Part shown: positions 1-64,000 of the stretch, one piece after another | How the letters are laid out: each line of letters starts with the position of its first letter | How positions within the stretch are numbered: the first letter of the stretch is position 1 | Origin: Ilex aquifolium | Lineage: Eukaryota > Streptophyta > Magnoliopsida > Aquifoliales > Aquifoliaceae | Reading direction: 5' to 3' | DNA: 64,000 bases | Assembly (NCBI GenBank): GCA_951799425.1 | Contig: OX637395.1 | Location: forward strand, 9,010,951-9,074,950 | Made by a program: the position numbers and the translations under genes | Notes under the pieces: generated by a model | Told to the model about the DNA's origin: nothing | The model's database searches: none | What the model saw: the letters and a program-made list of their open reading frames with translations, nothing else

Positions 1-750
1 TCTCTCACACACATATTGATAATTTATTTTTTTTAAATATATAAAGATTTGATTTAATTTTTTCATCTCTTTCTCCTATTTTTTTTTTTCTCTCTCTATT
101 TTCTCTCACCGTTACTCTTTCTATTCTTATTCTCTCTCTTTGTATCAACATTACAACAACATAATTACACCAATTAGTTACAATTACTCTATAATGCATC
201 AAACAGTTATTCATGTGTTCTAATAAACCAAACAATTACATTAAATAATTACACGAAATTACAACATCAATTGAATTTGTCATTCAGTTGTTTACATAAA
301 CCAAAGAGTTACATCATTTAGTATTACGACATGGTTACACCAATTATATACACCAAATTGGGTTTATCATTACACAAAAGAGTTTACCATTATACCAAAT
401 TTGGTGTATATAATTGGTGTAATCCTGTCGTGATACTAAATGATGCAACTCTTTGATTTATGTAAATAACTGAATAACAAATTGAGTTGGTGTCATAATT
501 TTGTGTAACTGTTTGGTTTATTAGAACACATAAGTAACTATTTAGTGTATTATATGTCAATTGTAACTGATTGGTGTAATTGTGTTGTTGTAATGTTGAT
601 ATAAAGATAGAGAAAGTAAGGAAAGAGAATAACGGTGAGAGAAAATAGGAGGGAGAGAGTGAGACATAGAGAGAAAATCGGGGAGAGATGAAAAAATTAA
701 ATCAAATTTTTATATATTTGAAAAGAAAATAAATTATCAATGAGAGATAA
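1..750. repeat. Long imperfect hairpin (foldback/MITE-like element)
   Basis: The left arm (about 1-360) is the reverse complement of the right arm (about 397-750) around a spacer near 361-396. For example the stretch ending 'ggtgtatataattggtgtaa' after 396 mirrors the one before 360, and 'gagagatgaaaaaattaaat' near 683 mirrors the start of the window. The arms are AT-rich with CT/GA-rich ends and hold no credible gene. The left arm may extend beyond the window. This is the architecture of a foldback transposon or a young hairpin small-RNA locus; superfamily not assignable. Confidence 0.75.
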
Positions 751-1035
751 AGAGAAAATAAGGAAGAGATGGAGCAAAAATAGGGAAGAGAGAGAGAGTC
801 AAAGAATAAAAATTATGCATAATTTAAGGAAGGATAAATAAGTAAAAAAATTCAAATGTTATTTGAATTTTGTACCTAATCACAAGATATTTTACTAAAA
901 TTGAACTTAATAGAGTAAAATATTTATTCATTCACTTCCTCTCAAATAAATTTACAAAAATATATCCACACTGAAAAAACCCTTTGTTAGATGTATTGTG
1001 TTCTGCCTTTTATTATCAAGCTTGATCAATTTACG
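751..1035. other. Gene-free AT-rich stretch
   Basis: GA-rich and AT-rich sequence between the hairpin and the hAT-like element. No coding or structural signal seen. Confidence 0.5.
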
Positions 1036-1646
1036 CAGGGCCGGCTCGAGACATTTTGGATTCCAAAGCGGAAACGATAAATAAGGCCTTTTATTTTTAA
1101 TATTAATAATAAATATTTTTAATTTTTTAAAAAAATATAAAAATATTAATTAAATTTTTATATTCAAACTTTTATTACCATAGTTGAACTTGATAATAAG
1201 AGAGAAAAGGAATAATTAAAAATTATGATGATAAGTTTAAACTCAACTTTTTTAGTGGGTTAAGACTAAATTTTTAGTATCTTTAGTTTTACTATTATTT
1301 AAAAAAAAAATATATATATATATATATATTTTAGGCCTTTTTAATTTCACGGCTAAATTAATAGACTCAATCTGCTTTGAGTTGAAATATTTTATTTTGG
1401 CATAAATTTAAATTTTGTGTATGGACTAATACTGCATGCCTATAAATTATGGGGCCTTCCTTGAAGTGAGGCCTTCATTTTTTTATTTGGGCTTGTTTTT
1501 TTATAAAACCTTTTTGTAGAGCTTAAAGTATTTATGGATTTAGTTTTTTTACATGGCCTATTTATCATATCTAAAAATTTAGGATCTTCCTTAAAAATGG
1601 GGCATAAAGCCCAAGCTTTTTCAACTACAGTGTTGAGCCGCCCCTA
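1036..1646. mobile_element. Non-autonomous hAT-like element
   Basis: The left end 'cagggccggctcgag' and the right end 'ttgagccgcccctag' form terminal inverted repeats of the hAT type (CAGGGGCGGCTC-like). The flanks 'aatttacg' and 'gatttatg' match at 6 of 8 positions, consistent with an aged 8-bp target duplication. The 611-bp body is AT-rich and has no transposase reading frame. Confidence 0.6.
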
Positions 1647-4080
1647 GATTTATGATACAAATATGAATTTAGCACCTTATAGGAAAATTAGCAATAACCT
1701 TGTGTCTGAAGACCCTTTTCAATACCAAAAATAAAAAATTAAATATTGGTCGTACAATATTTTAAATTTTTTTCTTTAATCTCGCAATTTAAAATTAAAT
1801 AAAAAAGAGATAGAAGAAAGAGAAGAGAGATATAGATGTGAATTGATGGATTGTCTGACATTCAGGGTCAAGCAATGAAAATGATGTTTTTGAGTGAAAA
1901 GAATTTGTGGGATAAATTTTATACCGTTGGATCAAAGTAGATTACAATTGGATCAATCTTGATCATTTTTTTAATTTTATAAATTGAAAATTTAACTTTC
2001 TAACTCTAATATCAGATAAATAGTTTCCAATACAACTATAAACCATCTTATTCACCTTATTCATGTTTTTATCAGGTATTAACTTTACTCCTTTTTGGTA
2101 TTGAACAAATCATAAGTTAGCCAAAGATGAAGACACTAATTCATAGGCATTTCATAAGATCGTATTGTTGATATATTTCATACAAATTCATAGCCAAAGA
2201 GTATTTAATTTGAAGACCTAGTGCATTGTGTCAGATCGTAGTGAATTTCATTTAAAATTGAGATTCACCATTAATCTAATAGCTAAAATGTATTTAATAC
2301 TTAGTTCCTTAAATTAAGGGTATGTTTGTGTGAGGTATCAAAAGATGAGAGAATGGACTAAATTATTTCAATCATTATTTAATACCAAATTTGGATCAAG
2401 TTTTATGGTTTGGTCTTAAAGATATTTTAGTACCGACTTAATTCTAAAGTTTCATCTAACACTACGCATTTGGTATAACCTAATGTCATATAATATTTAA
2501 TATTAAATAAGATATGGCCAGGTAGTCTAAATAGTTATGCATTGATTTATGGTTTTTTGTCTCTTTGAACTTCATACCAATCACTAATACCTCATCCAAA
2601 CATGATATTGGTATTAGAATAATGAATCCACACTTTAAATTAACTCAAATTAACCTTAAAACCAAACATGCTGTAATCGGGATAGGATAAAATGCAACAT
2701 CCATGAATACCATTACTATGCATTCAAATGGAATTACTTGTTTAATCTCATACTATACTCAAAGCAAACATGCCCCAAATGTAAACAACAACGGTTTTCT
2801 CAAAATGTCGACACTTTTTCAAACTTCGTGATTGAGGGGGTAAAGACTAAGAAAATTTTTAGCGAGTTAGACATGCTATTTAACAAATTTTAGTGAGGTC
2901 CATTAAATCCACTAAATATTCAATGCGTGGGATTTTGACGTCGACACTTTTTCTAACTTTGTGGTGGAGAGGGTAAAGACTAAGAAATTTTTTTAGCGAG
3001 TTAGACACGCTATTTTATCCCCATCTTCGTGGGATGTGTAGACATTTTGAGCCAAAATGTGATGAGGTTGGGTGCCACGCAAGTTCTTCCTTTCTACCAC
3101 ATGACTTTAGCTACGGAAAAAGATCACTAACGACAATCAATTGAGCGGGGATAACACGATGCAAATAAGAGTCATTTGGTTGAGGCAACAACTTCTTCGC
3201 AAAGAGATGTAGACATCAACTACCATTGGAAGTCATCTGAAACTTCTTTGTGGATCACTATACAGCTTCCTATAGTATCTACAATTAAAATTTCGTATGA
3301 TGCTGTAGATGATTGAACATAATGGCAATTATTTAAACAAATCTAACTTTAACATTTTGATAACCGATGTGAAATTGTCGCTCTCAAGTATGCTCAGTTT
3401 TGGCTTAGTTGCAACTGATTGAGCTAAATTTTTTACTCAAGCTCGACTCACATAAATTTATGACCTTTCAAGCTGAAATCGAACCAAACTTCTCGAGAAA
3501 GTTATCAAAAGTGTTTCTTCAAATTTGTGTAATTGGCCATAAAATCACTCTAAAAGTTCAAATTTATCAATTTTGTGACACTCGTTCAAATTCGACTCAT
3601 TTGCAAAACGAGTCTAGACATGTGGGGTTTGGTTGTTTTTTTTTTGGTCAGGAGGCATGCGAATTTTGGTTATTTATGCAATTTAAACAAGTTTGAAAGA
3701 ATCAAAATCGAGCAAAGCTCAAGCCCGACCTGAACTTGATCTCGTTTAACAATCTTACTTTTAAGAGGAGATGGGAGTCAAAAAAAAACCTTGTAGAATC
3801 TATAACAATACTTGAATTCTTAATCCTTTTTTATGTACGTATACATTGGTGAATTGACATTATAATGGCTATAGCAACGTTTCGAATAATGTATTTACAA
3901 TATAGGGAAAAAAAAAAAAACATCCACGAAGAAATGAAAAGATGTTCCCAAGACAATACAATAAAACCCACAAAGAGAAAGATATGTGAAATTAATCTTC
4001 GCCTTTAACAATAATTGATACCTTAACGTCTTGATTATCAGAATCTTAAATTAATTATGAATATCTTGGTTACGTCCAAT
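1647..4080. other. Intergenic DNA without recognised genes
   Basis: AT-rich, with only short open frames of no recognisable family. A direct repeat near 2807-3013 is annotated separately. Confidence 0.5.
2807..3013. repeat. Direct repeat, two copies about 131 bp apart
   Basis: The segment beginning 'gtcgacactttttc' at 2807 and running to 'gttagacatgctatt' near 2880 recurs from 2938 to about 3013 with few changes. This is a local tandem duplication, function unknown. Confidence 0.6.
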
Positions 4081-4085
4081 AAATC

Positions 4086-4946
4086 TGATGATGCACAAAT
4101 CGGTCTTCGTGCAAGATCAACAGTCAAGAATATCAACATGTGTGATTAATAAGCAATTAATGAGCAATCAATGACGATCAATGGCTAAGCAGTAAATATA
4201 GAGGCAAACACAAGAGATTTATAGTGGTTCGGTCTCGGATGACCTACGTCCACTCTCTGGAATGGCAGCGATGGCCGGTGCTCTTTATTAATGAACAAGG
4301 GTACTCCGGAGAGTTACAATGCTTCTAGAAAGAGAGCAGTGTGTGAGGGTAAGTGTCTGGGTTTCAAGGTATGCCGAGGCTCTTAGATGTGTGTTGAGGT
4401 ATTCAAGGTGTCCTCTTCACATGGAGAGGACTTACATTTATATAGGTTGAGAGAGGCGGTGAGGCGGTCGCTATAATTTAGCAAGTACAGTTATGGTAGG
4501 ACTCTACCATTTTGGAAGGTTCTATTTAGGTAGGACTCGATCTTCTCAATCTTCATCCCGGTATTCTCTCCCTCGTGCTCCTATTCAGTCGGAGGAGGTC
4601 CTGAGCTGGACTGGGCTCATCCTTGATCTTGAGATTGGACTCGGGGTTCATCTGGGCTTGCACTGAAGTGAAAGTGGACGAAGCAGGACGGACCGGGAGA
4701 CCTTGCACTGGGCGGCGCCCAAGGGGGGCTAGGTGGGCGGCGCCCACTTGGAGCAAGGTGGGCGGCGCCCATTTGGGGCTTAGGTGGGCGGCGCCCACTT
4801 TGGTCCTTGGTGTCCTGGCACTTGCCTCCTAGTGCTTTGGTGCATTGGGCTTGCAATGGGTTGACCCATCTCTGATTTGGGAGTCTCTTTGGGCTTCCTC
4901 GGTTCATTTGAGTTGGGCTTTGGCCTAGTGGAATTCGGACTCGTCA
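4086..4946 (-). mobile_element. Solo LTR, minus orientation, with 5-bp TSD
   Basis: The element is bounded by tgatg...gtca and by identical 5-bp flanks 'aaatc' at 4081-4085 and 4947-4951, the signature of LTR integration. Its reverse complement matches the element at 22726-23529 along its length: polyadenylation-type AATAAA, a TATA region, and the 'tccactct'/'ggtcatccg' block. No internal retrotransposon region is attached, so it is a solo LTR or a small non-autonomous element. It contains four copies of a GGGCGGCGCCCA-type GC-rich palindrome (about 4705-4800). It lies about 265 bp upstream of the likely TATA box of the Ca2+-ATPase gene. Confidence 0.85.
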
Positions 4947-5210
4947 AAATCTATTTTTTTTTTTTACCAAATTTAACTCAATTCGATTAAATTGAGACCT
5001 TTTTTTAAAACCCAAAACGTGAATAATGCTTATTTTGATCATTTAATTCTTTGTACAAGTAAAAATCCTCATTTCATACCAATGAAAGAAAGGTCAAGAC
5101 AATTGCCAAACATACTACGATGTTTTAAAAGTAAAATTAAGCCGAAATTGAAAATTACAAAAATTCAAAAATAATCGAAATTACCAAAATGCCTATCCAT
5201 CCATAAAACC

Positions 5211-5218
5211 TATATAAG
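5211..5218 (+). promoter_or_regulatory. Probable TATA box of the Ca2+-ATPase gene
   Basis: TATATAAG lies 214 bp before the start codon and is followed by a CT-repeat leader (5263-5280), a common plant 5' UTR composition. Position and motif are seen; transcription start is inferred. Confidence 0.55.
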
Positions 5219-5431
5219 GTTTCGTAAATCAGGATCTGCTCACATATATTCTGCAGATCAACTCTCTCTCTCTCTCCCCTTCCCGCCTGTTCCGGTATCC
5301 ATCTTTGAAACTTTCCCTGAACTCAAACTGACACCTAAATTAAACCCTATATCTATATTTTTACGCCTCATTTTCAATCAAAACCAACACAACTAACCCT
5401 AGCTTTGCGATTCGGAGAGGCTTGAGAGCTA

Positions 5432-5605
5432 ATGGAACAGTATTTGAGGAATAACTTCGATGTTGAGCCGAAGAGGCCATCGGAAGAAGCTTTAAGGAGA
5501 TGGAGATCAGCCGTCTGGTTGGTGAAGAACCCTCGTCGGCGGTTCCGCATGGTCGCCGATCTCGCAAAGCGCGCCGAGGCACAGCGAAAGCGTCGGCAAA
5601 TCCAG
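5432..5605 (+). CDS. ACA4/ACA11: Ca2+-ATPase exon 1: N-terminal autoinhibitory and calmodulin-binding region
   Basis: The 58 codons from ATG at 5432 to the donor at 5606 begin MEQYLRNNF and contain the basic amphipathic run [18 protein letters not shown], the type of sequence that binds calmodulin and autoinhibits these pumps. The exon ends in phase 0 and joins [14 protein letters not shown] in exon 2 at 10442, as in the family. The exon is separated from the rest of the gene by a 4.8-kb intron, so an ORF scan alone misses it. A truncated copy of this exon lies at 22024-22130. Confidence 0.92.
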
Positions 5606-8600
5606 GTTTGATTCCAAACCGCTCAATTTATTTGAAACAGTTGCGATTGTATCTCTCTGTGTGTGCTTTTGGTACTTGCTATTGTGTTTTCGTTTTCTCA
5701 ATGATCTGCATTCTGTTCTGGTATTGTGTGTGTGTGTGACTCGCCCGACATGTCAGCTTCAAATATATTTTTCAGAGAATGGGTTGATGGGAATGGTATC
5801 GATGCAATCCCATCTTACATAAGATCTAGGATCGAATCTCACCTCTATAGTCCACTCAATTATTTTGATTATTTTACATTGTCCCAATCGAAAACCTTTA
5901 CCCTTTTGAACAGAAATTACTGACATGTCGGGCAAAATGAAAAAGATAATATAATTTGAGGGTCAAAATGAAATAAATCTTCGTTAGATGTGTAATGGAT
6001 GTTAATAATTGAAACAGTATGAAACTAATCAGATAGTTAAGGATATAATATAAAAAATATAATAGTTGAGAGGACCAAAGTGTAATTTTCCATAGTTTCT
6101 ACTTTTATAGGTGCAATCCCGTGTTTCATAAAGGATCGAAATCTCATTTTTTTTTTTTGATATTTTTTTTTTTTTTTTGATATTTGGATCGAAATCTCAT
6201 TGACTACAATGTATACAATGCTTGTAAAAGTTAGTTCTATATAAGAGTTTTAAAATGAATTGTGATCTAAAAAATTGTACCAGTTAAACCTATTCTCATC
6301 GTACTACGTATTTAAGAAAGTGTCGTACCATATACCAAAGAGACCCACGATCCAAGTAACATTAGTTCAATCCCACCCTCAGATCCAATATAATCATCAA
6401 TATCGATGCCATTCTTGTATCCCTGACCTCCTAAGAAGAAGTAGCAAGTAAATAAACGATTTCTTATACTAACAAACCCTAAAAAAAAAAAAACACAAGC
6501 AACAAAAGTCAGCTTTTAGGTTGTTGGAGTTGATTTTTGAAGTCTTTTTTTTTGTGTGTGGTAGACAAAGACTGGTATCTTCCTCGTAGGTCAATGTTTG
6601 CCTTTTCTTTTTATATTGCATGGTGGTTAGCACGTTTAATTTCATGGTTCTCTTTAGAGAAAGAGATAGAGAATTGGGGAGGGAGGGGGGGAAATGATAG
6701 AAGAGGTGGGAATACACGGTATGAGTAGTTATGACCTTTCAGTTTCAGACTGTGACTTGAAAGAATCCAATGTCAACTTTGAATGAGATCACCGTCCATT
6801 GCGTCGTAACATGACGGATGGCGTGTGTAGCACACCATTTGTAAAATCAGGCTGCTTGGGTGGTCAAAAACGACCCATTTATGACTATTAATGTTATTGG
6901 GATATTCTTAAAAACCATAATCATTAAGTCTTAAAAAAATATTGAGTGTAACGATTATATTATGTTGGATTATTATAAAATATAATTATTTAATTAAAAA
7001 TAAATAAGTGAATAAGTGAACCTCACTTTTTGAATATTCAGTCGTTATTATCTTACATAAATATGTGATTATTTAAAAGAGTGAGATCTATTTTACTTAA
7101 TTATTTAATTATTATTAAACTATTACACCACATAATAATCTATGAAGCACGGATACTTCGTTGAGGTCGGCGTATCCGTATCGGATATTTTGTCGGATAC
7201 GATACTCGTCGGATACTCGAGGATACGTATCGGATACACCTCCTACGTATCCGATAATAATTAAATATTAGGATACTTCACGGATACTTTTGTGTTCAAG
7301 TAATATATATAATTTTTTAGTTGAATTTTTAACATTTCCTTTCGAATTCACATATCATACAATACATTTACAAAAATTCATAATACTTCAAAGACATATG
7401 AGTATTTTTTAAGTATTATCTACAATTACATGTCAAAAGAGTACAAAATAAATCTATTACATTATAGTTTTAACAAAAATTACTTCTAAATAAACCGACT
7501 CGGTAAATGTTAGTTTTGATTCTTTAATTAATCACTTCACATTGTGAATATACCATAGTGATACGATATATATTTTTTTCAAACTAAAAAGAATTACAAA
7601 TTTTCCTTATTGTGTTAAAGAACTACCAAAATATATAAGTATTATGCTGATTGAAAATAATAAATATATTTTATTATAGCCGTATCTTGACCGTACCCAT
7701 ATCCTTCTTTTTTAGATTTTGTCGTATCGCCGTATCCGTATCGTATCGTACCCATATTCCGTATTCTTATTCATGCTTCATAGATGATAATACTAATTTA
7801 ATATATCTATTATGCCCTATATTTACCCCTTAAATTATGTCACGGGAGTATTGCTCTTTATAACTCGCCCCCCAGAAATGTCAGTCGGCTGCCATTGTCG
7901 GTTTAGCGTGTATCATGCTTGCCATTTGTGTGGTCCATCCAGTTGAAGCTTATAACAAAGATTTATACTAGCGGCACATAAGAGCATCTATGAGAGATGA
8001 GCTAAAGAACATAAAATCTTCAAATTTTAATTATCTAACTCAAAAATTTCATTCTAATAGATTATTTTCAAAACATTTAAAATAATATTTTGCTACAGTG
8101 ATATTCTATATTTAAAGTATCACTGTAGCGATATGTAAAAAAAATTTATAATATTTTTTCTCTCTTCCTCTCCTTTCCTCCATTCTCTCTCTTTCTTCTT
8201 TTCATTATCCCAAAAAAAAATAATACAAAAGGAATGGTAAATAATATTTAAAAGAATAGTTAAAAATATAAAAAATATGTTAGAGTGTGTATTAAAGTTA
8301 GATTGAAATTAGAAAAGCGCAACATCAAGTCGAATATAAAAAATATTCGTTAACCTTAATTTGAGGCATCTTTAGGGGTGTCAATTTTATCCGTTAACAT
8401 GAACCCGATTCGACACAAAACTCGAAAATAACACGATTAGTTGACACGAGTAATAAATGAATCAAATTAAGATTCGACATGAATAACACGATTAATGGGT
8501 ATTGTATATAGAAAATAATTATTTAATGAGTATTATAAACAGAAAATAAGAATTTTATAATTTTTTAAATAGTATTATATGAGTTGTTGTTGAATTAAAT

Positions 8601-11600
8601 AATTTTTTATTAACACGAATATTAACACGAATCCGACAGTACCAAAAGTGACATAATCAAAAATGACACGACACGACACGATTGACATTCCTAGACGTCC
8701 TGTTTTTCAATCAAAACTGTGTATCAGAATTCTTTATTAGTTTTGGCGACAATCATAACGTCAAGTAGGTCCAATCTTTCTTAAACAATTCATTTACTAA
8801 TATCGATAAGCAAAAGAAGCTTTAAAAGTCACGAAGGGCGTAGGTGAATACTTTTTTGCAACAAAATTAGAAGGATTAGATTTTCTTTAACCCACCTATT
8901 TAGTAAACGAATAGATTCGATACGATACAATTAATATATAAATCGAATATGAGTAAAGCCAATAAAAAAAATACACGACACAACTCGTTTATATATTGAT
9001 TATATACGAATCTGATATGATATGATTTGTTATACTCGAATTAATAAACGAATCGAATATAACTTGAATATTTTTTTTTACACCAACCCACTAAAATTCG
9101 ATACGAATCCATCTCGCCCGACATGATGTGAGAGACCTAACTCTTATTTTGCAAGTGACCGACTTTCCTCTTTGATAATGATTTGATTTACTTGCTGATT
9201 CTCTCAGTTCCATTCTTTCAAATCATATTTGTTGCTTGGTTGGGAAAAAAAATTCACTGATTTGTTCTTAGTCATATGAATAATTGTGATTGCATTATGT
9301 CAATTGATATAAAAAATTACATTGATAAAGAAATTCTTTTTACTTTTTAGACTATGTCAAAAAAATAAAAAAGTCCAAAAGTTAGTCTTAGCAGCCGAAT
9401 AAAGGGTGTAGTGTTTCATGGTGAATTCATGAGGCAGCTAATCCTCAGGATAGTCAGTGATTTAGCTTGATATTTGAGAGGTCTCAAGTTTGACATTTTT
9501 AATACTTCTAAAGGTCAGTCATCTTTATTTCTTAGTGACATGTTCTAAACTCACTCGCGTTACGATGACGATTATTCGAATTCGAGAGAGTAGTCAATAA
9601 AATGTTGACAACCTCCAACCAACAAATGATATAAAAAGAGCTTATGGTTGACTTTTTTTGTTTAGGGAAGCCTTGCAATGTTTTGGCTAATATTTTTAAA
9701 TTAAAAATTCCATTTTTGTCCAATCTATATTGGAAACACTTCCAAATTTTTTTTTTGTGTGAGTTAACCGAAACTATGACAGAAAGAAATTTAGATCCTT
9801 GCATGAGATTGACTTGGAAATATGCACCAAATTGAGGCCATCAATCTTCCTGGATTTGACATTATGCAAATTGAGGTCTTGTTTGATTTGTATCTTAAAA
9901 ACTGTTTTCAATTTTGTCGGAAATAATTTCTGATAGAAAAATTATTTGGTCAGTTGTTTTTTCCTTTTGCTTTTTGAAAATTAAGAATAGAAACTGGGTA
10001 GATTTAGAAAATAAGTTATAACTGTTTTGTGTGTTTTTTAAAACAAAATTTCTAAAATTTAGAAAACACCACCACTACCATACTTCTACCACCCACCACC
10101 ACCATCACCACCACACTTCCACCATCTCCAACACAACCACACTTCCATCACCACTACCACCATCACCATATTTTTATTTTCATTATTTTATAGGTTACTG
10201 TCTAAACAAGTTTTACTATTCTGTAGAACTGATTTTAGAACCATATAACCAAGTAAGTTATGTGACACAAAAAATACCAAAAACAATTTTCTAAAACTCT
10301 TTCTAAAAATAGTTTTCGGATACTATTTTTTAGGCGTAAATCAAAGACGACCTGATACTTCTGCAATTCCCAAATGCTGATCAATGCTAACTCTTAACAG
10401 TTAAGTTTCTTTACCTTTCTCATGATTTTCCTTTTGGGCAGGAAAAGCTCAGAACAGCTCTATTTGTTCAAAAAGCAGCATTGCATTTCATTGACGGTAT
10501 GCTCTTCTCCACTGATCATACTCATACTGTCTCATCCATGTATTTCCTTCTGAATTATGTTTTCTTGTCTAGTACAGCAGCTAGTCGACTTGATCAGAGC
10601 CGGAACCAGGATAACCAGGATCATCTCTCTGAAGAGGTTAGCCAAGCTGGTTTCAGAATCGGACCCGACCAGCTTGCTTCAATTGCTCGTTCTCATAGCA
10701 TCAACAGCTTGAATACCCATGGAGGAGTTGAAGGACTTGCCAAGAAAGTATCGGTTTCGCCGGACTATGGAGTGGACGCAAGCCAAATGTCTCTCAGGCA
10801 AGAGATCTATGGCTTGAACCAATTTGTTGAAAAACCTTCTAAGCCTTTTTGGATGTTTATATGGGAAGCCCTGCAGGACTTGACTTTGATCATTCTCATG
10901 GTGTGTGCTGTGGTATCTGTGAGCGTTGGAATTGCCACAGAAGGCTGGCCTAAAGGAATGTATGATGGGTTAGGAATAATTCTCTGTATTTTCTTGGTGG
11001 TGTTAGTCACTGCAATTAGTGACTACAAACAGTCCTTGCAATTCAAGGATTTGGATAAAGAAAAGAAAAATATAGTTGTTCAGGTCACCAGAAATGGAAG
11101 AAGACAGAAGGTTTCTATCTATGATTTGGTGGTTGGAGACATTGTTCATCTGTTTATTGGAGATCAAGTTCCTGCAGATGGGGTTTTTATATCAGGGTAC
11201 AGCTTATCAATCGATGAATCGAGCTTATCAGGTGAGAGTGAGCCAGTAAATGTAGAGAAAGAGAGGCCATTTCTTCTATCTGGGACTAAAGTGCAAGATG
11301 GTTCTGGTAAAATGCTGGTGACATCGGTCGGGATGAGGACCGAATGGGGAAGGCTAATGGTTACATTGAGTGAAGGGGGTGAGGATGAGACACCATTGCA
11401 GGTGAAGCTTAATGGGGTGGCCACCATTGTTGGGAAGATCGGTTTGGCTTTTGCCGTTCTGACATTTTTGGTGCTCACAATCAGATTCATAGTGGTGAAG
11501 GCAATTCATAACGAGATCACAATATGGTCTATACATGATGCACTAAAGCTTTTGAATTTCTTTGCTGTTGCAGTGACTATACTTGTGGTGGCAGTTCCAG

Positions 11601-14600
11601 AGGGGCTACCATTAGCAGTGACTCTAAGTCTTGCTTTTGCTATGAAGAAATTAATGAATGATAGGGCACTAGTGAGGCATCTGTCAGCATGTGAGACCAT
11701 GGGTTCTGCTACTAGCATTTGCACTGATAAAACCGGAACATTGACAACAAATCATATGGTTGTTACCAAATTATGGATATGTGGAGAAGCTAAAGAGATC
11801 GAAAAAAATGTCAGTGGAAATTTATTGAAATCTTCTCTCTCTGAGAGGGTATTGAGCATACTATTGCATTCAATCTTTCAGAACACTAGCTCTGAGGTGG
11901 TGAATGGAGAAGATGGGAAGATGAGCATTTTGGGTTCTCCAACCGAGGCTGCTTTGTTGGAATTTGGGTTGATTTTCAACAGAGATTTTCGTGCCTATTG
12001 CAAAGATTCTAAGGTACTCAAAGTTGAACCTTTCAATTCTGTGAAGAAAAAGATGTCTGTGCTTGTGGCTCTTCCTGGTGGTGGGGTTAGAGCATTTTGC
12101 AAAGGGGCATCAGAAATTATTCTAAGTATGTGTGACAAGATTGTTGACAAAAATGGTGAATCTGTGCCTCTTTCTGAAGGACAGAGAAAGAAAATCACAA
12201 ATGTCATTAATGATTTTGCCTGTGAAGCTCTCAGAACCCTCTGTGTGGCTTTCAAAGATGGAGAAGACTCTGCCAATGAACATACTATCCCTGACAATAC
12301 GTATACACTAATTGCAGTTATTGGAATTAAGGATCCGGTGCGGCCAGGGGTGAAAGAAGCTGTTCAAACTTGTTTAGCTGCTGGGATCACGGTGCGTATG
12401 GTCACCGGTGACAATATTAATACTGCTAAGGCTATAGCGAGGGAATGTGGTATCTTGACAGATGATGGTGTGGCAATAGAAGGGCCCGATTTTCGGGATA
12501 AAAGTCCCCAGGAGATGAAGGAGATAATGCCTAAACTTCAGGTTCAACAACAGCTTCAAGAAATTTTCACTTTGCTTCCCACCTATCCTTTTCTGAGTCG
12601 TAAACTGATCTTTTTGATTCGTAAATAACCTTTTTGAGTTGTAATTTGAAGCCAGTTGATTTACAATTAACTCCTATAGTATCGAATTCATTGCCGGTTC
12701 CTCCTACAAAATGTGTCTAAATGATTTGTGGACTATGTGTTGTGCAGGTGATGGCTCGATCATTACCTCTAGACAAGCACAAATTAGTAACCCAGTTGAG
12801 GAATGACTTTAAAGAAGTAGTGGCAGTGACTGGAGATGGGACTAATGATGCCCCTGCTTTGCATGAGGCAGATATTGGACTTGCAATGGGTATAGCAGGA
12901 ACAGAGGTTTGTCTCATGCCTAATCATATATATTTGACACTTCTTACTCTGGCATTAAGGATCCGTGCTCAACATCTTATCATAACTAAATGCGGATTAG
13001 GTACAATTAATTGAGATCAAGTTATGGCTCATAAATTCGGTTATGTTATGTCTCAATCGGAGACTAGTCATGATAAAACAAAGTCGAAAATGCAATCACA
13101 AGCAATTTCATTTTATCATAATCTTGTCTAATAGAGACATGCCTCTGTCTGATGTAAATATGAATGTTACCTTCACATTCATTGGTAACCTAGTATGCAT
13201 AAATCTACAATTTATCCTAAATGTTACAAAATAATGAGTACATAACAGAACACAAGTCATATAATTAACAATATTATGACACTTCAAAAGTTTATGGCAT
13301 CACCTTAGATAGTATGCAAAGGTTTGCAGCTTCTTCGTAACAATGCGTATATTTGATACCCCAGACACCCTGTAGTAGCGGGAGCCTCTTGCAATGGGCT
13401 ACTCTTTCAGTATGCAAATGTTTGCTTCATCTACTGGCATAATATGTGTGAGAGGACTGGGCGGCAACACCGTTTGATTTTTGTTCTATGAATCATGCAT
13501 TCTATCCTGCTGCTTCATGCGTATTCTTTACAATTCAATGCTATTGATGAAGCTTCTTGCCCAATATGCCTGCAGGTTGCAAAAGAGAATGCTGATGTGG
13601 TCATAATGGATGATAACTTCAGAACCATAGTGAATGTTGCCAAATGGGGTCGTGCAGTTTACATCAACATTCAAAAATTCGTACAATTCCAGCTGACAGT
13701 TAATGTTGTTGCTCTCATGACAAATTTTGTATCTGCATGTGCCTCAGGTACCATTCATACATCACCTAACTTTCTTATATGTTCATCTATATACAAGAAT
13801 TGCAATTTTATGCACGATATGAATCTGACTTCAAATTAGTGAGTTGGGGTTTAACAGTTCATGACACGAATGTAACATTGATACAACCGCTAACACGAAT
13901 AGCAAACATGGTGATTTAGTGTCAGGCATGAAAAAATCCATTTTGAACGTGACAAACCTATTTAATTGATATTGCAAAAAGAAAAATGTCTGATAGTTTA
14001 TACTTTTATTTAGTGGTTGAGGGTTCCACAGAAAGTGGGTTCTGTTGAAATAAAAATGGATCTTACCCTTGGATTTCTGGTTTACATATTATACATCTGA
14101 ACCCACACAGAACCAAAATTAGTAAACTGATAGGGTTAGTGTCATGGCACGGTTGAATAGTAATCGAACATACCCTAAATGACAAGACACAACACGTTAG
14201 TACTCGACACAATTACATAATGCAGGTGACTGATAACTTTCTGATGTAACTTTCAGGCTCTGCACCTCTTACAACAGTTCAGTTGCTCTGGGTGAACATG
14301 ATAATGGACACTCTCGGTGCATTAGCACTTGCTACAGAACCTCCAACCGATGGGCTGATGAAAAGACCTCCAATTGGAAGGAATGTGAACTTCATAACCG
14401 CGATTATGTGGAGAAATATTATTGGCCAGAGCATTTATCAACTTGCTGTTCTTGGGGTCCTCATGTTTGGTGGGAAGTCCCTTTTGAAGCTTAATGGTCC
14501 AGACTCTAGTTCTGTCCTGAATACATTGATATTCAACACCTTTGTGTTTTGCCAGGTACTTTCCAAGTAGTTGAATTATGAAGTTTCCTCATTTTGAAGG

Positions 14601-15463
14601 CATGGACTATTCCTTGATGTCTCTACTCATAAATCTGTACCTAATACATCATTCTTAATTTGTGTGCGACCTAGCTTACACCGATGACCAATCTCATATC
14701 GCTTGATGAAATGGGTGTGAAGTAGTACCTAATATAAACGGCAAACCTTCATTGTACAACGCATTTTCAAGTTGTGCGGACCTTGCCCAAAGGGAAGAAG
14801 ATTGGATAATATGGGTTCAAGGCACAATTGGTATTAGAGGTGGCAAGTAGAATGCTAGGAGTCATCCCCATAAGCCCACATCAATGGCTCGAGGTGTGGC
14901 CAAATCGAGAACATTTGAGCTTGAGGGGTGGATTGTGATGACTCAATCCCACATCTTTTAGTTAAATGGGTGTGGAATGACACATAAGTTTATAAGTCAA
15001 TGTTAAGATTCATATATATCACTTTTATCATATAGTGTGATTAAATATGCTTCACTTTTGTGACGAGATTTTTTTTTTCCTTAGAAAAGTTTCTCAACAA
15101 AAGCGTTATCAAACAGTATCTAATTTAGGAAACTGTTTTCTGTATCAGGTATTCAACGAAATAAACAGCCGGGATATGGAGAAGATAAATGTATTCCAGG
15201 GCATGTTCGATAGCTGGGTGTTCATGATCGTTATGGTCTCCACAGTGGCTTTCCAGATTGTTATAGTAGAATTTCTGGGCACATTTGCAGATACTGTGCC
15301 ATTAAGCTGGGAATTGTGGTTAGTCAGTGTCTTAATGGGAGCTGCAAGTTTGCTCATTGCAGCTCTCCTAAAGTGCATTCCTGTTGCTAAGATCAAGCAC
15401 ACTGACTCAGGAAAGCATCATGATGGCTATGAACCACTACCCAGTGGTCCAGACCTGGCATGA
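5432..15463 (+). CDS. ACA4/ACA11: Autoinhibited P2B-type Ca2+-ATPase, ACA4/ACA11 clade (7 exons)
   Basis: A calmodulin-regulated Ca2+ pump that exports cytosolic Ca2+ by ATP hydrolysis; Arabidopsis ACA4 and ACA11 act at the vacuole, while this protein's membrane is inferred only. Exons with GT-AG borders: 5432-5605, 10442-10496, 10578-12541, 12748-12906, 13576-13747, 14257-14555, 15149-15463. Phases join cleanly to 1045 codons, close to the family length of about 1025-1030. Seen motifs: N-terminal basic calmodulin-binding region (residues about 20-58), SGES of the actuator domain (about 294), PEGLP of TM4 (about 417), phosphorylated Asp in DKTGT (D460), nucleotide-binding KGAS (about K585), TGDGTNDAP hinge (about 759-767). 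The stretch [14 protein letters not shown] resembles ACA4/ACA11 rather than ACA1/ACA2. A long open frame starting at 10481 reads through intron 2 and is not the true start. Intact, no stop or frameshift seen. Confidence 0.95.
7141..7782. mobile_element. TIR-bearing non-autonomous DNA element in intron 1
   Basis: It begins TATGAAGCACGGATAC and ends with the inverted TGCTTCATA. The subterminal sequence is unusually rich in 'cgtatccgtatcgg' motifs on both sides, again inverted (7165-7255 and 7680-7760). The flanks ataataat/atgataat suggest an 8-9 bp target duplication, compatible with a Mutator-like or hAT element. No transposase is encoded. Confidence 0.55.
8373..8693. mobile_element. hAT-type MITE in intron 1
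   Basis: The ends TAGGGGTGTCAAT and ATTGACATTCCTA form an inverted repeat typical of plant hAT-derived MITEs. The body has the low-complexity 'gacacgacacg' motifs common in this class. About 320 bp, non-coding. A related degraded sequence follows at about 8880-9130. Confidence 0.6.
9873..10354. mobile_element. MITE-like TIR element with CAC-rich core in intron 1
   Basis: The left end AGGTCTTGTTTGATTTG and the reverse complement of the right end (AGGTCGTCTTTGATTTA) match well. Ends of the G-T-TTTGGT/GAT type occur in Tourist/Harbinger-like MITEs. The core (10066-10170) is a CCA/CAC trinucleotide-rich run. Its open frame is low complexity and not a gene. Confidence 0.5.
13855..14215. mobile_element. 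Possible hAT-MITE relic in ACA intron 5
   Basis: Sequence with 'gacacgaa'/'gacacaacacg' motifs near both ends resembles the hAT-MITE of intron 1 (8373-8693), but the ends are too worn to define. Confidence 0.3.
14670..15010 (+). mobile_element. TRIM-like retrotransposon relic in ACA intron 6
   Basis: Two diverged direct repeats (about 14683-14740 and 14939-15010, both with a 'caatc-cacatc ... aaatgggtgtg' core) flank a short interior. The interior begins near a TGGTATTAGAG motif (about 14830) like the initiator-Met tRNA primer-binding site of plant LTR/TRIM elements. No protein is encoded. Confidence 0.4.
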
Positions 15464-15980
15464 ATGGATAAGGATGAAGTTTCCCAAGAGCTCGATTGGA
15501 AAAAGGCTCGGTTGAGTTGAGTTGAGTTGAACAACTCAATCAAATTCTGGCAGTGCCAAATGATGCTGGTTGAAGTCAAGCCTCTGCAGCATGATTATTG
15601 AATCACTCCAATTTCACACCAGGAGTTATATGCTTTAGTTGCATTTGATTGATTGATTTATTTGCAATTTTTTCAAATATTTGATTTGATAAAATTTTGC
15701 ACCTGGTTGTATATTTTTTTTTAAATAGGATTCAGCTTGAAAATTTGTTTTTCGAGTAGGAAAGGATTTGATCGATCCACGATCATTTTTTATGATTTCA
15801 TTAGGTCTTGCATACTGCCCTTACAATTCTCAAGAAATAACAATTGTTCAGATTTTCAGATTTCATATGGTAGAAGGGTTTGTTTACCCTGCTTGTCAAA
15901 AATATCCTATACCTTTAAGAAAGTCAAAATCGGCTTGATTCGGAATAAAGAGAATGAAGGCCTCGCTTTCCAACACCGAA
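15464..15980. other. 3' flank of the Ca2+-ATPase gene
   Basis: Likely 3' UTR and terminator region. An AT-rich stretch with TTGATTTATT and GATAAAAT near 15650-15700 could hold a plant-style polyadenylation signal, but none is canonical. Nothing else seen. Confidence 0.4.
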
Positions 15981-16199
15981 ACTCTGTTTGGTAACACTTT
16001 TTTAAGTGATTTTCATAACAAAATCGTTCAGAAACCAAAACCATGTTCAAATAAGGTGGGAGAAAGTAAGCAAACACGAACAAGAAAAAACAGAAAAACA
16101 AGAGAGGGAAAATAATAATACTTAAAAAGTACTTCAAAAAACCAAAAACAAAAAAAAACAAAAAAAAAATACTTAAAAAAGGTGATCAAACGATACCTT
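15981..16199. mobile_element. Short MITE downstream of ACA
   Basis: The left end CTGTTTGGTAACACTTTTT and the inverted right end (TCGTTTGATCACCTTTTTT) form TIRs. About 220 bp, A-rich, non-coding. A GTTTGGTAAC-type terminus is shared with the element at 16657-17603. Confidence 0.55.
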
Positions 16200-16656
16200 A
16201 GGTGCTAATGGACCCTTTAATTACTATCAATCAAATTCTCAGAGGGATGATTTTGTTTAAATTTTTGGTGCTAACATATATATATGTATATGTGTGTGTG
16301 TGTGTACTGGAAACCTGAAAAGAAAAATCAGACATACTCAACCTTTTTCCATGCAGCTGTGTGAGGTTAAATTTCCTTACGGATAGAGTTGCATTCACTT
16401 TGTGGTGATCAGAGTACAAAATGTGGGTAACCATAGCAAACTGTCCAAAGTTGACAGCATGTATGAATGTCCAATTCTCCCCTTAAGACCATACAAGACT
16501 TATGTCACTCGTGATTTGAACATACTTGTGTCAGCAACATATGCGTAAACATTATGTTTTGGGCAGGATTCGAGAAATTTGTGTTTGGATTCTAGAATTG
16601 GATCAGTTAAGATATCTCTTCCAACCTGTTAACAAAAAAAATAAATCTCTTATTAA
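16200..16656. other. Gene-free spacer
   Basis: Contains a (GT/AT)n run at about 16270-16306. No gene seen. Confidence 0.5.
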
Positions 16657-17603
16657 GGGTGCATTTGGTAACGTTTTCGTTTTTATATTTTTTTTTATAA
16701 AAAAAATAGAACTAAGTTTTGTTTTGTTTGTGATAAAAATTAAAAATATAAAACATGTTTGGTAGTTATTTATATTTCAAAAATTGTGAAATGAAAAATA
16801 AAAAACATGTTTGGTATTATACCAAAAATTTCCCACTCAAACCCCACCAACCAACCCCACTGACCAGCCAAAACCACCACCCAACCCCACCACCGAAACC
16901 CACCCCCAACCCACCCCCACCAACACCGAAACCCCACCCCCACCACTGAGACCAACCGAAACCCACCCCCAATCCATTCCCACCAACACCGAAACCCCAC
17001 CCCCACCGCTGAAACCAACCGAAACCCACCTCCAATCCACCCCCACCAACACCGAAACCCCATCACCACCACTGAAACTAACGGAAACCCACCCCCACCC
17101 CCACCACCACCGAAACCCACAACCCACCCCCACCACCGAAACCCACCCCCAATCCACCCCCACCACCACCCACAAAATCAAACCATGAAAATCCCCAGCA
17201 GAACCCATCAATCAAGGGCGAGAGAAAGAGAGAGAGAGAGAGAGTGCTGGCTCTTTGTGCTCCTTCGTAGCTCTTTGACGCTGCCTCGTGAGAGAGATGA
17301 ATGAGAGTGAGAAAAAAGGGGTAAGCAATGCTTTTATAGTTGGAATGAAAAAACCCCTTTTTTTTGCTGTTAACGGAGTTCGATGGCTTGACCTCATTAA
17401 ATGGTTTAAAGGGCATGTATTTATGTTTTTCCATGTTTTTAAAAGCACCTCTTTTGAAGTTTTTAAAATTTGGGGTTGGTTTACAAAACATACCAACCCA
17501 AAAAAAAAATAAAAACACTATCCAAATGCGGTTTTTTTTTAGCAAATAATGAAAAAAAAAATAAAAAAAAAAACACAAACATATGGTTACCAAACACTAC
17601 CTA
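16657..17603. mobile_element. TIR element with GTTTGGTAAC ends and a minisatellite core
   Basis: The left end GGGTGCATTTGGTAACG and the inverted right end (GGTAGTGTTTGGTAACC) match. Just inside each are matching poly-T/poly-A stretches. Target duplication unclear (TAA-like), so PIF/Harbinger or hAT cannot be separated. It encloses the C-rich minisatellite at 16840-17175 and a GA microsatellite (17219-17246). Confidence 0.5.
16840..17175. repeat. C-rich minisatellite, 63-bp unit
   Basis: Units beginning 'ccaacaccgaaacccca' recur at about 16919, 16982 and 17045, a 63-bp period, with degenerate flanking units. Because 63 is divisible by three and the strand lacks stops, it yields long Pro/Thr-rich open frames on + and Gly/Val-rich ones on -. 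These are by-products of the repeat, not genes. Confidence 0.8.
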
Positions 17604-18706
17604 AAAGTAAAATTTAAAATCTCGAGGTAATAATCCAGGCACTTTTTCATCAGAACTACCTTAGCACGTATCAAATCAACTTGCAGCTGAGTTTTTCCAT
17701 GGCCAAGAGGAGGGTGGAAGTGAGGCCTTAAGCACAAGACAATAGCTATTTTTTCATCCATCATTCCAACAACAGTAGGCCCTAAACATTTGGCCAAAAA
17801 AAGGTTGATTGAACTATTTCTATAAACTAATTGACGCGGAGTGGAGCCGAAGGACTCCAAGAATCAATCGACGTATTCAGCATTTCTATTACCAGCTTAA
17901 AATGGACAAAGATGCTGTATGCACACAGGCACCAGCCACCCAAACCCCGAAAATTCAAACCAGGAGCAAAAGTCGTCATTTCAGAAAAACTTGCACCAAG
18001 TTTGGACCAATTTAACTTTCATGAAACACCCATTGAGATCTTAACCAGAGAGATTTATACAAATGCTAAAGCTTGCCTACATCTAGAATTCAAGTAGCGC
18101 TGGAGAATATTCATCGATCTTTTACAAATGCTACACCTTGAAACTTTGGCCATCAGTGAGGTGACTTAACTTCAAGCTACAGTACAATCGCGTAAAATGA
18201 TAGATCTAGTGAGGCGAGGGATCAGCCTGTCTTCTTACGAACAGCTTGCTTATGTCCACAGGCGGAGGGAGGCAGGGGCCAGGGTGGGCACGTCCACCCC
18301 CCCCTCAAAAAATTTTTTTTTTATTAGTGAGGTATATGTATTATATATTTATACATATATATTATGTGTGCCCCTCATTTATATTAGGCCCACATTATTT
18401 ACCCAAAATAATTAAAAAATTAAGCCTATTTAAAACAAAAAAAAAATTGAGCTCACTATTATCTATCCAAACTTATTAAAAAATCAAATATTTGACCTAT
18501 TACAATCCACTCAAACCTATTAAAAAAAGGGTTTTTTAGGTGCGGGTACAATTTTTTAGACTTATTTGAGCAAAAGTGTATGGGTAAGTTGTTTATTCCA
18601 TTAAGTACAATTTTTATAAAACTTTTTATGTTTAGGTACAAAATTCAAATGAATTAAAATCTTTTTTACCTAAACACCATTCCTTAATTTATGCATCTAT
18701 CATTGA

Positions 18707-18895
18707 CAGTTATTTTAGGAAATGAATATGTAAAGATTACATATTTGTTATCTTTTAATTTTTGAATTTTGAATGAACAGTTATGTGAGAGATTTTAGGC
18801 AGCCATTGACAGATATTTTAGGAAACAAATATGTAAAGATTACATATTTTTTATCTTTAATTTTTTGAATTTTGAATAAGCAGTTTTGTGGGGAT
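18707..18895. repeat. Two-copy direct repeat, about 100 bp
   Basis: 'cattgacagttattttagga' near 18707 and 'cattgacagatattttagga' near 18812 start near-identical segments through 'gaattttgaat'. Lies inside the nested Mutator-like element. Confidence 0.65.
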
Positions 18896-18979
18896 ATATG
18901 CAGTAAATATTTTGTTAAATATTATGTATTGTTCGTTGTTGGGATGTAAGGAAAAAATAACTTCTTTGTTTTTTTTTAA

Positions 18980-19400
18980 TGGGTGTAACTGTTTTTTAAT
19001 GGGTGTAACTATTTTTTTAATGAATGTAACTGTTTTTTAATGGGAGTAACTATTTTTTTAATGGGTGTAACTGTTTTTTAATGTATGTAACTATTTTTAT
19101 AATTGGTGTAACTGTTTTTTAATGTGTGTAACTATTTTTTTAATGGGTGTAACTGTTTTTTAATGTATGTAACTATTTTTATAATGAGTGTAACTGGTTT
19201 TTAATAAGTGTAACTATTTTTTCGGTGAAGAAGTTGTCGGAGACGATACACAATTACTTGATCGTAGACGACGATGAACAATAACTCGTATTCCTCTATT
19301 TTTTTGGACGATGAACAGTAACTCATACTCCTTGTTTTTTTGGACGATGAACAGTAACTTGTATTCCTTGTTTTTTTGGACGATGAACAGTCACACTTCT
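18980..19400. repeat. Two adjacent tandem arrays
   Basis: From about 18980 to 19222 a unit of about 22 bp 'aatgggtgtaactgttttt' repeats some ten times. From 19268 to 19395 a unit of about 48 bp 'ggacgatgaacagtaact...ttgttttttt' repeats three times. Both are inside the nested element; no gene. Confidence 0.75.
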
Positions 19401-20892
19401 GGCATTCTCATGGACATAGAATCCTTCTGCCGAAAAGGATGGATTTTGATAATTAAACTCCCTATTTTCCCTCCCATTATTTGATTGCTGCAAAAAAAAA
19501 AACGGAGGGAAGATGATAAGTTTTCATACATGTGCTATTTACCGATGACAATAATGGCATTTTTTAAAAATATGCACTTTACCTCAAATAAGTTTTTGAG
19601 TTGTACTTTTGTCTAAATAAGTCTAAAAAATTGTACCGGCTTCTAAATTCCCAAAAAAAAAACAAAATATTTAGCCCAACATTAAAAACAAAATTTTTGG
19701 CCCAACATTAAAAACAAAACTTTTGGCCCATCTATCATTAAAAAACAAAATTTTTGGCTCACTTGACTAAAACCTATCTTATCTTTTTTTTTTTTTTTTC
19801 CTCTCAGTCTCACTCACTCCTAGCTGCCTACTGCCCAGCCACAAGAAAAAGAGAAGAAACAGAGAGAGGCTCAACAAGTGAGAAGCTCAATTCCTTCAGT
19901 TCCTTGAGTTTTTTTGTCCTTCCTTGCACTGACCTATAAAATTATTTTATACATTATATTTACCCCTAAATTTTTGAAAATTTTAATAATGGTTCTAGTC
20001 TTTTTTTTTTTAATAAATTAGTGGACCACTAACCCTCTAAAATAAATATGTTAGTTTTGGATTGAGTCAATGTTCTATTTGTATTTTGACGAAAATACAA
20101 TATTTCTCTTTATCTAACACAATGTTCGTTACTTTTTAAGAATAATTTTTAGTTTTCATTTACCATTTTTTTAATAATAGTAGTCTATAACCTAATAAAA
20201 TACGATTGTATACAAAAAATAAAAGGTTGTAACCCAAAAATATTTCAAACTATTTTGAATAGGAAATTTCTCTATAAGATTGATAATGATCTCAACTAAA
20301 TTTTGTAACTAAATAAAGAATAATTTTACTACGTACTTGTGATTGTGCGCATTGATAGAAAATTAGTGAAAAATTAATTTACATTTAATTCATATACAAA
20401 ATTTTAGAGATTTTAAAAAATTTTATATTTTATTGAAATATATAATTAGGTTAAAATGTACTAAAAACATTATTTTGTGTCTTTTTGTTAAGATTTTGTT
20501 TCGGCTAAATAAAAATTGAATTTACTATTTTACAATAATTTAGTGTTGATTCTTACTTTTTTTTCATTCTTGAACTGAATTTTGTTGTATTAATTTCGGT
20601 TAAATATTTTTTTATACCAGTTATATTTTGCCTCCATTATAGATATTCATGGCTCCGCCTTTGGAATTTTTTATGTTAAATGGACTTCATATATCAAATA
20701 TAATATAAGAAATATAAATATGTTATATAGTGTGATTGGTTAGACGGAAAAAAATTATAGTGCATAATTAAAGTGTCCACCCTGAGCAAAATTTCTGGCT
20801 CCGCCCCTTCTTATGTCTTCCGTGACAATGTTGCTCCTGCCAAAAACGAATTCGAAATAATAAAAATATCATCTTCTGCAAAACAAAATTGA

Positions 20893-22021
20893 AAAAGCAT
20901 ACAAGAAAACATGTAAAACCAACGTTGAAACAAAAGCGGATCGCCTTAATGTACAAAATGGCGAATTAAATAAACAAAAACTTTGTAAACTGAATGTACA
21001 CAGCACATCATGTCCATGCTCAATTCCTGTCTCTTCAGGTTATGTCATAGATAGTATGATCCCAACAATGATTACCACAGCCATCCTAAATACACACAAA
21101 GTTTTTTTGCTTTCATGACAAAACACTTGATGGATGCCAAAGTTCTCCATAGAACACAATTTAAGCAAATAAAATGTCAAAGACTGGAGAGGGATAAAAA
21201 GGATATTAAACACTAAAGCTTTACCTACTCAGCTTTGCTTAACCAAGAAACTAAAAATTTGGTTCCAAATCATGATGACCGTGCACTTACTTTTTCTACT
21301 TGGGCGAGGGTTGTTGGCCATGCACATGAGTTAAAAAAAGAGACCAGAAACAAAGACATACGAGAAATTTAAGCAAAAAATATTATTTTTGCAGGTAATG
21401 TCATCAAGAAGTCATTTATCCCTGCAAAAGTCAGGAATCACAGGGCATGGTATCCAAACTAACCGATAACGTTAAGCAAGAGCTATATGATCGATGATCG
21501 TTACAATTGTTGATCCCATTGCATCTGCCATGTGTTAGGTCTAAGATAGTAGGATTGACAGTTCCATCACTTGTATAATAGCTCTAGGATGGTTCGTGAA
21601 TCGTGACGAATACATCATGTAGAGGAGCTCTTTGTAGTTTGTACGACTCGGACTTGGAGCTTCCCGACATCTACATCGAGGTGAAACCGAGCCAAGGCGA
21701 AGGGCGACTTCAAGAATTGAAAAACTTCAAGATCATAGGGTGGTGTCTAGGTCACATTGGGAGGATAAGCACACACCCCTAAAACCAGCTTGCCTTGGTT
21801 TGGGAGTTGGCAGTAGAATGCCTTTTTCTGGGCTGAGACCAGACCCAGTCGAGGTCTGCAGGTTCAATAAACTAGTCATTGAGGTAATCATTAACCTATA
21901 AATTCTCACTTTCTTCTATTGTTGAAAGTTGATGAATTGTAATTTCCGAAGTACCAAAAAAAAGAAAGTTGATGAATTGTGGGGTTCATCCCTCTCCTAT
22001 GCTACCTGAAGATTGAAGAGA
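20893..22021. other. Intergenic DNA, no recognised gene
   Basis: Moderately complex sequence with no long frame and no TIR or LTR structure seen. It could be the 3' flank of the decayed gene ending at 20892. Confidence 0.4.
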
Positions 22022-22023
22022 GA

Positions 22024-22130
22024 GATGGAGATACGCCGTCTGGTTGGTGAAGAACCCTCGTCGGCGGTTCCGCATGGTCGCCGATCTCGCAAAGCGCGCC
22101 GAGGCACAGCCAAAGCGTCGGCAAATCCAG
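22024..22130 (+). pseudogene. Truncated ACA exon 1 copy
   Basis: Codons about 23-58 of exon 1 ([15 protein letters not shown]...) followed by the same CAG|GTTTGA donor. It has substitutions (Ser to Tyr in RSAVW, Arg to Pro in AQRKR) and lacks the first 22 codons. No downstream ACA exons follow, so it cannot make a pump. Confidence 0.9.
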
Positions 22131-22725
22131 GTTTGATTCCAAACCGCTCAATTTATTTGAAACAGTTGCGATTGTATCTCTCTGTGTGTGCTTTTGGTAC
22201 TTGCTATTGTGTGTTCGTTTTCTCAATGCTCTGCATTTTGTTCTGATATTGTGTGTGTGACTCGCTCTTTTGATGAACGTGGACAATGTAACGTGTAGAT
22301 TTCGGTTTCTAAATGGGTTATTGGAATGGTATCGATGCAATCCCATCTTACATAAGATCTAGGATCGAATCTCACCTCTCTAGTCCACTCAATTATTTTG
22401 ATTATTTTACATTATCCCAATCGAAAACCTTTATTTTTTTGAACAGAAATTACTGACATGTCGGGCAAAATGAAAAAGATTATATAATTTGAGGGTCAAA
22501 ATGAAATAATTTTTTGTTAAATGTGTAATAGATATTAATAATTGAAGCAATATCAAATTAATTAGATAGTTAAGGATATAATATGGAAAAATATAATAGT
22601 TGAGAGAGTAAAATAAAAAATATTATAATTGAAATGATCAAAGTATAATTTTCCATAGCTTCTACTTTTATAGGTGCAATCCCGTGTTTCATAAAGGATT
22701 GAATCTCATTGACTATAAAGTATAC

Positions 22726-23529
22726 TGATGAGCCCAAATATGATTGAGCCAAACCCAATAAAAATAAATCGAGAAAGTCAGAGGAAAACCCAAGTCGAGG
22801 CTGGGTCAGCCCATCAAAAGGAAGTTCAATGCACCGAAGAAATCAAGAGGCGACGTCAAAGACCCCGAAAGAGAGGGGGCGCCGTCCAAGGGGCCCAAGT
22901 GGGGCGTCGCCCAAGGGGCGCTGCCCATGAGGTCTCCAAGTGGGCGCCGCCCATGGCCTGCCTCCCTGGTTCTTCTTCTCCTTCTTGACTCCTGTTACTC
23001 CAATCCAAGTCCAGCCCATTTCAACTTAAGTCCAGGCTTAGGCTCAAGTCAACCTAGCCCAAAATTTTTCTCCGACTGAATAAGAGCATGAGGTAAATAA
23101 TATTAGGATACGGAGATCAAATCCTATCATAGTTATGCTTACCAAAGTGGTAGAATCTTACCATAACTGTACTTACTAAATTATAGTGACCGCCTACCGC
23201 CTTTATAAACCTATATAATGTAAGTCCACACCATGTGAAGGACACACCTTGGAACCTCTACACATCACCCTACACCTTCCTAGTCTCTCTAGAGACATTG
23301 TAATTTTCCGGAGTAAACTCTCCCGGATACATTGTTCATCAATAAAACACCTCCGGCCACCGCTGCCATTCTCGAGAGTGGAATAGGTCATCCGGACCAA
23401 ACCACTATATATCTTGTTGTTCACTGTTATTCATTGCATTGTCATTAATTATCTGTTTATTGCTCATTGACTGCACCCATTCATATTCTTGATTGTTAAT
23501 CTTGCACCCTACCAATTTGTGCATCATCA
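22726..23529 (+). mobile_element. Solo LTR with a precise empty site elsewhere in the window
   Basis: Begins TGATGAGCCC and ends TGCATCATCA (TG...CA with 5-bp inverted ends). The flanks tatac (22721-22725) and tatat (23530-23534) are a 5-bp target duplication with one change. The paralogous sequence near 6210-6225 (gtatacaatgcttg) is the unoccupied site. TATA-like TATAAACCTATATAA sits at about 23202 and AATAAA at about 23341, in sense order. It is homologous to the minus-strand LTR at 4086-4946 and shares the GC-rich GGCG.CGCCC motifs (22870-22955). Confidence 0.9.
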
Positions 23530-23896
23530 TATATAATGCTTGTAAGAGTTAGTTCTACTTTTATGGGTTAATTCGAATGGTATCGATTTAATCCCACCCT
23601 AAGATCGAATATAATCATTAATATCAATGCCATTCTTGTACCCCTCACGGGCCTCACCCCCTAAGAAGTAGCAAGTAAATAAACGATTTCTTATACTAAC
23701 AAACCCAAAAAAAAAAAAAAAACAACAAAAGTCGACTTAAGTTGTTGGGGTTGATTTTTGAAGTTTTTTTTTTTTTTTTTTGTGGTGGACAAAGACTAGT
23801 CTTTTCCTCGTAGGTCAATGTTTGTTTGTTTTTCTTTATGTTTGCATGGTGGTTAGCACGTTTAATTTCATTTGTGTGTGTGTGTGTGGTGGTGGT

Positions 23897-23925
23897 GGGG
23901 GGGGGGGGGGGGGGGGGGGGGGGGG
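23897..23925 (+). repeat. Poly-G tract, 29 G
   Basis: An uninterrupted G run after a (TG)n and (GGT)n stretch inside the duplicated intron copy. The matching place in intron 1 (about 6670-6690) is only a short G-rich patch. Confidence 0.85.
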
Positions 23926-24299
23926 AGGGGGGTGGGGGGATGTAATGTAATTGGTGTGAGCTTGCATGATGGTTGAAGAAGACGATGATCCGTCAAAAAC
24001 AACATATTAGAAGAGGTGGGAATACACTTTATGAGTAGTTATGACCTTTCAGTTTCAGACTGTGACTTGAAAGAATCCAATGTCAGCTTTTAATGAGATC
24101 ACCGTCCATTACGTCGTAACATGACGACGAATGGTGTGTGTAGCACACCATTTGTAAAATCAGGCTGCTTGGGTGGTCAAAAACGACCCATTTATGACTG
24201 GCAATGCTACCGCCAACTTACTTTTCGGTACCATACCGAAAAGTCGGTTGATTGACACATAGGTCTTTAAAACCGGTGAAACCGGTTGTTCTTTCATTA

Positions 24300-24665
24300 C
24301 TTAGCCAAACGTAACAAGTTGTACCTAACCCCAAAAGTTGCACCACCAAAACAGTTTTAACATTCAAAAAAATTGTAACCCTCCATTAAAGTTGTATCAC
24401 ATCCAATACAGTTGTACCACATACAATAAAGTTGTACCTCATCCAAAAGAGTTGTACCATATCCAATAGAGTTATACTCACATCCAAAAAAGTTGTAACC
24501 ATCAATTAAAGTTGTACCAGATCCAACTCCCCCCGCCAAAAGAGTTGGAATCCTACGGTTAAAATTGTACCCTATCCATTAAATGTGTACCTATCCAAAA
24601 GAGTTGTAATCCTACCATTAAAGTTGTAACCCACAAAAAAATTGCAAAAAATTTGTAACCAAGAG
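24300..24665. repeat. Minisatellite 'agttgtaccacatcca'
   Basis: Degenerate units of about 20-24 bp with core 'aaagttgtaccacatccaa' repeat some fifteen times. The same family recurs at 43150-43430 and, reverse complemented with changes, at 27240-28165. Its open frames are repeat by-products. Confidence 0.75.
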
Positions 24666-24949
24666 GAAAAAATCGTAACAAAAAATTGTATAAAAAAAAT
24701 AGTATTCCATTTTATCCCCTCAACTATTTGATTAGTTTCAAATTGTCTCAATTATTAACCCAATTATTAATATAGTTATATATTTAAGGGAAAATTATTT
24801 TACTTTGCCCCTATGTATTTTCTCTTCAAAAAAAATAATATGAATAAAAATATTACTTGAAGGAACAAAATAAAAATATTGTTATACTTCAGGGATGTAA
24901 GTGTAATTTATTTATGGATGAATTAAGACTGGCCGTTGGAATGGGTGAC

Positions 24950-25308
24950 CAATCCTGGTGTAATATTACACTTTTATCCTTTGATATTACACTTTTATCA
25001 TTTAATATTATACTTTTAACCTTTTGATATTACACTTTTAACCATTTGATATTAAAATTAATCAAATTAACATCCAAAATCAGTCAATAAATATTCAATT
25101 TATCAAATCAATATCAAACTAACATGCAATTTCATCCAATTAATACTCAATTCATCAAATTTACACTAAATTAACATTCAATTCTTCAAATCAACATTTA
25201 ATTTTATCTAATAAACATTTAATTCATTAAATTAACATTAAATAACATTCAATCTCATCCAATTTATATTCAAATTCATTCAATTCATAAAATTAACATG
25301 AAAAATCC
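24950..25308. repeat. AT-rich 'aacattcaattcatcaaatt' repeat, block 1
   Basis: Degenerate repeats of about 20-25 bp (aacattcaattcatcaaatt), preceded by 'attacacttttatcctttga' repeats. Broken by the LINE fragment at 25309. Confidence 0.75.
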
Positions 25309-26862
25309 TTCAAATTTTTTTTTTTTTTTTAATGGAACCTCGACGGAATTTTATTGATTAAAAAATCAAATTACACCTAGAGGGAATATGTACCTTAGCC
25401 TCGATACACGAAATAAAATAAATAGAAGCAATGCATGCATGATACAAGAATTAAAGAAATAATAAAATTATAAAGCATGCTCCTTCTTTAATGCATGTAA
25501 CCTAAAACTCAGCTCATATTAGGGCTGCATTAAAAAACAGCCATGAATGCTTGATGAGCTGAGAGCAGGAGTTTGAGCTTGATGAGCTGGAAGCTTGGTC
25601 TGGAGGCTTGAGCTAGAACTAGGAGTTAACAGTTGAACGTTTGAGCTTGGAGCTTGCTTATCAGAGAAGAAGGTGAACAGTCTATGAGATAGGGCAGCTG
25701 AACAGATGCGTGAACAAAAGAGACCAAAACACAGACTCTTGCATTTTCGATGAGAGAAACAACCTTTGAGAGATCTTCTCCCTTTGAGCACCTGCAAAAT
25801 AGCAGAGAAGAGAAGATCTTGCACATGTTCAGGCGTTGGCTTCATGCCACAGCAAAGAGAAACGAAAGCCTTTTATCTAGAAGCATGGTAGAAGATGAAT
25901 ATCCAGCATGAAGACCAAGAGACGTGGATAGATCTTGGAGGATGCAGAGGGAATTCTTCGTGGAGTGCTGGGATATAAAGGCATATGAATAGTCCTCTGC
26001 TTTCAAAGACGTCTGTAAGAATGGTGAAGAAATACAAATGTTGAAGCAGGACACCCAGAGAAAGCATCTGAAGAGAAGACAAGAACACTAAATGGGTCCA
26101 AATTTATTCTCCATATCCAATGCACCAATAAAGAAAGGGTTTGATTCTGGGTAATCATGCCCAGAAACTGAAGAGAATTCTCAGAAATTCCAAGGCAGCA
26201 TAGAAATTGAAAGTACCGGCAGTCGAAGTAGAAACAGAGATCTGAAATCTGGATTCAGCAATGGACAACAATGCAATCGAAACAGAGAACCTAAGGTGGA
26301 ATCTGAAAAGACGGAGTCTGTAAATCCGAAGGGTCTTCCAGGACATGATACAAGGGCTGCATTGTGAGTTTCCATGTCCAGGTACCTGCTATATTCTTCT
26401 CCACTTGAGCTTCTATATCTCTCATATTCGTAGAAAATGAATGATACTGTATTAAATTCTGAACTGCATTTTTGTTATGACTCTCAATCATCCAAAATTT
26501 AAGCATGTCTTATTTCTTAAGACTTTTAGCTTCATCATAGCATCTTGAAGCATTAAAAATCTTGCAGAGGTGGGAAGAAGATCCGAATTAGAATAGGTAG
26601 AAGAAGATTGGTCTGAGACCCTTTTGTTTGCCAAAAAGTCAGCCACAGAGTTACACTGTAAATGTGTTGGATTTGATAATTGAACTTGAATAGGAGAGAA
26701 GTTAATTTATGCGACAGGGACCATAATTTCCAGGAAGTGCTACATGTTTGATTAACCATATTTGCCAAGATCTGGGAATCAGTTTCAATAAAAATGTGAT
26801 TTAATCTTCATAGAAGCTCCCAGAAGGGATCTTAAGATATCGAAGAAGATCCAGACAATTTC
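25309..26862 (-). mobile_element. 5'-truncated LINE, minus strand
   Basis: On the minus strand the segment ends in a poly-A tail (poly-T at 25312-25331) preceded by 'aataaaattccgtcgagg', a common plant LINE 3' end. Near 26560-26800 the minus strand encodes an RNase H-like fragment: the 'IETDSQILANMV' motif, then a hydrophobic helix and a degraded 'HI...AD.LA..GS' end. No reverse transcriptase remains. The AT-rich repeat array resumes on the far side, so this is an insertion into the array. Confidence 0.65.
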
Positions 26863-27235
26863 ATCCAATAAACATTATATAAATAACAAATTAACATTCA
26901 ACTTCATCTAATAAACATTTAATTCTTCAACTTAACATTCAATTACATCCAATTAATATTCAATTCATAAAATTAACACAAAATTAACATTCAATTATCG
27001 AGTTTATATTCAAATTCATTAAATTAACACACAATTTATCAAATTACCATCGAAAATCATCCAATACAGGTTTAATTTAACAAATCAACATCAAAATAAC
27101 ATACAGTTTCATTCAATAAACATTTAATTCATCAAATCAGGTGAGATTTCATGGTGAGATTTTAAAGGTTTAATTTAACAACTCAACATCAAAATAAACA
27201 TACAATTTAGTTCTGACTTTTATGGTGAGATTTTA
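26863..27235. repeat. AT-rich repeat, block 2
   Basis: Continuation of the 'aacattcaattcat' array after the LINE insertion. Confidence 0.7.
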
Positions 27236-27239
27236 ACTA

Positions 27240-28165
27240 TTTTGGATAGGGTTATAACTTTTTGGGATAGAGTTTCAACTTTTTGGCTGAGGTTTCAACT
27301 TTTTTGAATTGAATTATAATTTTTTTGGGTGGGTTCTAACTGTTGGGAGGGGTTCCAACTTTTTCGGTTGGGGTTTCAACTTTTTTTGGTAGGGTTCCAA
27401 CTTTTATGGGAGAGGTTCCAACTTTTTTGGGTAGGGTTCCAACTCTTGGGGGGAGGGGTTCCAACATTTTTGGTAAGGTTCCAACTCTTGGGGGGATTCC
27501 AAATTTTTTGGGTAGGGGTTTCAACTTTTTTGGGTCAACTCTTGGGGGCAGGGGTTCCAACTTTTTTGGGTAGGGGTTCCAACTTTTTTGGATAAGGATT
27601 CCAACTCTTGGGGGAGGGGTTCCAACATTTTTGGTAGGGGTTCCAACTCTTAGGGGAGGGGTTCCAACTTTTTTGGGTATCGGTTCCAACTTTTTTGGGT
27701 ATGGGTTCCAACTTTTTTAGTAGGGGTTCCTATTTTTTTGGGTAGAGGTTCCAACTCTTGGGGCAGGGGTTCCAACTTTTTTGGGTAGGGTTCCAACTCT
27801 TGGGGGAAGGGTTCCAACATTTTTTGTAGGTGTTCCAACTCTTGGGGGGATTCCAACCTTTTTGGGTAGGGGTTCCAACTTTTTTGGGTAGGGGTTCCAA
27901 CTCTTGGGGCAGGGGTTCTTACTTTTTTGGTAGGGATTCCAACTCTTGGGGGAGGGGTTCCAACTCTTTAGCTGAGGTTCAACTTTTGGGGGGAGGGGTT
28001 TAACTTTGGGGGAGGGGTTCAACTTTTTGGCTAGTTTTTAACTTTTTTGAATTGAATTATAACTTTTTGGGTGGGTTCTAAAAGTTGGGAGAGAGTTCCA
28101 ACTTTTTTGGAGTGGGTTACAACTTTTTTGAGTAGGGGTTCCAAATTTTTTGGATAGGGTTTCCA
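27240..28165. repeat. G-rich minisatellite 'ggttccaacttttttgggta'
   Basis: About forty degenerate units of about 20-25 bp with core 'ggggttccaacttttttggg'. Stop-poor frames on both strands (VGTPT.. and VPTFLGR..) come from the unit and are not genes. Confidence 0.85.
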
Positions 28166-30832
28166 ACATTAAATTAACATTGAAATTAATTATTTAACAT
28201 TCAATTCATTAAATTAACATCAAATTAACATTCAATTCATCAAATTAACAAAATTTTGGATGTTAATTTTGATAAATTGAGTGTTAATTGGATGAATTGA
28301 ATGTCGATTTAGTGTTAATTTGATGAATTGAATATTAATTGGATGAATTAAATGTTAATTTGATATTAATTTGATGAATTAGATATTAATTTGATGAAAT
28401 TGAATGTTAATTTAATCAATTGAATGTTACTATTTTGTGTTGGGTTACATTAGGAACAAAATGAAAATAGTGTTATAGTTTAGGGGTGTAAGTGTAATTT
28501 GAACTAAGACCGGTCGTAGGAATGGTGGACCGATCGTGTGTATAATTACACTTACTTCTCCTATTATATTACACTTTTATCCCTTTGATATTACACGTTT
28601 AACCTTTTGATATTATAATTCATCAAATTAACATCCAAAATCATCCAATAAATATTCAATTTATTAAATCAACAAGTAATATGCAATTTCATCCAATTAA
28701 TACTCAATTCATCAAATTTACATCAAATTAACATTCAATTCTTCAAATCAACATTTAATTTTACCTAATAAACATTTAATTCATCAACGTAACATTCAAT
28801 CTCATCCAATTTATATTCAAATTCATTCAATTAACATTCAATTCATAAAATTAACATTGAAAATCCTCGATTTAACAAATTAACACCAAAGTAACGTGCA
28901 ATTTCATCCAATAAACGTTTAATTTTTCAAATAAATAACAAATTAACATTCAATTCTTCAAATCAACATTCAATTTCATCTAATAAACATTTAATTCATC
29001 AACTTAACATTCAATCACATCCAATTAATATTCAATTCATCAAATTAACATAAAATTAACATTCAATTCATTTAATTTATATTCAAATTCATTAAATTAA
29101 CACTCAATTTATCAAATTAGCATCGAAAATCATCCAATAAATGTTCAATTTAACAAATCAACATCAAAGTAACATACAGTTACATCCAATAAACATTTAA
29201 TTCATCAAATCAATACTAAATTAATATTCAATTCAACAAATTAACGTTCAATTTCATCTAATAACATTTAATATTCAATTCATCAAATTTATACCAACTA
29301 AACATTCAATTTCATCAAATAAACATTCAAATCATCATATTAACACCAAATTAAAATTCAATTCATCAAATTAATATTTAATTCATTAAATTAACATTCA
29401 ATTCATCAAATTAAAATATAAAATCATCTAATAAAGATTTAATTCATCAAATCAATATCAAATTAGCATTCAATTTAACAAATTAACATTTCATTTCGAA
29501 TAATAAACATTCAATTCATTAAATTAACATTTAAATTAACTATTTAACATTCAATTCATCAAATTAACACTAAATTAACTTTCAATTCTTCAAATCAATA
29601 CCAAACTAACATTCAATTCATCAAATTAACACAAGATTAATATTCAATTCATTAAATTTGCATTCAATTCTATCTAATAAACATTTAATTCATCAAATTA
29701 ACCTAACATTCAATTCCATCCAATAAAATTTTAATTTATCAAATTAACATTAAATTAACATTCAATTCATCAAATAAATATTCAAATTAACACAATATGT
29801 TAAATTAACAAATTGACATTCCATTTCGTATAATAAACTTTCAATTCATTAAATTAACATTTAAATTAACTATTTAAAATTAAATTCATCACATTAAGAT
29901 TCAATTTCATCCAATTAATATTCAATTCACCAAATTAATATTCGATTCTTCAAATGAACACTAAATTAACTTTCAATTCATCAAATTAACACAACATTAA
30001 TATTCAATTCATCAAATTCACATTCAATTCCATCTAATAAAAAATTAATTCATCAAATTAATTTAACATTCAATTTCATCAAATTAATACTAAACTAACA
30101 TTCAATTCATCCAATTTATATTCAAAATCATCAAATTAACACTAAATTCATCAAATTAACATCCAAAATCATGTAATAAAATTCAATTTATCAAACCAAC
30201 ACCAATGTAATATAGAAATTTATCGAATAAACATTTAATTCATCAAATCAACACCAAATTAACATTCAATTCAACAAATTAACATTTTATAATAAACATT
30301 CAATTCATTAAATTAACACTAAATTAATATTCAATTCATCAAATCAATACCAAATTAACATTCAATTCATCAAACTAACACTAAATTAATATAAATTGTA
30401 TGAATTGAATATATATTTGGAATTGATTTCATCAATTGAGCATAAATTTGGTGTTAATTTGACGAATGCATATGTATTGGATGAATTTAATGTTAATAGT
30501 TGAATTTAAATGTTTATTTTATTAATTGAATGTTTATTACATGAAATGTAATGTTAATTTAGCGTTGAGTTAATGAATTAAATGTTTATTTGATTAATTT
30601 TCATATTAATTTGGTGTTGATTTGATAAATTAAATTTTTATTGGATTATTTTAGATGTTAATTTTGATAAATTGAGTGTTAATTGGATGAATTGAATTTG
30701 GATTTAGGGTTAATTTGATGAACTGAATATTAATTGGATGAATTAAATGTTAATTTGATATTAATTTGATGAATTAAATATTAATTTGATGAAATTGAAT
30801 GTTAATTTACTAATTTGTGTTGGGTTTGGAAC
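28166..30832. repeat. AT-rich repeat blocks in inverted orientation
   Basis: 'aacattcaattcatcaaattaac' units occupy 28620-30400. The reverse complement ('gttaatttgatgaattgaatgtt') occupies 28255-28440 and 30400-30815. The boundary motif 'aagaccggt.gtaggaatggtggaccgatc' is repeated at about 28505 and 30880, with a diverged copy at 24927. The layout suggests foldback elements with repeat arms. No gene. Confidence 0.7.
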
Positions 30833-31464
30833 AAAATGAAAATAGTGTTATAGTTTAGGGTTGTAAGTGTAATTTAAACTAAGACCGGTTGTAGGAATGG
30901 TGGACCGATCCTGTGTATAAATTACACTTACTTATCCTATTGCACTTTTATATCCTAATCCTAAAGACGAAAGACGAAGTCGATCGTCTTCAACCATTCC
31001 GTGTCTCAGTCAGATTAGGAAGGGACTTGCGACTGTGTCTCAACCAGACCATTCCACCATTCACGCCTTCAGCCAAATCGATTCAAGCATTGAACCTAAC
31101 CTAAGATCGATTTCAAGCATTCGAAATCGATCGATTTCAAGAAGAACAAGTGAGCGAACCCTAACTCCAAAACGCCTTCGAAATCCCTTTGATTTCAAGA
31201 AGAACCAGTTTCAAGAAGAACAATTCAGCCAATCGATCGTTACCAAACTCCAAAACGCTTCAAACTCACTGTAAGTAAGTATTCTTATATGACTGTGTGT
31301 GGTCACCGTGTGTATGAGACGAGTCTGGTGTGTGTATGAGGATGTGAACTGTTCCATAGATTTATTTCTCGTATGATAGATTTATTATGTTTGATTGGGT
31401 ATGTCCTTTTTTCTGGTAATGTTTCAGAACAACGGAGATACAAGAGAATTCAACAAAAATTTAG
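30833..31464 (+). other. 5' leader of the transposon gene at 31465
   Basis: After the repeat boundary motif the base composition becomes balanced at about 30955. A donor GTAAGT at 31273 and an acceptor TTTCAG at about 31427 suggest a 5' UTR intron before ATG 31465. 'tcgatttcaagaagaac' motifs repeat within the leader. Confidence 0.4.
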
Positions 31465-32768
31465 ATGGAAACAAAGAAGAAGAGGAAGGCTGAGGGAAAG
31501 CGTCGACCAAAAGTGGATAACACTTGTTACGGTGGAATTGGGAAAATGAAGAATAAACAGGTTGGTGATCAATCCAATTGTCCAAAACCTCCGATTGTGG
31601 TACATTCCTCCAGTTGTCCAAATCCTCTCATCCAAAACAAAATAAAAATGTTGATCACTCCTCATATGTAACCATTCAAGTAAATCGTTTCTTCAATAGA
31701 AATAGTGAAGAGCTTTATCATAATCGGTTTTGTAATAGGCCTGTGTTACTAGAGCGTGGTGCTCAGTTGGATAAGATGACAAATGTGAACTGTGCTGTCA
31801 TTTTTGGTTTGCAACATTGGAATTCTATAGTTGAAATAGATAAGAAGGATAAAGCTTATGATGGATTAGTGAGGATATTTTATACAAATATGAATGACGT
31901 TGACAAGGAAGATTTGAAGTTTAAATCTTATATTAGAAATGTACATTTTGAAATGAACCCGGATTTGATTTCAAAGATATTGAAGGTTCCTTCACCCTTT
32001 ATTGTTGAGAATACTGTTACATACCCATACAAGAATCTCAGTGATAAGCCTACCACCAGGATGTTACAACAGAACTTTATGGTAGACCTTTTACTTTGAA
32101 AATAGGCACATTTTATCAAAGATATCTCACTAACATTATAGGGTTTTAAACCGTATAGTGGGATGTAATATTAATCCGAAGGGACACAATTCTGAATTTG
32201 GACTTGATAGAGCTCATCTCTTTTATGCCATTGGGAAGGGGATAAGTATAGATCTCCCTTGTCTAATATTTAATGAAATTGTTTCGGCGTTTGACCTTGA
32301 AGATAAGCGAAAAAGTCTCCCATTCCCCATCTTAATTTCAAAGATCATGATACATTCTGGAGTTGTCATTCTCCCAACGGACACTTATAAGTCCCCTATG
32401 AGTCTATTTGGTGAATGCACATTAAAAAAGAGTTTAGGGCAAACCGATGCATATGCTCCAGATGATTATGAAGAAGATCCACTACAGACAGATGGAACAA
32501 GTACTTCTGCAGGGGGGATAACAATATGGTTGTACAAATTCTTAAACAGATTTTGGCAAACCAAGAGGAGTTGCAACAAGAAATGATGGAGTCTCTAGAG
32601 CAGCTACGTGAAGACACAAAAGAGTCTCTCAAGCAGCTCCGTGGCGACACCAAAGAGTCTCTCAGGTAGCTCGAGGAAGACACCAAAGAGTCTCTAAAGC
32701 AGTTGGAGATTAAATTGTTAACTCAAAAAAATAATGAGAAGTACTCTTTTTTAGTTGTTGGATTGTAG
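31465..32768 (+). pseudogene. Plant transposon-associated protein (decayed)
   Basis: Pieces in two frames read METKKKRKAEGKRRP (basic start), then LQHWNSIVEIDKKDKAYDG and VRIFYTNM...YIRNVHFEMNPD, then VGCNINPKGHN...DLPCLIFNEI, the layout of the putative plant transposon protein domain common in Mutator-type and gag-pol-associated plant genes. A C-terminal coiled-coil repeat (EDTKESLKQL) follows. Breaks: a frameshift near 31640, another near 32095-32135, and TAG at 32667 inside the third coiled-coil repeat. It lies tail to tail with the MULE transposase. Function of the family unknown. Confidence 0.65.
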
Positions 32769-33048
32769 ATAACATTTTAGTTCAATTGTAAATATGTAAT
32801 TTTGTTGATGGTATATAAATTGAAAGTGGATGTTATGGTATTTTGTTGATGGTATGTAAATGTAAAGTGGATGTTTTTGTTGATGCTATGTAATTTCAAA
32901 GTGATGATGCTATGTTTGTAATATAATGCTAGGAATACACAATACAGTTGGTTTCTCGATGCATGTTGAAATGCTAGGAATGCACAATTGGTTTCTTGAT
33001 GCATGTTGATACACACAACATGTTGATTAGGGAACATACTTTTGCCAT

Positions 33049-35447
33049 TCAAAAAGGAGTCCAATGGTCTTCATCTTCATATGTTGGGAAGGGTTGTTGT
33101 GATCCACCAGGCTGTGAGAATGACATCTCGAGCACTGGTTCTTGTGATGCATGAGGAAAATAATGGAGATTGTGTGGTTGGTGCAACTCATCCAGATGTG
33201 ATAACGTCATGTTCTCATATGGATCATTCAAATGGGGCGTAAGTAGTGGATATTTTCTAACAGTATGTCCGATACCCCTACATTTACTACACCTTCGTGG
33301 GGTAATTGAAATGTTCTTTCGCACCCGTCCTGGATTTCCCTTAGTCTTCACAAATTTTGGGTCACCCACGCCAAATTTTCCATTTTTCACATTCATGTTG
33401 AAATGGGATATTTGAGACTCATCGTAACCTCTAGCTGCTGACTCATGGGCTTGTACAGCTGCTGACTCGTGATGGGCTTGTAGAGCAGACGTTTGTTGAT
33501 GCACCATATGTCTCACGTCGTTTGTTTTTGGCATTGACTGTGTAGTAGCACATTTTTTTGCACATAGACATGAGTCCAACATATCTTCTAGAAATTGATG
33601 GGAAACTCAAGGTATGCAACACATCATTTGTTTGATAATCGGATTTTGCAGTAATTGTCCACCTTTTCATCACACTGCTAGGAGGAAACTCTTTGAGGTG
33701 CTCACACTTCATGATGGCAATCGTATGAGAGCAGGGAAGGCCAACAGATTCAAATTTTATGCAATTACATTTAAACGTTTGAATGCCAGGATAATATTGA
33801 ACAATCCACCTAGATTCAGGTTGTGTGAATCGGGACTAGTAGTAACTTCGATGCGTTCCGCTCTCAATTTTATCCACTACAAAAAATAGACCTTCATCCT
33901 TCAATTGATCACGAACTTTGAAGAATATTTTTCTGGTATATGTCTTGGAGGCTTTCTCCTCTAAGCATTTAAGTGCTGTTGTGAGCACTGGCTCGGAGTG
34001 TTCTGACTCGTAGTCATCATTGGCCTCGGTCTCTCTGATTCGTGCCAAGCCCCTATCGTACTGCCTAACAAACTCAAATAGTCTTTGACGTGTTTTAGGA
34101 AGCGATTTAGGGATGCATTCATACTTTCAGACCGTTGCGTACTTGTTTGTCCCGCAAAAAATATCCCGCGTAAGTATACTTCGGCCCATTTGAATCTCTC
34201 TGCATAAACTTCCGCAATCCAATTATTAGTCTCCAGTCCAAATGATTCAACCATTGATTTTTATAAATCTTCAAATTCTTCCGGTGTACATCGAGTGCAC
34301 ATACATCTCTTGAATGCTTGAACAAAATTTTCAGAATTTATATTTGTGAAAGCATTTCGGGCCAAATGCCACCTACATTAGCGGTGTGTTGCCTATGGAA
34401 AGATTATTTCTATTGCAGCCGTTATTGCTCTATCCCCATCTGTAATAATGGAGATCGGCATCTTATTATCCATTGCATGAAGAAAAGTAGATAGCACCCA
34501 CACATATGTTTCCACAGTCTCATCTGATAGCAATGCACAACCAAATATAGTTGTAGCATTGTGGTGATTGACACCTGCAAATATCACAAATGGTTTCTTA
34601 TAAACATTCATTCGATATGTAGTATCAAACGTTAGTACGTCACCAAAACACTTGTAGTCCATTCGGGAAGTCGAATCTGCCCAAAACAAACAATTTAGTG
34701 AATTGTCTTCAGTGACGTTATACTTGAAATATAATAGAGGGTTCAACTCTTCCTTGGCGCTCAAGTATGCCAATGCGCTCTCCGCATCACCGTTCCTCAT
34801 TTCTTCTCTACGTTGGGATGCTACATCATTGTACAAATCCTTTGTGGTAAATCCAACATTTTGATATCCTCCCGATTGTTGCAACATGAAATCTCTAATT
34901 GACTTGTTCGTATACCAACATTACGCAAGGATACAACCTGTGCTCTGTCAGGACTCTTAACACCCCTATGTGATCGGAGAAATGGCACGCCACGTGGTGG
35001 AACCAATGGATGGTTATGCTCCTTAACAAAATCCATTACAATCCATTTTCCCGTCTTCCTATTGTACTTCACACGCAATGTTGCAAGGCATCCAACCCTT
35101 ATTAAACCTCTTAGTTCCCTTACTCGTTCGACGTGGTCCGCATTTTTTGCTGACCGATACCCTTCTCTTGAACAAACCCACCTTCTTGAAATTGTCATGT
35201 GGTTCTTGTCACACTTTAGGTCATCTTTTCGAATGCTAAATCCCGCATAACTTCCATAGGTGTTGTAAAATTCTCCTGCCTCCTCGTGTGAATCAAACGT
35301 CATTTCAAAAACTTCTTCGGATTTTAACTCATCCATCATTTTTTGCTGCATGTTCTCATTTTCAACATCATGTAACATGTCCTCCGTTACATCTTCATTT
35401 AGGTCTCTAATAACGTGCTTTCTTTTTTGTAAATATGTTGACGACAT
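33049..35447 (-). pseudogene. FAR1/FRS-type Mutator transposase (decayed)
   Basis: Minus-strand fragments in order: FAR1-type DNA-binding zinc domain (35300-34950; the GEFYNTYGSYAGFSIRK motif), MULE transposase core (34887-33960) with FDTTYRMN (first Asp), SIITDGDRAI (second Asp) and QRSESMNASLNRF (Glu), a SWIM finger CNC...GLPCSH (about 33790-33715), and a C-terminal zinc knuckle CSKCRGIGHTVRKY whose last Cys is Tyr. Breaks: a frameshift near 34885, TAG at 34395-34393 (expected Gln), a stop a few codons later, and frame changes near 34255, 33850 and 33580. It is too damaged to be active. It is divergent from the ULP1-like gene. Confidence 0.85.
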
Positions 35448-37432
35448 TTGTGTTGATTATACCTACAGACAAATATTTAACAACAGATGCATGTTATATA
35501 TTAGTTAAATGTTTGACCAATTAACTAATATTGTACATAATGCAAAAAAAAAAAAAAATCCTAGTGTTTTGACAATATTAGTTTGTATACTGATCTCATT
35601 TCCCATATTGCCTATCAAAATTAGTAAACATTCATAAACAAAATTATGTAGTTAACATCAAACACATAATAGTTACCTCACCCCACGTAATTGGATGGAT
35701 GATGATGGAATGGGGGTTCTAAACGTTCCAATGAAATTGTATGGAGGATGAAGGAATAAAGAGTGAAATTGTCTGGAGAATGAAGGAATAAAGAGTGAAA
35801 TTGTTTGGAGAATGAAAGAATAAAGAGTGAAATTGTAGGGAGATGAAGAATGTTCAGGCAACATAACCACGTTAGGTGGGAGATATTAATATCATTTATT
35901 TCAAAAATACCAACTATATTTATTTTAGGCTGGCAAATTTCATTGGCTTGCATTTATTATGTGATGTGATTTTGGAAAGAAATGGAAAAGATTGTGGTTG
36001 TTATTTCAAAAATACCAACTATATTTATTTTAGGCTGGCAAATTTCATTGACTTGCATTTATTATGTGATGTGATTTTGGAAAGAAATGGGAAAGATTGT
36101 GGTTGTTATTTCAAAAATACCAACTATATTTATTTTAGGCTGGCAAATTTCATTGGCTTGCATTTATTATGTGATGTGATTTTGGAAAGAAATGTGAAAG
36201 ATTGTGGTTGTTGCGTGCATTACAACCTTTTGGTGATGGGTTACTACTTTTTTGGGTTGTGTTACAATATTTTGGTTTGGTGTTTCAACTTTTTTGGGTT
36301 GGCTTTAAGTTTGGTAGATCCCAAAAGTTATAACCCTATCTACCAAAGTTGAAACCTAACCCCAAATAATATAATCCATAAAATTTTTTGCATTTATCCC
36401 CAAATATTAGAACACTAATTCATAAAAGTTGGAACCACTTTTGGTGGGTTCCAACTCTTGAGGATGGTGTTCCAAAAGTTACTACTTCTTGTTACAATAT
36501 TTTGTCTTGGCTTTTCAACTTTTTTGGGTGGACTTTAACAACTTTGCTGGATCCATAAATGTTGGCAACTATTATGGATTAGATTATTTGGGATGGGGTC
36601 CAATTTTATGGATTTGGTTACATTTTTTTAGCGTGAGGTTTCAACTTTTTTTTAGGCGGGAACATATGCCGCCCATTTTTTTGTTAATAAAAAAAATTTA
36701 TATCCCAAAAGTTTTTGTATTGTGAATGTATTCCGTCAAAAATTATAATTCTTATAATACTATCAATTAATTGCGTGGAACATATTTTAATCTTTAGTTG
36801 TCAAAATATAAAACAAAATATTTATATTTTAGGGTGTAAAGTGAAAAAAATCAATTTTCATACACCCAAAAGAACCGATGTCCCTCACCCCTTCGGCTTC
36901 CCCCACACACATTCCATTCCTCCTCTCTCTCGCGTCTGTGTCCCTCTACCCATCTCCGTGTCTTCCTTCGATCTGTCTCCCTCTACCCATTTATGTCTCT
37001 CTTGTCTCTTTCTCTCTCTCTTTATTTGGTATAGCAACTCAAAGGACACTTTAAACCCCCAACAGCTCACCGGTTGTGGTTGCATCGTCTTCTTCCAAGA
37101 ATTCATTACCCAGGTATTGAGCTCTCTCTCTCTCTCTCTATATATGTGTGTGTATATAGAGCCCATCTCCTCTCTCTATCAGCTCCCATTAAACTCCATC
37201 GAAAACCCATCTGTCTGTCTCGGTTCCCATTGAAACCCAACGAAAACCCATCTCTCGAAAACCCATCTCTCTCTTTCCAAAATATGTGTATTATATTTTC
37301 TGATTTTGTGGTCTCTTTGAATTTGTGGTCAGTGATTAAGGTTGTTTTCGTAACCCATTTCTCTTTTTTTCCCGTATAAAATAAATTACACATTTGATTT
37401 TCTGAACTTCTTGACGCTTTGGTTGTTTTTGT
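35448..37432. other. Intergenic region between divergent transposase and ULP1 gene
   Basis: Holds a three-copy 105-bp repeat, a G-rich 'ttttgggttggctt' minisatellite relative (36220-36660), and CT-rich leader sequence (36895-37140) with a TATATATG run, probably the promoter and 5' UTR of the ULP1-like gene. Confidence 0.5.
35897..36211. repeat. Three tandem copies of a 105-bp unit
   Basis: 'tcaaaaataccaactatatt' starts at 35901, 36006 and 36111, an exact 105-bp period with few substitutions. As 105 is a multiple of three, an open frame of 35-residue repeats appears; I treat it as non-coding. Confidence 0.9.
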
Positions 37433-38888
37433 ATGGATGGATTTGGGACATCGTCTACAACATCTACCACGAAAACTCGACTTAAGTCAGTCAACGAGCA
37501 AGTTGAAGACCCAAATTTCTTTAAATTTATATGTCCTAACTTAGAAATATAGTTCGTGGGTTACAAGTTGTCTGTGTGGTTGGTTACAAGTTTTCTGAGT
37601 GGTTGGTTATTTTCGGAGTGGTGGGTTACAACTTTTGGTAGAGTTCGATATGGTTTAGATTGTGTTAAAAGCTTTGTGGATTAGGTTCCAACCTTTGTGG
37701 ATTTGTGGATTAGGTTATGACTGTTCAATAGGTTATGTTTGATTAAGAGCAGATTTCTTATGGTCTGATTTTATTGTTTATGACTTCTTACTTATATAGA
37801 TATATCGATATCGATAAGTTAATATGTAAATGATTTCATTATGTTTGGTTTATGTGTATTGTTTACTAACCATGACAAAGCTAAATTTGGTAGGCTATTT
37901 CTTTGTTGAATACAATTACAACACTGTAAGTACTTCTTGTTGAAATGTTTGGAATACTCATATTCTTTTGTATTAGGTTAACAACATAGTGCATTGTACA
38001 GGACCAAGAAGAGACAAATTGAAGTAGGAGAAGAAGTGGAGCATCAATCGTTCAAAAGGATTTCATTTCCAAGGAGTGCAACCTCTACTACTTCAGTTAA
38101 AAAAGTTAATAGCAAACTACCATTTTTTGTAAGCATTACATTCAACAATTTTCGTGGATTATCTAATTGTCATACTGTTGCACATTTTTGCAGAATATAC
38201 TTGTAACCCGATGCTCACCCCAAAAGGTAGTAAGCTTACTTGCAACATTAACGGATGAACAGAAACGCGGGGTGAAAGAAATTGGAATGGGGGGGCTTGT
38301 TAAGTTTGAAAATCCACAATGTTAAGAGAGGGCTGTGCGGGTGGTTACTTGAACAATTTGATCCAAATACTTGCTTGTTGAACGTATTCAACAAATCCAT
38401 CAAATTTTGTCCTGAGGATGTGGAGTACATTTTGGGGTTGCATTGTGGAGGGGATGATTTGGAAACCAACGTATCCGCATCGAGAATAAGTGATGTTACA
38501 AAGGAAATTTTTGAAGGAAAAATTATCTTGTCAACGATTGATATAGGGAAGAAAATAAAGAAAATGAAAGAAGATTCTCAACAATTTTGGTGATACTTTG
38601 TATTGTATGTTATTGGTGTTTTCCTGTGCCCATCATTGAAAATTAAAATTAGTAGACACTTTCTTCCCATTGTTGAAGACGTGACATCTTTGAAGTCTAA
38701 GAACTGGGCAAAGTTTGTATTTGACTACATGATTCAGGGGGTACGTGACTACAAGATGGCTCCCCGCAATAGTATCAAGGGTTGCATTATTGATGAGCAC
38801 AAAATATTGTATATTTGATGGCCTCATTACATGCATTTTAACTTAACTTTGCAATTAATTACTTAGAGTTAGCCCAATTTATGAATAA

Positions 38889-40695
38889 TGTTGAATTTTC
38901 GATGTTGCATGTAATTATAGCATAAATCATGGATTTTGTAACCTTGCAACTAAGGATGAATGAGTGGTGAAGAGATGAACACATTCAATGAGGATTTGGA
39001 GGCTTAAAGGTAAAGAAACCAAGAAAAATGAAATTTGGAAGGTTTAGCCCACTGGTTTCCCAAAGTTTTGACACAGTACCTCTGTTTTTCTCATTTCTTC
39101 CATGATCCACTTCGAATCTGAAAAAGTGAAAAACATGAAAGTTGTAGATCTGGATGTCTTCTGTATTGTTTCAAAATTTCAGCTCAATCGGACGGTTAGA
39201 TCAAAAGTTATGACAATTATACAAAAACTGGTCCGGAGCAGAAACCGTACCGGAAGGCGTACCGGTACGCTTATGCTACTGGAGTTCACAGTACCAGTAC
39301 GCGTACCGGTACGCCGTGCCCAGAACAGCCCAGACGCCTACAAATCATCTCCCACTTGCTTGGGGGTCCCATCTACACTTCTCCCACACCTATCCCAACA
39401 TGTTCTACCTACAACCATGCCTCCCTTACACAATTTGAAGACTTTGGAGGCTTGGCATTTAAGGAGGATGGGAGAGAAGGGGGCAGCCATGATGGTTGCA
39501 GGCTAAGCTTGTCTTAGCCTGTCAAGGGCCATCAACTTACCTCCCATTGATGGGTGGCCTGCACACACCTAGGGGGACCACCATGGACGAAATTGCAAGG
39601 CTCTCACACTCCATATATGCAACATTACACAAGTTCTTCAAGGGTGGCTACCTAAGCTTAGAAAGCTCCAAGGAAGAAGAAGATGAATAGTTAGATTTTT
39701 GCATTTTCTTCCATCCTTTCACATGTAATCTTTTGTAAGGATCTTGTAAGCTTCATTTATTGTCTTTAATGTCATTTATTTCAAGTTCATTTCAAGTTTA
39801 GTTCTATATTTTACATTTCACCATTGTTATGTCAAGTTTTCTTCATATCTTAGTTTTAAATTGGGTATTGAATATTTTTCTTCATAGCTTAAGATTTCTT
39901 GCTTTGAGTTAAGTTTTAATCTTCATTTCTTCTACATGTCTCTTAACATTATGCATGTCCTTCCTTTTACCATGAGTAGCTAGAGTTTTAGTTGGTTAGT
40001 CCAAGGGAGACCTCCCCATGAGGATTCCATTTCAACTCTTCTTTTTTCCTCCACTCGGTGTTCGGTGGTTCGGTTTGACTGGGTTGAGAGTGGATACGGT
40101 TGTGAGTCTTTGATATCCCGTAGGCCTGGTCACGAGTTATGCTTGGATCCTCACCTCCATTTCGTTCCTAGCTTCCCACGAATCAATCGTTCATCTATGC
40201 ATCATTGGAGGAAGGCTTTGAGTTGGATTGATATTCTCATTGGAGTGAACTCTTTGGATTAGCCAACACTTATTTTCATTTCATTTTCATTCAAAACTTC
40301 ACTCACAAAACTCAAACAAAAGATTTTACACTTTTCCCTTTTGTTCACCAAAATCACTTTCACATAACTTGAACTTTCCTTCCCTAAGGAGATGACCTTG
40401 GAATACTATTCTAAGTAAAACACGACACGCAAAAGACTCCTTGCGCTTGGGGAGCACTTTTGTCCATTTCGCACTTTCCATTTCATACATTTCATTCCAT
40501 CCACCATTCTGTTGCCCTATTTCCCAATTCATCCCAAGGGAGAGTGACACTCCCTTCGCACCTACACCATATACACATTTGAGGGATGATATTAGGAGGT
40601 TAGGAACAACAACATTTGGCCAAGCAATTATTCTCCTCATTGTGACGTATTATACTCATTCATTATTTCCTTCTAATTTTGCTTTTACTTACCCA
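38889..40695 (+). mobile_element. LTR-like insertion (solo LTR candidate) in the ULP1 gene
   Basis: About 1.8 kb of non-coding sequence separates two ULP1 exons. It has a block typical of plant Gypsy LTRs ('cagctcaatcggacggttag' at 39179), CG-rich palindromes GTACCGGTACGC (39245-39320), a 'ttttgtaaggatcttgtaag' 3'-end type region (39730) and a C-rich U5-like tail. Exact ends and target duplication were not found, so the boundaries are approximate. Confidence 0.45.
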
Positions 40696-42288
40696 TAATT
40701 AGTTATTTGTTTTTGTCTAAGTAGATTTTCTTCTTTGAACGCGTCACACCTATGGGGGAGAATCTGGTTCCTTTGGCGTCACGACCTTGCCCCCGCATTG
40801 GAGAATGGGATGACAAAAAAATAGGTGCGCGCCTTGTGCGGCTAAAGGAGTTAGGTGGATATAAAAATGACAAGGTAAGTCATTTGTATCAGTGTGATTA
40901 CAACACACATCATGGTTTATTTTGTATATTAATGAGATCTACCATTATTTTCAAATGTATATTAAATGGTTGACGTAGATTAAGGTGACGGTTAATGATG
41001 TGTGCCAGCATCGGCTATCGATTGATGCATGCGTCAAAGTAGAATCAGATGTATGTTTATTACTCAACACCCTACATTGCTACCATCTGTATTATGCAAC
41101 ACCCAATGTAAATTGTTCATTTGTTCATAAATTGTTCCTTTGTTCACATATTGTTCAATTGTTCAGGATTTTGATTCAAGATTGTCCAGATTAGAGGTGG
41201 CACAGACTATAATGAAATTAGATTTTCAAGATTTGTCACTTAAGGTTGATGTCGAGCTTTCTACTATGAAAGACTTATTAAAGAATTTATCTGACCGAGT
41301 CAACGCCATCGGTAACAAATCAGAAGGTGTTGAGGAATTGAATAAGAAAGAAAGAGGTGATGAGGAATTGGATACAAAAATTATTGATGATGATGACAAT
41401 GATGGCGACGGCAGCGTACGTGAATCATTTCATAATTTTATAATTGTTTGGATATTAGAATACTGAATGCAGGTAATATTGGTTAATTGTGTGGATAATA
41501 TTGCAGGAGGAATATGATACTGATATGCCAGAGGGGGGTACCCTCACATAACAAGAGTCATGCCAAGCCACGAGGAGTCAATATGGGAGTACATACTGGA
41601 CAATTCGTTAGAAAAATCGTAAGTGAATCCATAATTTATCAAACTGTATTATTTTAGCATAATTGGTACACTGCATTGACAAATTGGTCCCATTACAATA
41701 CATGCAGAGAGGTTCTTGTTAATTTCAAAGACACTATATTTCGGGCGACTCGAAAGTCAATGCAGTCCTTATGGGGAACAGAGTGGATAGTTGATGATGT
41801 TAGTTGATTGCTTTTGAATGCATTATTACCATCAATTATTGTGCCAAAGCAGTTTACAATACCCAATAATTTATTTTTGTCCTTATTAACAGGAGATAAA
41901 TATGGTTCACTGTGTTCTGTCACCCGATACCAAGATCAACCGCACCAACCAAAAAGCCAGATGGTACTTCCCAACATTGTTTTCAGTAAAGTATCCATAC
42001 TCCTCATTGTTGGATTGTGTGATACTCATGATATGTTTGTTAATCGTGTATATTTAATGAATGGTTTTGGCAGCAAGCAGCAATTGCAATGATGAATAAA
42101 GGAAAAAATGTCTTAAATTCAGTTATTAGACAAACTTTTTCTCGTTTCATTTGTGACATTAAAAATTGCGATAAGGTTTGACATTCTCATTTTATACATA
42201 TAAGTCCTTATTAATTATGGTGTACATATATGTGTGTGTGTGTTTGTGTGTGCTAATTTATCATTGTATTATATTCGTGTGGTTGTAG

Positions 42289-42902
42289 ATATATTTACCC
42301 ATAAATGATGCAAATTCGCATTGGTACCTCACTGCAGTAGATGTGCCAAAAAAGGAAATCATGCTTCTCGATACTTTGCCTACTGCTCGAAGGAATGTGA
42401 TACACGTTCAGCAGGCAAAGAAAATGGTAACGTTTGTACAACCAAAATTATTTAGGGCTTGTGTAATGAAGTACCTGTCATCTAACCCATTAAAATAATA
42501 GGTGATGGTGTTATATCATCTAATACGTGAGGTGACCACCAATGTCGAAGAAATGCATGAATGGCTGATTCTTCGGCCAAGCTGGGTGCCCGTACAGAAG
42601 AATGGGTATGATTGTGGTATGTATGTCATATTGATGATTCAAGAGCCGGAGTTGGGTCCAGATTTCCCTATCAAGGTGTTTATTTTTTGCATACATGATA
42701 TTACTATGTTACTGTTAACTTCAAGATAGTATTGTATTTTGCCCGGTTGAGTGAAGTTAGTGTTGTTTTACAAATGCTCTTGTAGGAATCTACCACAGAA
42801 ATGCGAAGGGAATTAGGCCTGAAACTGGTCACACATGACAATAACATTAAGAGAGATGCGACAATATATAAGGCAGTAATTCGTGCATATATGAAGAACT
42901 AA
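42289..42902 (+). CDS. ULP1-like catalytic exons (C48 peptidase core)
   Basis: The last three exons carry the complete triad plus oxyanion Gln of the ULP1/SENP family: His in NSHWYL, Asp in MLLDTLP (42289-42426), Gln in VPVQKNGYDCG and catalytic Cys in the same motif (42502-42675). The C-terminal exon 42786-42902 ends KAVIRAYMKN and stop. All junctions are GT-AG in phase 0. Such proteases cleave SUMO or its precursors; activity of this copy is only inferred, as upstream exons are broken. Confidence 0.8.
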
Positions 42903-43830
42903 TTAATTTAGTGGTAAGCTATACTTATTTATATTTATATTTTTTGCAAATGACTGAATGAGTGGGTTCTACCCGTTGTTGGTGGAGTTTTTACGTTGGG
43001 TAGGGTTATAACCTTTTTTGTATTTGGTTCCTACTTTTGGGTTGTGATTCCAACTTTTATGGATTATGTTCCAACTATTTGTTTGGGGTTACAAACTAGA
43101 GAGGATTACAATTTGTTGGGGTGGGTTCCAACTTGTGGTGCTTTAAATTTTCCAGCATGCAAAAGAGTTGTAACCCTTCATTAAAGTTGTACCACATCCC
43201 AATAGAGTTGTATCCACATCCAAAAGGAGTTGTATTTCTCACATATACCGTGAAGCTAATGGGTAGCTGATTTCTTGGCTTCCAGTCAAGATAAGGAGCT
43301 ACACTGATTTGATGATGACTTGTCTGAGGAGGTTATTGATATACATTAACATCCCAAGATTGTTGTATCCCCATCCAAAATAGTTGTACCACATCCCAAT
43401 AAAGTTGTACCCACATCCAAAAAAATGTTGTTGGATGAGTTGTATATTTGTGTTTGCTTTGGCAGTGAAACCATAATTTGGAAAGCCCCTAACAGTCCAA
43501 CCACAGAGGGCATGGTGCTGAGTTTGAAGGTGCTGGACGCCTAGTTATAACAGGCCTACCTGAGCAGCTTGAGAATCCTTGGTGTATCACTGCGTTTAAA
43601 AAGGTATAAGCTTGTTCGCATTTTGGAATTCCAACTTTTATGGATTATGTTCCAACTATTTGGGCGGGGATACAACTAGATTGGATTACAATTTGTTTGT
43701 GTGGGTTACAACTTGTGTATTAATGTGTTATTATTTTTTTGGTACCCATTGCAACTTTTTTGGTAGGGGTTACAACTTTTTGGGTAGGGTTGCAACTTCT
43801 TTAATTTATGATTGTTGTTGGTTTCTTTAA
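42903..43830. repeat. Short-unit repeats flanking the ULP1 gene
   Basis: The G-rich 'ggttccaacttttatgg' family (42960-43140, 43620-43805) surrounds the 'agttgtaccacatcc' family (43150-43430). Both are relatives of the arrays at 24300-24665 and 27240-28165. No gene. Confidence 0.65.
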
Positions 43831-44168
43831 TGTAGATTGGATTAAACCTTTTCTGCAAAAATTGGTTATTTATGTAGATTAAAATTTAGAACTGGAAAAG
43901 AGGTCATCTCGAGCCAAAGTTTTGGTCTGTCTCTAATCTAGGGCATTGGTAACTGAAAAATGGGTTATGGGACCTGTTTGTCTGTATAATCTTCTGTGGT
44001 ATAACCTTCTGGAAGGTGGAGGTTTTTTCAAGTTGGAAGTTGGAGGTTATTGCTGCTACATTAACATCCCAAGATAGTTGTACCCCCAACCCAACCACAT
44101 CCTTTTCTCTCCACGTCTAGACTGTTCCTTCTTCTTTACTTCTGCTTCAGTAGGGTTTTTACTGCAAG
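43831..44168. other. Spacer before the zinc-knuckle pseudogene
   Basis: Unremarkable sequence. A short 'acatcccaagatagttgtacccc' repeat relative near 44065 is the only structure seen. Confidence 0.4.
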
Positions 44169-44826
44169 ATGGCATTTGAGGGAGAGAGTGTGATATCGAA
44201 CTCAAGTTCAGTCACCACTTGTTTCCCAACCCATAATCAGAATCACACCCAGTCCCCCACCCCCAACCCCAACCCCAACGGTGGAGCTTCTAATTTTAGC
44301 TCTCCCCAAAAATAGAATCGAGTTCAAGGGGATACTTGCTTTTAGTGTCAAAAGAAAGGGCATTGGGCAAAAGACTGCCCCAGCAGAACCCCAAAGAAAC
44401 CAGAGCCATCCAGTCCCAAACTGTATGTCGCCGCCGATGGTTTTCAGTATTCCCCTTGCCTTTTGTGTCCTTTCGGTGCCGGGATTTGCCTCCTGCTTAC
44501 CTCTAATACCGACAAGAACTCTGGTCGCAAGTTCTATAGCTGCCCCAACAAGGTGAGTTCATTTATGCTCTTCCGATCTCTTGATGATGATCATGATGGT
44601 TGAGTACTTAAATTTTTTGCCCTTTTTTATTTTGCTAGTTTCAGTTAAACGATTGTTGCCTTGATTTAGGAAGCCAAATGCCAATTTTTTAAGTGGTCTG
44701 ACATGGTGAGATCTGACGAAATCATCTATGCTCCAATTTGCAGTTGTGGTGCTGCACCTTGCCGTATACATATTGAAACAAGTGGGCCAAATGCGGGTCG
44801 CAAGTTATTTGTCTGCCCTACTACTA
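44169..44826 (+). pseudogene. Zinc-knuckle plus tandem GRF zinc-finger protein (broken)
   Basis: From ATG 44169 one frame encodes a Ser/Pro-rich start, a CCHC knuckle (CF.CQKKGHWAKDCP), then a GRF-type finger (GICLLLTSNT...GRKFYSCPNK). After a GT-AG intron (44553-44669) come EAKCQFFKWSDM and a second GRF finger (CSCGAAPCRIH...GRKLFVCP). These modules bind single-stranded nucleic acid in other proteins. TAG at 44313 and at 44343, both where Gln is plausible, break the frame. The second GRF finger lacks its usual C-terminal F-W segment, so the 3' end is missing. Probably a captured host gene fragment. Confidence 0.6.
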
Positions 44827-44894
44827 GTTTAATTTTTTCCTCCTCTTCAACTTATGTTGTTGGGTTGTGTCCAATGTTCATGTTTAATTGTTAA

Positions 44895-45702
44895 TTTTCG
44901 GACGTACTTTCAGGGATAGTCTCCGGCTTCTCCTGGAGAATAGCAAGGCCTCAGTACTAGCATCAAATGCTATTTTTTACAACGTATTCAGGATGATGAT
45001 GGATCTAGCTGCTATGCAAGCACTATGGTCAAAGGGGGATAATCACAGTGTGTCGTGCACCCTGGTGTGAGTGGCATATCTGGTTATGATCTTGTAATGT
45101 GGAGCTGGGGAAAACAATTTATGACAAATGTGTTTGACAGAGTTAATGGTGAATGTTTCATCTGTATTCACCATGCATCACAAAGCCTTGACTTGTGATC
45201 ATAATACTGCATGTTTAATGCTTGCTATGATGAATGGTTGCTTCTTTTCTTCAATTTCTTAGGTACCAGTATGCCAGAATGTCAGTTTAAATAACATATT
45301 TGAATGCGTACCCAGAAGAATTGCTGTCTTTTATTGCTTTATTTTTCGTTTACTTTTATGCTAGATTATCATTTCAAATCTCCTCTTTCACAAACACCTT
45401 TCGTTGTATTTTTTAGCTACTTTACATGTAACTTCAATTTAATTCATAAGAAGAGAACTAAAATATGGAAATTCAGGTATGCAAACTCCATTATATGTAA
45501 CATGACACATAATAATATGATTTATATAATAAGGTGTTGCCTTCAAACAAAATGAAGGCATGATAACCTGTTCGTACAAATCTATCATTATAACTTAAAT
45601 TTTTTTTGTATCACCACAGCCATTGACATCCAACATCCAAAACCCAAAATGGCTTGTGCAAAGCATATACACAAGACTACTAACAACCAACCACCAACCA
45701 GG
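44895..45702. other. No recognised gene
   Basis: Short frames only (for example 44888-45070) that I do not recognise. They may be eroded 3' exons of the GRF-finger pseudogene. Confidence 0.35.
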
Positions 45703-46276
45703 CTAATCGTCAAGGATGATATCCTCTTTATCTGAAATAGGACTCGGAGACGATCCCACGCTTTCAACCAACTCTTCTTCCGGTTCGAAAACTTCCTTTA
45801 GTTTCTTAAACAAAGGACATGTATGTTGATGCACCACTTGCTTGCAAACTTGTTTTCCTGCACATTAGTATTGGGGAACTAAAAATCCATAAAATTGGGG
45901 GAACAAAAAAAATATCTACTCTACTTCCTTACTCATACTTTTTTTTTTTAAAATCAATACTTACACGTAAATAACTAGTAGCTCCATCCATCGGACCACC
46001 GACAACACACATCATGGTTGTGCTCCAAGCAAACATCCTTGTTTTCAACATATCTTTCATAGTGAAATATTGCTTCTTCCAGAAAAATATTATCCTGACA
46101 AGCTGTATTAGGTCCAAACTAAAATCCGGCATCCTCCTTTTCAACAAATCGAACAAATTTATGAAGTCGTAAGCCGTGAACTTCCCTCGTTCAAGTACTA
46201 TACCCCTTTGTTTATATTCCAGAAGCGCAGAAATCAACAGTTGACTTTCATCATCAGCAATTCTTGGAACTGCCAT
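45703..46276 (-). CDS. Myb/SANT-like protein (Harbinger-associated type)
   Basis: Exon 1 (46276-45965) starts MAVPRIADDESQLLISAL and shows the Myb/SANT-like DNA-binding pattern: an early helix LLISALLEYK, a middle F..L.DLLKRRMP, and the diagnostic 'WKKQY...DML...FAW' helix. It ends at a GTAAGT donor. Exon 2 (about 45857-45703) ends ISDKEDIILDD and TAG. The exon phases do not join cleanly by my reading, so a break or another exon is possible. Such proteins accompany PIF/Harbinger transposases and occur as host trihelix-like regulators. No DDE transposase is seen nearby. Confidence 0.5.
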
Positions 46277-47107
46277 TTTTTCTAAGCAATATTGTACAAT
46301 AGGTGACATGCGCAGAACTAGTAGCACATAAATTATATCATAACATGAAATTAACATGTTATATAACATTCATACGAGTCACAGGCCGACACATACAGAT
46401 ACCGACAGACATATATATAGGGGTTCAGGGAGAGAGAGATGGGGAGGTGGTAGAGGGGTTCATAGACAGAGAGACAGAATGTGGGAGATGGGGAGGTGGT
46501 ACCCCTAACCTCGGAACGAACTAAATAGGCTAGCACAATCGATCACCTAACTCCAATGTGATTTATTCAACATCTGAAAATTTCCATCCATCGGGACCAC
46601 CACATTCAGTGATTTTTTTTCCTAGTAATGAATAATTATAAAAATATAGTAATGAATAATTCTAAAAATATAGTAATGAATAATTCTAAAAAACGATATC
46701 AATAAATCAATTACATTACCATTTTTTCATTTTCTAAAATTTCTATCTTTGATATCATATCAAAGATTAACAAGATCTAATAATATTAGCAACTTAAAAA
46801 ATGAATAAACATTCCCAACTTGCTAATTCCACCACCTATTGTAATTGTAAATATATCACTTCTGTCTTTCCACTTCTTCTAGGTTGCCGTTGACGCCTTA
46901 CATCGACAAATGTTGCCAAAAAACACCACCACCCTACTACCACATCGTTTGGTCTCTATTATAAACGTCATGCATTATGCTATTGTCCTGAGTTGACATA
47001 CACATGATTGAAAAGAATAAAATCGAGTTCTCAAATTCAAATTGAACCTAAAATACAGAGAAGCGAAATGGAAAGAGAGAGGACATGGGAAGGGGAGGGG
47101 GTTTGGC

Positions 47108-47142
<35 letters not shown>

Positions 47143-47309
47143 GCAGAGGACGAAGAGAGGAAAAAAGATAGAGAAAAACCTTCAAAGTTGTCTGTGGTGC
47201 TGACGTTGTCGCTGTGGCGTTGGCGATTGGAGTCGTCAGAGAGAGAGAGAGACAGAGAATGAGGGAGATGGGGAGGTGGTAGAGGAGAGGTCGAGAGATA
47301 TACGATGCA

Positions 47310-47363
<54 letters not shown>

Positions 47364-47606
47364 ACTGGGGTTCACAGAGAGAGAGACAGAGAGACAAAAT
47401 GAGGGAGATGGGGAGGTGGTATACGAGAGGGAGATAGAGAGACAGTGAGATATATATTAAGGTTATAGGGTAAATTATATTGGGACCCAAATTCATTAAA
47501 AATAATCTATGTCCTTAATAAAAAGTACCAAAATGACAATCATACATGATTAAGGCCGAATAATCACATTTATTATTATGAAAGATTGATTATTTAATTG
47601 TAAAAG
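46277..47606. repeat. Simple-sequence-rich spacer
   Basis: GA-rich 'gagggagatggggaggtggta' modules recur near 46435-46500, 47255-47285 and 47400-47425. There is a (TG)n run at 47109-47140 and a (TA)n run at about 47315-47360. 'taatgaataattctaaaaat' repeats three times near 46625-46690. No gene seen. Confidence 0.6.
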
Positions 47607-47645
47607 TGTGATAAATATAAAAGTTTATCCAAGTTTGGGTGTTAT
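47607..47645 (+). repeat. Left piece of element B 5' LTR
   Basis: Element A inserted after gttat at 47641-47645. The sequence immediately left of it should be the start of the LTR whose remainder resumes at 61735. A TG at 47607 is a possible LTR start, giving an LTR of about 1.0 kb. The start cannot be confirmed because the other LTR of element B is outside the window. Confidence 0.35.
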
Positions 47646-49526
47646 TGATTAACCCTAATTAATGCAAAATGTAATTAAATTAAAAGGTCAATTGTGTAAT
47701 TAAATAAAGTTAAACTAGTCAAAATAAATCTAATTAGGGTTAATGTGTGAATTAAGGATAATGCATTGAATGTTGTTCTTTTCAGGTTTTTATGCGTCAA
47801 AACGACGGGAGCCAATTATCAAAGCATGGAGAGCAACTTATCAAAGCATAGGGTGTAAATTATTAAAGCTCAAAACAAAGGGAGATCAAAGTGTAAATCA
47901 AGATCTTCTTGATATTTGTAATTAAATATCTTTTAGGATAAATATCTTTTAGGATATTTGTAATTAAATATCTTTTAGGATAAATATCTTTTAGGATATT
48001 TGTAATTAAATATCTTTTAGGATAAATATCTTTTAGGATATTTGTAATTAAATATCTTTTAGGATAAATATCTTTTAGGATATTTGTAATTAAATATATT
48101 TTAGGATAAATATCTTTTAGGATATTTGTAATTTGGATGCCTATAAATACCCCCCTTGGGGGCTTGTAATGGGCATCCTTCTCTTGTTTCATTTTTCTTG
48201 TAAAGAACATTTCTTCCTAGTGGAAAACACTCCAAAGGTCTTGAATCTTTTTCTTGAATCATCTTTCAAGTATTATTGCTTTATTTACTTTCTTGAGTTA
48301 TTGTTTTCTTTTTATTAGATCTTGGTTGTGAATTAAACACCAAGAAGTTATTGTTTTCTTTTATGTTTTAGATCTTGGTTGTGAATTAAACACCAAGAAG
48401 TTATTGTTTTCTTTTATGTTTTAGATCTTGGTTGTGAATTAAACACCAAGAAGTTATTGTTTTCTTTTATGTTTTTATTATATCTTGGTTGTGGATTAAA
48501 CACCAAGAAGTTGTTGTTTTCTTTTTATTAGATCTTGGTTGTGAATTAAACACCAAGAAGTTGTTGTTTTCTTTTATGTATTATCATCTCTTGGTTGTGG
48601 ATTAAACACCAAGTATTTATTGCTTTCTTTTAATTTAAGTATTGTTTTCTTTTACTTCCATTGTTGGAGCTTCCTTCTTCCCCTTAGAGGAGTGAAACTC
48701 TTCCACTTTTCTAGAGCTTTACCAAAGCCGTGAAGGGTGGAACGTGATTCACTCATTCTTTGTCGAAGATCGGCTCCTTGTTTAGCTATTTTACTTTAAA
48801 GCATTTCACTTTTAGTGCTTGAGCATTTTACTTTGTAACACCTTTTGGGGATGAGTACCATTCATCATTCTAGCTTTACCATAGCTATGAAGGGTGAGTA
48901 GTCCTCATTCACTCTTTGGGAAGGGATGATAGATATGTAAAAGATTAATCCGGACATTATGTTTGTGTATCACATTTATGCTTAAATGTTCTATACTCCA
49001 CTTGATTTTTGGGTGATTGAATGCACCTAGCAAAGTAAAGGTACTTTGTATAATCAACGGATCTTTCTATGATAAATGGATGACTCCTACATGGAAAGAT
49101 CCATTGATTCAAGGCAAGTACCCTAACTAACTCTTCATGACAAACTTTCAATGTCCACAATTATTGCACTTCATTCCTATCTTCCGATTAATTTGCCGTT
49201 GACACGGGAGTTAATTGAGTTATAAAGCATAAACATAATGCACCGGATAATCAACTACATATTCTGATTCCCGAACCAAAGAGTGTTTGTTACATTTAAT
49301 CATCTTATATTTTGTCTAGAAAAATACCCATTGGAAAGAATTTTACATTCTATCCAAAACTTCCCACAACTTCAAAATCATAATATTTCCAGTTACAAGT
49401 CTTTCTCACTATTTACTTCAAAGAACACCAACCATAGTTCCCTGAGGATTCGACTCTGGACTCAAACCAGATTATTACTACAACTTGACCGCCTGCACTT
49501 GGGTGTACACATTTCGGATCAAGTCA
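47646..49526 (+). repeat. 5' LTR of element A
   Basis: Begins TGATTAACCC and ends TCAAGTCA. Contains a 42-bp tandem array (about 47913-48133, five copies of 'tatttgtaattaaatatctt...'), then TATAAATA, then a 53-bp tandem array (48317-48612, six copies with the hairpin-capable CTTGGTTGTG...AAACACCAAG). Short frames inside the LTR are not genes. Confidence 0.95.
48142..48149 (+). promoter_or_regulatory. LTR TATA box of element A
   Basis: TATAAATA follows the 42-bp array and precedes a C-run, a good core promoter position at the U3/R border. The same motif is in the 3' LTR at 60345-60352. Confidence 0.7.
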
Positions 49527-49532
49527 AGTTTT

Positions 49533-49550
49533 TGGCGCCGTTGCCGGGGA
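49533..49550 (+). other. Primer-binding site of element A (tRNA-Asp type)
   Basis: TGGCGCCGTTGCCGGGGA six bases after the 5' LTR is the known Athila-type site complementary to the 3' end of tRNA-Asp. Confidence 0.9.
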
Positions 49551-49651
49551 ATCATAAAAGGTGTTTTTTTTAGAAAAAAGTGAAAAAAAAAAAAAAAAAA
49601 AAACCTCTCTTTTTGTTTATATTTTTGCCTTATTGTGAATAATTTTGTTTT

Positions 49652-52600
49652 ATGACTGACACCAATCGCCTCTTTCAAAATTTGCCTGCTGAATCTTCTG
49701 GGTCTGTAAATCAACTTGAACCACTTTCACCCAAATCAGAAGCCGATTCTTGTAACTTCAATATGGCAAATATTGACAGGCAGGGTGAAGATCATGTGAG
49801 AGAGGGGGAAGTACCCAACATTCGAACATTGCGAGATTACTTACATCCCACAAGGAATAGTGTCCCATCTTGTTTTATTTTTCCGGAGAATGCACCCCAC
49901 TTCACTGTGAAGCCGGGGACAGTGCATTTATTGCCCGTGTTTCAGGGATTGGATACAGAAAATCCGTATCTGCATATCAAAGACTTCGAAGAAGTGTGTG
50001 GAACATTTCAAGACAATTCTGAATTGACAAAAATGAAATTGTTTTCTTTCTCTTTGAGGGATAAAGCCAAACAATGGTTACATTCTTTAAAATCTCTTTC
50101 AATCCCTAATTGGCAGGCTCTACAGAATGAATTTTTCAGAAAATTCTTTCCTCTGCACCGCACTAATGCACTCAAAAGACAAATCATGAATTTTTCGATC
50201 AAAGAAGGGGAAACTTTTTATCAAAGCTGGGAGAGATTCAAAGATCTTCTCCAATCTTGTCCACACCATGCTTTTGAAGATTGGACTTTGGTAGGATTTT
50301 TCTATGACTCCTTGCCCACTAGGTTACGACAGTTTGTCGAAATGATGGCTCAAGGAGAGTTCATGGGAAAAAGTCCGGAGGAGGCATTCAATTTTTTTGA
50401 TACCATATCTGACAGTTCTCAAATGTGGGACTCAGCCTCTCCTACCACTGTAGAAGCCAAACCACCTACTTTCCAAGGGGGTAAGTATGTCTTGAGAGAA
50501 GATGATGATCTTAGAGCAAAAATGTCCACTTTGTCTCGAAAGCTTGAAGCTTTAGAGATGAAAAAGGTCCATCAAGTTGATGTTGTCCCTCCCACAGAAC
50601 AAGTGTGTGGGATTTGTGCGCTAACAGGGCATCCTACTGGGGAATGTCCGACCATTCCGGCATTCAAAGAAGTTTTGTTGGAACAAACAAATGCCATTTC
50701 CAATTTCAACAAGCCTTACTCCAACCCATACTCTGAAACATACAATCCAGGGTGGCGGAACCACCCAAATTTCAGTTGGAGAAACACACAACCAACCCCC
50801 ATGAATCAGCAACAAAGTCCACAACAACCACCTCAAGGACCTCCACAATATCCTCATCCACAAGGGCCACCACAACCACCTCAAGGACCTCCACAATATC
50901 CTCCATATCAACCACCACACAAAAGGAACCTTGAAGATACATTGAATCAATTCATGCAAACCCAAATGAGCTATAACAATAGTTCTACTCAGGCTTTTAT
51001 TGATTTCAAGGCCCAGACCACACAATCTTTTGAGGATCTCAAAGGCCACATTCAAAAGCTGACCCAGTCCATGAGCACACATGAGAAGGGAAAATTTCCT
51101 GCCCAACCAAAGCCTCCACAAGGCCAATTTCAGGTGGGAAATCCATCAACTATGGAAACTCCACAAGACCAAGCCAAAACTGTCACCACATTGAGAAGTG
51201 GCAAAAAGATTGACAAGTCCATCAGAAACATGCTGATTCCAGACCCAAAACCAGTCTCAATTCCAGCCAACCCATTAAGTGAGCCAGAACTTGAAAAAAA
51301 AAATGACTGTGATCCCATGATTGAACAAGAACCAGAGCCATCAAGGGAAGAAGAACCCTCGTGTTCTATTCCTGCTCCTTTCCCTCATAGACTCAAGAGC
51401 ATACAGAAAGCAAACAATCAGTCTGAAATTTACGAGCTTTTCAAGCAAGTAAAAATCAACATCCCACTTCTGGATGCAATCCAACAGGTTCCAGCTTATG
51501 CCAAGTTTCTAAAAGACTTGTGCACAGTCAAAAGAAGCCAAAATGTTCAAAAAAGAGCCTTCTTCACAGAACAAGCCAGTGCCCTACTTCAACAAAAAAT
51601 TCCTTCAAAGTGCGAAGATCCAGGATGCCCCACTGTGTCATGTGTCATTGGAAATTTCAAAATTGAGCAAGCATTGTTAGACCTTGGAGCTAGTGTCAAC
51701 TTGCTTCCTTTCTCTGTCTACCAGCAGTTGGGTTTAGGTGAACTGAAACCCACTTGCACCACACTCCAATTGGCAGATAGATCTGTAAAAATTCCTAGGG
51801 GTATTGTTGAAGATGTACTTGTTCAAGTGGATAATTTTGTCTTCCCTGTAGACTTCATTGTTCTAGATACTCATCCAGAAGTTCATTCAGAAACTCCAAT
51901 TCCTGTCATTCTTGGTCGACCTTTTCTAGCAACCTCCAATGCACTAATCAATTGCAGGAATGGTATTATGAAATTGACTTTTGGGGATATGACTCTCGAA
52001 ATGAACGTCTTTGACATTGCAAAACACCCAAGAGAGTACGAGGAGGTAGGAGAAATAAATTTCATTGAGTCATTAATACAAGCACATCTGAATGACTCAT
52101 TCTGTGAGGATCTTAGTGAATCAACTTTGTCAAAATCTGACTCATCTGACTCTCTGGAACAAAACTCCATTGAGTGTCCTACCTTCAATGTGGGGACATG
52201 GGCTCCTAAATTTGAAGAAATTTCATCAAGTGGTACAAAACCACTATCTTCAAGTGACAGGCCACCAAAGCCTGAACTGAAACCGCTCCCATCTGATCTC
52301 AAGTATGCATTTTTAGGTGAGGATAAATCTTACCCAGTGGTAATTTCTTCAAAAATCACAGACTTGCAAGAAGCTCAATTAATTGAAGTTCTTAAAAGTC
52401 ACAAAAGCACCATTGGGTGGACCATCGCTGATTTGAAAGGTATAAGCCCGTTAATTTGTAATCATGCCATATACCTTGAAGAGGACTCAAAACCCTCTCG
52501 TCAAATGCAGCGACGATTGAATCCTCACATGAAAGAGGTTGTGAGACTGGAAGTGCTCAAACTCCTGGATGCAGGGATAATTTTTCCTATCTCCGATAGC

Positions 52601-55252
52601 AAATGGGTTAGTCCAACCCAAGTTGTACCAAAGAAATCTGGAGTCACAGTAGTCAAAAATGATGCAAATGAACTCGTGCCAACACGAGTCGTCACAGGAT
52701 GGCGAATGTGCATTGACTATCGAAAACTCAATCTGGTGACTAGAAAAGACCATTTTCCTCTTCCCTTCCTTGACCAAGTCCTCGAGAGAATAGCAGGCCA
52801 TGAATTTTACTGTTTCCTGGATGGGTATTCCGGATACAATCAAATTGAGATAGCTCTGAATGACCAAGAAAAGACCACATTCACATGTCCATTTGGCACC
52901 TTTGCATTCAAAAGGATGCCATTCGGACTTTGTAACGCTCCTGCAACATTTCAAAGATGTATGCTGAGCTTGTTCAGTGACATGGTCGAAAATTTTTTGG
53001 AAATTTTCATGGATGATTTCTCGGTATATGGTGACTCATTTGATTTGTGTCTAGCTAACCTAGAAAAAGTTTTGATGAGATGCAAAGAGGCAAATCTGGT
53101 GCTTAACTGGGAGAAATGTCATTTCATGGTGAATCAAGGCATTGTCTTGGGTCACATTGTGTCGTCTGAAGGCATGAAAGTTGATAAAGCAAAAATTGAT
53201 TTGATAAGGAATCTTCCTGCTCCTAGGGTTGTAAAGGATGTTCGATCATTCTTAGGTCATGCAGGATTCTACAGAAGGTTCATAAAAGACTTCAGCACCA
53301 TAGCAAAACCTATGTGTCATCTTTTGAGTCAGGATGTCATTTTTGACTGGAATGAAGCGTGCCAAAAATCCTTTGACAAACTCAAAGGCATGTTAATTTC
53401 TGCCCCAATAATGCAACCTCCTGACTGGACTCTACCCTTTGAATTGATGTGTGATGCTAGTGACTATGCTGTAGGTGCTGTTTTGGGACAAAGAAAAGAT
53501 AAGAAGCCACATGTGATTTACTATGCAAGTAAAACTTTAAATGATGCCCAAATGAATTACTCAACAACTGAAAAAGAATTACTTGCTGTAGTATTTGCAT
53601 TGGAAAAATTTCGATCTTATCTGGTTGGTTCTTCTGTTACTGTATTTACTGACCATGCAGCACTGAAATTTTTGCTTACAAAAAAAGATGCCAAACCAAG
53701 GCTCTTGAGATGGATCCTTTTGCTCCAAGAATTTGATTTAGTCATTAAGGACAAAAAGGGTGTGGAAAATGTGGTGGCAGATCATCTGTCAAGATTAACT
53801 TATGAATTTCATGAGGATGGACTGCCAATCAATGAAAAATTCCCCGATGAACAACTATTCAGGATTGATGAAACCCCATGGTACGCTGATATTGCTAATT
53901 TCCTTGCTACCGGAACACTTCCTCCATTTTTCACTCCCATGGACAAAAAGAAGTTTCTGAGGGAGGTCCGCAATTTCTTTTGGGAAGATCCCTACGTATT
54001 CAAGTACTGTAAGGATCAGATCATAAGACGTTGCATCCCCGCTCAGGAAAGTAGACAGGTAATTACATTTTGTCATTCAGAAGCATGCGGTGGTCATTTT
54101 TCATCTCGAAAAACCGCTGCAAAAATCTTGCAGTGTGGATTTTACTGGCCCACACTTTTCCACGATGTCCATGCTTTTTGCGTAACTTGCGATAGATGTC
54201 AAAGGTTGGGAAACATTTCAAAAAGAAACATGATGCCCTTAAACCCAATTTTGGTGATCGAAATTTTTGACTGTTGGGGTATCGATTTTATGGGACCATT
54301 TCCCCCCTCCTTTGGCTATCTATACATTTTAGTAGCCGTAGACTATGTATCCAAATGGGTTGAAGCAATTCCATGCCGAAATAATGATCATCAAACAGTG
54401 ATCAAGTTTTTAAAAGAAAATATTTTATCTCGGTTTGGAATTCCAAAATCCATTATAAGTGATGGGGGTTCTCATTTTTGCAATCGTCCCTTCTGGAATT
54501 TAATGAAAAAATACTTGATTTTTCACAAAATTGCAACCCCTTATCATCCACAGACCAGTGGACAAGCTGAGTTAGCTAATCGGGAGATCAAATTAATTTT
54601 GGAAAAAACGGTGAACCCAGATCGCAAAGATTGGTCATTAAGACTAACTGATGCGCTCTAGGCATACCGAACTGCTTTTAAAACAATTTTGGGCATGTCT
54701 CCCTATCGATTAGTCTATGGAAAGCCATGTCACTTGCCTGTGGAATTGGAACATAGGGCATACTGGGCTATTAAAGCAATGAATTTTGACTTAGACAAGG
54801 CTGGACTGTCACGGAAGCTTCAGATTAATGAATTGGAGGAATTGAGAAATGAAGCATATGAAAATGCTAAGATTGCAAAAACCAGGATGAAAATTTTTCA
54901 TGACAAGAACATAGTGCGAAAATCTTTTGAACCTGATCAAAAGGTTCTACTTTTCAATTCGAGACTTCGCCTATTTCCTGGTAAGTTGAAATCAAGATGG
55001 ACTGGACCATACATTGTTAAAAAGGTATTTGAACATGGGGCAGTGGAAGTGGAGAACCCATCAAACGGTAACATTTTTACCGTCAATGGTCAGAGATTAA
55101 AACCCTTTGTGGAGAATTTTGTCCAAAATGTGGAGACTATTTTTTTAATGGATCCAGAAAGTATCTCCGGATATCACTCCGGAGATTACGCTTGCCGACA
55201 CAAAAAAGGGTCGGGTCAGTCAGACACCCGACACGATGGACTGCCTTTATAA
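49652..55252 (+). CDS. Athila gag-pol polyprotein, one in-frame amber codon
   Basis: One frame of 1866 codons interrupted only by TAG at 54659-54661. Order: gag capsid (about residues 60-270), CCHC knuckle [14 protein letters not shown] (about 319), Pro/Gln-rich linker, aspartic protease [10 protein letters not shown] (about 677), reverse transcriptase with [11 protein letters not shown] and the FMDD active site (about 1119-1122), RNase H ([11 protein letters not shown] ... [10 protein letters not shown]), integrase HHCC zinc domain and D,D,E core ([29 protein letters not shown]), then the C-terminal integrase domain to 55252. The amber sits in the integrase where AYRT follows and Trp is expected. 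No frameshift was seen. A gag start at ATG 49652 fits the leader position after the PBS. With the amber codon the copy is probably not autonomous. Confidence 0.93.
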
Positions 55253-55254
55253 GG
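55246..55254 (+). promoter_or_regulatory. TATA-like motif at start of accessory module 1
   Basis: TTTATAAGG overlaps the stop codon of pol and is followed by a pyrimidine-rich tract that could serve as a leader. The counterpart in module 2 is TTTATTAGG at 56718-56726. Promoter role is inferred from conservation and position. Confidence 0.35.
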
Positions 55255-55414
55255 CTCCCATCGCTTTTTTTTTTTTTTTTTTTTTTCTTTTTTTTCTTTT
55301 CCTCACCACACCTTTACTCTTTTCTTTTCTTTTTCTTCTTCTGCTTCTTCTCTTTTCTTCTTCTTCTCCACTGCATCTGGTCTTCTGTACCACGATCCAA
55401 CCCATAACAGTACC

Positions 55415-55561
55415 ATGTCTGCATTTTTCGATGACCCTATCCTCCTTCTCATGATCTACATTTGTTTGTATTATTTACTTATGGCTGTTCTTCTTCGGGC
55501 CGCACTGATGATCAAGGGTTTTTGTCCCAATGAAAACCCAGACCACCCCAAAGATGCTTAA
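55415..55561 (+). CDS. Small membrane peptide 1 (48 aa) in element A
   Basis: Starts MSAFFDDPILL, has one hydrophobic helix (about residues 9-31), then a basic-to-acidic tail ending NPDHPKDA. The second module encodes a homologue at 56877-57008 sharing the DDP motif, ICLY in the helix and NPD.P near the end. Conservation of these features across diverged DNA is the main evidence that it is coding. A type I or III single-pass topology is inferred. No family recognised. Expression may need splicing or an internal promoter. Confidence 0.6.
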   Translation: MSAFFDDPILLLMIYICLYYLLMAVLLRAALMIKGFCPNENPDHPKDA

Positions 55562-55675
55562 TCTCTGTTTTTTTTTTGGTATAGGTCATCGGCGATTGAA
55601 CAGATCTCCACAGTTAACTGCGTATTCAAGCTCTACAAACCGAAAAACTCGAAACATTGGGGACAATGTTCAGTC

Positions 55676-55689
55676 TAGGTTGGGGGGTG
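55676..55689 (+). other. Internal copy of the polypurine tract
   Basis: The 14 bases taggttggggggtg are identical to the tract directly before the 3' LTR (59835-59848). An internal PPT could prime a second plus strand; role inferred. Confidence 0.6.
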
Positions 55690-55883
55690 AGATCTACAGT
55701 TTACAATAGTTGATCTGCAGTTTACAGTAGTTGATCTGCGCAGGTTGAACCCGTAAAATTTTCTGTAAATTTTTTTTGTTTTTATTGTTGTATCTGTTTA
55801 TATTATGTACCTTGTATTAATGATAATATCTGTGGGTCAGTTTTGATCGTCTTTGTGACTGGAAGACGTAAAAAAACCAGATA

Positions 55884-56315
55884 ATGGGTCATAGAGTATC
55901 AATCATGGATGTAAATCTTTTTTGGTTTAGTCTAGGAGTCCTACGTACTTTTCCATCTGATGTACATACCATGATCATGAGAAAAGCAAGATTAGTAAGG
56001 AAGGCTGAAATCAAAGAAAAACAAGCGAAACCCCTCTGTGGCCGAAGCAGTTATTCTAAACGTCGTCGTGCTACACGACTTGGTGCCTGTAAACAGTGTG
56101 GCAGATACTTTCATGAGAAAAGATACAACAAATGTTCTGAACCAATTTCCGGTCGCGCAACCGATCGATTAAACTGGATAAAACATGGGCTGAGTAAGGA
56201 TTACCCTGATACGCCATGCTATTCCGGTACTGTGCTTAACCGATTTGTGAGAGAGGAAGTTGGGAGAGTTACTAGTTGTCCATTTTACACAGATACGGAG
56301 GGGGAATCGGATTGA
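55884..56315 (+). CDS. Basic zinc-finger protein 1 (143 aa) in element A
   Basis: Not a standard Athila gene. Seen: an N-terminal helix LFWFSLGVLR and FPSDVH, a charged helix (IMRKARLVRKAEIKEKQ), a basic stretch GRSSYSKRRRATRLG, a C-X2-C-X4-H-X6-C finger (C.QCGRYFH......C), then SEPISGRATDRLNWI, GLSKDYPDTP and an acidic end. It is about 70% identical to the ORF at 57548-57973 with no gap over 123 residues from the second Met-Asp, and many codon differences are silent, suggesting selection on protein. The order basic stretch then Cys finger resembles Carla_C4 nucleic-acid-binding proteins of carlaviruses, which can suppress RNA silencing; this link is recollection, not a search. A nucleic-acid-binding role is likely; biological role unknown. 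Confidence 0.75.
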   Translation: MGHRVSIMDVNLFWFSLGVLRTFPSDVHTMIMRKARLVRKAEIKEKQAKPLCGRSSYSKRRRATRLGACKQCGRYFHEKRYNKCSEPISGRATDRLNWIKHGLSKDYPDTPCYSGTVLNRFVREEVGRVTSCPFYTDTEGESD

Positions 56316-56876
56316 CCTCTGTGGAAAAGTGTACTGAGGTTGGGAATGAGAGCTGAAGGTCCGAGTCTGTAAATTTTATTTTATTTTATTTTTTTATGTT
56401 CTGTACAAACTCTTTTGCATATCACTTTCTTTTGTTGTATAATTTTGTTGTTCCTAGTTTCAGATATTGGTGCATGAGTCAAAGCTCAAGTGCGAGGTGT
56501 TCTCTTACCCTACTCATTTTTATTACTATGCACCATTATTGCGTCTGCTGCGATTATTGCGCCTGCCGACACTGCCGAAAGTAAAGTTAGAAAAAAAAAA
56601 GGGGGGGCCTCCCACTGCCTTTCTTCTTCTTTTTTTTCTTTTCTTCTGCCTGCCAGCTCCTGCCGACACTTTCTTATATTAAAAAAAAAAAAAAAAAAAA
56701 AAAATCTGAGGAATGCCTTTATTAGGCCTTCCACCTTTTTCTTTTTCTTCCACCATCACCGGTGTTGGTTCCCCCCTTTTCTCTTTCCCTTATCTTCTTC
56801 TCTTTCTTTTTCTTCTCTTCTTCTTCGTCGTCGTTCTTTCTGTTCTCTGTAAAAACAACTCACCCCCTGTAAATCC

Positions 56877-57008
56877 ATGACCATATACGCCGACGATCCA
56901 GTCTTTTGTTTAATAATTTGTCTTATATGTTTGTATGTGTACCTGGGTGCTCTTTGTGTTCTCACACTTAGGATGAGGAGTTTCCAGAGAAACCCAGATA
57001 TTCCTTGA
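56877..57008 (+). CDS. Small membrane peptide 2 (43 aa) in element A
   Basis: Starts MTIYADDPVF, one hydrophobic Cys-rich helix (about residues 9-30, IICLICLYVYLGALCVLTL), then a basic LRMRSFQR and NPDIP end. Homologous to the peptide at 55415-55561. Too short for most ORF scans. A membrane-anchored partner for the neighbouring zinc-finger protein is possible but unproven. Confidence 0.6.
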   Translation: MTIYADDPVFCLIICLICLYVYLGALCVLTLRMRSFQRNPDIP

Positions 57009-57547
57009 GTTGAGTAATTGTTGTATTTTGTTTGTAGGTTTCGGCAGATGAACAGATCTGTACCTTACAACCTTATCTCCACTAGCCCACTAGTGCTAGT
57101 GTTGTAAGTATTGCTTGTTTGTAATTTCATTTATATATATATTTGAAATTTGATATCTACAGCTTGTGATTCTCATGGCTATTTGTCTTTATAAGATTCC
57201 TTGTGAATTTGCTATGCCCTCCAATGACTATGTTGTAATTGCTGTTACAGTAAGATCTGATAATTTGCCAAATAATCCTCCTCAATCCTATGTATTCTGG
57301 GTTTATTCCTTCTTCGTTAATTTGTTTGTTTTATCCTAAATCTTCTTCCTTCCGCTTGTATTTTGGTATACTTTCTCTAGTTTCGTATTTGTAATTTTAG
57401 TTTTAGATCTGAAAAAAAAAAAAAAAAAAAAAAAATTTATTTTTTTTGGATCGCGTTTTTTTTAGTATTTGTACCTGTATTTCATGATTACATCGGATGC
57501 AGCTTCAACTGTCTTTGTGACTGGCAGACGTTAAAGAACCAGATAGA

Positions 57548-57973
57548 ATGTCTTTAGTCTTAGCAAGCATGGATCCTAAACTTTTTTGGTTTAGTCTAGG
57601 AGTTCTACGCATTTTCCCATCTGATGTGCATGCTGTGATAATGAGAAAAGCAAGGGATGTGAGAAAAATTGAGATCCGAGAGAAACAACAACAACCATTG
57701 TGTGGCAGAAGCAATTTTGCTAAACATCGTCGTTCCAAACGACTGGGTGCTTGTTACCATTGTGGCAGGATATTTCATATGAAAAAACATAATCAGTGTT
57801 CTGAACCAATTTCGGGTCGTGCAACCGATCGATTAAACTGGATAGTGTATGGGCTGAGTAAGGATTATCCTGACACACCATCTTATGCCAGTCCGGGACT
57901 TACAAGTTATGTGCGACAAGAAGTTGGAAGGGTCACTGATAATGACATAGATCCAAGCGATGACTCGGATTAG
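57548..57973 (+). CDS. Basic zinc-finger protein 2 (141 aa) in element A
   Basis: Paralogue of the protein at 55884-56315 with the same start context (seven residues before the aligned Met-Asp), the same C-X2-C-X4-H-X6-C spacing (CYHCGRIFHMKKHNQC), the basic stretch GRSNFAKHRRSKRLG and the SEPISGRATDRLNWI block. The acidic tail DIDPSDDSD differs. It has no stops or frameshifts. Retention of two open diverged copies argues that each is useful to the element. Confidence 0.75.
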   Translation: MSLVLASMDPKLFWFSLGVLRIFPSDVHAVIMRKARDVRKIEIREKQQQPLCGRSNFAKHRRSKRLGACYHCGRIFHMKKHNQCSEPISGRATDRLNWIVYGLSKDYPDTPSYASPGLTSYVRQEVGRVTDNDIDPSDDSD

Positions 57974-58086
57974 ATTTTGACTATAAAAACAAAGCTGTGG
58001 AAAAATGTGTTTTGGAATGAAGGTTAAGGGTCTGAACTCTTTTGTAAAATATTTTTGTACAAAGTCTGGTTGTTGAAATAAAAATA

Positions 58087-58350
58087 TGGGCCGAGTAAGG
58101 AACGTCCCGAACTACCAACTAACAGTGTAGGTAGGGATTTGATCCTGAGACGCCATAAATTTCCAAGTTCAATTTGTGCATTTTATCTTCTTTCAATTCT
58201 CATAGATAAATGAGTATGTGGGCGGAGTAAGGAATGTCCTAAAATGCCAACCTGTAGTGTGGGTAGGGACTTATCCTGAGACGCCATAGTTTTTCAAGTT
58301 TAATTGGTGCATCTAGTCTTCTTTCAATTTTCATAGATAAATGAGTATGT
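58087..58350 (+). repeat. Two 132-bp repeats resembling zinc-finger ORF remnants
   Basis: Copies start 'tgggccgagtaaggaacg' (58087) and 'tgggcggagtaaggaatg' (58219). They resemble the DNA coding for GLSKDYPDTP in the two ORFs ('gggctgagtaaggatta', 'cctgatacgcca'). They may be leftovers of further module copies. Confidence 0.5.
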
Positions 58351-59833
58351 TTATAATTTTGAATTTTATTTTTCTTGTTTTCTAAAAAAAAAAAATAAAA
58401 AAAAAAAAAAAAAAAAAAAAACCACTTCCTTGAAAAATGGTATTTTCTCTATGCTTAAATGTCAAATGTATATTGCTATTTGTTATTCTTAAGGTAAAGA
58501 ATGACCAGACTCAAAAATAGAATCGGTATATAACCGACATTCCATGAAAAACCTGACATTACCAGTGGAGATGATAAAGAATACCATGGTAAGTTTTGAG
58601 CCTTATCATACTTTTGAGAGATAATTAACATTTATTCAAGTAAGGTCTTTCATTCTCTATTTTTGAATAATCTCATTAAATTTGCTTTGATTGACGCAAC
58701 TAAGGTAATCTGTTGACATATCCCCAAGAAATCTGTTCATACGACACATACATGTTCACATACTTGAGAAAGGATTTTAGGCCATCTTTGATTTGATATT
58801 GAGCCTTAGCCATTTTTTCTGCAAAATTATTTCCCTAGTCAGCCATGTTTGAGCCCTCAATGTATGATTTCTTCTTTGATAAACCCAAATATTTACCAAG
58901 CCACAAGAAAACATACTGGACACACCATTGCTATCTAATTTTCTTGCACACTCTTATTAATTAATATGACACAGAAATGCAAAGAAATGGGAAAACTGTG
59001 GAGATTACTTTTCGATGATAAGGAGAATCAATGAAAAAAAAAAAAAAAAAGAAATCATTTCTGGGCAAAATGTCGAAAAGCTAGAAAGAAGTGTGCTACA
59101 TTACAGAATGAAAAGATAGCTTTTGAAAACCTCTGACGTCATTTCATTAGCCACTGACCTCTGGCCACGCTACAACCTATGAAAAGCCCTAATTGATCTC
59201 AAGTCTGTTACATGTGTGTGTTGTTAATCAAAATTGGGGTATGGTAAATAGTATTTCTTTAAATTGCATCAATATTCTTTCATGAGATTATGCCAAACAT
59301 GATTAGTTTGTTTCCGTAAACTTCACTTCCTTCCTAATTGTGCATGTGATTTTTCGATTGGCCACCTTCTGATCACATGCCCCGTGAGAGACAAGTCACT
59401 ATAATCGGAGTGAATTTTTGCTGAGAGCATTCTACGAGAGGTTTGTGAAATCGAAGCTATCCATGGAAGGTAGTAAAGTGGAGTGTTTGTTATATAACAA
59501 TTCTTGTTGCTAGAATGATCATTCTTACTACATAGGGAATTTCAAATACCAATATAACAAGTGTTTATTTTTGCGTATATTACGTACCAATGACAGAGAA
59601 GTGTTCTATGTTCTAAAAAAAAAAATTTCAACTATCATGGTGCTAATGCATATACACATTTTTTTTCACAATGGAGTTTGTAGGTAGCTTCACTGAAAAC
59701 CTTCACGAGACAAAACTCGTCCACTAGGAATCACCTAGGGGTTTAACGGCTTATTGCATATGCTAAATGCAATCGTGTTATCTACGAAAGTGATTTTGTT
59801 ATGCTGTTATTTATTACTAGGGACTAGTAATGT
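58351..59833. other. 3' non-coding region of element A
   Basis: Contains two A-rich tracts (58384-58422, 59036-59050) and otherwise complex sequence. No gene of recognisable type. Confidence 0.45.
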
Positions 59834-59834
59834 T

Positions 59835-59848
59835 TAGGTTGGGGGGTG
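59835..59848 (+). other. Polypurine tract of element A
   Basis: taggttggggggtg lies directly before the 3' LTR, the expected place for plus-strand priming. Confidence 0.85.
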
Positions 59849-61729
59849 TGATTAACCCTAATTAATGCAAAATGTAATTAAATTAAAAGGTCAATTGTGT
59901 AATTAAATAAAGTTAAACTAGTCAAAATAAATCTAATTAGGGTTAATGTGTGAATTAAGGATAATGCATTGAATGTTGTTCTTTTCAGGTTTTTATGCGT
60001 CAAAACGACGGGAGCCAATTATCAAAGCATGGAGAGCAACTTATCAAAGCATAGGGTGTAAATTATTAAAGCTCAAAACAAAGGGAGATCAAAGTGTAAA
60101 TCAAGATCTTCTTGATATTTGTAATTAAATATCTTTTAGGATAAATATCTTTTAGGATATTTGTAATTAAATATCTTTTAGGATAAATATCTTTTAGGAT
60201 ATTTGTAATTAAATATCTTTTAGGATAAATATCTTTTAGGATATTTGTAATTAAATATCTTTTAGGATAAATATCTTTTAGGATATTTGTAATTAAATAT
60301 ATTTTAGGATAAATATATTTTAGGATATTTGTAATTTGGATGCCTATAAATACCCCCCTTGGGGGCTTGTAATGGGCATCCTTCTCTTGTTTCATTTTTC
60401 TTGTAAAGAACATTTCTTCCTAGTGGAAAACACTCCAAAGGTCTTGAATCTTTTTCTTGAATCATCTTTCAAGTATTATTGCTTTATTTACTTTCTTGAG
60501 TTATTGTTTTCTTTTTATTAGATCTTGGTTGTGAATTAAACACCAAGAAGTTATTGTTTTCTTTTATGTTTTAGATCTTGGTTGTGAATTAAACACCAAG
60601 AAGTTATTGTTTTCTTTTATGTTTTAGATCTTGGTTGTGAATTAAACACCAAGAAGTTATTGTTTTCTTTTATGTTTTTATTATATCTTGGTTGTGGATT
60701 AAACACCAAGAAGTTGTTGTTTTCTTTTTATTAGATCTTGGTTGTGAATTAAACACCAAGAAGTTGTTGTTTTCTTTTATGTATTATCATCTCTTGGTTG
60801 TGGATTAAACACCAAGTATTTATTGCTTTCTTTTAATTTAAGTATTGTTTTCTTTTACTTCCATTGTTGGAGCTTCCTTCTTCCCCTTAGAGGAGTGAAA
60901 CTCTTCCACTTTTCTAGAGCTTTACCAAAGCCGTGAAGGGTGGAACGTGATTCACTCATTCTTTGTCGAAGATCGGCTCCTTGTTTAGCTATTTTACTTT
61001 AAAGCATTTCACTTTTAGTGCTTGAGCATTTTACTTTGTAACACCTTTTGGGGATGAGTACCATTCATCATTCTAGCTTTACCATAGCTATGAAGGGTGA
61101 GTAGTCCTCATTCACTCTTTGGGAAGGGATGATAGATATGTAAAAGATTAATCCGGACATTATGTTTGTGTATCACATTTATGCTTAAATGTTCTATACT
61201 CCACTTGATTTTTGGGTGATTGAATGCACCTAGCAAAGTAAAGGTACTTTGTATAATCAACGGATCTTTCTATGATAAATGGATGACTCCTACATGGAAA
61301 GATCCATTGATTCAAGGCAAGTACCCTAACTAACTCTTCATGACAAACTTTCAATGTCCACAATTATTGCACTTCATTCCTATCTTCCGATTAATTTGCC
61401 GTTAGCACGGGAGTTAATTGAGTTATAAAGCATAAACATAATGCACCGGATAATCAACTACATATTCTGATTCCCGAACCAAAGAGTGTTTGTTACATTT
61501 AATCATCTTATATTTTGTCTAGAAAAATACCCATTGGAAAGAATTTTACATTCTATCCAAAACTTCCCACAACTTCAAAATCATAATATTTCCAGTTACA
61601 AGTCTTTCTCACTATTTACTTCAAAGAACACCAACCATAGTTCCCTGAGGATTCGACTCTGGACTCAAACCAGATTATTACTACAACTTGACCGCCTGCA
61701 CTTGGGTGTACACATTTCGGATCAAGTCA
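59849..61729 (+). repeat. 3' LTR of element A
   Basis: Same length as the 5' LTR. Differences noticed: one base in the last 42-bp repeat region (60319 side) and 'gttagcacggg' versus 'gttgacacggg' near 61403. Followed by the TSD gttat. Confidence 0.95.
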
Positions 61730-61734
61730 GTTAT

Positions 61735-62710
61735 GCTATCAAATGTTGATTTGTGTTAATTTGCAGGACAAAAGCGTAAATTTTGGAGTTAAATTATGGG
61801 AAGACGAAGCATAGCTCAAAGGAAAACACACTGGATCACGCGTCCGGACGGAAGATGAACACGCGTCCGGACGCGAGTGGCAGAAAGGCGATCAGAAGAA
61901 GAACAAACTCACTGGAAGTTGCGTCCGGACGAAATAAGGACACGCGTGTCGAAGATCTGCTGATGCTAGACTTAGAATTTTGACGAGAATCAATCTCTTT
62001 TCTGGGAGGTTATTAATACAAATTGAAGACTTTGTAAGGGGGATCTTTTTTTCATCTTTTTGCTCACGACTTCTTGAGTGTATTTTTGCAATTCTTTTAT
62101 GGCCGGCTAAAAGGTTAAGCTAGGGCTAGGGAAAACCTCTCAGTGAAGTACGGTATTTTTATAGACTTTGCACTTAATGATTTATGATATTGTGTTAATC
62201 TAATTTCTAATCTTATAGAAAAGTTTTTGTTCTGTAAAAACTCCTGAGTTGTTGTGCCATGTACATCGATTGCTTGAGTTTCCCTGCGAATAAATAACTG
62301 GTTATTCCACGCTTGAAGTGTTAACATTGTTTCATAAAATATTATGATTGATTTATTATTCAGGTTTCTGAATAATCTTTTGGTTATAACTTTTGGTTTT
62401 CTTACTTGATTTGTTATCTGGATTAACCGACATTTAATTCCTGTTTCAAATCAAGCCTTGAGTCTTTAATTATTACCGTATGACATTGAGAGGGAGTACC
62501 TGATGCTCTAGTAATTTTATTACTGCTTTAATTATTAAATTAAATTGTTTTCAATCAACAACTCTTCAAACAAATGTTCTCCATTTTAATTTAGTAGTGT
62601 TTGTGTGATTGTTGACTTGTTCCAATTCCCTGTGGATTCGACCTCGGGCTTCCGAGAATATATTACTCTGCTCAACCTACGCTTGGGTTTACACTTTCAA
62701 AGTTGAAGCA
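61735..62710 (+). repeat. Element B 5' LTR, right part
   Basis: Resumes after element A and its TSD and ends GTTGAAGCA just before a PBS. Contains three ACGCGTCCGGACG-type CG palindromes (61838-61935) and the 'ccctgtggattcgacctcgg' block (62630) matching the end region of many Athila LTRs and of element A's own LTR (49440). Confidence 0.85.
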
Positions 62711-62716
62711 AGTTTT

Positions 62717-62734
62717 TGGCGCCGTTGCCGGGGA
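62717..62734 (+). other. Primer-binding site of element B
   Basis: TGGCGCCGTTGCCGGGGA, identical to that of element A. Confidence 0.9.
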
Positions 62735-63011
62735 ATTGAAAAAAAACAAGGAGCCATCACATCTTTCGAGGTGTTCGGTATTTGCGATTCGTCGGAGAAC
62801 CGATAACTTCGTTCCAATTTCTTTTATTTGTATTTTCTGGCAATTTATTTACTTTTCGTTATTTATTTAGATTTCTATTTTATTTGTTTTGTTTAGTTGT
62901 TTTATGAGCTCTTGACATCGTGATTTGAGTGGACGTTTAATAAGAGAGGAGTTAGATACTCTGTTTGGAAATCTATTTGATTCGTCTGATTTAAATTTTT
63001 CTGTGCACACA

Positions 63012-64000
63012 ATGACTGTTAATTCTAACATTAATAGGCAGAATGAACTTCCCCCACATGAGGACCATATTGATAGAGTAAGCAATCATGATGAGAATGA
63101 TGTGGATAATTTGAATGTTAATCAAGGTAGGACTTTGCGTGAATATCTACAACCTGTATTACTCACTGAACCGTCATGCATAATTTTTCCATTGAATGCC
63201 ATTAATTTTGTTTTCAAACCTGGCATGATTCAATTACTTCCAAAATTCCTGGGTATAGGTGAAGAAAACCCATATTTGCACATCAGAGAATTTGGGGATG
63301 TATGTGCTATGTTTCATGACCAGAATGTTGCAATGGATATAGTCAGGCTGAAGTTATTTCCTTTTTCATTAAAGGAGAAAGCTAAAACTTGGTTATATTC
63401 GTTGAGATCTAGGTCTATAGGAACATGGCAAGAGATGCATAAACAATTTTTAAAGAAATTTTTTCCCACACATCGCACAAACTCTTTGAAAAGACAAATC
63501 ATGAATTTTTCTCAAAAGGAGTCTGAAAATTTTTATCAAAGTTGGGAAAGATTGAAAGAACTTCTTGCATCTTGTCCACATCATGGTTATGAAAGCTGGC
63601 GCATAATAAGTTTCTTTTATGAGGGTTTAGGCCCACATCTGCATCAATTTATTGAGATGATGTGTAATGGTGATTTTATGAATAAGGAACCAGATGATGC
63701 TTTTGACTATTTAGACCAATTAGCCGAGAATGCACAATCTTGGAATACTACATCCCAGGAACCCTCTAGAGGTAAAACTGCACAATCATCATCATCTGGT
63801 GGGGGTAAGTATCAGTTGAAGGAGGAATATGACATTGGGGCTAGGATTGCCATCTTAGCTAGGAGGGTAGAAGCTATGGAATATAAAAGGGTTAATGAGG
63901 TTGACACAATACCTGTTGAGGAAGTCTGTAGTTTTTGTGACACCCCCGGACACCCAGTTAAACAGTGTCCAACATTGCCTATGTTAAAAGAGGTTTTGCA
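63012..64000 (+). CDS. Athila gag of element B (runs off the window)
   Basis: Open from ATG 63012 to the window end (329 codons), homologous to element A gag: TLREYLQP, KPGMIQLLPKFLGIG, ENPYLHIREF, RQIMNFSQKESENFYQSWERLKEL, and the knuckle CSFCDTPGHPVKQC near the end. An earlier ATG at 62904 is in the same frame but is followed by TGA at 62913; the frame between reads like protein (SGRLIREELDTLFGNL), so the ancestral start may have been there. Protein identity to element A gag is moderate, so A and B are different families. Confidence 0.9.
   Translation, partial: MTVNSNINRQNELPPHEDHIDRVSNHDENDVDNLNVNQGRTLREYLQPVLLTEPSCIIFPLNAINFVFKPGMIQLLPKFLGIGEENPYLHIREFGDVCAMFHDQNVAMDIVRLKLFPFSLKEKAKTWLYSLRSRSIGTWQEMHKQFLKKFFPTHRTNSLKRQIMNFSQKESENFYQSWERLKELLASCPHHGYESWRIISFFYEGLGPHLHQFIEMMCNGDFMNKEPDDAFDYLDQLAENAQSWNTTSQEPSRGKTAQSSSSGGGKYQLKEEYDIGARIAILARRVEAMEYKRVNEVDTIPVEEVCSFCDTPGHPVKQCPTLPMLKEVL

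Follow-up and report, generated by a model that had tools for sequence, protein, structure and literature searches.

A virus-type NABP gene, present twice, between pol and the 3' LTR of an Athila-like retrotransposon of Ilex aquifolium

In a 64,000-nucleotide stretch of Ilex aquifolium DNA (the window), an Athila-like element carries two modules between pol and the 3' LTR, each consisting of a TATA-like block, a CT-rich leader, a membrane peptide, a pyrimidine tract ending in AG, a conserved GTCTTTGTGACTGG block and a zinc-finger open reading frame (ORF). On balance, we interpret this cassette as the region of a third gene in a Ty3/gypsy lineage of Athila-like type, encoding a nucleic-acid-binding protein (NABP) that is homologous to proteins of filamentous plant RNA viruses and that would dampen silencing. 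Our best reading is that the third gene was duplicated in a young, abundant family, in which two diverged paralogues lie side by side, compared to one gene in older relatives. While the NABP family is already known from plant RNA viruses, a gene of this type does not appear to have been reported from an LTR retrotransposon.

The element is bounded by a GTTAT target-site duplication (47641-47645 and 61730-61734), and all of its features listed here lie on the plus strand. Its 5' LTR (1881 bp, TG...CA; 47646..49526) and 3' LTR (1881 bp; 59849..61729) differ by 3 substitutions; a PBS-like sequence, TGGCGCCGTTGCCGGGG, is found at 49533..49549 and the 3' polypurine tract at 59835..59848, whose sequence, TAGGTTGGGGGGTG, recurs inside module 1 (55676..55689). 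The gag-pol ORF (gag, protease, RT, RNase H and integrase core; 49652..54661) ends early, and the remaining integrase region follows in a different frame (54689..55252): pol is broken in the window copy, its frame stopping at 54661 and the integrase end resuming at 54689. The gag-PR-RT-RH-INT order is present together with LTRs, PBS and PPT, as in Athila elements, a combination that is common to other Ty3/gypsy lineages and so not Athila-specific. The name Athila-like is provisional and follows from this layout and from the PBS, which is of the TGGCGCC type that Athila elements have. A Pfam scan of five proteins turned up no env domain, and there is no env-like ORF, the longest ATG-started sense ORFs wholly inside 55252-59848 being the zinc-finger frames, so that placing the cassette "in place of env", as a sequence-only reading had done, is a positional statement. 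Repeats are also present at 58084-58350.

The two-module arrangement proposed in that reading proved to be real, with every named part found in its place in the 55236..58020 region. The TATA-like blocks of module 1 (GGACTGCCTTTATAAGGC, 55238..55255) and module 2 (GGAATGCCTTTATTAGGC, 56710..56727) agree at 16 of 18 bases, which was matched by none of 300 shuffles, and a similar block occurs in a related locus, L034. They are followed by the CT-rich leaders (55264..55400 and 56728..56850) and by the membrane peptides MP1 (48 aa, 55415..55561) and MP2 (43 aa, 56877..57008). Inspection by eye revealed a pyrimidine tract with AG, resembling a 3' splice site, at 55562..55584 and 57020..57037, and such a site behind pol or the membrane peptide in all six modules or loci viewed. 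The conserved GTCTTTGTGACTGG blocks (55848..55884 and 57510..57546) precede the zinc-finger ORFs, ZF1 (143 aa, 55884..56315) and ZF2 (141 aa, 57548..57973), which probably start at their respective Met8 codons (55905 and 57569). Between the modules, the zinc-finger ORFs are 66% identical and the membrane peptides share 14 of 43 aligned residues, whereas the spacers between peptide and zinc-finger ORF reach 52% identity across the 223 bases that align, with 212 gap columns besides, compared to 74% for the zinc-finger ORF from its Met8 onwards, bearing out the earlier claim that both protein pairs are conserved while the spacers diverged. Inspection by eye also led us to reject an in-frame splice that would fuse membrane peptide and zinc-finger protein, because an in-frame stop precedes ZF1 and the candidate phases differ between modules.

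The GTCTTTGTGACTGG block of module 1 could form an H-type pseudoknot, in which 45 of 45 cells pair across five sequences, compared to 22-44% when the pairing is slid; the same level was reached by 204 of 500 shuffles, because variation among the sequences is small. When the block is folded as a plain hairpin, one sequence out of four is more stable than its shuffles (z -1.66) and the other three are not, and we regard the pseudoknot as suggestive only. Seven Rfam matches, every one under the gathering score, were rejected; six of these, all on the minus strand, overlap one another in A-rich and CT-rich sequence (56589-56742), and the seventh lies at 55112-55268.

The viral affinity of the zinc-finger proteins is seen in profile searches. 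Against PF05515 (Viral_NABP; curated cut-off 23), ZF1 scores 42.9 bits (E 7e-11) and ZF2 48.4 bits (E 1.5e-12), and against PF01623 (Carla_C4; curated cut-off 20.9) they score 26.3 and 24.2 bits, while two reversed and two shuffled controls matched neither family. Both are families of plant filamentous RNA viruses and include silencing suppressors. Thirteen relatives were drawn from public contigs, and in alignment A3, which combines ZF1 and ZF2 with 11 relatives, 13 of 13 members match both profiles at E<=0.001. Among the rows having the region, the basic motif ahead of the finger is RRR in 11 of 14, HRR in two and CRR in one, followed by six residues and the first C of CX2C, which is replaced by Y in P0012. 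The finger itself reads CX2CX11C without a fourth Cys and does not conform to the carlavirus C4 pattern; His77, present in 14 of 14 rows having the finger region (P0014, without the region, was left out), suggests a CX2CX4HX6C arrangement. ZF1-type sequences make up one side of a branch with 100/100 support. An NCBIfam profile search returned nothing near any cut-off, and no zinc-finger relatives were found in the viral contigs (viral_contigs) and genome contigs (genome_contigs). The sequence-only reading knew of no such Athila gene set in the literature; this fits our literature search, which found no earlier report of such a retrotransposon gene set, but the reading overlooked the named viral relatives of the zinc-finger protein.

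In the window's genome (800 Mb), each of the 150 matches scored has an identity of 99% or more and no stop. Older relatives in this genome have a single zinc-finger gene, likewise placed behind pol, which in L034 is accompanied by a membrane peptide and in L017, L028 and L029 is not; the single genes of three of these loci score above the PF05515 cut-off (L028 40, L034 33.7 and, from a truncated frame, L017 26.0 bits); against PF01623, L028 and L034 reach 25.2 and 28.9 bits, and the truncated L017 frame falls under the cut-off at 18.4. L034 combines, mosaic-like, features of module 1 with others of module 2, and a simple tandem duplication is therefore not established. A dN/dS near 1 between the zinc-finger copies had been named beforehand as evidence against a functional cassette; the value obtained for ZF1 and ZF2 is 0.32 (bootstrap 0.18-0.49), leaving the proposal standing. 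All six pairs among ZF1, ZF2, L034 and L028 give 0.25-0.33, with bootstrap upper limits of at most 0.52, indicating purifying selection on the zinc-finger gene. As for the expectation that other family members retain the frames, all four ORFs are present at the 12 distinct sites examined, a set biased to intact copies because it was drawn from the top-ranking ZF1 matches, and in none of 48 ORF comparisons is there a stop or gap over the covered part, 5 of the 12 ZF2 comparisons being partial. The distinct codon variants at these young sites, 8 synonymous and 25 non-synonymous (25/33), give no hint of constraint; they resemble recent neutral mutations, and we do not use them as support.

Plants restrain retrotransposons largely through small-RNA silencing, against which RNA viruses are equipped with suppressors. 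By analogy with its viral relatives, the zinc-finger protein probably acts against RNA silencing. Its mRNAs would either start at the TATA-like blocks or be spliced at the pyrimidine-tract/AG site that follows pol, with the membrane peptide translated from an unspliced or internally started message; the protein could then enter the nucleus via its basic motif, bind RNA through the basic stretch and zinc finger, and dampen RNA-directed methylation of the element or silencing by small RNAs, in the way that its viral relatives act on antiviral silencing. Viral relatives, carlavirus ones included, suppress silencing (PMC3689765, PMC12172455), and in N. benthamiana the level of retrotransposon eccDNA rose under the viral suppressor P19 (PMC12786186, section 2.5). 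Counted against our preferred explanation are the lack of a fourth Cys, an AlphaFold model with pLDDT 44.6, a weak match to ribosomal eL43, the failure to find a peptide in L017, L028 and L029, the mostly non-synonymous variants in young copies and the mosaic L034. If true, it would tie the success of a transposon to a counter-defence gene of viral type, under purifying selection and doubled in a family that is young and abundant, and would suggest that RNA viruses and retroelements have exchanged genes. A bolder version, in which the lineage swapped a counter-defence (perhaps movement) block with RNA viruses and two separately expressed pairs of NABP and membrane protein disarm silencing, aiding a recent expansion to 150 or more near-identical copies, perhaps far more, is to be taken as tentative and rather doubtful.

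The viral-type NABP might instead serve the element itself, as an RNA chaperone, a packaging cofactor or a nuclear transactivator of the LTR or an internal TATA-like promoter, comparable to the accessory transactivators of complex retroviruses. The pairing of a basic motif with a finger whose CX2CX4HX6C spacing resembles a zinc knuckle is consistent with such a role, as is the retention of the TATA-like block between modules and its counterpart in L034; however, the gag frame has its own CX2CX4HX4C knuckle (seen by eye, with no knuckle match in this frame by Pfam at E<=0.001), which would make a second packaging finger unnecessary and lowers the odds of this role, and carlavirus relatives are described as silencing suppressors. 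We consider a purely element-serving function unlikely. The basic protein might also be specific to the element and unrelated to viral suppressors, having come to resemble viral NABPs by convergence or having arisen from a zinc-ribbon protein of the host. Weak phmmer matches of ZF1 to ribosomal eL43 (a PDB sequence) and eL37 (best E 0.0048), and a finger unlike the published carlavirus pattern, point in this direction, but the PF05515 alignment extends over ~110 residues, far past the finger, at E 1e-10 to 1e-12, and the profile is matched by every A3 member and by none of the controls; we consider such an origin improbable.

The membrane peptides bear on a further alternative, that peptide and NABP together constitute a movement-type block like the viral double gene block, spreading element RNA or particles to neighbouring cells. 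A nucleic-acid binder with a small membrane protein is the make-up described for viral movement modules (PMC7595835), and the peptides are distinctive: the MP1-MP2 alignment score of 64 was reached by none of 2000 shuffles, their hydropathy peaks (2.75 and 2.82) by none of 163 control ORFs of 35-60 aa from elsewhere in the window, and the L034 peptide is likewise strongly hydrophobic and similar beyond shuffles. Their dN/dS is 0.47 (bootstrap 0.19-1.26; 822 of 1000 replicates usable). Against a movement block, neither peptide has a Pfam family above cut-off, a large protein search, weak for queries of 43-48 aa, gave no candidate, and no peptide was found beside the zinc-finger genes of L017, L028 and L029, all of them older relatives, so that peptide and zinc-finger gene are not a fixed pair. 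We consider a movement function to have little likelihood.

Returning to a silencing-directed NABP as our preferred reading, the closest known systems are the cysteine-rich proteins of carlaviruses and mandariviruses (PF01623, PF05515), which share with ZF1 and ZF2 the profile, the small size, basic character and encoding towards the 3' end, and an RRR-type motif six residues before CX2C, as a report on a carlavirus protein also places it (PMC10141686). The comparison covered the profile, the basic motif and the finger; the proteins of the element also have an N-terminal FWFSLGVLR part. In contrast to the viral proteins, those of the element sit in an LTR retrotransposon as two paralogues and have an invariant His instead of the fourth Cys of the carlavirus finger, published as CX2CX9-12CX4C. 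Athila-type Ty3/gypsy elements with an env-like ORF have LTRs, the gag-pol domain order, a PBS of the TGGCGCC type and additional ORFs in sense orientation after pol and before the 3' LTR in common with our element, whose extra ORFs differ in being a virus-type NABP and a 43-48 aa membrane peptide arranged in two modules. Orchid Ty3/gypsy elements carry an AlkB RNA demethylase ORF, a kind of gene that, as the study notes, also occurs in Alphaflexiviridae and Betaflexiviridae; the study screened 121 angiosperm genomes, and neither NABP nor carlavirus is named in its main text (PMC9289625). These elements likewise stably keep an RNA-related extra gene, although the gene (2-ODD domain) and the lineage are different. 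Similarly, the double gene block of Tombusviridae (PMC7595835) joins two small genes for a nucleic-acid binder and a membrane protein, a likeness to the element's pair that lies in make-up.

In a Ty3/gypsy element whose 1881-bp LTRs (47646–49526 and 59849–61729) differ by 3 substitutions and whose target-site duplication is GTTAT, one gene module is present twice downstream of pol and before the 3′ LTR. We presumably deal with a member of the Athila lineage, a name based on the primer-binding site (PBS) and layout. The sequence-only reading had claimed two copies of one arrangement here, and this was confirmed, as all parts were found in both modules: a TATA-like block, a CT-rich leader, a membrane peptide (MP1, 48 aa, 55415–55561; MP2, 43 aa, 56877–57008), a pyrimidine tract with AG, the GTCTTTGTGACTGG block and a zinc-finger ORF (ZF1, 143 aa, 55884–56315; ZF2, 141 aa, 57548–57973). 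The TATA-like blocks have 16 of 18 bases in common (0 of 300 shuffles as good), and MP1 and MP2 are identical at 14 of 43 aligned residues, with a score reached by 0 of 2000 shuffles and a hydrophobicity matched by none of 163 control ORFs. Met8 is the likely ZF start, since it carries A at −3 and G at +4 in both modules and 9 of 11 ZF relatives begin at this position.

The pol of the window copy is interrupted, its long frame stopping at 54661 and the integrase end resuming in another frame (54661–54689), so that this copy is probably not autonomous, despite LTRs differing at only three sites. The 14-base polypurine tract (PPT) sequence TAGGTTGGGGGGTG next to the 3′ LTR (59835–59848) has a second copy within module 1 (55676–55689), and similar blocks lie 5′ of the ZF gene at two further loci of the genome, L017 and L034. 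Behind ZF2, two 136-bp copies that are 83% identical (58084–58350) start with sequence resembling a stretch of the ZF gene and are perhaps debris of further modules. The LTRs (47863–48210 and 60066–60413) contain tandem repeats with 42- and 53-base spacing and a repetitive 115-aa minus-strand ORF. At 62709–64000 a second element begins with a PBS-like sequence; its gag frame shares 48% identity with the gag of the first element, and the element runs off the window, which also holds fragments of a gene for a P-type cation ATPase (10481–15463; matches to E1-E2_ATPase and the C-terminal domain), a minus-strand ORF with a FAR1 DNA-binding domain (34821–35447) and a Transposase_32-like ORF scoring under the cut-off (31578–32099).

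Both ZF proteins matched, above the curated Pfam cut-offs, Viral_NABP (PF05515; E 7.3e-11 for ZF1, 1.5e-12 for ZF2), the nucleic-acid-binding protein (NABP) of plant filamentous RNA viruses, and Carla_C4 (PF01623; 7.3e-6 and 3.3e-5), while reversed (n=2) and shuffled (n=2) versions matched neither. A large protein search returned 11 relatives from a two-row query and 13 from a 13-row query, at 55–82% identity to ZF1, from source plants that could include the window's own. Precomputed annotation places both families on 12 of these 13 and neither on the truncated P0014, which, like P0010, lies on a contig of length 2941, probably the same one; in our own scan, all 13 members of the alignment of the window's two proteins with 11 relatives matched both at E≤0.001. 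A basic motif stands six residues ahead of CX2C, a distance also reported for a carlavirus protein (PMC10141686); unlike the published carlavirus C4 finger, these proteins lack the fourth Cys, and all 14 rows having the finger region carry His77. Judged from these matches and residues, the ZF protein is within the NABP profile family but outside the strict carlavirus C4 type.

We searched the window's genome (800 Mb in 103 contigs) with ZF1, obtaining 4098 first-look candidates; scoring covered 150 of these, including the one in the window, and all 150 were at least 99% identical and without stops. Other family members were found to keep the frames: at 12 of 12 distinct sites drawn from the best-match list (L005–L016; L001–L004 repeat L009–L012), MP1, ZF1, MP2 and ZF2 lie in order, and 48 of 48 ORF comparisons, including 5 of 12 for ZF2 that were partial, had no stop or gap over the covered part. 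The spacer between ZF1 and MP2 measures ~1.2–1.3 kb in L010, L012, L013, L014, L016 and L036, and ~0.56–0.6 kb in the window, L005, L009, L011, L015 and L026, a difference pointing to structural subfamilies inside this young family.

Older relatives were sought in twenty stretches of 10 kb, placed at round coordinates and largely in hit-rich contig regions, hence not at random; 6 of the twenty held an NABP-like gene. L026 and L036 belong to the window's family. L034, with a reverse transcriptase (RT) split between frames into two pieces (90% and 93%), carries a single module with TATA-like block, CT leader, 48-aa membrane peptide, polyPy-AG, PPT-like and GTCTTTGTGACTGG blocks and an open 136-aa ZF; a second module was not found in the 6 kb beyond, which align with the window's tail as far as a PPT with TGATTA behind it. 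L017, L028 and L029 carry a single ZF closely behind pol, open in L028 (134 aa), with two stops in L029 and broken in L017, and no membrane peptide was found in them. L030 (RT 67%) and L033 (RT 59–76%) gave no ZF match, and ZF decay there is possible.

In a 14-row tree, ZF1-type and ZF2-type sequences, groups defined from the alignment beforehand, fell on opposite sides of a single branch (100/100). With L034 and L028 included (16 rows), the eight ZF1-type rows again formed one side of a branch (100/100), as did the pair of P0013, a relative from a public contig, and L028 (100/99), while the six ZF2-type rows formed no resolved group. From this branch pattern, the split between the two types seems older than the separation of most relatives. 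L034 is a mosaic of both modules, because its single ZF gene is ZF1-type, its membrane peptide has a score of 80 with MP2, slightly above the 68 with MP1, and for the sequence between them the first match is module 2 and the second is module 1. The second module may have come from tandem duplication or from recombination between families, and it is also possible that a second module was lost.

The cassette had been read as probably functional until recently, and ZF dN/dS proved not to be near 1: across the six pairs of ZF1, ZF2, L034 and L028, NG86 gave 0.25, 0.25, 0.28, 0.28, 0.29 and 0.33, with bootstrap upper limits ≤0.52 in every pair (all 500 replicates usable in four pairs, 447 and 488 in the other two). 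At these values, a dS of 0.37–1.73 indicates long-term constraint on the ZF gene. For the membrane peptides, dN/dS was 0.47 with bootstrap limits on both sides of 1 (0.19–1.26), and pS was 0.58–0.63 and pN 0.39–0.43; their scores were reached by 0 of 2000 shuffles in each of 3 pairs. In the opposite direction to the ZF ratios, 25 of 33 distinct codon variants among young copies were non-synonymous, as expected of fresh neutral changes.

Beyond the gene observed, its position, homology and constraint, we infer how it might be expressed and act. By eye, a polyPy-AG site follows pol or the membrane peptide in all six modules or loci viewed, preceded in L017 by TACTAAC; this putative site could yield a spliced ZF message, as is reported of the barley Bagy2 env-like gene (PMC7264820), and the TATA-like blocks are candidate internal promoters. 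An H-type pseudoknot can form in 5 of 5 sequences of the conserved block 5′ of the ZF start (55848–55884 and 57510–57546), where one candidate pair varies (U-A, U-G, C-G), with the same values in 204 of 500 shuffles, covariation too little for proof. As to role, we favour counter-silencing, because viral relatives of the ZF proteins are reported as silencing suppressors (PMC3689765, PMC12172455) and a viral suppressor reportedly increased retrotransposon eccDNA in N. benthamiana (PMC12786186); by analogy, the ZF protein would act likewise for its element. Transactivation or chaperoning ranks second to counter-silencing, and a movement role third.

Among the titles and abstract beginnings listed, mostly outside subscription papers, there was no retrotransposon with a viral NABP, and an earlier mention is possible. 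A CDD-based screen covering the LTR elements of 121 angiosperm genomes listed 15 extra domains (PMC9289625), its main text containing neither the word NABP nor carlavirus. In the cucumber genome, a Betaflexiviridae-like replicase sequence is described near retrotransposon-like sequence (PMC3136472); unlike the ZF genes here, it is not described as a retrotransposon gene. LTR retrotransposons with extra ORFs are known, and what we rate as new is an extra ORF from a viral suppressor family.
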